Source: Candidatus Poribacteria bacterium
Lineage (GTDB): Bacteria > Poribacteria > WGA-4E > WGA-3G
Assembly: GCA_012270875.1 (NCBI GenBank)
Contig: JAAXHI010000360.1
Location: 1 to 41,995 of the forward strand
Length of the DNA: 41,995 nt
Direction: 5' to 3'
In this document: positions 1 through 41,995 of the stretch, one piece after another
Position numbering within the stretch: position 1 is the stretch's first letter
How the letters are laid out: each line of letters begins with the position of its first letter
Position numbers and translations under genes: made by a program
Notes under the pieces: model-generated
Told to the model about the DNA's origin: nothing
Database searches by the model: none
The model's input: the letters and a program-made list of their open reading frames with translations, nothing else

Positions 1-359
1 CGTGTTTTTTGGAAGAGTGCCTTGTATTTTTCGGGGAATTGGGAGTGGGTGATGTTGAGTCTTCGGAATGCGGCGAGGAGTTTTGTGCGTATTGTCTTAT
101 GTATATCTTGGAAGTCCGAAATAAAGGTTAACGAGACATTTAGATTGTTTCTGTCGGCGTATTCCTTAATTTCTGATTGGTCTATTGGAAATCCGTATTT
201 ATCGAAGTCTTTTGGGTTGAAACTTTCGTTTGGGACGGCGTAGATTTTGTGGAGTTCGTGCTGGAATTCTATCATGAAAGCGTCAACGATTTCTGTTGCT
301 TTCATAAATTGTGCGTAGCATTGGACGACGAATTCTTTGTGTGCTTCTTGAAGTTTCAT
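1..359 (-). CDS. Partial gene running off the left edge, possibly DUF2280-like
   Basis: An open frame of 119 codons starts at ATG 359 (minus strand) and is still open at base 1, so only the N-terminal part is present. A strong ribosome binding site (AAAGGAG) precedes the ATG at about 7 bases. The N-terminus reads KEFVVQCYAQFMKATEIVDA, and near the edge comes FPEKYKALFQKT. From memory this resembles the pattern of DUF2280, a small phage-associated family of unknown function (an IVQ.LA.F.TPS-type start and a WKALFEATR-type end). That match is tentative. The gene lies downstream of a promoter overlapped by TGTAGGA half-sites, so it is probably regulated. The upstream neighbour on the same strand is a DNA methyltransferase. 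Confidence 0.6.
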   Translation of the reverse strand, partial: MKLQEAHKEFVVQCYAQFMKATEIVDAFMIEFQHELHKIYAVPNESFNPKDFDKYGFPIDQSEIKEYADRNNLNVSLTFISDFQDIHKTIRTKLLAAFRRLNITHSQFPEKYKALFQKT

Positions 360-386
360 TTTTATTTCTCCTTTAGGGGTTATAGA

Positions 387-415
387 TTTGTAGGATTTTC
401 CATAAATTTTGTCAA
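387..415 (-). promoter_or_regulatory. Sigma70-like promoter for the left-edge gene
   Basis: On the minus strand a perfect -35 TTGACA (415-410) is followed after 17 bp by TACAAA (392-387), a 4/6 match to the -10 consensus. It lies about 28 bp upstream of the ATG at 359. The -10 element overlaps a TTGTAGGA half-site (388-395) that recurs just upstream, which suggests repression by a dimeric DNA-binding protein. Confidence 0.5.
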
Positions 416-427
416 ATTTCGGTGAAT

Positions 428-457
428 TTCCTACAAAATTGTAGGAAATTTCCTACA
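428..457. promoter_or_regulatory. Operator-like palindrome array (TGTAGGA half-sites)
   Basis: Bases 440-457 form a perfect 18-bp palindrome, TGTAGGAAATTTCCTACA. It overlaps a second inverted repeat at 428-447 (TTCCTACA, AAAT, TGTAGGAA). With the half-site at 388-395 this makes four half-sites around the promoter at 387-415. The spacing suits cooperative binding of a small repressor. No regulator gene for it can be recognised here. Confidence 0.45.
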
Positions 458-579
458 CATTGGTTTTGGATATGTAGGGTTGAATTGTGAGTGGTTGTGA
501 GGGTTTGAAGGCGTTTTTCGGGTTCATTTTTAAAGGTGAAAAAAATAATTGTGCGAAAAGTGTAACATTTTTTTGATGG

Positions 580-599
580 CACAAACTGGAAAGTTTGTG
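580..599. repeat. Small hairpin repeat CACAAACT-GGAA-AGTTTGTG, copy 1
   Basis: A perfect 8-bp inverted repeat with a GGAA loop, in the non-coding stretch between the left-edge gene and the methyltransferase. An identical copy lies at 725-744. The 385-bp gap (360-744) holds the promoter/operator, the two copies of this hairpin and a larger palindromic element at 628-690. I see no credible gene in it. Confidence 0.7.
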
Positions 600-627
600 G
601 TACAAAGTTCGGTAATTTCGTAACAAT

Positions 628-690
628 CCCGGTGCGGTTAGAATGCAGGTCGCATTTGGGCGTGTACGCCGCAAAACCGCACCTACCGGG
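628..690. repeat. Dispersed palindromic element, copy 1 (GGTGCGGTT arms)
   Basis: The terminal arms GGTGCGGTT (631-639) and AACCGCACC (675-683) are perfectly complementary. Outer CCC/GGG bases extend the pairing, and an inner palindrome GGCGTGTACGCC lies at 659-670. A second copy lies inverted at 28176-28248, with the same interior (GAATGCAG, CCGCAAAACCG, CCTAC). Its arms carry a compensatory change (GGTTCGGTT/AACCGAACC), which suggests selection for the folded form. Confidence 0.7.
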
Positions 691-724
691 TTTGTGGTCC
701 ACCTAAAAGTCGGTTTATGTCTGG

Positions 725-744
725 CACAAACTGGAAAGTTTGTG
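725..744. repeat. Small hairpin repeat CACAAACT-GGAA-AGTTTGTG, copy 2
   Basis: Identical to the inverted repeat at 580-599, and it ends at the base next to the last codon of the methyltransferase ORF (745). It could act as a 3' end hairpin, but no run of T follows in the direction of transcription. Confidence 0.6.
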
Positions 745-2898
745 CTACGGGGTTGTTTGTGAGAACATTAATTTTTTGAACAGCGGGTCTAGGGGTTTTG
801 CTTCTGGAACGATGCTGTCTGTGTTGATATAGACCTCCGTTGCGTTATCTGTGAGTTTGTGTTGCTGAATGAAGTTGTAATCTCGTTCATAGTCCTTTGG
901 CTTCCATCCTGCGGTTTCACGCCAGATGATGACGGTGCTTTTTTGTGCGACTGTGCCGCGGTAGACGAGGTAGCGTCTATCGTCATCATAAAGGCACCGG
1001 CGGGTTTGGACTGTGATGCCGAGGAGGTAGTTGAAGGTTTCGGGCAGATCTATGCTCTGGGTTTGTGTCTGCATATCTTTTACGATCTTGAGTTGATAAC
1101 TGAAAGGGTTTTGAAGTTTGGTAATGTTCAAAAAGGTTTGACTTTCGCGGGTTTCACTTCCTAACAGGTAACTCAGCAACGGTTCCTCAAAGAGTGAGTT
1201 TTCGCGTTCGGTGAATTCAATGTTGTTGAGTGCGTCTTCATAGGATTCGATGCGTTGGTATTTGATGGTGTGGGAGAGACGGCTTTCACGAGATATTGGC
1301 TTTGCACCTTTCCATTTTTCGGCATAGATGGCTTTTTTGACGCGAGGCATAAGGACAGTGTCAAAATGATGTCCCATCTCAATGAGGATGTATTTTCGGT
1401 TGCCGTTGTCTTGGCGGTTGAGGTTGATGGTAGCGTGAGCAGTAGTTCCACTTCCTGCAAAAAAGTCGAGTGTGATATCTTCAGAATCTTGTATTACAGC
1501 CCAAGTTAACCATTCGTATAAGTTTACCGGATGGCAATATAAGAAACTTAGTCCTAAAGCATCCATCGTCTGCTTACCTTTTTCTCCTGATGGAATTATG
1601 GAGGACATTTCAGTAATTAAACGTTCTTCAAGGAACCATTTCTGTTGAGGCTGGGTTGATTCATCGGGTCCGAAAAAAATTAGATTTTTACTTAAAAGGT
1701 CTTGCATAAACTCTGGACTATTAGACCATCCAGATGATGGGACAGGACAAGATTTTTTTGTAATTGGATGTCTTAGAGGGACAAAGTATTTGTCATCAGT
1801 TCGCTGTTCTGGTGCTCCCATGTGAACAAGCCTATAGACCCTACCATCCTCATCAATATTTGAATATAATCGTTCTCCACCACGTAAGTCAGGTTTATCT
1901 CTCATCCAGTCCTTAAATTCTTTACGACCTTGTTCTGTAATACCATGCTTTTTTACTAGCGAAGCAGCTAAATTGAGAATCCATTGACGATTGACAGGTT
2001 TTAACTGCAGTTTTATATTTCCCTTAGAATGGCAAACAACATATTCGTGTTGCACGGCAATTTTGCTTGTTCCACCCCCTGGATTTCTTTTATCCCATAT
2101 AATTGTTCCCTGATTTTGCGTTTCAAGGAGATTGAACACATGAAACAGGTTTTCATATTCGTTCTCGTCAATATGACAAAGAATACAACTATCGGGTGCC
2201 ATGAACTGTTCAGCGAGAATTAGTCTATCTGCCATCATTGATAGCCAACTTGAATGTTGATAAGCGTTTTTGTAAAAAAATCCGCTTGTTTTAGTGTTAT
2301 ACGGAGGATCAATGTGAATACACCTTATTGATTCGTTATATTTTTTAGTCAACAGATTTAGTGCTTGAAAGTTTTCTCCGTGAATTAGCAGACCGTCTGT
2401 CTCGTTGTCCAGATCGTTAAAATGGGACAGGAGGCGATCTTTGAAATTAGCGTCGAAGTGACAGGTGTCGAGGATGAGGTTTGGGTGCTGTTTGAGGAAG
2501 TTAACCCCCCTGCCCCCCTTATCAGGGGGGTAAGAGGTGGGCTTATCAGGGGGGTAAGAAGTGGGCTTATCAGGGGGGTAAGCGGTGGGCTTATCAAGCG
2601 GGAAATCGGGGTTGAAGAGGTTAGGGTCTATTTCGTGAATAGCAAAGAGGTCTTTCCATTCGGCAAGTTGCGCCGCGTTCTGGACGATTTCGGGGTAAAA
2701 TTCTTCGGGGACGCGGTCGAGGGTGATGCAGTAGTTGGTGGAGCGGACGAATTTCTTTTTGAGCCAGAGGCGTTTTTGAAATTCTTCGATGTGGGAGAGG
2801 AAGTCTGTAATTTGGGTAGCAATGCGGTGAACGAGTTTCGCTGTTTCCAGCCAATTGTTACTATTTGTTAACTTTTTGTTAAGCGGACCCCCCCCCAT
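745..2898 (-). CDS. Beta-class site-specific DNA methyltransferase (adenine-N6), C-terminal part of a split gene
   Basis: This 717-residue ORF holds the catalytic part of a Mod-type (type III-like) methyltransferase. The motif order is DPPYNT (about residues 197-202, catalytic motif IV), then HSSWLSMMADRL, a long target-recognition stretch, and FFAGSGTT (about 479-486, SAM-binding motif I). IV before I is the beta-class order, and DPPY points to adenine-N6 methylation. The ATG at 2898 abuts the G9 tract and has no ribosome binding site, so the ORF is probably expressed only when joined to the upstream ORF (2879-3904): with eight G the two are in frame, giving about 1,052 residues. Residues about 99-126 are an in-frame 24-bp tandem repeat (PPDKPTSY). 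No restriction (Res) gene is visible in the window, so it may be an orphan methyltransferase. Confidence 0.85.
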   Translation of the reverse strand: MGGGPLNKKLTNSNNWLETAKLVHRIATQITDFLSHIEEFQKRLWLKKKFVRSTNYCITLDRVPEEFYPEIVQNAAQLAEWKDLFAIHEIDPNLFNPDFPLDKPTAYPPDKPTSYPPDKPTSYPPDKGGRGVNFLKQHPNLILDTCHFDANFKDRLLSHFNDLDNETDGLLIHGENFQALNLLTKKYNESIRCIHIDPPYNTKTSGFFYKNAYQHSSWLSMMADRLILAEQFMAPDSCILCHIDENEYENLFHVFNLLETQNQGTIIWDKRNPGGGTSKIAVQHEYVVCHSKGNIKLQLKPVNRQWILNLAASLVKKHGITEQGRKEFKDWMRDKPDLRGGERLYSNIDEDGRVYRLVHMGAPEQRTDDKYFVPLRHPITKKSCPVPSSGWSNSPEFMQDLLSKNLIFFGPDESTQPQQKWFLEERLITEMSSIIPSGEKGKQTMDALGLSFLYCHPVNLYEWLTWAVIQDSEDITLDFFAGSGTTAHATINLNRQDNGNRKYILIEMGHHFDTVLMPRVKKAIYAEKWKGAKPISRESRLSHTIKYQRIESYEDALNNIEFTERENSLFEEPLLSYLLGSETRESQTFLNITKLQNPFSYQLKIVKDMQTQTQSIDLPETFNYLLGITVQTRRCLYDDDRRYLVYRGTVAQKSTVIIWRETAGWKPKDYERDYNFIQQHKLTDNATEVYINTDSIVPEAKPLDPLFKKLMFSQTTP
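2519..2602. repeat. 24-bp tandem repeat, 3.5 units, inside the methyltransferase gene
   Basis: Units start at 2519, 2543 and 2567, each beginning TTATCAGGGGGGTAAG, with a partial fourth at 2591-2602. The units differ by one or two bases. They encode the eight-residue repeat PPDKPTSY on the minus strand, so unit gain or loss keeps the frame. The first unit pairs with the CCCCCC just upstream (2513-2518) to form a CCCCCCTTATCAGGGGGG palindrome, related to the CCCCCTTGATAAGGGGG palindrome at 28206-28222. Confidence 0.85.
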
Positions 2899-3904
2899 TT
2901 TTAACGTTTGTTAAAATTAAGTCTGACAATGGGATAACTTCGCTTTTGATATAGACATCCAATTCGCGGGAGAGGAACCCCTTAAGGTCTTTGTGAATGA
3001 AGAAGTCTGCGGTGTTGCGGCGGGTGTAAGTGCGGAGGTGTTTCTTGAGAACGGTTTCACCTTCCGTTTGACGATCTAATGCGGATAGGGCATTGTAGTG
3101 TCCGATCAGGCGTGCCATGATTTCTGGTTCGGTGGTATCTATGATTTTATCCTGTTGTTTTTGACCGCTGTAGCGTTTCTTTTCTTCATCGGTGAGGGGT
3201 CGGTATTCAAAGGGAATGCAGATTTCATCGCTCTCTGGTGAATAGGTTGTTTCATGAGATAAGGGAATGAAGAAACGTTTCGCCCCTTGGACGTTGTCTT
3301 TTTCAATATCTACCTCACGGAGGTCAAAAGTGATGGTAATGCCTTGGGATTTGAATCTGTAGGCGGAGAAGTGCTCGCCGCTCTTGACGTAATATTGATC
3401 GCGGTTTGCCCAGTGGAGGTAGACCTCTTCGCCGTTGTAGGGGACAGCGTAGCGTTCGGTTTGTGAGTAGCGTCTGCGTGGAATGAAGTCGCCGTTGTCG
3501 TAATAGCGTGAGAAGAAGGTCCAGAGGTGATTAAAAACGGCATCTGCACGCTGGTCACGCGTTTGTGGGGAGCCAAGTTGTGCTTTTGCTTCAAGGTATT
3601 GTTTAACCAGTGGACGGTCTCTTATGGTGTCGTCAATGAGATTTCCGTCTGCATCTAATACATCCTCGCCGAAGGCATCTTTGACTCGGTTTTTTAGGTC
3701 GTCAAGTGCTTGGCGTGGGGATTCTGTTTCGGTGTTTTCGTCAAGCGCATCGTTGACGATGGTGGGGAGTTCTTCGGCAATGAAGGCTTGGAGTTGGTCG
3801 CGCCGGTGGTTAATGATGCGATAGATGCCGAAGTCGAGGTCGGCAGCATCTGCGCGGAAGAGTTGTTGGAGGAGATTTTGTAGTTTTTGTAAGGTATTTT
3901 GCAT
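2879..3904 (-). CDS. N-terminal part of the split DNA methyltransferase
   Basis: A 341-residue ORF starting MQNTLQKLQNLLQQLF, with an ADLDFGIYRIINHRRDQ stretch. I recognise this as the helical N-terminal region that precedes the catalytic half in large Mod-like methyltransferases of about 1,000 residues. It has no catalytic motif of its own. It ends NGGGSA-stop within and just after the run of nine G (2888-2896 on the minus strand), where it overlaps the next ORF by 20 bp in another frame. Loss of one G would read through into that ORF. This is either a phase-variable off state, a programmed frameshift, or a homopolymer sequencing error. It is divergent from the dioxygenase gene at 4130. Confidence 0.75.
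   Translation of the reverse strand: MQNTLQKLQNLLQQLFRADAADLDFGIYRIINHRRDQLQAFIAEELPTIVNDALDENTETESPRQALDDLKNRVKDAFGEDVLDADGNLIDDTIRDRPLVKQYLEAKAQLGSPQTRDQRADAVFNHLWTFFSRYYDNGDFIPRRRYSQTERYAVPYNGEEVYLHWANRDQYYVKSGEHFSAYRFKSQGITITFDLREVDIEKDNVQGAKRFFIPLSHETTYSPESDEICIPFEYRPLTDEEKKRYSGQKQQDKIIDTTEPEIMARLIGHYNALSALDRQTEGETVLKKHLRTYTRRNTADFFIHKDLKGFLSRELDVYIKSEVIPLSDLILTNVKNGGGSA
2888..2896 (-). repeat. Poly-G tract (G9) at the methyltransferase frame junction
   Basis: Nine consecutive C on the plus strand, nine G on the coding strand, exactly where the two methyltransferase ORFs meet. Homopolymeric G tracts of this length drive slipped-strand phase variation in type III mod genes of several pathogens. 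With 9 G the upstream frame stops three codons later; with 8 or 11 G the frames join. Confidence 0.8.
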
Positions 3905-4029
3905 GTTTTTTGGCGTTTTCCTGAAGAGGTTGTTTGTTTTAATTATAACGGAATTTTGCTGGCAATGTCAAGGAAAATTTTGTCATAGCGTTTGCGATAA
4001 ATGTCTCTGGATGTATTCGGTTTAAAAAT

Positions 4030-4059
4030 TTGAATTGTCTCTGTATTTTGTGGTATTCT
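4030..4059 (+). promoter_or_regulatory. Possible promoter for the dioxygenase gene
   Basis: TTGAAT (4030-4035) and TATTCT (4054-4059) are separated by 18 bp, about 70 bp upstream of the ATG at 4130. It lies in the 225-bp gap between divergent genes. This is a moderate match only. Confidence 0.3.
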
Positions 4060-4129
4060 TAAGGTTACATGGATTTTCAAGCAGTCGAAACGTTCTCTGT
4101 TCATAGAACATCTCGAAAAGGAGAAAATT

Positions 4130-4954
4130 ATGCCAGTTTTTGATGCAGAAGCCTTAGAATTTTGGGAAGAAAACGGATATGTTGTTGTCCCGGAAGCGGT
4201 GCCGCTTGAGAATTGCCGCGCGGCGGAACAAGCCGTCTGGGATTTTCTTGAGATGGATGGTGATGATCCGGAGAGTTGGTATCCTGAACCGCCGCGCCGG
4301 AGCATCATGGTGGAGATTTATCAGCACCAAGCGTTGTGGGATAACCGCCAATACCCGCGTATCCATCAGGCGTTCTCGGAAATTTGGGACAACGATAAAC
4401 TCTGGGTTAGTTTTGATCGGGCAAGCATGAATCCACCTGAACGTCCGGATTGGAAGTTCACCGGTCCTTATCTGCATTGGGATATGTCGTTAGACAATAT
4501 GCCGGTGCGTTTAAAAGTACAAGGTGTACTCTATCTGGCGGATACGCCGGGTAACCAAGGCGCGTTTACCTGTATTCCCGGTTTCCATCGGAAGTTGGAA
4601 TCGTGGTTAAACGACCTTCCGGAGGATGCGAACCCACGGGAAGTGGTGCGAGAATACCAAGCGGAAGCAGTGCCAGTCGCAGGAAAAGCAGGCGATCTGG
4701 TAATCTGGCATAGCGCATTGCCGCACGGCAGCAGTCCGAATTCTGCTGAACGTCCTCGGATGGCACAATACATCACGATGTCACCGGCACCGGATGGCGG
4801 CACAGCGACAAGCGAAGGCAGGGTTAAAGGATGGCGAGAACGGCTAACAGGACTCGGAAAAGAGGCGAAAGAGAAGGAGCATCACCACGGTAAGACTGCC
4901 GAGTTGACACCTTTAGGCGAGAAACTCCTCGGACTTGAACCGTGGGTTGCCTGA
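4130..4954 (+). CDS. Phytanoyl-CoA dioxygenase (PhyH) family protein
   Basis: A 274-residue protein of the Fe(II)/2-oxoglutarate dioxygenase superfamily. The start is supported by AAAAGGAG about 7 bases before the ATG. The N-terminus (FWEENGYVVVPEAVPLENC) is the usual PhyH opening. The metal-binding HxD is seen in YLHWDMSLDNMP (about residue 114), and the distal histidine in DLVIWHSALPHGSSPN (about 193). It is followed by ERPRMAQYI, whose arginine fits the 2-oxoglutarate contact. The family hydroxylates many small substrates and the substrate here cannot be told. The next gene, cydA, begins 82 bp downstream, so the two may share a transcript. Confidence 0.85.
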   Translation: MPVFDAEALEFWEENGYVVVPEAVPLENCRAAEQAVWDFLEMDGDDPESWYPEPPRRSIMVEIYQHQALWDNRQYPRIHQAFSEIWDNDKLWVSFDRASMNPPERPDWKFTGPYLHWDMSLDNMPVRLKVQGVLYLADTPGNQGAFTCIPGFHRKLESWLNDLPEDANPREVVREYQAEAVPVAGKAGDLVIWHSALPHGSSPNSAERPRMAQYITMSPAPDGGTATSEGRVKGWRERLTGLGKEAKEKEHHHGKTAELTPLGEKLLGLEPWVA

Positions 4955-5036
4955 TGCGTCTTTATAGTTAACAAATGGGGTGGGTGCTTGGTGCCACTCG
5001 CCGGTGTGCAGCTCGTGCATGAAGGAGGACGCTCTC

Positions 5037-6347
5037 ATGACGGATTTATTGGCAGCACGCGCACAGATGGCGATGTCACTTGCATTTCACATCATTTTCG
5101 CGGCAGTCGGGATAGCGATGCCACTGTTGATGGTAATTGCCGAAGGACTGTGGCTCAAAACGCGAGAAGAGGTCTATCTGACACTGGCGAAGCAGTGGGC
5201 AAAAGGCACGGCTATTATGTTCGCTGTCGGGGCGGTCTCAGGAACTGTTTTGTCTTTTGAACTCGGTCTGTTGTGGCCCAATTTCATGGCTTACGCGGGT
5301 CCTATCATTGGGATGCCGTTTTCGTTGGAAGGGTTCGCGTTCTTCCTTGAAGCGATCTTCTTGGGACTTTACCTCTACGGCTGGGACCGCATCCCAAAAT
5401 ATGCACACTGGTTTGCCGGTATGATGGTGCTGCTCGGCGGCACATTTTCCGGCATCTTTGTTGTTACCGCGAACGCATGGATGAACACACCTACCGGTTT
5501 TTCAATCGTCAATGGCGAGGTAACAGACGTTGATCCAATCGCGGCGATGCTGAATCCTTCCTCCTTCAGCCAAGCACTTCACATGACCATCGCTGCCTTT
5601 CTGGCAGTCGGATTTGCGGTAGCAGGCATCCACGCCTATTTCCTGCGACGCGATCCCGATAACCTATTCCATCGCCGGGCGTTTGCTATTGCTTTGAGCG
5701 TTGGGGGTGTATTCGCGCTCCTCCAACCGATTTCAGGCGACATCAGTGCCAAGAAGCTCGCGAAGTACCAACCCATTAAGCTCGCAGCGATGGAGGCACA
5801 GTGGGAGACGGAACGCGGCGCGCCATTACGCATCGGCGGTATTCCCGACGAAGACGCTGAAGTAACCCGATATGCGATCGAGATTCCGAAGGCTCTCAGT
5901 TTCCTCGCACATTCTGATTTCAACGCAGAGATCATGGGACTTAAAGACGTTCCGCGTGAAAATCGTCCACCTGTCGCAATCGTGCATTTCGCGTTTCAGA
6001 TTATGGTTGCATGTGGAATAGTCCTGATTACTGCTGGTGTCCTTGGCGGCTGGTTAGCGTGGAGACACAAAAGGCTGCCAACCGAACGCTGGTATCTTCG
6101 GTTCATCACGCTCTGCACACCGCTCGGATTTATCGCAATTGAAGCGGGTTGGACGGTCACGGAAGTCGGACGACAACCGTGGATTATCTATAACTACATG
6201 CGCACAGCAGACGCCGTAACCCCGATGCCGAACCTCGTTATTCCCTTTATCAGTTTTACTATCCTTTACATTTTTCTCTCAATTATTGTTTTCGTCCTGT
6301 TGCGTCGTCATATCTTCCAGAGTCCACGCTTGTATGACACAAATTAA
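5037..6347 (+). CDS. cydA: Cytochrome bd ubiquinol oxidase subunit I
   Basis: The catalytic subunit of a quinol:O2 oxidoreductase in the inner membrane. I chose ATG 5037 because AAGGAGG ends 8 bases before it; an in-frame upstream ATG at 4980 lacks such a site. The 436-residue protein has the family hallmarks: H18 in the first helix (the heme b595 ligand, H19 in E. coli), the two-glutamate pattern LEGFAFFLEAIFLGLYLYGW (equivalent to E99 and E107), and the quinol-site motif GRQPW in TEVGRQPWIIYNYMRT. It is shorter than E. coli CydA (522 residues), so the Q-loop is of the short, CioA-like type. cydB follows after 12 bp. It contrasts with the second CydA-like protein at 37887, which lacks GRQPW. 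Confidence 0.93.
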   Translation: MTDLLAARAQMAMSLAFHIIFAAVGIAMPLLMVIAEGLWLKTREEVYLTLAKQWAKGTAIMFAVGAVSGTVLSFELGLLWPNFMAYAGPIIGMPFSLEGFAFFLEAIFLGLYLYGWDRIPKYAHWFAGMMVLLGGTFSGIFVVTANAWMNTPTGFSIVNGEVTDVDPIAAMLNPSSFSQALHMTIAAFLAVGFAVAGIHAYFLRRDPDNLFHRRAFAIALSVGGVFALLQPISGDISAKKLAKYQPIKLAAMEAQWETERGAPLRIGGIPDEDAEVTRYAIEIPKALSFLAHSDFNAEIMGLKDVPRENRPPVAIVHFAFQIMVACGIVLITAGVLGGWLAWRHKRLPTERWYLRFITLCTPLGFIAIEAGWTVTEVGRQPWIIYNYMRTADAVTPMPNLVIPFISFTILYIFLSIIVFVLLRRHIFQSPRLYDTN

Positions 6348-6359
6348 TGGGGAAATCGG

Positions 6360-7403
6360 ATGTTAACACTTGAACTCTGCGTTGCTGGTGTGATGCTTAT
6401 CTCACTAATTATCTATATGCTAACCGGGGGCGCAGACTTTGGAGGCGGTGTCTGGGATCTGTTCGCTATGGGTCGCCGCGCCAAAGCGCAACGCGATCTT
6501 ATCACACAAGCCATCGCACCAATCTGGGAAGCGAACCATGTCTGGCTGATTGTGATTATCGTGTTGCTGTTTGTGGCATTTCCAGTTGGATTCGCGGCGA
6601 TTAGCACAGCTTTACACATTCCGCTAACGTTAATGCTCATCGGCATTGTGCTTCGCGGCTCGGCGTTTGTATTTCGTACCTACGATGTCCAATCCGATAC
6701 GACGCATCGCCGTTGGAGCCGGGTATTCGCTATTGGGAGTGCCATCACTCCTGTGATGTTAGGAATTACGCTCGGCGCGGTTGCATCTGGCACAATTCAC
6801 GTTGACGTGGAAAGCGGACAGGTAACCACCGACTTCGTCTCAGCGTGGCTTGCCCCGTTTCCATTTGCAATCGGATTCTTCACCTTGACGCTCTGTGCAT
6901 TGCTCGCCGCGGTGTATCTCACACTGGAGACTGAGGACACCGAGTTGCAGAAAGATTTTCGACGACGCGCGCTTGTCGCAGCAGTAAGTGTCGGCGCAAT
7001 GGCGGGGGTAAGTTTTATCTTATCTGCTGAAGGGGCACCGACAATTCGACGCGGACTCGCAAGTGCCGCTTGGTCCATCCCGTTTCAAATCTTAACAGGC
7101 GCAGTGGCACTCTTGGCGATCTGGACGCTTTGGAACCGTCAATTCCGCCTTGCGCGTATCCTCGTCCCGATACAGGTTACGTTCATCATCTTCGGTTGGG
7201 GACTGGCGCAATATCCCTACCTTGTCACGCCGGACTTAACCTTTTCAAATACGGCTGCACCAGATGCAGTGCTGCGTCCAATGCTGATTGTGCTGGGTAT
7301 AGGTGGTGTGCTGTTAGTGCCGGCATTCTGGTATCTTTACGCTGTGTTTAAGGGGACAGCCAGGAAAACAGAACAAACTGAAGAAGATATTGGCACTTAT
7401 TGA
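6360..7403 (+). CDS. cydB: Cytochrome bd ubiquinol oxidase subunit II
   Basis: A 347-residue multi-pass membrane protein, the partner of CydA. It opens with the classical CydB region: an early membrane helix, GGADFGGGVWDLFA, and then IAPIWEANHVWLIV (about residues 50-70). About eight hydrophobic helices follow, and the C-terminus is charged. The gene lies 12 bp after cydA, so the two form an operon. No small CydX-like ORF was recognised right after it. The gene is followed by an imperfect hairpin (7417-7461) that may mark the end of the transcript. Confidence 0.93.
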   Translation: MLTLELCVAGVMLISLIIYMLTGGADFGGGVWDLFAMGRRAKAQRDLITQAIAPIWEANHVWLIVIIVLLFVAFPVGFAAISTALHIPLTLMLIGIVLRGSAFVFRTYDVQSDTTHRRWSRVFAIGSAITPVMLGITLGAVASGTIHVDVESGQVTTDFVSAWLAPFPFAIGFFTLTLCALLAAVYLTLETEDTELQKDFRRRALVAAVSVGAMAGVSFILSAEGAPTIRRGLASAAWSIPFQILTGAVALLAIWTLWNRQFRLARILVPIQVTFIIFGWGLAQYPYLVTPDLTFSNTAAPDAVLRPMLIVLGIGGVLLVPAFWYLYAVFKGTARKTEQTEEDIGTY

Positions 7404-7416
7404 ACGAATCCACCAT

Positions 7417-7468
7417 TGGCGGGGTTTCTAGGGGAAACACCCTATCAAAAACACCTCGCCAGTACATA
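7417..7468. repeat. Hairpin element ending in CAGTACATA, copy 1
   Basis: TGGCGGGGTTT (7417-7427) pairs imperfectly with ACACCTCGCCA (7451-7461), with AGGG/CCCT pairing inside, followed by AGTACATA. A related element with the same ending lies at 14141-14178. The rest of the 339-bp gap (7404-7742) holds the hairpins at 7651-7696 and no convincing gene. Confidence 0.45.
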
Positions 7469-7650
7469 ACGCCTGCCTATATTGTGAATTTTCCCGCTCT
7501 GCCTCGCGCGTTTAATGTCAACGCGATTCACCTAAATTCGTTACAATTTATTGGAGGTCGAGAATCGGAGTTTTTGCTTGGGTGTCTCCGCTTCCTACAA
7601 GTAAAGTTTTGACCAAGCGCGTAAGTCTTATTGGATTTTCATTCCCCGAC

Positions 7651-7696
7651 GCTCCGTGAACATCGGAGCGGCAGACGTATCATAAATTACGTCTGC
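7651..7696. repeat. Two adjacent hairpins before the secreted-protein gene
   Basis: GCTCCG/CGGAGC (7651-7656 and 7664-7669) is followed at once by GCAGACGTA/TACGTCTGC (7671-7679 and 7688-7696). They lie 50-90 bp upstream of the ATG at 7743. They may be a terminator for upstream transcripts or a structured leader; there is no T run, which argues against a simple intrinsic terminator. Confidence 0.4.
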
Positions 7697-7742
7697 TGCG
7701 AAAATGAAGGCTCCTTATAGTGAGCCAAAAGGAGATTCTAAA

Positions 7743-8228
7743 ATGAAACGCTTTTTTGTTTTCACACTGACCGCACTTTTCGTGACAACTTGTCTTTTTC
7801 TAACGAACCTTATCGCTGAAAACGATATGGACACAGATTTTGTATTCGATGGAGATGTAGAAGTATACACGGAAGGGACGACGTGGTTTAATTTCCCACT
7901 CGCCAAGAGCGTGCATCAAGCCGCTGTCCACAATAATAGCAATAAGAGCGTCCGATACTATTATACGTTCAAGGCCACTGTGTCAGGGCCTGAGGAGATT
8001 CCCGCGAAAGAAAAGTCGGATCATGGGTGGGTAGCGAAAAACGACTCGTGGTATGACTCCAAAAACTTTTCTTTCAACATGAGAGGCAGACGATCCGGGA
8101 AATACACGATTACTGCGGAGGCAGACTTAACAGTAAAATCCGATTTGAATGGGGATGGAGATTTTGAGGATATGGGCGAGATTGACGGTGTGGATTCGTC
8201 ATGCTCCACCACATTTCGGATCAAGTAG
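7743..8228 (+). CDS. Secreted protein of unknown function
   Basis: A 161-residue protein with a clear N-terminal signal peptide (MKRFF, then a hydrophobic stretch ending NLIA before END). The start is fixed by AAAAGGAG (7727-7734), 8 bases before the ATG. The mature part has an SVRYYYTFKATVSGPEE stretch of likely beta strands and, near the C-terminus, DLNGDGDFEDMGEIDG. The latter resembles a calcium-binding DxNxDG loop as in dockerins and EF-hand-like repeats. I do not recognise the family. It lies 100 bp before the triplicated PD40 genes, in the same direction, and may belong to the same secreted set. Confidence 0.7.
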   Translation: MKRFFVFTLTALFVTTCLFLTNLIAENDMDTDFVFDGDVEVYTEGTTWFNFPLAKSVHQAAVHNNSNKSVRYYYTFKATVSGPEEIPAKEKSDHGWVAKNDSWYDSKNFSFNMRGRRSGKYTITAEADLTVKSDLNGDGDFEDMGEIDGVDSSCSTTFRIK

Positions 8229-8257
8229 CCCTTTTCCATCTGGAAACATCCAATAAC

Positions 8258-8293
8258 GCAAGCGGTGGGAGCGATACTTGCCTCGCCGCTTGC
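8258..8293 (+). other. Conserved leader hairpin, PD40 copy 1
   Basis: A 12-bp stem: GCAAGCGGTGGG (8258-8269) pairs with CTCGCCGCTTGC (8282-8293), with two G-T wobbles. It ends about 37 bp before the ATG at 8330. The same hairpin precedes the other two copies, with a compensatory base change in copy 2. Confidence 0.6.
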
Positions 8294-8329
8294 CTCCAAA
8301 GCATCACGCGTGCTTAAGGAGGAAACATC

Positions 8330-9373
8330 ATGAACCGTCTCAAGACAAACGTTCTTTCACAAACAACAAGATTTTTCTTCGCCTGCTGTCTGCTCTTGTT
8401 CGCGGGTGCTACGGTTTCCGTTGACGCGAAGATCGTCTTTTGTGTTGACGATGACCTTTACGTCATGAACGATGACGGCACCCACAGACGCAGAATCACA
8501 AAAAACACGCAGGCAATGGACCGTGACCCGCGCTGGTCTCCTGATGGCACACAAGTCGCCTTTACCCGATTCATGGACAAGGACAGGATACAAACCTCGT
8601 CCGAGGTGTTCATCATCAATGCAGATGGAACAAACCCACAGCGACTCACCCATAACAACGTCTTCGATGAATATCCATCCTGGGCCCCCAATGGACGATG
8701 TCTTGCCTTTTCGAGTAGCCGAAGTGGGCGATCAAATGTGTTCGTCATAGAATTGACGAGTCGGACCGTCACACAGTTAACCGGCATTGAAGATGAGGTA
8801 GGGTCCGTGGCTCCCGACTGGTCGCCGGATGGGACACAGATAGTTTTTGAGCGGTTCATCCGAATCAAAAACGGGATCAACCCGAAAACGATCTACGTGA
8901 TGTCTGCGGATGGGCAGCACCCGCGCCCTGTCCTTCCCGATCCACCTGTCAACGGCCCGCCGACGTTCAGGTTCTTTCCGCGCTGGTCGGCAGATGGACA
9001 ACGTATCCTATTTGCTGAAGTCAAATGGTTTGAGACAGGAGATATCGAGAAGATCATTGTTCAGCGGATTGGCAGCAGGAAACAGGAAATAACAGATATA
9101 AATGACAGACTCGGAAACAATTGGTTAGGAGCCGGTACGTGTTGGATGGACAATGACCGTGCCATCCTCTTCTCAATAAGGCGTTCGGATAAACCCACCC
9201 CGAATTATGACATCTATCGCTATACATTTGGGACGCGGGGTCTGAGACGGCTGCCATCGACGGACAGTGATGAGCGGAATCCGGACTGGACAGAAGGTGC
9301 GTTGTCTGTTTCACCATACGGCAAGTTGACAACGCTGTGGGGCGAGATAAAGCAGCCCGCACACGCTGATTGA
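8330..9373 (+). CDS. Secreted PD40/TolB-like beta-propeller protein, copy 1
   Basis: A 347-residue protein with a signal peptide (hydrophobic FFFACCLLLFAGATVSVDA, about residues 15-33) and PD40 (WD40-like, TolB-type) repeats. Blade motifs are RWSPDGTQVAFTR, SWAPNGRCLAFSS, DWSPDGTQIVFER and RWSADGQRILFAE, with a last degenerate NPDWTEG. Such propellers bind proteins or glycans at the cell surface or in the periplasm; the role here is unknown. The C-terminal tail SPYGKLTTLWGEIKQ is shared with the LamG protein at 28972. AAGGAGGAAAC precedes an ATG start, while copies 2 and 3 use GTG. It is one of three near-identical tandem copies. Confidence 0.85.
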   Translation: MNRLKTNVLSQTTRFFFACCLLLFAGATVSVDAKIVFCVDDDLYVMNDDGTHRRRITKNTQAMDRDPRWSPDGTQVAFTRFMDKDRIQTSSEVFIINADGTNPQRLTHNNVFDEYPSWAPNGRCLAFSSSRSGRSNVFVIELTSRTVTQLTGIEDEVGSVAPDWSPDGTQIVFERFIRIKNGINPKTIYVMSADGQHPRPVLPDPPVNGPPTFRFFPRWSADGQRILFAEVKWFETGDIEKIIVQRIGSRKQEITDINDRLGNNWLGAGTCWMDNDRAILFSIRRSDKPTPNYDIYRYTFGTRGLRRLPSTDSDERNPDWTEGALSVSPYGKLTTLWGEIKQPAHAD

Positions 9374-9442
9374 TGAACCAATAAAACGGATCAACCGATT
9401 TTGATATTGAATAACCTTCACCATCAAGAATCATCCGATAAC

Positions 9443-9478
9443 GCAAGCAGTGAGAGTGAGACTCGCCTCGCTGCTTGC
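9443..9478 (+). other. Conserved leader hairpin, PD40 copy 2
   Basis: GCAAGCAGTGAG (9443-9454) pairs with CTCGCTGCTTGC (9467-9478). Compared with copies 1 and 3 the seventh base pair changed from G-C to A-T, a compensatory change that keeps the stem. It ends about 37 bp before the GTG start. Confidence 0.6.
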
Positions 9479-9514
9479 CTCCAAAGCATCAGTTGTACCT
9501 AAGGAGGAAACATC

Positions 9515-10561
9515 GTGAACCGTCTAAAGACAAACGTTCTCTCACAAACAACAAGATTTTTCTTCGCCTGCTGTCTGCTCTTGTTTGCGGGTGCTACGGT
9601 TTCCGTTGACGCGAAGATCGTCTTTTGTGTTAACGATGACCTTTACGTCATGAACGATGACGGCACCCACAGACGCAGAATCACAAAAAACACGCAGGCA
9701 AAAGACCGTCACCCGCGCTGGTCTCCTGATGGCACACAAATCGCCTTTACCCGATTCATGGACAAGGACAGGATACAGACCTCGTCCGAGGTGTTCATCA
9801 TTAACGCAGATGGAACAGCACCACAGCAACTCACACATAACAACATCGCCGACGGGTATCCGTCTTGGTCCCCAGATGGACACCATATCGCTTTTAAGAG
9901 TCGCCCTGGGGGAAAATCAAATGTGTTCGTCATAGAGGTGGAGAGTCAGACCATCACACAGCTAACGGGTATCGATGAAGATGAGGTAGGGTCCACCGCA
10001 CCTGACTGGTCTCCTGATGGCACACAGATAGTTTTTGAGCGGTTCATCCGAATCAAAAACGGGATCAACCCGAAAACGATCTACGTGATGTCTGCAGATG
10101 GGCAGCACCCGCGCCCTGTCCTTCCCGATCCACCTTTCAACGGCCCGCCGACGTTCAGGTTCTTTCCGCGCTGGTCGGCAGACGGACAACGTATCCTATT
10201 TGCTGAAGTCAAATGGTTTGAGACAAAAGATATCGAGAAGATCATTGTTCAGCGGATTGGCAGCAGGAAACAGGAAATAACAGATATAAATGACAGACTC
10301 GGAAACAATTGGTTAGGAGCCGGTACGTGTTGGATGGACAATGACCGTGCCATCCTCTTCTCAATAAGGCGTTCGGATAAACCCGCCCCGAATTATGACA
10401 TCTATCGCTATACATTTGGGACGCGGGGTCTGAGACGGCTGCCATCGATGGACAGTGATGAGCGGAATCCGGACTGGACAGAAGGTGCGTTGTCTGTTTC
10501 ACCATACGGCAAGTTGACAACGCTGTGGGGCGAGATAAAGCAGCCCGCACACGCTGATTGA
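9515..10561 (+). CDS. Secreted PD40/TolB-like beta-propeller protein, copy 2
   Basis: A 348-residue paralogue of the gene at 8330. It has the same signal peptide, PD40 blades and C-terminal tail. It starts with GTG rather than ATG after the same AAGGAGGAAAC site. It differs from copy 1 mainly around residues 108-150 (GYPSWSPDGHHIAFKSRPGG, then EVESQTITQLTGIDEDEVG), where it also carries one extra residue. From about residue 230 onwards it is almost identical to copy 1 (ETKDIEKIIVQRIGSRKQE). This patchwork suggests gene conversion or recombination among the copies. The substrate or partner is unknown. Confidence 0.85.
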   Translation: MNRLKTNVLSQTTRFFFACCLLLFAGATVSVDAKIVFCVNDDLYVMNDDGTHRRRITKNTQAKDRHPRWSPDGTQIAFTRFMDKDRIQTSSEVFIINADGTAPQQLTHNNIADGYPSWSPDGHHIAFKSRPGGKSNVFVIEVESQTITQLTGIDEDEVGSTAPDWSPDGTQIVFERFIRIKNGINPKTIYVMSADGQHPRPVLPDPPFNGPPTFRFFPRWSADGQRILFAEVKWFETKDIEKIIVQRIGSRKQEITDINDRLGNNWLGAGTCWMDNDRAILFSIRRSDKPAPNYDIYRYTFGTRGLRRLPSMDSDERNPDWTEGALSVSPYGKLTTLWGEIKQPAHAD

Positions 10562-10630
10562 TGAACCAATAAAACGGATCAACCGATTTTGATATTGAAT
10601 AACCTTCACCATCAAGAATCACCCGATAAC

Positions 10631-10665
10631 GCAAGCGGTGAGAGGATACTCGCCTCGCCGCTTGC
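10631..10665 (+). other. Conserved leader hairpin, PD40 copy 3
   Basis: GCAAGCGGTGAG (10631-10642) pairs with CTCGCCGCTTGC (10654-10665), a 12-bp stem with one T-G wobble. It ends about 36 bp before the GTG start at 10702. Confidence 0.6.
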
Positions 10666-10701
10666 CTCCAAAGCATCAGTTGTACCTAAGGAGGAAACAT
10701 C

Positions 10702-11745
10702 GTGAACCGTCTAAAGACAAACGTTCTCTCACAAACAACAAGATTTTTCTTCGCCTGCTGTCTGCTCTTGTTTGCGGGTGCTACGGTTTCCGTTGACGCG
10801 AAGATCGTCTTTTGTGTTGACGATGACCTTTACGTCATGAACGATGACGGCACCCACAGACGCAGGCTCACAAAAAACACGCAGGCGAAAGACCGTCACC
10901 CACGCTGGTCTCCTGATGGCACACAAGTCGCCTTTACCCGATTCATGGACAAGGACAGGATACAGACCTCGTCCGAGGTGTTCATCATTAACGCAGATGG
11001 AACAGACCCACAGCGACTCACGCATAACAACGTCAACGACTCGGATCCGTCTTGGTCTCCCGATGCCCAACACCTCGCTTTTACGAGTACCCGTGGTGGG
11101 AAATGGGATGTGTTCGTCATAGAATTGACGAGTCGGACCGTCACACAGTTAACCGGCATTGAAGATGAGGTAGGGTCCGTGGCTCCCGACTGGTCGCCGG
11201 ATGGGACACAGATAGTTTTTGAGCGGTTCATCCGAATCAAAAACGGGATCAACCCGAAAACGATCTACGTGATGTCTGCAGATGGGCAGCACCCGCGCCC
11301 TGTCCTTCCCGATCCACCTGTCAACGGCCCGCCGACGTTCAGGTTCTTTCCGCGCTGGTCGGCAGACGGACAACGTATCCTCTCTTATGAAGTCAAGTGG
11401 TTTGGTGAACAAGATAAGCGGAGTTTCTTTGTTCAGCCGCTCAGTGGTAGGCGGCGGGACATAGCAGATATTAATGACAGGCTCGGCAACAATTGGCTTA
11501 TCTCAGGGGCAAGTTGGATGGACAATGACCGTGCCATCCTCTTCTCAATAAGGCGTTCGGATAAACCCGCCCCGAATTATGACATCTATCGCTATACATT
11601 TGGGACGCGGGGTCTGAGACGGCTGCCATCGATGGACAGTGATGAGCGGAATCCGGACTGGACAGAAGGTGCGTTGTCTGTTTCACCATACGGCAAGTTG
11701 ACAACGCTGTGGGGCGAGATAAAGCAGCCCGCACACGCTGATTGA
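10702..11745 (+). CDS. Secreted PD40/TolB-like beta-propeller protein, copy 3
   Basis: A 347-residue third paralogue, with a GTG start after AAGGAGGAAAC. The signal peptide, first two blades and C-terminal tail (SPYGKLTTLWGEIKQPAHAD) match copies 1 and 2. The third blade is unique (SDPSWSPDAQHLAFTSTRGG). The next segment (ELTSRTVTQLTGIEDEVG) matches copy 1, not copy 2. Around residues 230-275 it is unique again (YEVKWFGEQDKRSFFVQPL, then LISGASWMDND). The mixed pattern indicates exchange between copies with diversification of particular blades. Confidence 0.85.
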   Translation: MNRLKTNVLSQTTRFFFACCLLLFAGATVSVDAKIVFCVDDDLYVMNDDGTHRRRLTKNTQAKDRHPRWSPDGTQVAFTRFMDKDRIQTSSEVFIINADGTDPQRLTHNNVNDSDPSWSPDAQHLAFTSTRGGKWDVFVIELTSRTVTQLTGIEDEVGSVAPDWSPDGTQIVFERFIRIKNGINPKTIYVMSADGQHPRPVLPDPPVNGPPTFRFFPRWSADGQRILSYEVKWFGEQDKRSFFVQPLSGRRRDIADINDRLGNNWLISGASWMDNDRAILFSIRRSDKPAPNYDIYRYTFGTRGLRRLPSMDSDERNPDWTEGALSVSPYGKLTTLWGEIKQPAHAD

Positions 11746-11767
11746 TGAACCAACACAGCTGAAGCGT

Positions 11768-11791
11768 TGACACGCTCTGAAGTGCGTGTCA
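11768..11791. repeat. Perfect 8-bp inverted repeat after PD40 copy 3
   Basis: TGACACGC (11768-11775) and GCGTGTCA (11784-11791) flank an 8-base loop. The stretch 11746-12046 also holds a direct repeat GGTGACACA, a 30-codon in-frame remnant (TTG 11767 to TAA 11859), a terminator (11906-11957) and the promoter for the next gene. Confidence 0.5.
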
Positions 11792-11905
11792 ATCAATTGG
11801 TGACACAGGTGACACAGAAACTGACCCGTGCAGCGCAAAGGCTCGGTTTGGCAGAATAACTTTCTTGGAGGCACCTCTTGGAAATAACCACACTTCAAAT
11901 ATAGC

Positions 11906-11957
11906 GGCGATTGTAGATACCAGTAGTGACGCTGGGCTGCAATCGCCTTTTTTATTT
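11906..11957 (+). terminator. Probable intrinsic terminator after the PD40 cluster
   Basis: GGCGATTG (11906-11913) pairs with CAATCGCC (11940-11947), and is followed at once by TTTTTTATTT (11948-11957). The loop contains a further CCAG/CTGG pairing. It would end the PD40 transcript before the TRAP permease promoter. Confidence 0.65.
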
Positions 11958-11976
11958 ACGCCATGTATAGTTTCCC

Positions 11977-12005
11977 TTGATTTTTCCCGCGTTTCTTGCT
12001 AAACT
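11977..12005 (+). promoter_or_regulatory. Possible promoter for the TRAP permease gene
   Basis: TTGATT (11977-11982) and TAAACT (12000-12005) are 17 bp apart, between the preceding terminator and the GTG start at 12047. Confidence 0.4.
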
Positions 12006-12046
12006 TAAAGAAATTTAGGGTGTCCCGTTATTCGCCTTGAAAATAG

Positions 12047-14158
12047 GTGGAAGTTCAAACCCGTAGGTGTTGGGTTACCCAATCCCTACAAAAATCAGAG
12101 TTGGTCAACCTATTGAGAGAAAAGATAAAAAATAACATCTTCCTTGTAGTCTCGGTGCTGCTATGCCTCTTTATCTTAGCGGAGGTCAACTATCCACGGC
12201 TTGCACCGCAATCTGAATTAGCACTCTTCGCAATGCTCGGATTAATAGTGGTATTTTTGAGATACCCTATTCATTCACATTTTGGCGAAGCTTGCAAGCC
12301 AAAACTTGCTGTTAAAAGTGCGGACAACCGTTTTTTTCAAATACTTGATTTCCTGCTGATAGGCAGTGTGATCCTTTGCTTCGGCTATGTGCTAAGCCAG
12401 ACAGAACCCGTCTTTCAAGCGTTCTGGTTAGACGGTAAGTCTCTCGGGGACCGCGCTGGTGCGGAACTGCTGCTGGATTATATCGTCGGTGGGATCGGAC
12501 TTATCTTAATATTAGAAGCGACGCGCCGTTCTATCGGTATGACGCTTCCGCTGCTCTCTCTCGCATTTCTTCTCTATGCCAGTTTCGGACAATTTATGCC
12601 AGATTGGCTGTTTCCGCATCGCGGGTATTCTATTCAACGGATCGTCAGCCAGACGTTTTTACATAGTCAAGGCGCGTTTGGTATCGCCCTTCGGGTGATG
12701 TTCACGTATGTATTCCTTTTTGTTCTGTTCGGTACGTTGTTGGAACGGACAGGGGCAACCGATTATGTCTTAAATTTAGCAAGGCGTGTATTCGGTGCGG
12801 GCGCAGGGGCACCCGCGAAGGTCGCTGTCCTCGGCAGCGGCATGATGGGATCGTTGTCAGGTTCCGCCGTGGCGAATACAGCGACGACCGGCACCTTTAC
12901 GATCCCGTTGATGCGACGCTCTGGATTTCGACCTGAAATAGCAGGCGGAATTGAAGCCGCAGCGAGTTCCGGTGGTGCGCTAATGCCGCCTATCATGGGT
13001 GCAGCTGCCTATATGATGCTTGAAATCGTGGAGCCTACCGTTACATATCTGGAAATCATCAGGGCGGCACTGCTACCAGCAATCCTTTACTACACCGGCA
13101 TGCTGTGTATCGTACATTTTCTCGCAAAAAGTAGCAGGCACGTTCACAGTCCCGAAGAAGCGAGCAACGACACACAGACGGAGAAGCGTGGAAAACTTTT
13201 GACGGTGCAAGGCTGTATCTTTCTCGCTGCGTTTATCACACTCATCGGGTTTCTCCTGATGGGTGCTACGGCGTTCCGAGCAGTGAGTTGGAGCCTTCTC
13301 GTTGTCGGCGCGATAAGCCTCTTAGATTTTTTATTCCGAAAAATCCGTAAGCAGCACGTTCCAACGGAGACCCGATTTGGCGTTTCAGATTTGCGAAAAG
13401 GTGTAGATTTTATCGTATCGCCATGTGAGCGAGCAGCGCAGAGCGGCGTTTCGCTGATTGCCGCTGCAGCGTGTGTCGGTATCATCTTGGGTGTCGTGAC
13501 ACTAACAGGTATCGGTAGCAAGTTACCGTCAGCACTCTTACCGCTTGCCTCTACCAATCTGGTGTTAGCACTCTTCTTTCTGATGATCTCAACGATTATT
13601 CTGGGGATGGGGCTACCTTCATCGGTCTGTTACCTGCTAATGGCGATCTTAGTGGGGCCCGTGCTTCTGGATTTAGGAGTCGTTCCGCTTGCAGCGCACT
13701 TTTTCATCTTCTACTTCGGGATGATGTCGATGGTAACGCCACCTGTTGCTCTGGCGGCGTATGCTGCCGCTGCTATCGCGGGTTCAGGGATAATGGTGAC
13801 CGCATTCGCAGCGTTCAGGTTCGCACTTGTCGGCTTTGCGTTACCCTACGCTTTTGTGTTACGTCCGGCGTTGCTCTGGCTGCATGGAGATGGCAATACA
13901 CCGGAGTTATGGGCAGTCTTCGGAACTTTTTCACTCACGTTGGTGGGTACAGTTATCTTCGCAGCGGCGATTGCGGGGTATGTCTTTAACAAATTATCGT
14001 TGTGGATGCGCGGTATCCTATTTATTGCTGCACTCATTCTCTTTTTCGCACCAACTGACATGCCGTTTGTATGGATTCATGGCGTCGTCGTACTCGCAAG
14101 TATCGCCATTTTTTACTATAATAGGACGGACGCAGCCCCCACTGCAGGCGGGGTTTAA
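12047..14158 (+). CDS. Fused TRAP transporter permease (4TM/12TM, DctQM type)
   Basis: A 703-residue inner-membrane protein joining the small (4TM) and large (12TM) permease domains of a TRAP solute:cation symporter. The large domain has the typical VLGSGMMGSLSGSAVANTAT and FTIPLMRRSGFRPEIAGGIE region (about residues 265-305), AASSGGALMPPIMGAAAYMM, and near the end ILGMGLPSSVCYLL and MVTPPVALAAYAAA. Such fusions usually work with a TAXI-type periplasmic binding protein, and none is encoded nearby. The start is uncertain: GTG 12047 lacks a clear ribosome binding site, and its first codons fall in a GTAGGTGTTGGGTTACCCAA repeat-like stretch, so a TTG at 12101 or 12113 is possible. The substrate is unknown. 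Confidence 0.85.
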   Translation: MEVQTRRCWVTQSLQKSELVNLLREKIKNNIFLVVSVLLCLFILAEVNYPRLAPQSELALFAMLGLIVVFLRYPIHSHFGEACKPKLAVKSADNRFFQILDFLLIGSVILCFGYVLSQTEPVFQAFWLDGKSLGDRAGAELLLDYIVGGIGLILILEATRRSIGMTLPLLSLAFLLYASFGQFMPDWLFPHRGYSIQRIVSQTFLHSQGAFGIALRVMFTYVFLFVLFGTLLERTGATDYVLNLARRVFGAGAGAPAKVAVLGSGMMGSLSGSAVANTATTGTFTIPLMRRSGFRPEIAGGIEAAASSGGALMPPIMGAAAYMMLEIVEPTVTYLEIIRAALLPAILYYTGMLCIVHFLAKSSRHVHSPEEASNDTQTEKRGKLLTVQGCIFLAAFITLIGFLLMGATAFRAVSWSLLVVGAISLLDFLFRKIRKQHVPTETRFGVSDLRKGVDFIVSPCERAAQSGVSLIAAAACVGIILGVVTLTGIGSKLPSALLPLASTNLVLALFFLMISTIILGMGLPSSVCYLLMAILVGPVLLDLGVVPLAAHFFIFYFGMMSMVTPPVALAAYAAAAIAGSGIMVTAFAAFRFALVGFALPYAFVLRPALLWLHGDGNTPELWAVFGTFSLTLVGTVIFAAAIAGYVFNKLSLWMRGILFIAALILFFAPTDMPFVWIHGVVVLASIAIFYYNRTDAAPTAGGV

Positions 14159-14178
14159 AACCCCGCTTGCAGTACATA
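14141..14178. repeat. Strong hairpin overlapping the TRAP stop codon, CAGTACATA element copy 2
   Basis: ACTGCAGGCGGGGTTT (14141-14156) and AAACCCCGCTTGCAGT (14158-14173) form a 16-bp stem with one G-T wobble around a single base. The TAA stop (14156-14158) lies in its centre. It ends AGTACATA, like the element at 7417-7468. It may end transcription or protect the 3' end. Confidence 0.65.
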
Positions 14179-14242
14179 GAATGTCCATTATCATGGAAAA
14201 ATGCGTAAGTCCTGTATAATTGGCAAAAGAAGGAAACACCTC

Positions 14243-14443
14243 ATGAAAACGCCTATTAGAGGGTTGTTGTACGGTCTGCTCGTGTTGTTATTCTTACTGC
14301 ACAACGATTTCTGGCTCTGGAAGACACCGCAGCTTGTTTTAGGAGTGCCAGTAGGGTTACTCTATCATATCGGTTACTGCATTGCAGCAACATTGCTGAT
14401 GGCCGCCTTCGTTAAAGCACGAGGGGATTGGGGAGAGAAATGA
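14243..14443 (+). CDS. DUF3311-like small membrane protein
   Basis: A 66-residue protein with two predicted membrane helices (GLLYGLLVLLFLL and GVPVGLLYHIGYCIAATLLM). The start at ATG 14243 is preceded by GAAGGAAA. Small DUF3311 proteins are typically encoded just before a sodium:solute symporter, and here the stop codon overlaps the symporter start as ATGA, so the two are translationally coupled. It is probably an accessory subunit of that transporter. Both the family assignment and the function are inferred from size, topology and context. Confidence 0.7.
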   Translation: MKTPIRGLLYGLLVLLFLLHNDFWLWKTPQLVLGVPVGLLYHIGYCIAATLLMAAFVKARGDWGEK

Positions 14444-15888
14444 GCCTCGCTGTCATTTTTATATACCTCATTATGGTACTGGTTCTCGGTGCCTTGAGCC
14501 ATAAACTGTTCCGAAACACTGGGGAAGACTACTTCGTCGCGAGCCGGACGATTAATTGGTTTATCCTGTTGATGACACTTTTCGGCACGAACATGACGGC
14601 GTTCTCGATCCTCGGGGCATCCGGTGAAGCCTATCATAGAGGTATCGGTGTCTTCGCACTGATGGCTTCTTCTTCTGCGATCGTCGTGCCGTGTGTGTTC
14701 CTCTTTATCGGAACTCGCCTCTGGCGAATCGGGAAGCAGTTTGGTTATGTAACGCAGGCACAGTACTTCCGAGACCGGTGGGAGTCCGATGGCTTAGGAC
14801 TGCTGCTTTTCATTATATTTGTACTGCTGCTTATACCGTATTTGCTGATCGGAGTGATGGGTGGCGGCGGCACATTGGCGACACTCACCGATGGCAAAAT
14901 CCCGCAATGGGTAGGCGGCTTACTCATCTGTGCTGTCGTCCTCTGTTACGTTACCTACAGCGGGATGCGTGGCACTGCTTGGGTGAACACGTTCCAGACG
15001 CTCGTTTTCATGGCACTCGGAGCAGTCACCTTCTTTGTTATCACGCATCGGATGGGCGGACTTTCAAACGCTATCTCTAAAGTAGACACGAGTTTACTCA
15101 TGCAAGCGGAGCATATTAAACCGTTGGAATTATTAACATATCTCTGTATTCCGCTCTGTGTTGGCATGTTTCCACACATCTTTTCACATTTCCTAACCGC
15201 AAAGGATGTCGGTACGTTCCGATATGCAATTATCCTATATCCATTATGTATTGCGGTTGTATGGATTCCGAGTGTTTCGCTCGGAATACTCGGGAATGTA
15301 GATGTCCCTAATTTAAAGGGATCGCAAGCAAACAACGTGCTGATCCAGATGATTCATATACATGCTCCCGGGGTGTTGGCTGGGTTTTTAGGGGCAGGTG
15401 TTTTCGCAGCGATTATGTCATCCCTTGATTCACAATCGCTCGCTATTGGGAGCATGTTCACACACGATATTATTGGTCATTATCGTCGAGAGGGGTTTTC
15501 CGAAAAACAGCGGGTATGGGTCGGACGTCTATTTGTAACGGGTGTCCTTTCTGTCACGTATCTCATCTCACTCGTCGCGACACCGAGCATCTTTAGACTC
15601 GCGATCTGGTCGTTCACCGGATTTGCGGGGCTTTTTCCAATTGTAGTGGCAGCACTGTTCTGGCGGCGTAGTACAAAGTTGGGGGCATTCGCCGCGGTTG
15701 TAAGCGTTATTTTATTCTGGCTCTATTTCTTTCTCCGTAACTGGCAGACACCGGGATACACTGTCGGCGGTACCGGAATTATGCCTGTTACGATCCTGAT
15801 TGCCGTTTCATCTGTCACTTTGGTAATTGTTTCTCTGATCACAAAACCGCCGAGTTCACAGACGCTTGAAAAATTTTTTAATTCGTAA
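14440..15888 (+). CDS. Sodium:solute symporter (SSS family)
   Basis: A 482-residue membrane protein with about 13 hydrophobic helices. The N-terminal part shows the SSS pattern: GEDYFVASRTINWFILLMTL, then FGTNMTAFSILGASGEAYHRG (about residues 26-67), followed by YVTQAQYFRDRW. Later come GVFAAIMSSLDSQSLAIGSM and DIIGH, the conserved helix-8 region with the sodium-site serines. I chose ATG 14440, which overlaps the DUF3311 stop codon, rather than the TTG at 14428. The family covers pantothenate, proline, sugar and monocarboxylate carriers, and the substrate cannot be told from sequence alone. Confidence 0.88.
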   Translation: MSLAVIFIYLIMVLVLGALSHKLFRNTGEDYFVASRTINWFILLMTLFGTNMTAFSILGASGEAYHRGIGVFALMASSSAIVVPCVFLFIGTRLWRIGKQFGYVTQAQYFRDRWESDGLGLLLFIIFVLLLIPYLLIGVMGGGGTLATLTDGKIPQWVGGLLICAVVLCYVTYSGMRGTAWVNTFQTLVFMALGAVTFFVITHRMGGLSNAISKVDTSLLMQAEHIKPLELLTYLCIPLCVGMFPHIFSHFLTAKDVGTFRYAIILYPLCIAVVWIPSVSLGILGNVDVPNLKGSQANNVLIQMIHIHAPGVLAGFLGAGVFAAIMSSLDSQSLAIGSMFTHDIIGHYRREGFSEKQRVWVGRLFVTGVLSVTYLISLVATPSIFRLAIWSFTGFAGLFPIVVAALFWRRSTKLGAFAAVVSVILFWLYFFLRNWQTPGYTVGGTGIMPVTILIAVSSVTLVIVSLITKPPSSQTLEKFFNS

Positions 15889-15912
15889 AAGTTTTATGGA
15901 AGGCGTGCGATG

Positions 15913-15941
15913 TTGAGACATAGGACCTCGCTAAATATTAT
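15913..15941 (+). promoter_or_regulatory. Possible promoter for the lipoprotein gene
   Basis: TTGAGA (15913-15918) and TATTAT (15936-15941) are 17 bp apart, just before the gene at 15961. The implied transcript start would lie at about the GGAG site, giving a very short leader, so this is tentative. Confidence 0.3.
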
Positions 15942-15960
15942 TATAGGAGTTAATAAATAG

Positions 15961-16749
15961 ATGATGACACTTAAGAAAACTGCCTTACTCTTTTTATGCA
16001 TGGCGTACGTTTTCGCATGTGGAAAAACTGAAGATCCGCTTGAACCCGAACCTGAACCTGAAAAACCGGTCGTCCTCGAATACGGTACAGTCTCTGGTAC
16101 CGTCACCGATGCAGGGACAGGAAACCCAATTCCCGGAGCGACTGTAACATTGCTCGGCATATCCGTAGAAACTGGCGTGGATGGTGCGTATGCTTTCCAA
16201 GGTATTGTCTACGATGGCGCGCACGTGCTGGTTGTTGAAGATGCGGATTACAAACCGTATAACGAACCTTTTGCCCTTAATCAGGAACGTTTAGTTCTCG
16301 ATATTGCCTTGGAGCCGCTAAAGGATCCAGTAGTGGAGGCACAGGAATTTTTTGACAATTTTTCGGATCTTCTTGAATCGTTGGATATGGAGAACATCGA
16401 AGCGATCCGGGCACTCTTTTCGGAAACCTATGTCGCTGCAGACGATGCGGCTACACTCTTCGGTGTCGCATCAGGCATCATTCCTGAGAATTACGAAGAT
16501 GTCGTTCCGGCAATAACGCAACTCTTTGAGGAGTATGTTTTCCTTGAATTCCTGTTCAAGGATATAGAGGTAGATGTGACGCATGCACGAAAAATGGCGG
16601 TAACGCTTCGGCTTGATGTAAACGCCGAAAAGGGTGAACAACGGGATCTAAGGGAACTCAAAGCCCATTGTAAATTTGAATTCCGTCGTGAAGGCGCGGA
16701 TTGGAAGATTGTCTATTGGCAGCTTATTGAGTTGGATCTCCGTTTGTAA
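15961..16749 (+). CDS. Lipoprotein with a carboxypeptidase regulatory-like domain
   Basis: A 262-residue protein. A short hydrophobic signal ends in a lipobox-like YVFAC-GK (cysteine about residue 20), so it is probably a lipoprotein. A Pro/Glu spacer (LEPEPEPEKP) leads into a carboxypeptidase-regulatory/CnaB-like beta domain, GTVSGTVTDAGTGNPIPGAT through DGAYAFQGI (about residues 41-115). The C-terminal half (about 120-262) is acidic and ends FEFRREGADWKIVYWQLIEL. This resembles the end of SnoaL/NTF2-like folds that bind small ligands, but the assignment is weak. GGAG lies 11 bases before the first of two adjacent ATGs. The gene is convergent with rsmA. Confidence 0.75.
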   Translation: MMTLKKTALLFLCMAYVFACGKTEDPLEPEPEPEKPVVLEYGTVSGTVTDAGTGNPIPGATVTLLGISVETGVDGAYAFQGIVYDGAHVLVVEDADYKPYNEPFALNQERLVLDIALEPLKDPVVEAQEFFDNFSDLLESLDMENIEAIRALFSETYVAADDAATLFGVASGIIPENYEDVVPAITQLFEEYVFLEFLFKDIEVDVTHARKMAVTLRLDVNAEKGEQRDLRELKAHCKFEFRREGADWKIVYWQLIELDLRL

Positions 16750-16790
16750 TGCCTAAAGATTTAATCGGGTTATACAAGGAGCAACTTTTC

Positions 16791-16845
16791 CTGTAGGAGC
16801 GAGTTGTGCTGAGGGGCAACCCTTCTTGTAGGAGCGAGCTGTGCT
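16791..16845. repeat. Pair of TGTAGGAGCGAG repeats
   Basis: Two 20-bp copies, 16791-16810 and 16826-16845, share TGTAGGAGCGAG followed by a TGTGCT end, in the gap between the convergent lipoprotein and rsmA genes. They look like REP-type intergenic repeats. Confidence 0.6.
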
Positions 16846-16879
16846 TGCGACCAGTGATGTGATTTCAAAATTACGTGTT

Positions 16880-17752
16880 TCAAACACCCGTCCTTGCTGA
16901 TATGGATTGAGACAAGGAATTAGCAAGTGCCGCGAATTCAGTGATGTCCAATGTTTCGGCGCGCCGTTGGGGGGCTATACCGAGTTCCTCAAATTTGGCT
17001 GCCAATACCTCTCCTGAAACAAACCTACCTCTGACTAAAGCATTTTTTAGCATTTTTCGCCGGGTCCGAAACGCGGTCCGCACTATTCTAAAAAAGAGTT
17101 CTTCGTCTTCAACCGCGACCTTTGGTTTTTCACGCATCGTCAACTTGAGAAGTGCGGAATCCACCTTCGGTGCAGGATAAAAATTTTCTGGCGGCAGCGT
17201 CGCAATGAGTGTTGCCTCGGCGTAATAAGTGACACCGATTGTTAACGCACCGTAATCCTTTCCACCGGGGGGCGCAGCAATCCTTTCCGCGACCTCTTTC
17301 TGCATCATTAAGACACAACTGTGAATTTGTTTATGATGTGCGAGAAGTTTCCACAAGATGGGAGTTGTAATACTATAAGGCAGATTCGCTATAACTTTAA
17401 AAGTAGTAGGCACGGTCCCTGTGCCTTCCGACAACAGCGAATCGAATTCTACTTTAAGAATGTCGGCGTTAAGGAGTTGAACCCGTGAATCTGTCGAAAA
17501 TTGCGCTGCTAAGGCGTTGAATAACAGTTCGTCCACTTCAACAGCAATTACGCGTTCAACATGCCGCGCCATTACCTCTGTGAGACATCCTAACCCTGCA
17601 CCAATTTCTATGACCGTGTCGTGTGCCGTGAGCGCGCCAGCTTCAAGGATGATTTTGAGGGGTTCTGGATTGACGAGGAAATTTTGACCTAATTGCTTTT
17701 TAGGGCGGGTATGGTTTAGCGCGAAAAAGGCACGGATTTGTTGGTGATTCAT
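16880..17752 (-). CDS. rsmA: 16S rRNA dimethyladenosine transferase (A1518/A1519)
   Basis: A 290-residue SAM-dependent methyltransferase that dimethylates two adjacent adenines near the 3' end of 16S rRNA during small-subunit assembly. The N-terminus has the diagnostic KKQLGQNFLVNPEPLKII, the SAM-binding motif IEIGAGLGCLTEVMA, the catalytic motif NLPYSITTPILWKLL, and later YYAEATLIATLPPENFYPAPKVDSALLKL. I chose ATG 17752; a TTG at 17794 would overlap coaBC by 29 bp. It is the last gene of the operon that starts with the ferredoxin gene at 20987. Confidence 0.93.
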   Translation of the reverse strand: MNHQQIRAFFALNHTRPKKQLGQNFLVNPEPLKIILEAGALTAHDTVIEIGAGLGCLTEVMARHVERVIAVEVDELLFNALAAQFSTDSRVQLLNADILKVEFDSLLSEGTGTVPTTFKVIANLPYSITTPILWKLLAHHKQIHSCVLMMQKEVAERIAAPPGGKDYGALTIGVTYYAEATLIATLPPENFYPAPKVDSALLKLTMREKPKVAVEDEELFFRIVRTAFRTRRKMLKNALVRGRFVSGEVLAAKFEELGIAPQRRAETLDITEFAALANSLSQSISARTGV

Positions 17753-17765
17753 CTTTGTTGTCGGA

Positions 17766-18989
17766 TTATTTGGTGGTGTTTCGTATAGAAACAATCTTTG
17801 TTAGAATGGCATCCGCTACATCCCGTTTCGAGGAACGAGGCAGCTGTTCGCAGGTGCCATCTCGGTCCAGCAGGGTTACAATATTCGTATCAGATTGAAA
17901 TCCCGCACCTTCTGCGAGAACATCATTCGCAACAATCAGATCGCAGTTCTTGCGTATCAATTTCTTTTTCGCGTTTTCGAGAAGATCGTTCGTTTCGGCA
18001 GCAAAACAGACAAGGGTTTGATACGTTTTCCGTTCGCCAAGCGTCTGCGCGATGTCAGGATTTCTTTCAAGTGGAAGCGTTAATGTATCAGCACTCTTTT
18101 TGATTTTATGCGGTGTGAATTCGCGTGGACGGTAATCTGCGGGCGCGCCCGCCATAATCACAATGTCTGTTTCATTGAACGCCTTCTGAAGCACATCATG
18201 CATGTCAAGCGTTGTTTCGACATGTTGAATCTCAATACCAGCGGGTGGCGGGACAGTCGCAGCACCGCTAACCAACCGCACTTCAGCACCCCGCTGCACC
18301 GCCGCCTCAGCGATAGCGTATCCCATCTTACCGCTCGAACGGTTGGTAATGAACCGGACCGGGTCGATGTATTCACGCGTCGCTCCCGCCGTGACAAGCA
18401 CACGTGTGCCTCGCAAATCTTGTATTTCCGACGTTGCTGCAGTCGGAACCAGGATGTTACTTATACTTTCGAGAATCGTCTCTACTGTGTTCAAACGTCC
18501 TACCCCTTCATAACCGCATGCCAAATCGCCACTTGCGGGTTCGATGAAGTGAACACCGTGCTTTTTTAGCGTGTCTATGTTTCGTTGCACGAAGGGGTTT
18601 TGATACATGTGCCCGTTCATTGCAGGCGCGAGAAGTATCGGGCAGTGGACGGAGACAGCGACGGTGGAGAGCGGGTCGTCTGCGATACCGTTTGCGAGTT
18701 TACCGATAATGTTCGCTGTCGCAGGGACAATTGCCAGCAAGTCAGCACGATCGGCGAGATCAATATGCGGTGGCTTCCAATCTGTGCCTGTGTCGAAAAG
18801 GTCCAGAAGCACAGGGTTCCGTGAAATAACTTGGAATTGCAAGGGTTGGATAAGACGGGTGGCGTTTTCTGTCATCACGACATGGACAGATGCATCCATC
18901 TTGACGAGTTGGCTTGCGAGGTCAAGTGATTTGTGGATCGCTATCCCACCCGTAACACCTAAGATAATAGTCCGCTCTCTGAATTCCAT
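17766..18989 (-). CDS. coaBC: Bifunctional phosphopantothenoylcysteine decarboxylase / phosphopantothenate-cysteine ligase
   Basis: A 407-residue enzyme for two steps of coenzyme A synthesis. The N-terminal CoaC (flavoprotein) domain shows ILGVTGGIAIHKSLDL, ATANIIGKLANGIADD and the active-site PAMNGHMY. The C-terminal CoaB domain shows TAGATREYIDPVRFITNRSS followed by GKMGYAIAEAA, and later KKLIRKNCDLIVANDV with the conserved lysines. I chose ATG 18989, 4 bp after the Uma2 stop, over an upstream TTG at 19016. The close spacing on both sides shows it is co-transcribed with the Uma2 gene and rsmA. Confidence 0.93.
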   Translation of the reverse strand: MEFRERTIILGVTGGIAIHKSLDLASQLVKMDASVHVVMTENATRLIQPLQFQVISRNPVLLDLFDTGTDWKPPHIDLADRADLLAIVPATANIIGKLANGIADDPLSTVAVSVHCPILLAPAMNGHMYQNPFVQRNIDTLKKHGVHFIEPASGDLACGYEGVGRLNTVETILESISNILVPTAATSEIQDLRGTRVLVTAGATREYIDPVRFITNRSSGKMGYAIAEAAVQRGAEVRLVSGAATVPPPAGIEIQHVETTLDMHDVLQKAFNETDIVIMAGAPADYRPREFTPHKIKKSADTLTLPLERNPDIAQTLGERKTYQTLVCFAAETNDLLENAKKKLIRKNCDLIVANDVLAEGAGFQSDTNIVTLLDRDGTCEQLPRSSKRDVADAILTKIVSIRNTTK

Positions 18990-18993
18990 ATTT

Positions 18994-19788
18994 TTATTCG
19001 CGTTCAGATTTAGCAATTTGTGCGCGTAGTTTTTCCAACTCTGCTTCAGCTTGCTGTCTGCGTAGTGCTTCTTCTTCAGCGCGTGCTTCTGCGGTTTCGG
19101 CGCGCGCTTCTGCTGCCTCTTTCAGGTGCTGTTCCTCCAGAGATGTTGTAATCGGCGTACCATCTGGCAGATATGGACGCAACAGTCTAACGTGCGTCCG
19201 ATGTTGTTCCTCGCAGCGAAAGTAGAGATTTAACGCTTCACTGAACAGACCGCCTTCCGCATCCGGTTCCATTTCAACAATACCGCCTGATAAATCCCGC
19301 CGCCACCCCCGAAACTCTGCGCGTTTCTTCAACTCCGGTTGATGTATAAAATACTCTTGGACCCCTATATCATTGAGATACACGCCGACTTTTTCATTCC
19401 GATCTTGACGTGCCGTCGCATCAGAGAGGAATTCAAAGACAGCAACCGGAGCGGTGCCTTCTGCCCACGTATAGAAGCTGCGCCGTAGCGGATACTTCGC
19501 AACACCGAAGACGATGTGGATATCAGGGGCAACACATTTTGTGATGTCGCCTTCGCTATAGTAGATAAAACTGTCAATGCCAATATAAACAAGTTCGTTA
19601 ATAGCGAAGTATCGCTTGAACTGTTCGTAAATTGCTGAAATCTGTTCGCCGTGAAAATCGGTTGCGGACATAGGTTCGTCATCTTCACACGGATAGCCTT
19701 CAATATAGACAGTCGTTTTGCCGTTTGCTTTTGGGAAGACTGGCATATATTTTCTCTGTTTGAATCCAAAGTCGTTTATGGTATCCAT
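18994..19788 (-). CDS. Uma2 family (DUF820) endonuclease-like protein
   Basis: A 264-residue protein with the Uma2/DUF820 core, a PD-(D/E)XK nuclease-like fold. CVAPDIHIVFG (with the PD), then RRSFYTWAEGTAPVAVFEFL, ATARQDRNEKVGVYLNDIG and VQEYFIHQPE match the family pattern. The C-terminus (about residues 215-264) is a charged Ala/Glu/Arg coiled coil. ATG 19788 is favoured because GGAGAG lies 6 bases before it, inside the codons that follow another ATG at 19800. These proteins are very abundant in some genomes and their role is not established. Here the gene sits between gmk and coaBC, where rpoZ is often found. Confidence 0.85.
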   Translation of the reverse strand: MDTINDFGFKQRKYMPVFPKANGKTTVYIEGYPCEDDEPMSATDFHGEQISAIYEQFKRYFAINELVYIGIDSFIYYSEGDITKCVAPDIHIVFGVAKYPLRRSFYTWAEGTAPVAVFEFLSDATARQDRNEKVGVYLNDIGVQEYFIHQPELKKRAEFRGWRRDLSGGIVEMEPDAEGGLFSEALNLYFRCEEQHRTHVRLLRPYLPDGTPITTSLEEQHLKEAAEARAETAEARAEEEALRRQQAEAELEKLRAQIAKSERE

Positions 19789-19852
19789 GGTGCTCTCCAT
19801 TTGATTATATTTTTTAGGTTTTAGAGGCGGTTTCTGTGCAATAGTACAATAC

Positions 19853-20524
19853 CTAATCTGCACCGTCAATGCCAAGCAACGGGGTAATTGTCTCTATCAA
19901 TTTAGTATCAATACGGGAGCGTTCTGCAGCGATAATGGTCTGAATCTGATGAACTGCGTCTTGGACTGCGTTTTGTGGATTACTAACCCAGAAATCGTAA
20001 TGCGCAATCTCAAGGACTTCAGATTTCGCAATCGCAAGTCGTCTTTTGAGTTCCATTTCCGATTCTGTTTTTCTGCGGCGGAGGCGTTCCTCTAAGATAG
20101 TGAACGATGATGGTATGATGAAGATAAGGAGACTTCTCGCTGGCGATAGGTCTTGCGCTTGGATTTGCAGTGCCCCTTTTACCTCAATTTCTAAAATAGC
20201 ATCTTTCCCAGCTTCGCGGGCAGCCGTTATTTCAGATTTGAGTGTGCCGTAGAAGTTGCCCCCGTATTCTGCCCATTCTAAGAAACTGTCCTGCTGAAGA
20301 TGTGATTCAAATTCCGATTTTGACAAAAAGTGGTAATCGACACCATCTACTTCACTCGGACGCGGCTTTCGTGTCGTCGCTGAGACAGATAGGCGTAAGG
20401 TTGCATCCGCCTTGCAAAGCGCATCAATTACTGTACTCTTTCCGGAACCAGACGGTCCAGAAACCACAATAACAAGGTTCGGTTTATAAAGATGTGTATT
20501 CGCCATTGGAAGCATTGCTCCCAT
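19853..20524 (-). CDS. gmk: Guanylate kinase
   Basis: A cytosolic enzyme that phosphorylates GMP to GDP. It shows the P-loop IVVSGPSGSGKSTVIDALC, the GMP-binding SVSATTRKPRPSEVDGVDYH and FLEWAEYGGNFYGTLKSEI, the ILEIEVKGALQIQ stretch, and the RLRRRKTESEMELKRRL lid. Three in-frame Met codons lie close together (20524, 20515, 20506). I give the first one after the ferredoxin stop (20529), giving 223 residues; the one at 20506 gives 217, nearer the usual length of about 207. The open frame continues upstream only as an overlap with the ferredoxin gene and is not coding there. Confidence 0.92.
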   Translation of the reverse strand: MGAMLPMANTHLYKPNLVIVVSGPSGSGKSTVIDALCKADATLRLSVSATTRKPRPSEVDGVDYHFLSKSEFESHLQQDSFLEWAEYGGNFYGTLKSEITAAREAGKDAILEIEVKGALQIQAQDLSPARSLLIFIIPSSFTILEERLRRRKTESEMELKRRLAIAKSEVLEIAHYDFWVSNPQNAVQDAVHQIQTIIAAERSRIDTKLIETITPLLGIDGAD

Positions 20525-20528
20525 AACG

Positions 20529-20987
20529 CTAATCTGCCGCTTCTGCGAGCTCGACAAGCACAGGGGATTCAATACGGATCGCGTCCTTGATGCAGACCTC
20601 TTCACACAACTTGCAACCGACACATTCCTTAGGTTTAACAAGTTCGCAGATACCGAAGAAACTTTCGGCATGTTCACCGGTGTCCGGATCCTTGAGTTCG
20701 AGACACTCCCAAGGACAGATATGGACGCAGAAATCGCATCCTGAGCAGAGTTCTTCGTAGATAACGGCAATAGGACGGTGTGTGGGGCGGCGGATAAACT
20801 TGCACACCTCACCAAACTGATCGCGAATCGCTTCAACGGGACAGACCATCCCGCATGCACTGCAGTCGATACAGATATTTGGATCAATGATGTGCAGCAT
20901 GTTCCTATCACCCGTGATCGCATCAACGGGACAATTCGTTAAACACGCCATACATCCAATACATTCGTCAGTGATATAGTATGCCAT
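20529..20987 (-). CDS. Four-cluster [4Fe-4S] ferredoxin-type protein
   Basis: A 152-residue electron-transfer protein with four CxxCxxCxxxC motifs: CIGCMACLTNC (from C9), CIDCSACGMVC (from C39), CSGCDFCVHIC (about C81) and CVGCKLCEEVC (about C121). This makes two 2x[4Fe-4S] ferredoxin domains, so it could hold four clusters. There is no signal peptide, so it should act in the cytosol. The ATG is preceded by AAAGGA at 3-4 bases. It is the first gene of an operon with gmk, Uma2, coaBC and rsmA. Its electron partner is not evident, and its combination with nucleotide and CoA genes gives no clear hint. Confidence 0.85.
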   Translation of the reverse strand: MAYYITDECIGCMACLTNCPVDAITGDRNMLHIIDPNICIDCSACGMVCPVEAIRDQFGEVCKFIRRPTHRPIAVIYEELCSGCDFCVHICPWECLELKDPDTGEHAESFFGICELVKPKECVGCKLCEEVCIKDAIRIESPVLVELAEAAD

Positions 20988-21044
20988 GGGTCCTTTTCCT
21001 GTTTTTTAGTCAGACAGAGTCTTTTTATTATCTTCAACACCTAT

Positions 21045-21073
21045 ATTTTACCACAATCACTATAAGTTGTCAA
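21045..21073 (-). promoter_or_regulatory. Sigma70 promoter of the ferredoxin-gmk-Uma2-coaBC-rsmA operon
   Basis: On the minus strand a perfect TTGACA (21073-21068) and TAAAAT (21050-21045) are 17 bp apart. The start codon of the first gene lies about 58 bp downstream. No other good promoter is seen before the tightly spaced genes that follow. Confidence 0.65.
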
Positions 21074-21129
21074 GTGCATTTTTATTCTAAATCAAAGCCA
21101 GCCGGTTCTTCCTAAGCACCCTTGTACCG

Positions 21130-21167
21130 ATTGCTAATTGCTGACAGCCGAAAGCCAATAAAAAACT
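21130..21167. repeat. Dispersed (C)TGACAGCCGAAAGCC-type repeat, copy near 21.1 kb
   Basis: The stretch reads GCTGACAGCCGAAAGCCAAT followed by AAAAA. Close relatives occur at 24070-24121 and 37840-37886, and the related TGTCAG/CTGATAACTGA series at 23985-24030 and 35796-35900. The copies are short, degenerate and confined to intergenic DNA. Confidence 0.6.
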
Positions 21168-21269
21168 ATCCTGTTGATATTTTTCAAGGTTATCGGCTAT
21201 AATAACAGCATAGATATATTACCGGATACTTTCAAACCCATATTATTACAAAAAGGACATAGAATTCTA

Positions 21270-22040
21270 ATGGATTTAGGACTAAAGGATAAAGTCGTTG
21301 TTGTAACAGGGGCAAGCCGCGGTATCGGACGCGCTATTGCACACGGATTCGCAGAAGAGGGCGCGCGCCTCAGCATCTGTGGCAGAACGCAAGATACACT
21401 CCAAAGCGTAACAGACGAACTTACGACAAAGGGCGCGGCGGTTTTTGCCAAACTCACGGATGTTACGGATACGGAACAGGTTGAGGCATTTATGGCGGAA
21501 ACGGTGGAGACTTATGGCAGGATTGATGTCGTCGTGAACAACGTCGGCGGCAGTCGGTGGACACCTCTGGAAGAGATTTCGGATACCGAGTGGCACGAAA
21601 TCCTCGATCTGAATCTGGTTTCCGCTGCACGTGTTAATCGACTCGCGATCCCTAAAATGAAAAAGCAGGGCGGCGGTGTGATTCTGATGATAACCTCTAT
21701 CTACGGCAGGGAAGGCGGTGGACACATTACTTATAACGCCGCGAAAGCCGCCGAGATCAGTATGACAAAATCTTTGGCGAAGGAACTCGCACCCGATAAT
21801 ATCCGCGTGAATAGTGTCGCTCCCGGTTCAATCCTTTTTCCCGGTGGCGGTTGGGCGCGTCGCATAGCAGCAGACCCAGAGGCAATGGAAGCCTTTGTAA
21901 AAAGCGATATGCCACTCGGCAGATTCGGGAAACCCGAAGAAATCGCGAATGTGATCGTTTTTCTCGCATCAGAACGGGCAAGTCTTGTAACGGGTGCCTG
22001 TGTGAACGTTGATGGATGTCAGTCCCATTCAAATATTTGA
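21270..22040 (+). CDS. SDR family oxidoreductase
   Basis: A 256-residue short-chain dehydrogenase/reductase. The Rossmann motif is VVVTGASRGIGRAIAHG (TGxxxGIG, about residues 11-27), with VVNNVGG (NNAG-type) further on. The catalytic part is MITSIYGREGGGHITYNAAK, with Ser and YxxxK. The end, NVIVFLASERASLVTGACVN followed by VDG, is typical of FabG-like SDRs. The Arg after TGASRG and CGRT in the second strand suggest NADP(H) preference. The substrate is unknown. AAAAAGGA lies 12 bases before the ATG, a long spacing. The upstream 280-bp gap holds the operon promoter for the minus-strand genes and a CTGACAGCCGAAAGCCAATA repeat. Confidence 0.88.
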   Translation: MDLGLKDKVVVVTGASRGIGRAIAHGFAEEGARLSICGRTQDTLQSVTDELTTKGAAVFAKLTDVTDTEQVEAFMAETVETYGRIDVVVNNVGGSRWTPLEEISDTEWHEILDLNLVSAARVNRLAIPKMKKQGGGVILMITSIYGREGGGHITYNAAKAAEISMTKSLAKELAPDNIRVNSVAPGSILFPGGGWARRIAADPEAMEAFVKSDMPLGRFGKPEEIANVIVFLASERASLVTGACVNVDGCQSHSNI

Positions 22041-22168
22041 GGCGATTGGGTAGATGATGCGTCGGAACGCCTCCAAAATAGCGGGATTCAAAATAGGTGT
22101 GGATCCAATGATGATGAATTGCATTTGGTCATTGATGCTTACCCGAGCACCTACCCGAAGCAATTCGG

Positions 22169-22387
22169 ATGTATCAGAAGCAACGCGTGAACTTTCCTGA
22201 AAAGTTGCCTACACCTGAAAATGAAGGAGAGTTGAACGTTCCACTCGGTACGACGCTTGATGCAATGGAAGAAACGTTTATCTGTAAAACTTTAACACGG
22301 CTTAACGAAAATCGCACAAAAACAGCAGACATGTTAGGAATTGGTATACGGACCTTACAAAGGAAATTGAAGAAATATGGTGTTTAG
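22169..22387 (+). CDS. Fis-type HTH fragment, probable remnant of a sigma54-dependent regulator
   Basis: A 72-codon ORF whose end, LNENRTKTADMLGIGIRTLQ then RKLKKYGV, is the Fis-type helix-turn-helix found at the C-terminus of NtrC-family activators. The same frame continues upstream of the ATG to 22136 and reads LPEHLPEAIR, which matches the linker between the AAA+ and DNA-binding domains of those activators, but a TGA (22133-22135) stops it. No AAA+ domain is found upstream. There is no ribosome binding site before ATG 22169. It is most likely a decayed remnant, although a small DNA-binding protein cannot be excluded. Confidence 0.5.
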   Translation: MYQKQRVNFPEKLPTPENEGELNVPLGTTLDAMEETFICKTLTRLNENRTKTADMLGIGIRTLQRKLKKYGV

Positions 22388-22477
22388 GTGATATTTGGAT
22401 TTGAGGCGGCGAAAAGTTTCCTTGGAAATAAAAGTCAGTTGGAATAGACAATAAGTCCCCGCGAAAAATCACTTAAA

Positions 22478-22516
22478 ATCCGTGTCATCCGCGTCATCCG
22501 TGATAATCCGTGATTC
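22478..22516. repeat. Short tandem of TCCGTG/TCATCCG units
   Basis: The motif TCCGTGTCATCCGCGTCATC is followed by CGTGATAATCCGTGATTC, a degenerate tandem of about 9-12 bp units. It sits in the 286-bp gap 22388-22673, which otherwise holds only the promoter for the DUF1501 gene. Confidence 0.5.
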
Positions 22517-22612
22517 AAAAATTAGTTAAAAAACATACTTCCTATCTTCCACCCTTCCATTCCTTCTCAATCCGTTCAGCAGAGGAAAATTGGAAATCGC
22601 TTAAATTTCTCC

Positions 22613-22642
22613 TTGTTTATAAAGACACAATCATGTTAAAAT
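22613..22642 (+). promoter_or_regulatory. Possible promoter for the DUF1501 gene
   Basis: TTGTTT (22613-22618) and TAAAAT (22637-22642) are 18 bp apart, about 32 bp before the ATG at 22674. Confidence 0.35.
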
Positions 22643-22673
22643 AAAATAGACGAAATAATTGAGGAGAATAAAT

Positions 22674-23984
22674 ATGGATACAAAATTATGGGTGCCGGAG
22701 TACGACACACCCGAATTGTGGCATAAAGAAATCTCACGACGCTGTTTCGTTAAGACCGGTGTCAGCAGTTTTCTGGGGCTTATTGCAATGCAGCACTTCG
22801 GTTCCAACAGCCTCGCGCAGCTTGAGGATGTCGTGCCGCGTGCGAAGCACTGTATCGTCCTTTTTATGAGTGGCGGTGCCAGTCAGTTAGATACGTTTGA
22901 TCCGAAACCCGGCACCAAAAACGGTGGTCCCTTCGCAGCAATTCCAACGAGTGCTAAGGGAATACAAGTGTCCGAACACCTGCCGAACGTTGCGGAACAA
23001 GCACACCATCTCTCTATTATCCGTTCAATGGTTTCGCGTGAAGGAAATCATGAGCGCGCCCGCTACTTACTCCATACGGGATATGCGCCGGGTGGAGCCG
23101 TCAGACATCCGACCCTCGGGTCAATTACCTCTTACTATCTTGAAGACGCACTTTTAGACCTACCGAGTTGTGTTAACATCAATTCGCCGACCTACTCCGG
23201 CGGCTTTCTCGGTGCAACGCACGACCCATTTGTCGTCAAAGATCCGATGAAACCTGTCGAAGACATCGCTTATCCGCCACAGATGGACAAGCACCGTTTG
23301 CGCGAACGGCTCAAGATGCTCAGAACGATTGAGAAGGATTTTATCGCAAAACGGACGGGACGCAGCACGGAAGCACACGAAGCAATTTACAAGAAAGCAG
23401 ATGAACTCATCAACTCCCCTAAAATAGACGCTTTTCAGCTCGACGAAGAGCCAATCGCCATCCGAGAAGCGTATGGTATGAATAGATTCGGTCAAGGATG
23501 TCTCATGGCACGACGACTCGTGGAAGCCGGGGTCAAATTTGTAGAAGTTTCATTAGATGGTTGGGATACGCATCAAAATAACTTTGAACGGACAGAAGAA
23601 CTTCTCGATATGGTGGATCCAGCATACGCGATGCTTCTGAAAGACTTGTCTGAACGAGATCTCCTTGATGAGACGGTTGTGCTCTGGCTCGGTGAATTCG
23701 GACGGACACCGAGAATCAACGAAAACGATGGACGTGATCATCATACCGACGGTTGGTCGGCTGTCGTCGCAGGGGGTGGCACTCGCGGTGGACAGATAAT
23801 CGGTAGTACCAATGAAGATGGAAGCGAGGTTGTCAGTGGTGCTGTCGGTGTACCTGACCTTTTCGCATCGCTCTGCTTTGCATTGGGGATTAATGGCGAC
23901 GAAGAGAACTACTCCCGTTCTGGTCGACCGATTCGAGTCGTCAACGATGGGTCAGTGGTAGAGGAGTTATTCAAGGCAATATAG
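22674..23984 (+). CDS. DUF1501 domain-containing protein
   Basis: A 436-residue protein of the DUF1501 family, related to the alkaline phosphatase/sulfatase superfamily. The N-terminus has a twin-arginine-like signal (SRRCFVKTG, then a hydrophobic stretch), so it is probably exported folded. Family motifs are LFMSGGASQLDTFDPKPGTK, EVSLDGWDTHQNNFERTEEL, LWLGEFGRTPRINENDGRDH and WSAVVAGGGTRGGQIIGSTN. ATG 22674 is preceded by GAGGAG at 7 bases. In planctomycetes and related phyla such genes usually pair with DUF1549/DUF1553 cytochrome genes; that partner is absent here. The substrate is not known. Confidence 0.88.
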   Translation: MDTKLWVPEYDTPELWHKEISRRCFVKTGVSSFLGLIAMQHFGSNSLAQLEDVVPRAKHCIVLFMSGGASQLDTFDPKPGTKNGGPFAAIPTSAKGIQVSEHLPNVAEQAHHLSIIRSMVSREGNHERARYLLHTGYAPGGAVRHPTLGSITSYYLEDALLDLPSCVNINSPTYSGGFLGATHDPFVVKDPMKPVEDIAYPPQMDKHRLRERLKMLRTIEKDFIAKRTGRSTEAHEAIYKKADELINSPKIDAFQLDEEPIAIREAYGMNRFGQGCLMARRLVEAGVKFVEVSLDGWDTHQNNFERTEELLDMVDPAYAMLLKDLSERDLLDETVVLWLGEFGRTPRINENDGRDHHTDGWSAVVAGGGTRGGQIIGSTNEDGSEVVSGAVGVPDLFASLCFALGINGDEENYSRSGRPIRVVNDGSVVEELFKAI

Positions 23985-24121
23985 TTTTCAGTTACCGGTT
24001 GTCAGTTTTCAGTTAAGTGGACTCTTGAATAATCAAATTTTTCCTGAAGTATTCCAAGTGGGTGGTTTGTTACAGGAAGCCAACCGATAGCCGACAACTG
24101 ATAGCCGATAGCCAATAAAAA
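23985..24121. repeat. TGTCAG/CTGATAGCC repeat cluster running up to the rsmD start
   Basis: Repeated words are CAGTTACCGGTTGTCAGTTT near 23990-24020 and ACCGATAGCCGACAACTGAT followed by AGCCGATAGCCAAT up to the start codon. The block fills the gap and leaves no Shine-Dalgarno sequence before the ATG at 24122. Confidence 0.6.
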
Positions 24122-24718
24122 ATGAGAGTGATCGCTGGCGCATTCAGAGGCAGACGCTTGATCGCACCGAAAGGCACTCGCGGTGTGCGTCCTACCGCGG
24201 ATCGAGTTAAAGAATCAGTTTTTAGTATTGTCCGGGACCAGATAATTGACGCAAATTTTCTCGATCTTTGTGCCGGGACGGGAAGTATCGGCATTGAGGC
24301 ATTGAGTCGTGGCGCAAAGCATGTTACCTTTTTAGAACGAGACCCACGGTGCATCCAAATTATAAAACAAAACCTTCGGACGTGTGGACTTGTCGCTGGA
24401 CCTCAAGCGAGACACTATCTGCTCCGTCGCGATGCTGTAAAAGGCATCTCATATCTCCAGAAACAGGATGCTGCCTTTGAGATTATCTATTTCGATCCGC
24501 CCTATGGCACAGATTTAGAGAGTATCCCTGAACTATACACCACCTGTTTGGTGCTGCTTGCTGAGAACTCGCTGCTTCGCACCGGTGGTACGCTGCTTGT
24601 TGAACATGCAAAGCGGTTTGCTGTGCCTGATAGAGTCGGAAATTTAACACGGATTCGACAGGCGGACTATGGGGATACGGTCGTATCGTTTTATTCAGAA
24701 CAGTTTATAGATCTTTAA
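24122..24718 (+). CDS. rsmD: 16S rRNA (guanine(966)-N(2))-methyltransferase
   Basis: A 198-residue methyltransferase that modifies G966 of 16S rRNA. It shows the family start MRVIAGAFRGRRLIAPKGTR, then VRPTADRVKESVFSI, the SAM-binding FLDLCAGTGSIGIEALSRGA, and the catalytic YFDPPYGTDLE (DPPY). Length and motif order fit RsmD well. The start codon directly follows an intergenic repeat (GCCAATAAAAA) and has no Shine-Dalgarno sequence. coaD, a frequent neighbour, is not found after it. Confidence 0.92.
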   Translation: MRVIAGAFRGRRLIAPKGTRGVRPTADRVKESVFSIVRDQIIDANFLDLCAGTGSIGIEALSRGAKHVTFLERDPRCIQIIKQNLRTCGLVAGPQARHYLLRRDAVKGISYLQKQDAAFEIIYFDPPYGTDLESIPELYTTCLVLLAENSLLRTGGTLLVEHAKRFAVPDRVGNLTRIRQADYGDTVVSFYSEQFIDL

Positions 24719-24772
24719 GTAGTATATTATTTAGTGTTTCTGTCCTTTACGCACTGGGGTATAGGCATAAAA

Positions 24773-25507
24773 ATGAAGATTTTGAATCTCCAATCTGGAA
24801 CGCCTTTTCAAATGGGCAAAGGCAAAAATTGGCGTGTTGTACATCCCGATATGGGGTCAACACAATTGACACTAAACCACGGACTCCACGCGCCTGATCA
24901 AGAATTTACGCAGCACTATCACGACGCATCAGAAGATGCCATTGTCGTTTTAGAAGGTGGCGGTGCTATCCGGCAAGGAAGCGTCTACACACCGATTGCT
25001 GCGGGTGATGTCATTTTTGTACCAGCAGGCGAAGTCCACGGAACCGTCAATACCACGCCGAACATGGCGCGTTTGATGAGTTTTCAGGCACCACCAGATA
25101 TGGCACTCTATCGGGGTGAAAGGGATACCCCAGATGAAGCCCCAACGCCGCAAAATGGGCATCGGAGCAACGTGCAGGTCCTTAATATGGCACGGTCTGG
25201 ACCTGTGTTCGGAAAAGATGCCGATTGGCGAAGCGTCGTCTCACCGCAGAAAGGCTCCGTACATCTCTCCTTAGATTACATCTGTCTTGGCGAAGGACAG
25301 CAATTTACGCACGAACCGATAGATAGCGAATCGATTTACGTGTTAAAGGATGGATGCGCTGAAGTGACAGATGACAGTGGAAAAACGCACACACTCGCAC
25401 AACATGATGTCCTTTTCCTCGCGCCCAGAGATACTTTTTCACTTTCTCATGCGGGCGATGAGCCAACAGCCATTATATCTTGTTGGGCAGTTGCTGCTTC
25501 CATATAA
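24773..25507 (+). CDS. Bicupin protein
   Basis: A 244-residue protein with two cupin domains in tandem. The first has QHYHDASEDAIVVLEGGG and later GDVIFVPAGEVHG (about residues 45-90), which match cupin motifs 1 and 2 with likely metal-binding His/Glu residues. The second has FTHEPIDSESIYVLKDG and HDVLFLAPRDTFSLSHAG (about 180-235), with fewer metal ligands, so it may be degenerate. The function cannot be inferred; cupins include dioxygenases, isomerases and sugar-binding proteins. ATG 24773 was chosen over an in-frame start at 24734 because the cupin core begins just after it. Confidence 0.8.
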   Translation: MKILNLQSGTPFQMGKGKNWRVVHPDMGSTQLTLNHGLHAPDQEFTQHYHDASEDAIVVLEGGGAIRQGSVYTPIAAGDVIFVPAGEVHGTVNTTPNMARLMSFQAPPDMALYRGERDTPDEAPTPQNGHRSNVQVLNMARSGPVFGKDADWRSVVSPQKGSVHLSLDYICLGEGQQFTHEPIDSESIYVLKDGCAEVTDDSGKTHTLAQHDVLFLAPRDTFSLSHAGDEPTAIISCWAVAASI

Positions 25508-25680
25508 TCACGGTGTAAGGCAGCGTTTAAGGATGCTTGAGGCACAGATGTGACCGATCCCGTAAATCCTTAAATGAAGTTCGGTTCGCGCGAGCCATTA
25601 AGGCATGCAAAGACGAACACTTATATTTTTTATAGAACCCGCCTTACACATTGGTGCCAAGATTAAAAGGAAATTGATGG

Positions 25681-28179
25681 ATGAGATCAGATGATGTAGC
25701 AGTCTCACGGCAGGGAAACCTCGCCGTAATAAACCATAATAAATTTGAGATTAAGTTCAATCTTTCAAAAGGAACATGGGATTACATTGATGAGAGCGGC
25801 GACACAATTATCCGGAACGGATGCACACAGATAACCCTCGACGATGGAAGTGTCATTAAAACTGAGGATACTGGCACCCGCGAATTTATCACCGATCTCC
25901 TGAAAACTGACGCTTTCGGTGATTACCACCAAGTTCGCTTCTCACATGAGGCGAAGGATAAAGGGGTCCGGATAAATACTTACCTTAATTGTTACAGTGC
26001 GCAGCCCGCTATACATCTCAAAGTCGGGGTTGAAAACCTAAAATCTGAACCATTACAACTCGACAGCGTGACTGTACTCGGCGTTTCGGCAAACCGTGGG
26101 GCAGTCCTACTTGGCGGAAACTCATCAGATTGGCATCTTTTTATTAACACACCTCCTATTTCCCCGGGTGTCATTAAAAGACTCTATGACGGATTCCTTC
26201 TCAGCGAGACCGATACCATGCACCCGAGCCACGACGGTGTGCTTCATGACACTGAAAGTGGCAAGTCGCTTGTCTTTGGTTTCTTAACGACTGAGAGATG
26301 GTGGCCCCGGATTCAAGTTGGGTGCCAAGCAAATGGACGACGCGGTTCGCAATCTAATGCAAAGAAAACATCAGGATCAGGGGTTAACCCCTTGGCACTT
26401 TATCATCAGTGTGTGCAGCAGTGCAACCTCGGTGAAGAAGTCGTTTCCGAAACTGTTTATATAAACTTTACGGGCGGTGCTAAGGCTGCCTATGAACATT
26501 ATACTGCATCCTTAGCGGCACAGGGTGCCTCTGAGAAAAATAATAGAGAAGCCCAAGGTCCCCCTACCGATACGACACCAATTACTGCATGGACCTTTTC
26601 CAACACAGAAGCACTTGATACAAACACGGTCTTAACCCAAGCAGAGACACTTGCTGGGAGCTCCTTATTTCAGCCTAACTACCCGGGCGGTATCAATTAT
26701 ATTCAATTGGACGCAGAGATAGGATTACAAAATCAAGAGGAGATGCAGGCGGCTGTCAACCGGATTCAAGCGAAAGGTTTCAAAACCAGCATTCGCGTCA
26801 ATCCGTTTTGTGCAGCACTGGATTCAAAACTTGTACGGAACCATCCAGACTATTGCATACAAAAGCAAACTAAAGCCCGAGGCAGAAAAGGACAGTCCCG
26901 TAGAAGCACAGCACGGAACGGATACGAACCTGCTACAATCCATCTGCCGGATACCGGTAAGGAGGTCGCACTGTTAGACGTTTCACATCCAGAGGTGCAA
27001 TCCCGTATCCGTGAACAAATTAAACACATAGTGAACGGTTGTGGGTATTCGCTTATTAATGTGGATTTCACCGCGTATACAACCGGACTGACCAACCCTT
27101 CACAGAACTTACAATGGCATGATGACAGTCTAACTGCTGTGCAGCTCTATCGTCTCGCTGTGCAGTTGTTGAGGGATACGGTCAACGCCTCTCTTTTGGA
27201 ATGTGTGCCACCAAAAGGGGACCTTTTGCTTGCAGGATACAATGCAATCTCAGGTTTATGTGTCGGTAGCATCGCTATGAATGCGCCACTGCTGAATTCC
27301 CTGTTTTCCACGGGGAGTGCTTCCAATCGCGCAAGCGATCAGTGGCATCATCAACGCGGCACAAAACATCGCTTGAGTAGATATGCAGCGCATCTACGAG
27401 AACATAATGTCCTCTGGCAGCATCTTTTTGGTGAACTCACTGTTGATGAACCGCGTCCTATTAACGAGGTGATTGTGGAGGTGACAGCCGCCGCACTGAG
27501 TGGTGGGGCTGTTTTCTGTGCCGACCAGATCGAAACGCTTGCAGGATTGCGGGCAGCGTACTTAGCGAAAATTTTCCCGCTCGTCGGTGAAGCCGCCACT
27601 CCTGTAGATCTGTACGATGAACCTTTTCCCCGAATTTGGAATCTGCCTATTTCAACACCACACGAAACGTGGCATCTCGCCGCTATCTTCAATTGGAACG
27701 ATTACGAAGATGACGCTTATTTTGAACTTGAGGCACTCGGGTTACCCAAATCTAAAGATTTCCTCGTTCACGACTTCTGGATGCGCCAATACCTCGGAAA
27801 AGTCGCAGAAAGCGTCAACTTATTAAATATCCCGCCTCGCTCCGTTAAGTTGCTCTGTTTCCGTGAGCAACAAGACGTACCCCAATTGCTCGCAACCGAT
27901 ATGCACTATACGCAGGGCAGTGTTGAGATTCTATCCGCCGGATGGGATGATCACAACCAAAGTTATCTACTCGTTTGCCAGCCGCTTAGACAGGCTGAGG
28001 GTACCTGCTTTATTCATGTGCCAGAGGATTACCTACCGATAAGTGTGGCAACTTACGGCAGCGATTATCAATATAATTGGGACAAACCGATTTATCAGTT
28101 AACCTTTACACAGACGCAGCCGGGCCAATTAGTACACGCCAGCATCCACTTCGCGAAAACTTCCGGAGGTACCTCGTAG
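25681..28179 (+). CDS. GH36-like (alpha-galactosidase-type) glycoside hydrolase
   Basis: An 832-residue protein with the layout of family GH36/melibiase: an N-terminal beta-sandwich (about 1-280), a TIM barrel (about 300-640) and a C-terminal beta domain. In the barrel, LDVSHPEVQSRIREQIKHIV precedes GYSLINVDFTAY, whose Asp (about residue 462) fits the catalytic nucleophile position of KxDF in GH36. The conserved Lys before it is replaced by Asn-Val. No signal peptide is seen, so it should act in the cytosol. An Arg/Lys-rich insert (KARGRKGQSRRSTARNG) lies at about 400-415. AAAAGGAAA precedes the ATG. The exact substrate and activity are unknown. Confidence 0.65.
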   Translation: MRSDDVAVSRQGNLAVINHNKFEIKFNLSKGTWDYIDESGDTIIRNGCTQITLDDGSVIKTEDTGTREFITDLLKTDAFGDYHQVRFSHEAKDKGVRINTYLNCYSAQPAIHLKVGVENLKSEPLQLDSVTVLGVSANRGAVLLGGNSSDWHLFINTPPISPGVIKRLYDGFLLSETDTMHPSHDGVLHDTESGKSLVFGFLTTERWWPRIQVGCQANGRRGSQSNAKKTSGSGVNPLALYHQCVQQCNLGEEVVSETVYINFTGGAKAAYEHYTASLAAQGASEKNNREAQGPPTDTTPITAWTFSNTEALDTNTVLTQAETLAGSSLFQPNYPGGINYIQLDAEIGLQNQEEMQAAVNRIQAKGFKTSIRVNPFCAALDSKLVRNHPDYCIQKQTKARGRKGQSRRSTARNGYEPATIHLPDTGKEVALLDVSHPEVQSRIREQIKHIVNGCGYSLINVDFTAYTTGLTNPSQNLQWHDDSLTAVQLYRLAVQLLRDTVNASLLECVPPKGDLLLAGYNAISGLCVGSIAMNAPLLNSLFSTGSASNRASDQWHHQRGTKHRLSRYAAHLREHNVLWQHLFGELTVDEPRPINEVIVEVTAAALSGGAVFCADQIETLAGLRAAYLAKIFPLVGEAATPVDLYDEPFPRIWNLPISTPHETWHLAAIFNWNDYEDDAYFELEALGLPKSKDFLVHDFWMRQYLGKVAESVNLLNIPPRSVKLLCFREQQDVPQLLATDMHYTQGSVEILSAGWDDHNQSYLLVCQPLRQAEGTCFIHVPEDYLPISVATYGSDYQYNWDKPIYQLTFTQTQPGQLVHASIHFAKTSGGTS

Positions 28180-28248
28180 GTTCGGTTTTGCGGTGTACTC
28201 GCCTGCCCCCTTGATAAGGGGGTTGCGATCTGCATTCCTAACCGAACC
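28176..28248. repeat. Dispersed palindromic element, copy 2, with a nested CCCCCTT palindrome
   Basis: This element is inverted relative to the one at 631-686. On the minus strand it starts GGTTCGGTTAGGAATGCAG (copy 1: GGTGCGGTTAGAATGCAG) and ends CCGCAAAACCGAACCTAC (copy 1: CCGCAAAACCGCACCTAC). The arms stay complementary despite the base change. It carries an extra 17-bp palindrome, CCCCCTTGATAAGGGGG (28206-28222), absent from copy 1 and related to the array inside the methyltransferase gene. Confidence 0.75.
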
Positions 28249-28310
28249 GATGCAGAGTGTCCAATTAATTCTAAACTTTACTATAGTTTGTTGGGAATCG
28301 GAGTCGGAAA

Positions 28311-28946
28311 ATGAGTAGCAGCGTTCAGGCACAGATGCAAGCCTTGAAAGCGCGGGCAAGCGTTTGTACGGCTTGTGATTTGGCAAAGACCCGTGCGAAC
28401 GTCGTTTTCGGTAGTGGGGATACCACTGCAAAGTTAGCGGTTGTTGCCGAGGGACCATCCGCTGCGGATAACCACACAACGTTTCCATTTTCAGGACCCG
28501 CGGGAAATTTGCTTGACGAAGTTTTGGCTGCCAATACGTTGACGCGCGGTGATATCTGGCTCACGAACATCATCAAGTGCCGAGCAGCAGGTCTCAAAGG
28601 CGGTGTATTAAAAAACCGTCCACCGAAGGTATCAGAAATCAAGGCATGTTCTAAATGGCTTGATGGCGAGCTCACATTAACACAGCCTTCGGTAATCCTC
28701 TGCATGGGCGCGCCTGCAGCGAAGGCACTAATTCGCCGTAGTTTCCGCATTACAGAAGAACGCGGGGTCTGGTTCACGGATACGCAGTACGCGCCCTTTG
28801 CCATGGCGACGTTTAACCCGGCTTATATACTACGACAAGAGGGTGAGGATTTCACAGCAATGCGACAGGTTCTCATTAACGATGTCGCCGAAGCGGTCCA
28901 AAAGCTGCAGGAAGCACCCGAAATTCCCAGACTCACCCTTTTTTAA
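28311..28946 (+). CDS. Family 4-like uracil-DNA glycosylase
   Basis: A 211-residue protein of the uracil-DNA glycosylase superfamily, [4Fe-4S] type. The first cysteine pair is C19 and C22 (CTACDLAKTRANVVFGSG), and C90 (NIIKCR) and C113 (KACSKWL) complete the likely cluster set. Motif A reads VVAEGPSAADNHTTFPFSGP in place of GEAPG plus acidic residues, and the HPAxLLR motif reads FNPAYILRQ, with Asn169 where His is usual. The fold is clear, but altered active-site residues make activity on uracil uncertain. The ATG is preceded by GGAG at 7 bases. It is convergent with the LamG gene, 25 bp away. Confidence 0.8.
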   Translation: MSSSVQAQMQALKARASVCTACDLAKTRANVVFGSGDTTAKLAVVAEGPSAADNHTTFPFSGPAGNLLDEVLAANTLTRGDIWLTNIIKCRAAGLKGGVLKNRPPKVSEIKACSKWLDGELTLTQPSVILCMGAPAAKALIRRSFRITEERGVWFTDTQYAPFAMATFNPAYILRQEGEDFTAMRQVLINDVAEAVQKLQEAPEIPRLTLF

Positions 28947-28971
28947 CAGGTTTATCGTCTACTCTTCAAAC

Positions 28972-29748
28972 CTATCGACGCTGCTTAATTTTACCCCAAA
29001 GCGTTGCAACTTTACCTACCGGATCAACTGCCAGCGTAGCGTCTAAACCGTCATCCATGAGTGCTTGGATGTCAGCCTCTTCAAGTGCGACATCGAAAAG
29101 TAGCATTTCATCGAACATACCTTCCCACTCTCTGCCGCCGCCACTCCATGAACCGATACGTCCAGGTCCAAATTCCCCCGGCAAGGGTCCCCATTTACCC
29201 TCCGCATCAAGTTCGCCATCAAAATAAACGCGAACCGATTCCTCGTTGCTACTGTAGGCAACCGCGAGATGAAACCATTTGTTTAAGATACTTTTGTCTG
29301 CTGTAAAGTCCGAATCCGGCCAACCCGGATGCCGCACGGGGTTGTTAGAATGAATCGCCATCTCCATCTTATTGTCTGGTCGAAACTGGTAATGCACATA
29401 TCCAGCTGCCCAGCCGTCACGGTTGAAAAAGCATCTCCACGCGCCAACTCTCCCGGTCGAATTGAACCATTTTATGAGTGTAAAATCGTCAAGCGGCCCA
29501 ATCTCTGGAACAGTAACCCAGGCATCCTTACCGTTGAGTTCAATAGCGTTGCCGAATTTACCTTTCACCCATTTAGTACCACCAACAAGTTTACCGTCGT
29601 TACCGTTGCCGGATGAATCTTTAGCCACTTTTCCATTCGTTTCGTCAAACAACCATGCACCAACGATAGATTCCGGATCGATTTCAGCGTTGCTGAGTTG
29701 CGCAACCATGCAAACGACGATGATTAAACTAATCGTAAAACGTTTCAT
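28972..29748 (-). CDS. Secreted LamG/concanavalin A-like protein
   Basis: A 258-residue protein with a signal peptide (hydrophobic FTISLIIVVCMVAQLSNA) and one LamG-type beta-sandwich. Typical features are VGAWLFDETNGKVAKDSSGN followed by GNDGKLVGG, KFGNAIELNGKDAWVTVPE, NKWFHLAVAYSSNEESVRVY then FDG, and FDEMLLFDVALEEADIQALM. These domains bind glycans or proteins outside the cell. The tail LAVDPVGKVATLWGKIKQRR matches the C-terminus of the three PD40 proteins (SPYGKLTTLWGEIKQ). GAGGAG lies 7 bases before the ATG. Confidence 0.85.
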   Translation of the reverse strand: MKRFTISLIIVVCMVAQLSNAEIDPESIVGAWLFDETNGKVAKDSSGNGNDGKLVGGTKWVKGKFGNAIELNGKDAWVTVPEIGPLDDFTLIKWFNSTGRVGAWRCFFNRDGWAAGYVHYQFRPDNKMEMAIHSNNPVRHPGWPDSDFTADKSILNKWFHLAVAYSSNEESVRVYFDGELDAEGKWGPLPGEFGPGRIGSWSGGGREWEGMFDEMLLFDVALEEADIQALMDDGLDATLAVDPVGKVATLWGKIKQRR

Positions 29749-29960
29749 CTTTATTCTCCTCTGTTTATCGGTTGTCAGTCTCTGAAAACTTGAAAACTAA
29801 GGAAGTACCTAAAGATAAAGTGTATCACAAGTTCTCAGAAAACTAAACAAAATATTGCGGGTTTCGTTTGGTATTTTTCTTTCTTGATATTATCTCATTA
29901 AAAACAAGAAACATTTCCCTAAAATTTTTTCAAATTCAGTAAGAAAATCGAAAAAAATGG

Positions 29961-29989
29961 TTGACAAAACTTTAAGAAGGTGTTATAAT
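29961..29989 (+). promoter_or_regulatory. Consensus sigma70 promoter of the bc/CydA-like respiratory cluster
   Basis: A perfect TTGACA (29961-29966) and a perfect TATAAT (29984-29989) are 17 bp apart. The expected start is near 29996, so the leader before the Rieske gene (30203) is about 205 nt, unusually long. The rest of the 454-bp gap (29749-30202) is AT-rich with a TGTCAG-type repeat near 29770. I see no gene in it. Confidence 0.75.
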
Positions 29990-30202
29990 ATTTAACGCTC
30001 ACGGTGCAAAATCGTTTTGGCGGGTTTTCTGCTTTGTACCATCGAACCAATCTGGAATTGGCGAGCGTGTTTTGCCCGCGCAGGGTAGGTTTCAAAGGCA
30101 AAAAGATTTTGATAGAATTTATTTAGCATCAGACTATAATGTGAATGATTTGCTTTTAATTTCGTAGAACCGGCGCGTGAGCGTCTATCTACTAAATCGG
30201 GG

Positions 30203-30697
30203 GTGGAAGTGGTATCTCGACGTAAATTTTTCAAATTTCTCGGTTGGGGAAATTTCACTGCAGCACTGGGGTTGACATTGGGACCAGGATTAGTTCGGTA
30301 TCTGTATCCGCGTGTCCTGTTTGAACCGTCCTCCATTTTTAAAGCAGGATTTCCAGCAGAGTATCCGCCGGGCAGCGTTAGCGAAAAGTATAAAAAAGAA
30401 CCTTATGGTGTTTGGATTGTTCGGAAACAGGATGGCGAATTCTACGCCCTCTTAACCATTTGTACACATCTCGGATGCACACCACGCTGGCTCGGTTCAG
30501 AGAGCAAATTCAAATGTCCCTGCCACGGTAGCGGCTTTGACCGGGAAGGTGTTAACTACGAAGGTCCCGCACCACGTCCGCTTGAACGTGTTAAGATTAC
30601 GTTGGCAGAAGATGGTCAGCTCGAAATCGATAAGTCCGTGAAGTTTTTAGGTGAGAAGGGGCAGTGGACGGACCCAGGCTCCTTTTTGAAGGTCTAA
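30203..30697 (+). CDS. Rieske [2Fe-2S] protein of a cytochrome bc/b6f-type complex
   Basis: A 164-residue membrane-anchored iron-sulfur protein that moves electrons from quinol to cytochrome c. The N-terminus has a twin-arginine motif (SRRKFFKFLGWG) and one membrane helix. The cluster motifs are CTHLGC (C87, H89 as ligands, C92 in the disulfide) and CPCHGSGF (C105, H108 as ligands, C107 in the disulfide). The start is GTG 30203 or GTG 30209; neither has a standard Shine-Dalgarno, only a G-rich stretch (GGGGGTGGAA). It is the first gene of the respiratory cluster. Confidence 0.92.
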   Translation: MEVVSRRKFFKFLGWGNFTAALGLTLGPGLVRYLYPRVLFEPSSIFKAGFPAEYPPGSVSEKYKKEPYGVWIVRKQDGEFYALLTICTHLGCTPRWLGSESKFKCPCHGSGFDREGVNYEGPAPRPLERVKITLAEDGQLEIDKSVKFLGEKGQWTDPGSFLKV

Positions 30698-30742
30698 AGA
30701 AAGGAGAGCATTCGTACCTGGCTCCAGTCAGGTAGAAAAGGC

Positions 30743-30800
30743 GTTTCGGCGTTGTAACCGTATCTTGGATACTCCTTAGTTACAACATATACGTCGAAAC
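30743..30800 (+). other. Nested stem-loop between the Rieske and cytochrome b genes
   Basis: The outer stem GTTTCG/CGAAAC (30743-30748 and 30795-30800) and inner stem GTTGTAAC/GTTACAAC (30751-30758 and 30779-30786) lie 15 bp before the cytochrome b start. A further small hairpin, ACCTG/CAGGT, precedes it near 30716-30733. It may tune the relative expression of the two proteins. Confidence 0.45.
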
Positions 30801-30814
30801 TTGCTATAAAGAGT

Positions 30815-31585
30815 ATGAACGAAGAACGAAAAGGGCTCAAAGAAAAGATTACGAATTCCGACATTTGGCGTTCTATATTCCGCCACGGATATGAAGACAC
30901 AGGACGCCGATACACTTTACAGGTTCTCCAAAACGTCTGGTTACATCTCCATCCCCCTCGGGTTTCTCGCCACGCACTCAACTTCCGGTTTACATGGTGC
31001 ATGGGTGGAATTACCTTCCTTATGTTTCTCGTGACAGCCGTCACCGGTGTGCTCCTGATGTTCTATTATCGTCCAACTGCTGAATACGCTTTCCACGATG
31101 TACAATACCTCGAATTTGATATCCCATTCGGTATGCTCCTGCGGAACATGCACCGCTGGGCAGCGCACGGGATGGTTATCTCGGTAATGTTGCACATGTT
31201 CCGGGTCTTTTTGACCGGTTCCTACAAAAAGCCACGAGAATTTAACTGGGCAGTTGGTGTTATCTTACTGCTCGTGACATTTTTCCTCAGCTTCACCGGC
31301 TATCTGCTCCCGTGGGATCAGTTGGCTTTCTGGGCTGTGACTGTTGGAACGAACATGGCACGCGCAACACCGGTCTTAGGGCATGAAGGCCCCTTCGCAC
31401 CGCAGGACATCACACAATCGAATGATGTCCGATTTGCGCTATTGGCAGGGACAATTGTGGGACCCTCAACACTGTTAAGGTTCTATATTCTACATTGTGT
31501 CGCTGTACCACTTCTGGCGAGCGTCTTGATGGCTTTGCATTTCTGGCGTGTCCGTAAAGATGGAGGCATCTCCGGCCCGCTATAA
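30815..31585 (+). CDS. Cytochrome b, N-terminal half (b6-like)
   Basis: A 256-residue membrane protein with four helices that carries the two b hemes. The heme ligand pairs are seen as RNMHRWAAHGMVISVMLHMF (His, 13 residues, His) and YILHCVAVPLLASVLMALHF (His, 14 residues, His). The 14-residue spacing in the second pair is the b6 pattern, in contrast to 13 in bc1. The stretch SFTGYLLPWDQLAFWAVTVG contains the conserved heme and quinol-site residues. The split of cytochrome b into two genes also fits a b6f-like layout. The start codon has only a weak AAAGAG before it. Confidence 0.92.
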   Translation: MNEERKGLKEKITNSDIWRSIFRHGYEDTGRRYTLQVLQNVWLHLHPPRVSRHALNFRFTWCMGGITFLMFLVTAVTGVLLMFYYRPTAEYAFHDVQYLEFDIPFGMLLRNMHRWAAHGMVISVMLHMFRVFLTGSYKKPREFNWAVGVILLLVTFFLSFTGYLLPWDQLAFWAVTVGTNMARATPVLGHEGPFAPQDITQSNDVRFALLAGTIVGPSTLLRFYILHCVAVPLLASVLMALHFWRVRKDGGISGPL

Positions 31586-31683
31586 ACGTCTTTAACAATT
31601 TTGTAGTGCCAAGCATCACGCAGGGGCTATTTGATTGGGCGTTTCTTCATAGATATACGAAGAGGATCGTGGTTGCAAAAGCA

Positions 31684-31701
31684 TCCTAACCGAACCGCAA
31701 G
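31684..31701. repeat. CCTAACCGAACCGCAAGG dispersed repeat
   Basis: An 18-bp word in the gap before the subunit IV-like gene. It recurs with one change near 41950-41968 (CCTGACCGAACCGCAAGG), and its CCTAACCGAACC core is an arm of the palindromic element at 28176-28248. Confidence 0.6.
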
Positions 31702-31728
31702 GGAGATTAAAAGAAGGAGCAGATTAAT

Positions 31729-32595
31729 ATGGAGCATTTTATACTGCTGGTGACGAAGCCGGATAACGTCCCTATTGTTGCTATTCTCTTTTTGATACCG
31801 TATTTCATCTGGCTTTCGTACCGGCAAGCGCGCCAAACTGACAAGACAGGGGTGCCTTCGGATGCTGCACTCAACGATAAAGTCTACGTGTGGCCCTATC
31901 TGTGTCGGAACGAATTCATCTGCGCGATTATTGTGATGCTCGTGCTCGGGGTCTGGTCCATTATGATTGATGCCCCACTTGAGGAACCCAGCGACCCAAC
32001 GAAAACACCGAACCCTTCCAAAGCACCTTGGTACTTCCTTGCGCTCCAAGAGATGCTGGTCTATTTCGATCCGTGGATCGCGGGGGTCGTACTCCCTGGA
32101 TTGATTATTGCCGGCTTGATTGCGATTCCCTACATTGACACCAATCCAAAGGGTAAAGGCTACTATACGATCAAAGAGCGTCCGTTCGCACTCGCTGTAT
32201 TCAGCTTCGGATTTATCGTTTTATGGATCGTCTTGATGGTCGTCGGTACATTCCTGAGAGGGCCCGGATGGAACTTCTTCGCGCCGTGGGAAGCATGGGA
32301 TCCACACCTCGTTGTGCCGTTGACAAACGTGAATCTGTCCTATCTTTTCGGTATCCGTGGTGAGGATACTGCAAACTTTTTCGGATTCGTCGTCGTCGCA
32401 GGCTATTTCGCGCTCGGTCCTATCTTCTATTTGTGGAAACGGAACAGTAACCGCTTCTTACAAGAACTCGGTCTTATTCGATATATCGTCGTCTCGTTCC
32501 TGTTCTTAACCATGCTCGCACTGCCAATCAAAATGATCTTGCGAATATTCTTCAATGTGAAATACATCTGGGTATCCCCGTGGTTCAACATATAG
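31729..32595 (+). CDS. Cytochrome b, C-terminal half (subunit IV-like)
   Basis: A 288-residue membrane protein that completes the cytochrome b of the complex. It has the Qo-site region KAPWYFLALQEMLVYFDPW, where APWY stands for the PEWY motif of mitochondrial/proteobacterial enzymes. It has several hydrophobic helices, more than the three of plant subunit IV. GAAGGAG precedes the ATG at 9 bases. The 143-bp gap before it contains a CCTAACCGAACCGCAAGG repeat (31684-31701), also found near 41950. It probably assembles with the preceding cytochrome b, the Rieske protein and the octaheme cytochrome that follows. Confidence 0.88.
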   Translation: MEHFILLVTKPDNVPIVAILFLIPYFIWLSYRQARQTDKTGVPSDAALNDKVYVWPYLCRNEFICAIIVMLVLGVWSIMIDAPLEEPSDPTKTPNPSKAPWYFLALQEMLVYFDPWIAGVVLPGLIIAGLIAIPYIDTNPKGKGYYTIKERPFALAVFSFGFIVLWIVLMVVGTFLRGPGWNFFAPWEAWDPHLVVPLTNVNLSYLFGIRGEDTANFFGFVVVAGYFALGPIFYLWKRNSNRFLQELGLIRYIVVSFLFLTMLALPIKMILRIFFNVKYIWVSPWFNI

Positions 32596-32661
32596 CGAGG
32601 ACAGTTTACACGCACGCGTGTACATATTGTTAAGTAATGACATCGTATTGTCCCAATTGAC

Positions 32662-35600
32662 ATGGAGGTAGATAAGTTCGTGAGGAACAAAAAAGAAATT
32701 CCTGCTGAAAGTAAATCGTATTCTGCTTTGTTCTTTATTCTGTCCGGACTGTTAGGACTTGTAACTATTTGGGGGTTCTGGAGTGAGATGATCACCCGCC
32801 GTCCCTGGAAGCAGATCCAGCAGCAGTTTTATCAATATGAATATGAGAAAACACACGCGGAATTAGAGAACGCAAAGTTGGCTTTGCCCGAACTTCCCGC
32901 ACCTCAAGAACCTGACGCGAAAGAGTTAGCAAGGTTGACAAAAGAGGTGCGAGACGCTCAAGTCACACTCGACGAAGCACTGCAGGAACGCAAATTCCGA
33001 CAGAGCGAATCGGACGCGATTAACTATAAATATCAGCATAGCCTCCACGTCGCAAAAGGGAAACCCGACGCGACTGTTAAAAAGTGGCAAGAGAAATTGG
33101 CTGAACTTGAATCCCAAATTGAAGACGAACTGACCGAAGCCGTCTTGACAGCTGAGGCTACTTTCGCTGATGTAAACAAAGCGTTGGCGCAGTTCTATCA
33201 AACCAGCGGAGACCCGCAGCACGCACTCAGCACCTATCTCATCGCGCAGAAATATAACACCACAGACACGGAAATTACTGAAGGTATCACCGCTGCACAA
33301 GCCTCACTTCAGGCACTACAAGTCGATAAAGCAAAATATGACGAAGTCGAACGTCTACAGGAAAAATTACATTCGGTCGGTGGTATCAAGCGAACCTTCC
33401 TCGGCAGTCTATTAGAAAACCCGTTCCGTGAAACGCGGACGATCACGCAATACTATCTTGAGGACTTCAATTACACCGCAGACAGGTGTGCGACCTGCCA
33501 CTTTTCTGCTGATAGAAGCGGCTACGAACAATCCGCAGAAGAGACGTTTGAGGTCGAAGGTGATGGCGAAAATCTTGTTGTCCACCGTCTCAAGCATCCA
33601 AGTGTCAAGGTCGGTAGTGAAAGCGTCATAATTGATGACTTTGATGCGGAAGCAGACGAATATACACTGGAAGAAAACGGTACGCTCACCTTTAATGACG
33701 TAGACGTTTTTGGCGAAGTCCAAATTTCTTATGAGACCGGCTATCGCTCCGTCCTTCAGACGCATCCACACCGCGATGTCCTCCTCGCGAAGCACCCTGT
33801 TGACAGGTTTGGGTGTGTACCGTGCCACGGTGGACAAGCACAAGCACTGACAGCAAAAGCCGCCCACGCGCTAACACACGCTGAATACTGGCTCAGCCCC
33901 GTACTCGGATTGGATGAACATACCGGTAGAACCTCTGAAGAGACGAAAGGGTATATGGAGTCTAATTGCCGCCGTTGTCATGATGGGGTCATGAAGTTAG
34001 ATTACGGCGTGAACCCTGAAACAGATGAACCTGTGGACTATGCCCCGAATCTGACAAAAGGGTTGGCACTCTTTGAAGACCTCGGCTGCCACGGCTGCCA
34101 CGCTGTGGAAGGGTATAGTGCAATCGAAAACATCAACAAAGTCGGTCCATCGCTCGCAAAAGTTGGCAGTAAGGTGAAAGATACGGCTTGGCTCGAAAGT
34201 TGGGTTAAAACACCGGAAGCGTATCTACCAAATACGACAATGCCGAACTTCTTCCCCGCTGATGGTATGAGTCAGGTCGTCTACCTCAAGAACGGCGGTG
34301 TACGCACAGGTGTTGTCACCAAAATCGATGGCGGTATTGAGATTAAAACGGATGATGGCACTGTATATCCCTATACCGATGATTATGTCCTCCGCATCGT
34401 TGATGAGGTGAAATCTATTGCAGCATATCTCGCCACGATGAACGATACCAATCTTGACGAAGCCTCCGTAAACTATTCCACATCTGAAAGCGTTATTAAA
34501 GCAGGTGAAGAGACTGTTAAAACCGTCGGCTGTCTCTCGTGCCATGCCGTTGATGGTTTAGGCAGCGATTTTGCACCAGCACTCGACAGTGTCGGCACAA
34601 AAGTTACACCGAATTATCTCCGTCAATGGATTAGCGACCCGAAATCTTATGATCCTGATACGAGTATGCCAAGCTTACGGTTAAGTACTCGCGAAATTGA
34701 TAACGTTGTTGCCTATCTAATGAGTTTGCAACAGCCAACAGCCAATGTAGCGACTGATTCTATTGGTGAAGTGGATGTCGCCGAAGGTGAGGCACTTGTC
34801 AGAACTTACGGATGCTTCGGTTGCCACGAAATTCCAGGTTTTGAGAATGAATCCAAAGTCGGTGCCGACCTCGGTGAATTCGGCGCGAAACTTGCTGATG
34901 AACTTGACTTTGGCGATACAGTAGGCGTTGAACACAGTTGGACCGGGTGGACGATTGGGAAGGTTACCGACCCGCGGCGTTATCAGACGCGCCGTATTGT
35001 CTCTCGGATGCCCGTCTTCCAGATTAATGACGAAGACGCAAGGGCACTCGCTGTGCTTTTGAAAAGCTTCCAACCAGAGAAATACCCACTCAGTTATATC
35101 CATAACCGATCCGAAAAATTGGATCGCATTGATGACGGTAGGCGACTCGTCAAAAAATATAACTGCACCGGATGCCACCAGATTGAAGGCGCAGGCGGCG
35201 ATTATCGCGACATTATCATCGCACATGAAGGGCTCAGTGATATGATTGCCACGCAGCTCGCACCGCCACCATTGAAGGCTGAAGGCGCAAGGGTCTATCC
35301 CGACTGGCTGTTCGTTTTCCTCAAAGAACCTTCTGATATTCGCTACGGACTCAAAGTACGGATGCCAACATTCGATCTATCTGATGACGAGGCGACGACG
35401 CTTGTTAAATATTTCTCAGCACTTGACGATGAACCGTTCCCTTATGAAACGATTGAAACACCGATGCCGACGCGTGCTGAATTGCGGGTCGGTAAACAGA
35501 TTTTTGACGAACTGCAGTGTATTTCTTGTCACCCTTCGCAGGGCGAAGTTATTCCTGCAGGCAGTGACAAGGCAGGACGACCCGATCTCGCATTGGCGAA

Positions 35601-35790
35601 AGAACGGCTCAAGGCAGATTGGCTCATTGATTGGATGAAAGATCCGCAGGCGTTCCAACGCGGAACAGCAATGCCACAAGCGTGGCCACTTGTCGGTGGA
35701 CAGCACATGGCAGTTGACGGATACGCTGGCAATGACGCTGAAAAACAGATTCAACTCGTCCGAGATTATCTCATCTCCTTGGGACGCTAA
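32662..35790 (+). CDS. Octaheme membrane-anchored cytochrome c with a coiled-coil domain
   Basis: A 1,042-residue protein. One membrane helix (about 20-40) anchors it, followed by a charged coiled coil (about 50-240) rich in Glu, Lys and Ala. Eight CxxCH heme motifs start at about residues 276, 385, 436, 476, 624, 718, 835 and 953. A small beta domain (GVRTGVVTKIDGGIEIKTDD, about 545-570) lies between hemes four and five. Repeated cytochrome c-like units contain MP motifs (TTMPNFFP, TSMPSLRL, SRMPVF, VRMPTF, TAMPQAW) that may supply Met axial ligands. It is probably the electron acceptor of the cytochrome b/Rieske unit. GTG 32680, preceded by GGAGG at 11 bases, is an alternative start. Confidence 0.88.
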   Translation: MEVDKFVRNKKEIPAESKSYSALFFILSGLLGLVTIWGFWSEMITRRPWKQIQQQFYQYEYEKTHAELENAKLALPELPAPQEPDAKELARLTKEVRDAQVTLDEALQERKFRQSESDAINYKYQHSLHVAKGKPDATVKKWQEKLAELESQIEDELTEAVLTAEATFADVNKALAQFYQTSGDPQHALSTYLIAQKYNTTDTEITEGITAAQASLQALQVDKAKYDEVERLQEKLHSVGGIKRTFLGSLLENPFRETRTITQYYLEDFNYTADRCATCHFSADRSGYEQSAEETFEVEGDGENLVVHRLKHPSVKVGSESVIIDDFDAEADEYTLEENGTLTFNDVDVFGEVQISYETGYRSVLQTHPHRDVLLAKHPVDRFGCVPCHGGQAQALTAKAAHALTHAEYWLSPVLGLDEHTGRTSEETKGYMESNCRRCHDGVMKLDYGVNPETDEPVDYAPNLTKGLALFEDLGCHGCHAVEGYSAIENINKVGPSLAKVGSKVKDTAWLESWVKTPEAYLPNTTMPNFFPADGMSQVVYLKNGGVRTGVVTKIDGGIEIKTDDGTVYPYTDDYVLRIVDEVKSIAAYLATMNDTNLDEASVNYSTSESVIKAGEETVKTVGCLSCHAVDGLGSDFAPALDSVGTKVTPNYLRQWISDPKSYDPDTSMPSLRLSTREIDNVVAYLMSLQQPTANVATDSIGEVDVAEGEALVRTYGCFGCHEIPGFENESKVGADLGEFGAKLADELDFGDTVGVEHSWTGWTIGKVTDPRRYQTRRIVSRMPVFQINDEDARALAVLLKSFQPEKYPLSYIHNRSEKLDRIDDGRRLVKKYNCTGCHQIEGAGGDYRDIIIAHEGLSDMIATQLAPPPLKAEGARVYPDWLFVFLKEPSDIRYGLKVRMPTFDLSDDEATTLVKYFSALDDEPFPYETIETPMPTRAELRVGKQIFDELQCISCHPSQGEVIPAGSDKAGRPDLALAKERLKADWLIDWMKDPQAFQRGTAMPQAWPLVGGQHMAVDGYAGNDAEKQIQLVRDYLISLGR

Positions 35791-35795
35791 ATAGT

Positions 35796-35904
35796 TGTCA
35801 GTAGTCAGGACGGTTTTCTCCGAAAACCTTTCAGTTTTTAGAAAGACTTCAGGGCTATCAAAACCTCTTGTAACTGACAACTGATAACTGATAACTCAAA
35901 ACCA
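35796..35904. repeat. TGTCAG/CTGATAACTGA repeat before the monoheme cytochrome gene
   Basis: The gap contains GTTGTCAGTAGTCAGGACGG and CTGACAACTGATAACTGAT, of the same family as the copies at 23985-24121 and 37741-37886. It reaches to about 15 bases before the ATG at 35907, which has no Shine-Dalgarno. Confidence 0.6.
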
Positions 35905-35906
35905 TT

Positions 35907-36263
35907 ATGAGACACCTTGTGGTCGTCATCGTCATGATTATTGTGTGGCTCAACGGTTTGATCTGGTTGGGCAGGCAGGTTGATCCGAGTACAAAGTATC
36001 AGTCAGCGGTAGAATACAAGTACGCACGATACTGTGCAGGGTGTCATGGGAACAATGGAGAGGGCAGCGGACGTATCGGGCGTTTCAAAAAGTTGGACCC
36101 GGCGGATCTAACGGATAACAGTCTCTGGGACATGCACGACGATGAACAATTACTCGATAGTATTAACGCCGGAAAGGACGATATGCCAGCGTTCTATTAC
36201 TATCTCAGTGATGAAGAACAACGGGAAATGCTCGCATATATTAAAGAAAGGTTTCGTCCGTAA
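35907..36263 (+). CDS. Membrane-anchored monoheme cytochrome c
   Basis: A 118-residue cytochrome c. The uncleaved N-terminal signal anchor (VVVIVMIIVWLNGLIWLG) is followed by the heme motif CAGCHG (C43) and an MP motif (DDMPAFYYYL), whose Met is the probable sixth ligand. Its size fits a class I cytochrome c that shuttles electrons between neighbouring complexes. It may carry electrons from the octaheme protein to the CydA-like oxidase. The upstream gap is filled by an intergenic repeat and lacks a ribosome binding site. Confidence 0.9.
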   Translation: MRHLVVVIVMIIVWLNGLIWLGRQVDPSTKYQSAVEYKYARYCAGCHGNNGEGSGRIGRFKKLDPADLTDNSLWDMHDDEQLLDSINAGKDDMPAFYYYLSDEEQREMLAYIKERFRP

Positions 36264-36377
36264 CTTGAAGTTGGTCTAATGGAATCGGAATTGAAAGTCA
36301 ACACATTCCTAAGTCATCAGCGTGAGATGTGAATGCAGAGTGCACGCTGTGTGAAAGAATATCGTGTGGAGGTATAG

Positions 36378-36839
36378 ATGCGACATTTGATTGTATGTAT
36401 GCTGTTAATGTCCTTTTACAGTTACGGCTTCTCGGATCCAGGCGAGGTTGATGAAGACGGTGGACATTATGATCAAAAAACAGGCGAATACCATTATCAT
36501 ATAAAACCGGATGAACCATCAGATCTGACTTCTGTCCAATCGCAGGCTATTGCGGATGCACAACGCGACGCTTTACAGGTAGATAACAATATCTGGATAG
36601 CAGCTGGGGTTTTCGGCGGTATATTCGGTATAGGTGCTGCTATGATTGTGAAACCTACAGTCCCTCCCATGGCATTGATTGGAAAACCGCCTGAATACAT
36701 TACTTTTTACACCCATGCATATCAAGCCTCCGTAAAAGATGGGCAGGTTAAAGCAGCAACGGCTGGATGTCTCGGAGGAACTGCTGTTTCCATCATGTGT
36801 CTTTTGGTATTACAACAACAGGGTTACGGCTACTACTAA
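36378..36839 (+). CDS. Small membrane protein with a HYHYH motif and a GKPPEY domain
   Basis: A 153-residue protein of unknown function. A signal peptide is followed by GGHYDQKTGEYHYHIKPDEP (about residues 28-47), a His-rich KTGEYHYH motif that could bind metal. Then come a hydrophobic stretch, PMALIGKPPEYITFYTHAYQ, and AATAGCLGGTAVSIMCLLVL as a last hydrophobic segment. The second half matches the protein at 39789 (GKPPEYIAVYIDTYKE, AGC, G-rich helix). GGAGG lies 5 bases before the ATG. Its place between the monoheme cytochrome and cupredoxin genes suggests a role in assembly or in the complex, but this is only inference from context. Confidence 0.7.
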   Translation: MRHLIVCMLLMSFYSYGFSDPGEVDEDGGHYDQKTGEYHYHIKPDEPSDLTSVQSQAIADAQRDALQVDNNIWIAAGVFGGIFGIGAAMIVKPTVPPMALIGKPPEYITFYTHAYQASVKDGQVKAATAGCLGGTAVSIMCLLVLQQQGYGYY

Positions 36840-36914
36840 ACTCAGGGCATATACGAGGAAACTAAAGGGCTAACACCAAAATGGCACTGATTTTTTACGG
36901 TTGACGCATTTGAT

Positions 36915-36944
36915 TTGCGTTCTTAATTTCTGTAGTGTTAATAT
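36915..36944 (+). promoter_or_regulatory. Possible promoter for the cupredoxin gene
   Basis: TTGCGT (36915-36920) and TAATAT (36939-36944) are 18 bp apart, about 47 bp before the ATG at 36991. An overlapping alternative is TTGACG at 36901 with TAATTT at 36924. Both are moderate matches. Confidence 0.3.
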
Positions 36945-36990
36945 ATTACAGAACACATTTAAATTATAATATAACAAGGAGAAAATAGTC

Positions 36991-37743
36991 ATGAAAACCC
37001 TAATGACCTTGCTTGTCTTTGGAATGCTGGCGAGCGTTGCATTGGCAGGCAATATCACTGGCACGGTAATGTATGATGGCGACGCACCAGCGCGTCCAGA
37101 ACTAACCGTTACCAAAGACCAGCACTGCATTGACGCTGGAAAAGGCACAAAGTCCGAGGCACTCGTTGTCTCAAAAGGCAAAGGCATCAAAAATGTTGTT
37201 ATTTACGCCCGCGTTCGCGGCGCAAAAGTAACCTTGCCTGAAGAAAACCCGAAGATGGACCAAGTGGATTGTGCTTACTATCCACACGTCTTGGTAGTTC
37301 CTGTCGGTGCTACAGTGGATCTTGTCTCCAGTGATCCAGTGGCGCACAACGTCCACTCACATGCCCAGAAGAATACGGCAGTAAATACGCTGATTCCGAA
37401 TAGCGGGGTAGTTATCCCACATAAAATCGAAAAAGCTGAGGAAATTAAGTTCACATGTGATATCCACGCGTGGATGACCGGCTACATCGTCGCTGTTCCC
37501 AGCAACTTTTATACTGTCACCGGTTACAAGGACGCTGAAGACAAAATGATCAGTTCAGATGCGTATGAAAAGTCAGCGGACACTGGAAAATATACACTCG
37601 AAAATCTGCCTGCCGGTAGAGCGCGCGTCGTCGCATGGCACGAAGAACTCGGCAAAGCGAACAAAACCGTTGAAGTACCCGCAAGTGGTGATATTGCCGT
37701 AAACTTCACAAGTGCTGATTTTAAGAAACAAGAAAAAAAATAG
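36991..37743 (+). CDS. Secreted cupredoxin-like blue copper protein
   Basis: A 250-residue periplasmic protein. A signal peptide (cleavage near ALA-GN, residue 19) is followed by a plastocyanin-like fold. Type 1 copper ligands are visible: His119 or His122 in AHNVHSH, then Cys156, His159 and Met162 in FTCDIHAWMTGYIV. A C-terminal beta domain (TGKYTLENLPAGRARVVAWH, about 200-245) resembles a carboxypeptidase regulatory-like domain. AAGGAG precedes the ATG. It is a candidate electron carrier between the octaheme/monoheme cytochromes and the CydA-like protein encoded next. A role as a copper-binding structural subunit is also possible. Confidence 0.85.
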   Translation: MKTLMTLLVFGMLASVALAGNITGTVMYDGDAPARPELTVTKDQHCIDAGKGTKSEALVVSKGKGIKNVVIYARVRGAKVTLPEENPKMDQVDCAYYPHVLVVPVGATVDLVSSDPVAHNVHSHAQKNTAVNTLIPNSGVVIPHKIEKAEEIKFTCDIHAWMTGYIVAVPSNFYTVTGYKDAEDKMISSDAYEKSADTGKYTLENLPAGRARVVAWHEELGKANKTVEVPASGDIAVNFTSADFKKQEKK

Positions 37744-37886
37744 CAGTCAGTTTCCGTCAGTAGTCAGCAAGAAACCTTCTTTGCTGACAGCAACCGAAAG
37801 TCAACGGCTGATAGTCTGTTTGATTTGATAGGTTCAGAAAACCGAAAGGGATCCCGCTGACAGCCGACGGCTGACAGCCGAAAGCC
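37741..37886. repeat. CTGACAGCCG repeat block before the CydA-like gene
   Basis: The gap is built from CAGTCAGTTTCCGTCAGTAG and related words, and ends CTGACAGCCGACGGCTGACA then GCCGAAAGCC immediately before the ATG at 37887. The same word occurs at 21130-21167. No ribosome binding site remains before the gene. Confidence 0.6.
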
Positions 37887-39788
37887 ATGAAAATATCTAA
37901 GAAGCGGCTCTATCTCATACTGGGTTGTGTACTCGTCTTTTATGCCTTGTTAGCTATCGCTCCAGCATTCGCACAGGACGTGACCGAGGCTGAGTATCGC
38001 GCCTTCCCGAAGATCGGTAGCCGAAACGCAGCATGGATCGCCGCGCAGCTCCATCTACTCTTCGGTTCCTTTATTCTCGGCGTCCCGATGTTCGCTGTTA
38101 TCATCGAATTCATCGGTTGGAAGACCAAGGATGAACGATACGACCGGATGGCACAAGAGTTCATTAAACTCTGTATGGGCGCGTTTTCAACAACAGCCTT
38201 ACTCGGTGGTGTGCTCGTCTTCATTCTGATCTGGTGCTATCCGAAAGTGATGAGCAAGCTCAGTGGGATCTTCGGACCGACGATGATTTTTTACGTCATC
38301 CTATTTTTCGGCGAAACCTTTACGCTCTACCTCTATTCCTACGGATGGGATAAGATGCAAGGACGGCATAAAGGCTGGCATCTCTTCCTCGGTGTCTTAT
38401 TAAACGTGTGGGGCACGGCGATTATGTTTGTCTCTAACTCCTGGTTGAGTTACCAGACGAGTCCCGCAACCCAGTACGGTATTCTATCTGAAGGAAGGCG
38501 GAAGTCTTGGATTGAAGAAAAATTGGCTGACGATCCGTCCCTAACACCTGAAACCGCTATGGAGGGGGTTACAAGCCATACAATGGTGCCACTCCACAAC
38601 GAGACAACAGGCGAATTCATGGGGACCCTTTGGGATGCTGTCAATAACTTTACGTGGATGCCTGTTAATATCCATCGGCTTGTCGGGAACATCGCTTTCG
38701 GCGGTTCAATCGTGGCAGCTTATGCCGCGTTCCGGTTCCTCGTCGCTAAGACGAAAGAGGACAAAGCACACTACGATTGGATGGGGTATACCGGGAACTT
38801 CATCGCTCTCTGTGGACTTATACCACTGCCTTTCCTCGGTTATTGGCTCGGTAGAGAAATCTACATGTTCAATAATACGATGGGCATCAACATGATGGGC
38901 AGTCTCTTCTCTTGGCTCTTTATTATTCAAGCAGTGATGATTGGTGTCTTGTTCATCGGTGCCAACTATTACCTCTGGTCAGGCATGGGGCGCATTCAGG
39001 GCGCGGAGATCTACGCGCGTTACCGTCCGTACATGATTACGGTTATTATTATCTGTGTCGCAATCTGGATGACCCCGCGAACGCTCTCTAAAATCTCAAC
39101 CGCCAGTGAATTGAGTGCAATGGGCGGTGCAAACCATCCACACCTCGGACTGTTCGGCTTGATGACTGCCAAGAATACGGCTGTTAACATTATCATCCTT
39201 ACGACTTTCTTGAGCTTCTTGTTCTATCGACGTTCCGGGAAAACACCAACAGCGAGTTGGCGAAAGGTGGGGAACATAGCGATTTCCTCTATCTTATTTT
39301 TCGCAACGATCTCAATTGTGGTGATCGGCATCGTCGGATTTACCGTTCCTACTGACCTACGCGTCAATGTCCTAACCCCGTATCAAGTGCTTGTCGCACT
39401 CGCTGTCATGGCAGTCGTCACTGTTGTTGACATCTTCATGTACCGAAAAGCCACAACATCTGGAACTATTAACTGGGGTGAAATGACGGACCGTTCACAG
39501 TACGTTTTAATCCTTATCGCTATTACGTTTACGTCCCTTATGGGACTGATGGGCTATGCGCGTTCAGGACTAAGAGAAGCATGGCACATCTTCGGGGTTA
39601 TGCAAGATACATCTCCGGATGCATTTACGCCGCTTCTCAGCGAGGCGGTGAACATGGTAGCAATCATCATGGTAGCCTTCTTTGCACTCGTCGGGTTTAT
39701 CTTCTGGCTCGGTTTATGGGGAGAAAAGAAGAAGCAAGCATCAGCAGCTACCGCCGACGCAGCCATCGCCGCTGAGGGTGATGATTAA
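37887..39788 (+). CDS. CydA-like oxidase subunit without the quinol-site motif
   Basis: A 633-residue multi-pass membrane protein homologous to cytochrome bd subunit I, longer than canonical CydA. An N-terminal extension with its own hydrophobic segment ends at AFAQ (residue 30). H56 (AAQLHLLFGSF) corresponds to the heme b595 ligand, and E143 (FFGETFTLYLYSYGW) to E107 of E. coli. The residue eight positions earlier, E99 in E. coli, is Phe. The quinol-site motif GRQPW is absent, in contrast to the protein at 5037. H (NIHRLVGNIAFGG) may be the heme b558 ligand. No CydB-like gene follows. Context suggests electrons come from cytochrome c or cupredoxin. The start codon directly follows a repeat. 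Confidence 0.8.
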   Translation: MKISKKRLYLILGCVLVFYALLAIAPAFAQDVTEAEYRAFPKIGSRNAAWIAAQLHLLFGSFILGVPMFAVIIEFIGWKTKDERYDRMAQEFIKLCMGAFSTTALLGGVLVFILIWCYPKVMSKLSGIFGPTMIFYVILFFGETFTLYLYSYGWDKMQGRHKGWHLFLGVLLNVWGTAIMFVSNSWLSYQTSPATQYGILSEGRRKSWIEEKLADDPSLTPETAMEGVTSHTMVPLHNETTGEFMGTLWDAVNNFTWMPVNIHRLVGNIAFGGSIVAAYAAFRFLVAKTKEDKAHYDWMGYTGNFIALCGLIPLPFLGYWLGREIYMFNNTMGINMMGSLFSWLFIIQAVMIGVLFIGANYYLWSGMGRIQGAEIYARYRPYMITVIIICVAIWMTPRTLSKISTASELSAMGGANHPHLGLFGLMTAKNTAVNIIILTTFLSFLFYRRSGKTPTASWRKVGNIAISSILFFATISIVVIGIVGFTVPTDLRVNVLTPYQVLVALAVMAVVTVVDIFMYRKATTSGTINWGEMTDRSQYVLILIAITFTSLMGLMGYARSGLREAWHIFGVMQDTSPDAFTPLLSEAVNMVAIIMVAFFALVGFIFWLGLWGEKKKQASAATADAAIAAEGDD

Positions 39789-40301
39789 ATGAGAAGGACT
39801 GGTATATTTCTTTTTGTGATAGGGTTGACTTTCGGTTTTCCGCTTATAGCGACTGCTGATTCGTCTCAAGCAGAATTAGAGGTATTAAAGCGAATTACAG
39901 CTGCCGCTAAGCACGATGCTAATGCTGATACTGATGCGGACGGATGTTTCTGGTTTTGTAGCGGTTTTTCTTTAGCACTTGGTGGCGGTTGTCTTTTAGG
40001 TGCGCTCAGTTTGATACCGTCTTATTCATATCGACCTTCTCCGCCGCTCAGTCGACTTGTGGGGAAACCACCTGAATATATCGCAGTTTATATAGATACC
40101 TATAAAGAACAAAGGAGATCGACTGCAGCAGGCGCGGTAGTAGCGGGTTGTGCTTTAGGGGCAGCCACTGCTGGATGTCTGGCACTCGTTGGTGTTTCTC
40201 CATGGTCGACTACGCTTCAGGAATCAACGGGCAAGTATAGACACAGTCTGGATGTACTTTTTATTGGAATCAGTCGCGTGGCAGCGGCTGGTAAACTGTA
40301 A
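39789..40301 (+). CDS. Small membrane protein with a GKPPEY domain
   Basis: A 170-residue protein of unknown function. A signal peptide (LFVIGLTFGFPLIATA) is followed by a helical segment, a Cys-rich patch (DGCFWFCSG), a Gly-rich hydrophobic stretch and LSRLVGKPPEYIAVYIDTYK, then AAGAVVAGCALGAATAGCLA. The GKPPEY region and following hydrophobic segment match the protein at 36378, so they are probably distant paralogues with a shared domain. The ATG follows the CydA-like stop codon without any gap, so they are translationally coupled. It is probably an accessory or assembly factor for the CydA-like protein; this is inference from context. Confidence 0.7.
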   Translation: MRRTGIFLFVIGLTFGFPLIATADSSQAELEVLKRITAAAKHDANADTDADGCFWFCSGFSLALGGGCLLGALSLIPSYSYRPSPPLSRLVGKPPEYIAVYIDTYKEQRRSTAAGAVVAGCALGAATAGCLALVGVSPWSTTLQESTGKYRHSLDVLFIGISRVAAAGKL

Positions 40302-40347
40302 AAATGAAACGAAGTAGAACGGCGCGCGGAGGTCCATAGTTTAAAAA

Positions 40348-41856
40348 ATGTCAAGAAATACGCTCATAAAAATCGCAAGTCTAATCTTAATGGTGGTGAG
40401 TTTCATCGCCTATATCGCTGGTGCATCTGCGTTCCCGATCGCCTCGGAGAATTTACTGCCTTGGTCGGTCTGGTTTCTGATTTCGGTCATTGTGAACATT
40501 GTTTTGTGGACCAGTGTTATGAGGTTATTGACATTCTCGCTTGCCGTGATATGGTTTTACGCCTTTGTCGCAGGGCTTGTCCCCGAAAGTTCCACAGCAG
40601 TGAGTGTAACCGAATTGGATTGGAGCGATCCAGATGCAGTCGCTGAGCTGGGTGCCTTGGTGTTTAATGGGAAAGGACAGTGCGCCGCGTGCCATACCGT
40701 TGATACTTCCGCACCGCCTGGGAGATGTCCCGACTTAACAGACATCGGCGTTAATGCTGCAACCCGCGTCTCCGGCATGGAGGCAAAGGCGTATTTGATT
40801 GAGTCCATGTATCAACCAGCGAACTTTCTTGTTCCCGGCTACGGCAAAATTATGCCAGAGGTATGGAAACCGCCTATTAATCTCTCCAAATTAGAGATTG
40901 AAGCCGTCATCGCTTACCTCCAGAGTCAGGGCGGCGAAATTGACCCCACACCGTTTGATGAACCTATAGATAGAGCGGACGTAGGTGCTACCGCTGAAGC
41001 ACTGCCACCTTTGCTCACCGGTGATTCGGAAATGGGCAAAAAGGTTTTTGTGGATGCCGCGTGTATCTCGTGCCATGCTGTAACCGGAATAGAGAGTCCA
41101 GCAGCCGGTGAGACCAATGAAGACTTTGAAATCGTTACCGCACCGGATCTCTCCGAGATCGCAGCATTTAACGACATGCGCTACCTTGAGGAGTCAATCC
41201 TTCTACCCGGCGCGCAAATTGTCAGTGGCTACGGCGCAGTTACTGTCCGTGCGAAAGGAACCACTTTCCAAGGCACGCTTGTTTCACAAGACGAAGAAAA
41301 AATTGTCGTCCGAACCAAAACAGCAGATGGCATGGAAGAAGAGCATACCATCTTATTGAGCGAACTTGATGACGAACCGATTGAGGATCTCACAAATCTG
41401 AAAGCAAAAGGTTATTTGACTCTAACACTAACGCCTACGGATGCAGACGCACCGGTAAGTGGTGAAATCGTTTCGGAAACAGATGAAACCGTAACGCTTA
41501 AAATTGGAGATGAAAATAAAACTTTTTCTAAAACAGATGTCAAAAGTCAGATGACTGTTATTACTTTCGATGGCGACGAAATTGTGGGCGACTATGTTTC
41601 AGGAACGATGGACGACGACGAAATCGTCTTAATCGTGGACGGAAGTGAAGAGATATTTGATACGTTTGATCTTGAGGAAGCTGCAATGACCCGTGCGCGT
41701 GGTAAGAAACTCCTTGTCACATCACCGATGCCCGAAAACTTCCCGATCATCTTATCGGTCGCAGATTTGACCAATCTACTCTCTTTCTTGAGCACACTCA
41801 CTGGTGCAACAGCGGAAGCAGCACCAACGGAGACAGGAGATACTCCCGCGGAATAA
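40348..41856 (+). CDS. Membrane-anchored diheme cytochrome c
   Basis: A 502-residue protein. Three N-terminal membrane helices (about 5-30, 38-58 and 60-78) are followed by two cytochrome c domains with heme motifs CAACHT (C112) and CISCHA (C239). The first domain has MPEVW (probable Met ligand), and SPMPENF lies near the end. Between the second heme motif and SPMP is a long beta-rich insert (about 295-450) with VRAKGTTFQGTLVSQDEEKI, similar in style to the beta insert in the octaheme protein. ATG 40348 is the first start after an in-frame stop; GGAGG is 15 bases upstream, rather far. It would complete the electron path to the CydA-like subunit. Confidence 0.85.
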   Translation: MSRNTLIKIASLILMVVSFIAYIAGASAFPIASENLLPWSVWFLISVIVNIVLWTSVMRLLTFSLAVIWFYAFVAGLVPESSTAVSVTELDWSDPDAVAELGALVFNGKGQCAACHTVDTSAPPGRCPDLTDIGVNAATRVSGMEAKAYLIESMYQPANFLVPGYGKIMPEVWKPPINLSKLEIEAVIAYLQSQGGEIDPTPFDEPIDRADVGATAEALPPLLTGDSEMGKKVFVDAACISCHAVTGIESPAAGETNEDFEIVTAPDLSEIAAFNDMRYLEESILLPGAQIVSGYGAVTVRAKGTTFQGTLVSQDEEKIVVRTKTADGMEEEHTILLSELDDEPIEDLTNLKAKGYLTLTLTPTDADAPVSGEIVSETDETVTLKIGDENKTFSKTDVKSQMTVITFDGDEIVGDYVSGTMDDDEIVLIVDGSEEIFDTFDLEEAAMTRARGKKLLVTSPMPENFPIILSVADLTNLLSFLSTLTGATAEAAPTETGDTPAE

Positions 41857-41995
41857 CAGACAAACGAATAGTTGTTAAAAAACAGAAACCTTAGCTTGTA
41901 ATGTAATGGAAGGCGGACATACGTCAGGGAGTGTCAAACCCTGAACCCACCTGACCGAACCGCAAGGAAATTTAGAATTTGTTTATAGTAAATTC
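41857..41995. other. Right-edge intergenic stretch
   Basis: No gene is seen between the diheme cytochrome stop and the end. It contains the repeat word CCTGACCGAACCGCAAGG near 41950-41968, related to the one at 31684. No clear terminator is visible. Confidence 0.5.

Follow-up and report, generated by a model that had tools for sequence, protein, structure and literature searches.

C-terminal tags expose hidden sorting systems, as PEP-CTERM exposed the exosortase. Poribacteria are dominant uncultured symbionts of sponges, and what they present to the host is a key issue. The type A sorting domain of the type IX secretion system (T9SS; TIGR04183, Por_Secre_tail) is a C-terminal module of Sec-exported proteins with many domain types. 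A single-cell study of Poribacteria in 2014 described TIGR04183 domains without finding any Por structural genes, and the pathway was said to remain "to be revealed" (PMC3909097). A survey published in 2016 found the T9SS in Bacteroidetes alone (PMC4793230).

Here we describe a short C-terminal tail of a different kind in Candidatus Poribacteria. The window, i.e., the whole 41,995-nt stretch of DNA that was analysed, is one contig of an assembly of 5.74 Mb in 597 contigs, and four of its genes carry the tail, one encoding a LamG-domain protein and three encoding PD40 beta-propeller proteins with Pfam PD40 E-values from 5e-24 to 2e-23 (Table 1). The LamG and PD40 proteins have 13 positions in common over their last 24-29 residues, and their folds are unrelated because Pfam assigns Laminin_G_3 to the former and PD40 to the latter. 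The four gene ends and the Pfam folds thus agree with the original prediction that unrelated folds end almost alike here, and the signal peptides that it ascribed to all four proteins are evident in the sequence of each. It had placed the shared ending at 28972-29033, which spans the LamG tail and stop codon; the strand is minus.

Table 1. Positions of tail-carrying genes and their parts in the window, and of the SprA-like gene elsewhere in the source genome.
Feature	Position	Strand	Basis
LamG-domain exported protein, 258 aa, carries tail	28972..29748	-	ORF; Pfam Laminin_G_3 1.6e-19, residues 72-228
C-terminal tail of LamG protein, LAVDPVGKVATLWGKIKQRR then stop	28975..29034	-	sequence; tail profile 45.1 bits, 8.0e-11
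Signal peptide of LamG protein, MKRFTISLIIVVCMVAQLSNA	29686..29748	-	our reading of the sequence; n/h/c regions evident
PD40 beta-propeller exported protein, copy 1	8330..9373	+	ORF; PD40 2e-23
Tail of PD40 copy 1, LSVSPYGKLTTLWGEIKQPAHAD then stop	9302..9370	+	sequence; tail profile 4.3e-10
Signal peptide of PD40 copy 1, MNRLKTNVLSQTTRFFFACCLLLFAGATVSVDA	8330..8428	+	our reading of the sequence
PD40 beta-propeller exported protein, copy 2, GTG start	9515..10561	+	ORF; Pfam PD40
Tail of PD40 copy 2, LSVSPYGKLTTLWGEIKQPAHAD-type	10490..10558	+	sequence; tail profile
PD40 beta-propeller exported protein, copy 3, GTG start	10702..11745	+	ORF; Pfam PD40
Tail of PD40 copy 3, LSVSPYGKLTTLWGEIKQPAHAD-type	11674..11742	+	sequence; tail profile
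SprA-like ORF of the source genome (L328)	G000:C421:499-6462	-	orthologs L329:5267-11719, L334:5439-12002

Several other features of the window were observed. The tandem PD40 trio (8330-11745) is 88-92% identical with near-identical 3' halves, a recent duplication or gene conversion. A methyltransferase-like ORF on the minus strand (745-2898) contains the in-frame repeat DKPTAYPPDKPTSYPPDKPTSYPPDKGGRG, which resembles an inserted short element. By our own reading of the translations, a respiratory cluster on the plus strand (30203-41856) encodes a Rieske protein, cytochrome b pieces, a 1042-aa multi-CxxCH cytochrome c protein, a cytochrome bd-like subunit and further c-type cytochromes.

The last 26 residues of the LamG protein, used as a query against the source genome, had 118 matches, and a profile built from 27 tails scored 150 matches among 253 candidates. 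When the ORFs were shuffled three times, 0, 1 and 0 matches exceeded 8 bits, so the tail does not arise by chance. In the 93 loci fetched from this genome, 155 profile matches are C-terminal, with 0-8 residues between the match and the stop codon; the sole strong internal tail, on contig C380, precedes NYPNPFNPETWIPYRL, with which a T9SS-type C-terminal domain begins. Tails lie at most 11 residues from the stop in 225 of 226 cases from fetched loci outside the main set, mostly of other genomes, and at most 6 residues from it in all 47 cases from six deep-branching genomes. The consensus can be written as [LF]xV[ED]PxGKL[AT]TTW[GA]x[LI]K plus 0-8 residues, roughly LAVEPxGKLATTWGxLK; over 151 tails it reads x-V-[ED]-[PA]-x-[GD]-K-L-[AT]-T-T-W-[GA]-x-[LI]-K, with the final K conserved in 150, the K before L in 135 and the V in 131 of them (the W, present in 151 of 151, is fixed by construction).

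Well over 100 unrelated exported proteins per genome can share the tail, about 155 in the source genome. Once the tails are removed, the bodies of the carriers fall into 36 BLAST clusters, a few of which are merely short fragments, leaving at least 30 unrelated clusters. The carriers are small, with a median ORF length of 266 aa. Pfam domains of 149 carriers include LamG in 74, PD40 in 16, 3keto-disac_hyd in 10, CBM9 in four and F5/8 type C in three, along with others. According to a simple home-made rule, which is not SignalP, signal peptides are present in 132 of the 141 testable carriers (94%) versus 102 of 307 other ORFs from the same loci (33%). Anchoring as lipoproteins was rejected, as merely 5 of these 132 signal peptides resemble class II. 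Tail conservation in our LamG alignment (A5) is biased, its loci having been selected by the tail pattern, and LamG ORFs were therefore also chosen regardless of the tail, which then appeared in 67 of 72 ORFs of up to 350 aa and in 0 of 8 larger ones. The genome search thus meets the expectation that many signal-peptide proteins would end in the motif, and two of the three outcomes named beforehand as refuting it, namely a tail in four genes alone or a tail inside domains, fail against the 150 scored places and the 155 copies at C-termini.

The third such outcome was recombination of a 3' end, and a corresponding rival explanation would make the tail a functionless shared end spread by recombination or duplication. 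The three PD40 copies of the window are indeed recent duplicates (88-92% identical), and many LamG genes are paralogous and lie in tandem. However, identical tail residues use the same codon in just 38% of comparisons, and all six leucine and all four threonine codons appear at conserved positions; with the full range of synonymous codons in use, the tail is conserved as protein and not as codons, which a copied 3' end does not account for, and recombination of a 3'-cassette was rejected on these grounds. The carrier bodies are, moreover, unrelated, and the tail is kept across 22 genera, leaving this explanation with almost no credibility.

In the AlphaFold model of the PD40 protein, the propeller is confident and the tail (residues 325-347) has a pLDDT of about 31, while in that of the LamG protein residues 243-257 form a weakly predicted helix (pLDDT about 56-61) after and outside the beta sandwich; the models thus place the tail outside the fold in both proteins. 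The hydrophobic moment of the helix is moderate, 0.42-0.52, compared with a median of 0.25 and a 95th percentile of 0.48 for shuffled sequences. No transmembrane stretch was detected in any of 155 carriers, defined as a 15-residue hydropathy of at least 1.9 in the last 45 residues, the highest value being 1.67, and no carrier has a cysteine in its last 25 residues. A role in folding, stability or chaperone binding, without any part in localisation, could be invoked for a tail that is near-universal and highly conserved in small LamG proteins. We regard it as very unlikely given that the tail is common to unrelated folds, is predicted to lie outside them in both modelled proteins, and is missing from homologous LamG bodies that bear a T9SS domain.

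The tail is present in 85 of 85 Poribacteria genomes, covering 22 of 22 genera, with 13 to more than 100 copies per genome, the counts being capped near 102. In a DNA pattern scan of bacteria and archaea with one genome per species, Candidatus Poribacteria account for 78 of 80 among the matches listed, and the absence of the tail from other phyla is a statement about this sample. One of the outlying contigs, labelled Thermoprotei archaeon (QMRH01000053.1, L259), is probably misbinned, judging from its gene content, since it contains three tandem tail proteins and its neighbouring genes are common to Poribacteria loci. The other, assigned to "Deltaproteobacteria" (L230), has a real tail on a short ORF, its remaining ORFs do not match Poribacteria loci, and its origin is undecided. 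Neither NCBIfam nor the other family libraries searched contain a model that describes the tail, and our literature search found no paper describing it, or a T9SS in Poribacteria.

About 50 matches to the T9SS-type domain occur in the source genome, and the relationship between this domain and the tail was examined by profile comparison. The tail matches the segment preceding the T9SS domain (97.8% probability, 6.8e-13, 19 columns), whereas comparison with the end of that domain gave a probability of 0.1%, i.e., no similarity, ruling out the tail as a shortened T9SS domain. It is not a T9SS C-terminal domain. In hybrid proteins the two modules co-occur in a fixed order: exactly six residues separate V-E-[PSA]-x-G-K-x3-T-[WL]-G-x-[IV]-K from the N[YF]PNPFNPETW downstream of it in 28 of 28 distinct linkers, and hybrids of this kind were scored in 81 of the 85 genomes. 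The modules also replace each other on homologous bodies within one genome: the tail-bearing LamG protein of C494 is 56-60% identical to that of C192, which has a T9SS domain, the tail-bearing LamG protein of C351 is 50% identical to its T9SS-domain counterpart of C314, and C353, with the tail, is 51% identical to C356, with the T9SS domain. In both LamG pairs the similarity extends no further than the LamG body, which marks a module boundary. The proposed analogy with T9SS signals is supported by this swapping and by the fixed order of the hybrids. The hybrids, holding both modules, speak against a simple equivalence of the two.

Two further observations concern these proteins. The 415-aa ORF of C353 (L094) contains an internally duplicated domain that also occurs in C356. 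The majority of T9SS-domain proteins are without the tail segment, and most have another recurring segment before the domain, approximately GIxxLxxLLxxLxPxxTALLP. It forms a second conserved module ahead of the domain and lies upstream of NYPNPFNPETW in L125-L153, for example; L140 also has dockerin-like repeats.

Contrary to the 2014 report, Poribacteria encode a divergent SprA-like translocon together with multiple PorV-family and PorU-like genes, as identified by sequence comparison. The predicted SprA-like protein is a single ORF of about 2150-2310 aa, found by its profile in 84 of 85 genomes, with a weak SprA_N match and E-values of 5e-43 to 5e-47 against TIGR04189 (T9SS translocon Sov/SprA); at 157 bits it does not reach the curated cut-off of 200 bits, and its profile matched no solved structure at 1e-3. 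PorV-family proteins exceed the cut-off in 21 of 21 genomes, with 14-21 matches each, and PorU-like C25 proteins reach 4e-95, below the cut-off; on contig C220 of the source genome a PorU-like gene directly adjoins a PorV gene. A search for GldM gave no match in 16 genomes, nor did it in control genomes.

These genes allow for a third kind of T9SS export signal, in which a periplasmic PorV paralog would bind the tail and deliver its carrier to SprA without an Ig-like domain. SprA-like, PorV and PorU-like genes are present throughout, the 14-21 PorV-family matches per genome would suffice for several signals, and the tail does swap with the T9SS domain on homologous bodies. We nevertheless consider this route doubtful: the tail shows no similarity to the end of the T9SS domain, the hybrids hold both modules with the tail upstream, and tail genes are not enriched near PorV genes, where 12 of them in 368 kb (20 fetched regions) are close to the genome average and hence reveal no linkage. 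Comparison of 205 tail loci with control loci also yielded no neighbour family specific to the former, the commonest neighbours (oxidoreductase-like, WD40 and PhyH-like families) being equally or more common in the latter. The suggested co-occurrence with a particular processing or secretion gene was therefore not found; no partner was isolated, and because T9SS genes are as universal in the phylum as the tail is, co-occurrence cannot separate the one from the other.

Taken together, the C-terminal position, the breadth of carriers, the link with signal peptides, the module swap and the order of the hybrids are best explained by a portable C-terminal tag for sorting or anchoring, specific to the phylum, that operates in parallel to T9SS domains. 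We consider this reading probable, with receptor, destination and cleavage all being inferred; against it stand the lack of a receptor from the neighbourhood comparisons and the many T9SS-domain proteins without the tail segment. The small carriers would be exported through Sec by their signal peptides. Outside the inner membrane, a common receptor would then bind the disordered or weakly helical tail, with its conserved V, K, W and K, and may place or hold the carrier at the cell surface or in a matrix around the cell. The tail and the T9SS C-terminal domain would then serve in parallel, as alternatives on homologous bodies. If a PorU-like protease removed the T9SS domain from the hybrids, the tail would be exposed as their mature C-terminus, the same one that stand-alone carriers have, and for this reason we lean towards surface anchoring over translocation, although with less than even confidence; the choice between export and anchoring is inferred. 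A sorting, secretion or surface-anchoring signal had been suggested from the four window genes; at least 30 unrelated clusters, their signal peptides and the phylum-wide distribution support it, whereas the sorting role itself, the choice between export and anchoring, and the machinery that reads the tail have not been demonstrated.

Alternatively, the tail could dock its carriers onto a shared extracellular scaffold, similar in logic to dockerins and with no role in export. It is short, solvent-exposed, independent of the fold and inclined to form a helix with a hydrophobic face, and its carriers are chiefly carbohydrate-binding or propeller domains, as would fit a matrix. However, we identified no scaffold in which a candidate receptor is present in many copies, and the neighbouring genes give no signal, so we hold this possibility to be unlikely. 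The sorting or anchoring tag remains our preferred reading. Its most far-reaching form is offered only tentatively: the tail would represent a novel type of signal for outer-membrane secretion or surface anchoring that has neither a folded domain nor a membrane helix, is recognised by a receptor specific to the phylum and is coupled to a divergent T9SS not reported before from Poribacteria.

In practical terms, a large share of the exported proteins of Poribacteria, mostly short LamG and propeller proteins, can be recognised by the sequence of the tail. The SprA-, PorV- and PorU-like genes reopen the 2014 puzzle of T9SS domains without secretion genes (PMC3909097). Since practically every genome tested has them, the new tag and the T9SS route are both directly testable.

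Among known systems, the T9SS type A domain differs from the tail in being an Ig-like domain of about 85 aa that ends in RKMLIxK, the tail having about 20 residues and being unfolded; TIGR04183 was matched by one of 149 carriers alone, in a set that includes a hybrid. None of the PEP-CTERM, LPXTG, GlyGly-CTERM and MYXO-CTERM models appeared among the best 25 of 30 NCBIfam families for these carriers. Encapsulation peptides of microcompartments and encapsulins resemble the tail as short, terminal, amphipathic docking helices; the carriers, by virtue of their signal peptides, leave the cytoplasm, so the tail is not such a peptide. Dockerins are likewise C-terminal docking modules on carbohydrate-active exported proteins, unlike the tail in having calcium-binding repeats, which its roughly 20 residues lack. 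The PEP-CTERM/exosortase system shares with the tail a short, phylogenetically restricted C-terminal homology on dozens of unrelated exported proteins (PMC1569441), but the tail has no transmembrane helix. Similarly, the MYXO-CTERM/myxosortase system has a phylum-universal C-terminal tag on dozens of proteins (PMC11980579), from which the tail differs in that its carriers have neither a transmembrane helix nor, in their last 25 residues, a cysteine. The tail thus belongs to none of the families tested and works like a C-terminal sorting tag, its role in localisation being inferred.

Follow-up and report, generated by a model that had tools for sequence, protein, structure and literature searches.

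What does a CydA-like protein do that has lost glutamates of the cytochrome bd oxidases, has no CydB beside it and belongs to the same gene cluster as an aa3 oxidase? The question is raised by a gene of Candidatus Poribacteria, a sponge symbiont, in the stretch of 41,995 nucleotides that was analysed (hereafter the window). Two Cyt_bd_oxida_I genes were found assembly-wide, both in the window, and the canonical one served for comparison:

4980..6347, + strand: canonical CydA, separate from the cluster studied here
6360..7403, + strand: CydB, the sole copy in the assembly
37887..39788, + strand: CydA-like OR-N type protein of 633 aa with 14 predicted helices (ORF, PF01654, fold search, helix prediction)

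The 633-aa protein matches Pfam PF01654 (Cyt_bd_oxida_I) over residues 46-326 with 67 bits (E 1.4e-18), and profile-profile alignment with CydA gave a probability of 99.4%. The best hits of a PDB sequence search were the CydA of Geobacillus (5doq, E 8.7e-6) and that of Mycobacterium smegmatis (9r2g, E 4.6e-5), while no family for the protein was found in NCBIfam. When an AlphaFold model built from 26 sequences (pLDDT 73.6, pTM 0.74, residues 562-582 below 50) was used for a fold search, the top ten hits were all chains of CydA (Z 19.6-22.7). The fold search yielded no solved relative closer than CydA, a result in which the missing of other families carries no weight. ActC of alternative complex III ranked after CydA with a similar helical-bundle fold at Z 17.0; its 8% identity shows no sequence kinship, and helical bundles without kinship reach Z of about 13-14. 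Given the Pfam score, the profile probability and the ten best fold matches, the homology to CydA is not due to chance. An assembly artefact is likewise ruled out, since the gene occurs at 79-100% identity in all but three of the 57 same-family genomes, hence in 54 (G000-G056, its own included; missing in G008, G023, and G034).

The OR-N (bd-like) family of the cytochrome bd superfamily is known from Nitrospina and Nitrospira, where it is said to be devoid of quinol residues. A bd-like oxidase without quinol residues was published for Nitrospina in 2013, so that this kind of protein has been known since at least then (PMC3578206), and such proteins were later classed as OR-N and regarded as probably cytochrome c-fed (PMC10839748). 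The 633-aa protein very probably belongs to this OR-N family of the cytochrome bd superfamily, judging from its sequence and model: Pfam, profile, fold and alignment all point to a CydA-like helical core with heme-ligand histidines, and the model shows 14 helices of at least 15 residues, with extra helices replacing the Q-loop as described in PMC3578206. Four of the 14 are predicted between TM6 and TM7, where the Q-loop would be (342-367, 380-394, 426-449, and 459-483, in a model of pLDDT 73.6), whereas the Nitrospina protein has three extra helices in that place according to the available text of PMC3578206.

For the residue census, 139 OR-N type proteins of at least 500 aa and eight canonical CydA were aligned with MAFFT, one 310-aa fragment being left out. 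The 139 rows are not independent, as they are mostly near-copies from Poribacteria or Nitrospinota-like genomes, and thinning at 80% identity leaves 34 OR-N proteins; in addition, the 80 named loci were picked by two peptide patterns (about residues 296-303 and 551-558), and invariance in those stretches is biased by this choice. A weakly matching CydA-like protein of 508 aa (locus L050, genome G093) was set aside because a conserved histidine is missing. In a quick tree (SH-aLRT only, many unresolved forks, long-branch warning), OR-N proteins form one clade apart from canonical CydA. The positions that matter below are:

38052..38054, + strand: His56, counterpart of E. coli H19 (139/139 OR-N, 8/8 canonical)
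38289..38291, + strand: Phe135, the residue named in the original prediction; variable in the family (alignment)
38292..38294, + strand: Tyr136, counterpart of E99; invariant (Tyr 139/139 OR-N, Glu 8/8 canonical)
38313..38315, + strand: Glu143, counterpart of E107 (Glu 138/139 OR-N, 8/8 canonical)
38673..38675, + strand: His263, counterpart of H186 (139/139 OR-N)
39564..39566, + strand: Ser560, at the E445 position (Ser 128, Glu 7, Asn 3, Thr 1 of 139)
39567..39584, + strand: GLREAW (561-566), counterpart of GRQPW (hhalign profile alignment and MAFFT multiple alignment)
39585..39587, + strand: His567, an OR-N invariant (139/139 OR-N versus 0/8 canonical CydA)

Much of the core is that of a canonical cytochrome bd such as those of E. 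coli, Geobacillus or the window itself: besides the fold, counterparts of R9, H19, H126, H186, and R448 (E. coli numbering) are identical in 139/139 OR-N proteins, and those of K57, E107, and R448 are mostly kept. H186 is the low-spin heme ligand. The invariants of OR-N that canonical CydA lacks include Arg369 and Arg559 as well as His567, Met337, Met426, Met552, and Met555, the last five being candidates for the second ligand of the low-spin heme. What sets the protein apart from canonical cytochrome bd is the replacement of E99 by Tyr and of E445 by Ser, the loss of M393, and the absence of a Q-loop and of CydB.

In helix III, the two glutamates stand eight residues apart in E. coli-type CydA (4/8 canonical rows) and seven apart in the other four, the CydA of the window among them; the E. 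coli spacing has been put down to an inserted leucine, Leu101 (PMC6853902). OR-N proteins align to the seven-spaced form without a gap, and the counterpart of E99 is therefore Tyr136. The prediction had rightly matched FFGETFTLYLYSYGWDKM (residues 140-157; 38304-38357, + strand) with FFLEAIFLGLYLYGWDRI of the canonical CydA at 4980-6347, and the second glutamate that it took to be kept, Glu143, does align with E107. It also stated that Phe replaces a glutamate tied to hemes and protons eight residues upstream. That glutamate is indeed lost, but Phe135 as its substitute is ruled out by the glutamate spacing: it is merely the neighbour of Tyr136, in a column that holds F66, V40, I12, P12, A3, G3, L2, and W1 among the 139 OR-N proteins. 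Nor is the loss an oddity of one protein, as had been implied, because E99 is absent from all 139 OR-N type proteins.

The E445 region required a similar correction. GRQPW (E. coli CydA 447-451) follows E445, which stands three residues before R448 and is the ligand of heme b595 (PMC6853902). The literal string is absent from the protein, as predicted, but its counterpart GLREAW is retained, with R563 in 139/139 and W566 in 135/139 OR-N rows; many relatives read GLRQHW instead. GRQPW had been called quinol-binding, an assignment that is ruled out by the available literature, where a Lys and a Glu of the Q-loop, which connects helices 6 and 7, are named as quinol residues (PMC8951039) and GRQPW belongs next to E445 (PMC6853902). 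In the MAFFT alignment, which spans inserted helices there, the K252 column is occupied by R369 (Arg 139/139) and the E257 column by E374 (Glu 88/139), and no conserved Met was found at the M393 column in the 139 aligned OR-N rows. With Tyr136 and Ser560 at the sites of E99 and E445, the protein lacks these residues of the canonical quinol-oxidizing cytochrome bd (qOR). The suggestion that its chemistry may differ from O2 reduction by quinol, with the terminal acceptor open, is supported: the heme/proton glutamate is missing, and the protein does not conform to the common type of quinol oxidase.

All seven glutamates at the E445 column belong to proteins from the phylum of genome G087, probably Nitrospinota as inferred from the available part of PMC10839748, in which OR-N was found in 72/77 genomes, many with two kinds. 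Four of these seven rows (L045, L189, L193, and L195) fall into a separate clade of six rows, whose other two members (L182 and L188) are without the Glu.

In the window, the genes around the OR-N gene are:

30203..30697, + strand: Rieske protein (PF00355)
30815..31585, + strand: N-terminal half of cytochrome b, b6-like (PF00033)
31729..32595, + strand: C-terminal half of cytochrome b, subunit IV-like (PF00032)
32662..35790, + strand: octaheme cytochrome c, 1042 aa (eight CxxCH; PF00034)
35907..36263, + strand: monoheme cytochrome c, 118 aa (PF13442)
36991..37743, + strand: periplasmic protein of 250 aa, putatively cupredoxin-like (precedes OR-N in 53/53 Poribacteria loci whose flank is long enough)
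40348..41856, + strand: diheme cytochrome c of the membrane, 502 aa, with which the conserved downstream module starts (PF00034)

No Pfam copper domain was found in the 36991-37743 protein, whose copper domain is putative. Small proteins encoded at 36378-36839 and 39789-40301 flank the cupredoxin and OR-N genes and have a GKPPEYI motif in common; they belong to no Pfam family. The window order thus runs from Rieske protein, split cytochrome b, octaheme c, monoheme c, and putative cupredoxin to OR-N and membrane diheme c, where the contig ends; in relatives it goes on with monoheme c, EB_dh (NxrC-like) diheme c, a second putative cupredoxin, an ABC transporter pair, COX2, and COX1. The remaining cluster of the window genome was located on contig C240, which starts at the monoheme c gene. 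There, COX2 carries the CuA motif and COX1 its usual motifs, GHPEVY and HIHYV. By the look of the sequence, C240 presumably also encodes COX3 and enzymes of heme A/O synthesis.

This module is unbroken wherever the flanks suffice. In a census of the best 80 of 512 matches (57 Poribacteria and 23 other-phyla loci; the 30 strongest matches were taken as loci in the search of same-family and same-order genomes), diheme c, monoheme c, and EB_dh-diheme c lie beside OR-N in 54/54, 54/54, and 50/50 Poribacteria loci and in 21/21, 20/20, and 17/17 loci of other phyla. Upstream bc genes accompany 40/45 Poribacteria loci versus 0/12 of the other phyla, and COX1 lies within 8 kb of OR-N in 7/15 other-phyla loci, COX1 and COX2 counts being bounded by the 8-kb flank. 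Exactly one COX1 was present in each of eight Poribacteria genomes searched, 7.6-10.4 kb downstream of OR-N in seven of them and on C240 in the eighth, that of the window. None of the 80 named loci has a CydB match. CydB occurs only beside canonical CydA, apart from a sub-cut-off fragment with stops in G022 and a scrap with stops (E 0.07) in G005, and G038 and G065 carry OR-N without any CydB. A search of the window genome for a second OR-N, a CydB beyond the canonical pair or a CydA' found none, and each of nine Poribacteria genomes holds a single OR-N, so the two paralogues of an OR-N1 plus OR-N2 CydAA' complex are not there. Beyond the family, OR-N occurs in 11/14 genomes of other families of the same order; among named sequences, Candidatus Poribacteria PYJC01000055.1 matches best (99%), and relatives at about 50-60% identity include, among the matches listed, Latescibacterota, Acidobacteriota, Chloroflexota, Rokubacteria, Gemmatimonadales, and Myxococcota.

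The protein resembles the bd-like oxidase of Nitrospina gracilis (available part of PMC3578206) and the OR-N proteins of Nitrospirales and Nitrospinota in having 14 helices, a conserved N-terminal core, additional helices that replace the Q-loop, and neighbours for mono- and diheme c and cupredoxin. Unlike these, the Poribacterial cluster is without nitrite oxidoreductase genes, has one OR-N instead of two or more, and is surrounded by bc and aa3 genes. The TO_1 to TO_4 complexes of Ca. Manganitrophaceae likewise combine a bd-like protein with partners that differ between complexes, and complex III-like parts belong to TO_3 and TO_4; unlike for the Poribacterial cluster, an aa3 linkage is not mentioned in the available text (PMC9040806).

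That the gene module is unbroken strongly suggests that OR-N exchanges electrons with c-type cytochromes, and the readings differ mainly in where the electrons go. The available literature takes OR-N proteins for O2 reductases (PMC10839748, PMC12342949), and the window protein could possibly be one, fed by the adjacent c cytochromes and reducing O2 at the His56 heme beside Tyr136, with aa3 as a second branch for other O2 levels. The mostly kept counterparts of K57, E107, and R448 fit this, as does the occurrence of OR-N in the Nitrospinota-like genomes G087, G106, and G143, where COX1 is absent (G153 has only a sub-cut-off match); because of these genomes, some OR-N may well reduce O2. It is the loss of both E99 and E445, the lack of CydB and of an A' partner in Poribacteria, and the presence of aa3 within the cluster that speak against it and make us lean to electron transfer. 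Lost glutamate ligands do not prove that O2 chemistry is lost, as an O2-reducing CydAA' with b hemes only was reportedly described by Murali in 2021. The second-paralogue proteins keep the Glu at the E445 site in COX1-free genomes, a residue pattern that would fit an O2 site held by that paralogue and not by the window type.

A cytochrome c:quinone link like alternative complex III, possibly run in reverse so that c-type carriers would drive electrons onto quinone at a new site, has been put forward for the Nitrospina protein (PMC3578206, available part) and would suit the rank of ActC next after CydA in the fold search and genome G077, whose OR-N module adjoins genes for NxrB-like, delta-like and molybdopterin proteins, the last of 1162 aa. 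We regard it as improbable for Poribacteria, where the cluster already includes a bc complex, and no quinone site was identified, the Glu at the E257 column being found in only 88/139 rows; unrelated helical bundles, moreover, reach the Z of about 13-14 given above. Far-fetched in our view is a quinol oxidase in which other residues take over the roles of the Glu and of the quinol site: the invariant R369 at the K252 column and GLREAW in place of GRQPW could be cited for it, against which stand the missing Q-loop with the modelled helices between TM6 and TM7, the losses of M393, E445, and E99, and the c cytochromes encoded next to OR-N wherever the flank suffices.

We therefore tentatively favour, as something that may well but need not be so, a membrane heme-b subunit that passes electrons among c-type carriers while O2 is reduced by aa3. 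In this mechanism, OR-N would no longer take electrons from quinol; the four-helix heme core would be kept with the counterparts of H19, E107, and H186, while E99 became an invariant Tyr and E445, M393, and the CydB partner were lost. We infer that OR-N would assemble with the products of the three downstream genes (diheme c, monoheme c, and EB_dh-diheme c) and relay electrons between the bc complex and the aa3 oxidase via periplasmic c-type carriers, O2 being reduced by the aa3 oxidase of the same cluster and not by OR-N. The residue census, the module order, COX1 in all eight genomes, the single OR-N per genome, and the CydB distribution count for this reading, as does a bd-like/c-cytochrome gene group known from nitrite oxidizers and also from an anaerobic anammox bacterium (PMC3578206, available part); the published view of OR-N as O2 reductases counts against it. 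OR-N versions linked to nitrite oxidoreductase could pass electrons in the opposite direction. The wider picture, in which a former oxidase now serves as a subunit for electron transfer with cytochrome c, Tyr has taken the place of Glu at the old O2 heme, and bc, OR-N and aa3 form a supercomplex in Poribacteria, possibly also in phyla with the same gene order, is rather unlikely.

In Nitrospira that oxidize nitrite, the role of terminal oxidase is ascribed to OR-N proteins, and no report of a purified one appeared in the literature searched, insofar as its text was available. Poribacteria offer a natural contrast, with the same c-cytochrome module, a single OR-N, and a complete aa3 oxidase alongside, and the invariant Tyr at E99 together with the lost E445 (Glu only in a separate second-paralogue clade) marks residues for testing O2 reduction by window-type OR-N. 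The literature search found no report of OR-N in Poribacteria or beside aa3, which does not prove absence; in the available texts, with key work of 2021 outside the search, neither the Poribacterial member nor the invariant Tyr136 substitution or the bc/OR-N/aa3 order had an earlier description. Specialists may find two points new: the Tyr that invariably occupies the old heme site, and an OR-N standing alone within a bc-aa3 cluster.

Several minor observations were made at these loci. The diheme c (40348-41856) and the COX2 of the same cluster (L199, 5469-6329) have a 64-aa insert in common (52% identity), hinting that both proteins may contact one partner. In L043 (G077, same class as the window), a nitrite-oxidoreductase-like cluster comprises NxrB-like, delta, two EB_dh diheme c, OR-N, diheme c, and monoheme c genes. 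A Myxococcota contig (L117) carries two different OR-N modules back to back, at 4780-6915 (- strand) and 7821-9638 (+ strand), and elsewhere in the window, at 8330-11745, three near-identical genes stand in tandem, encoding apparent beta-propeller proteins of 347-348 aa.
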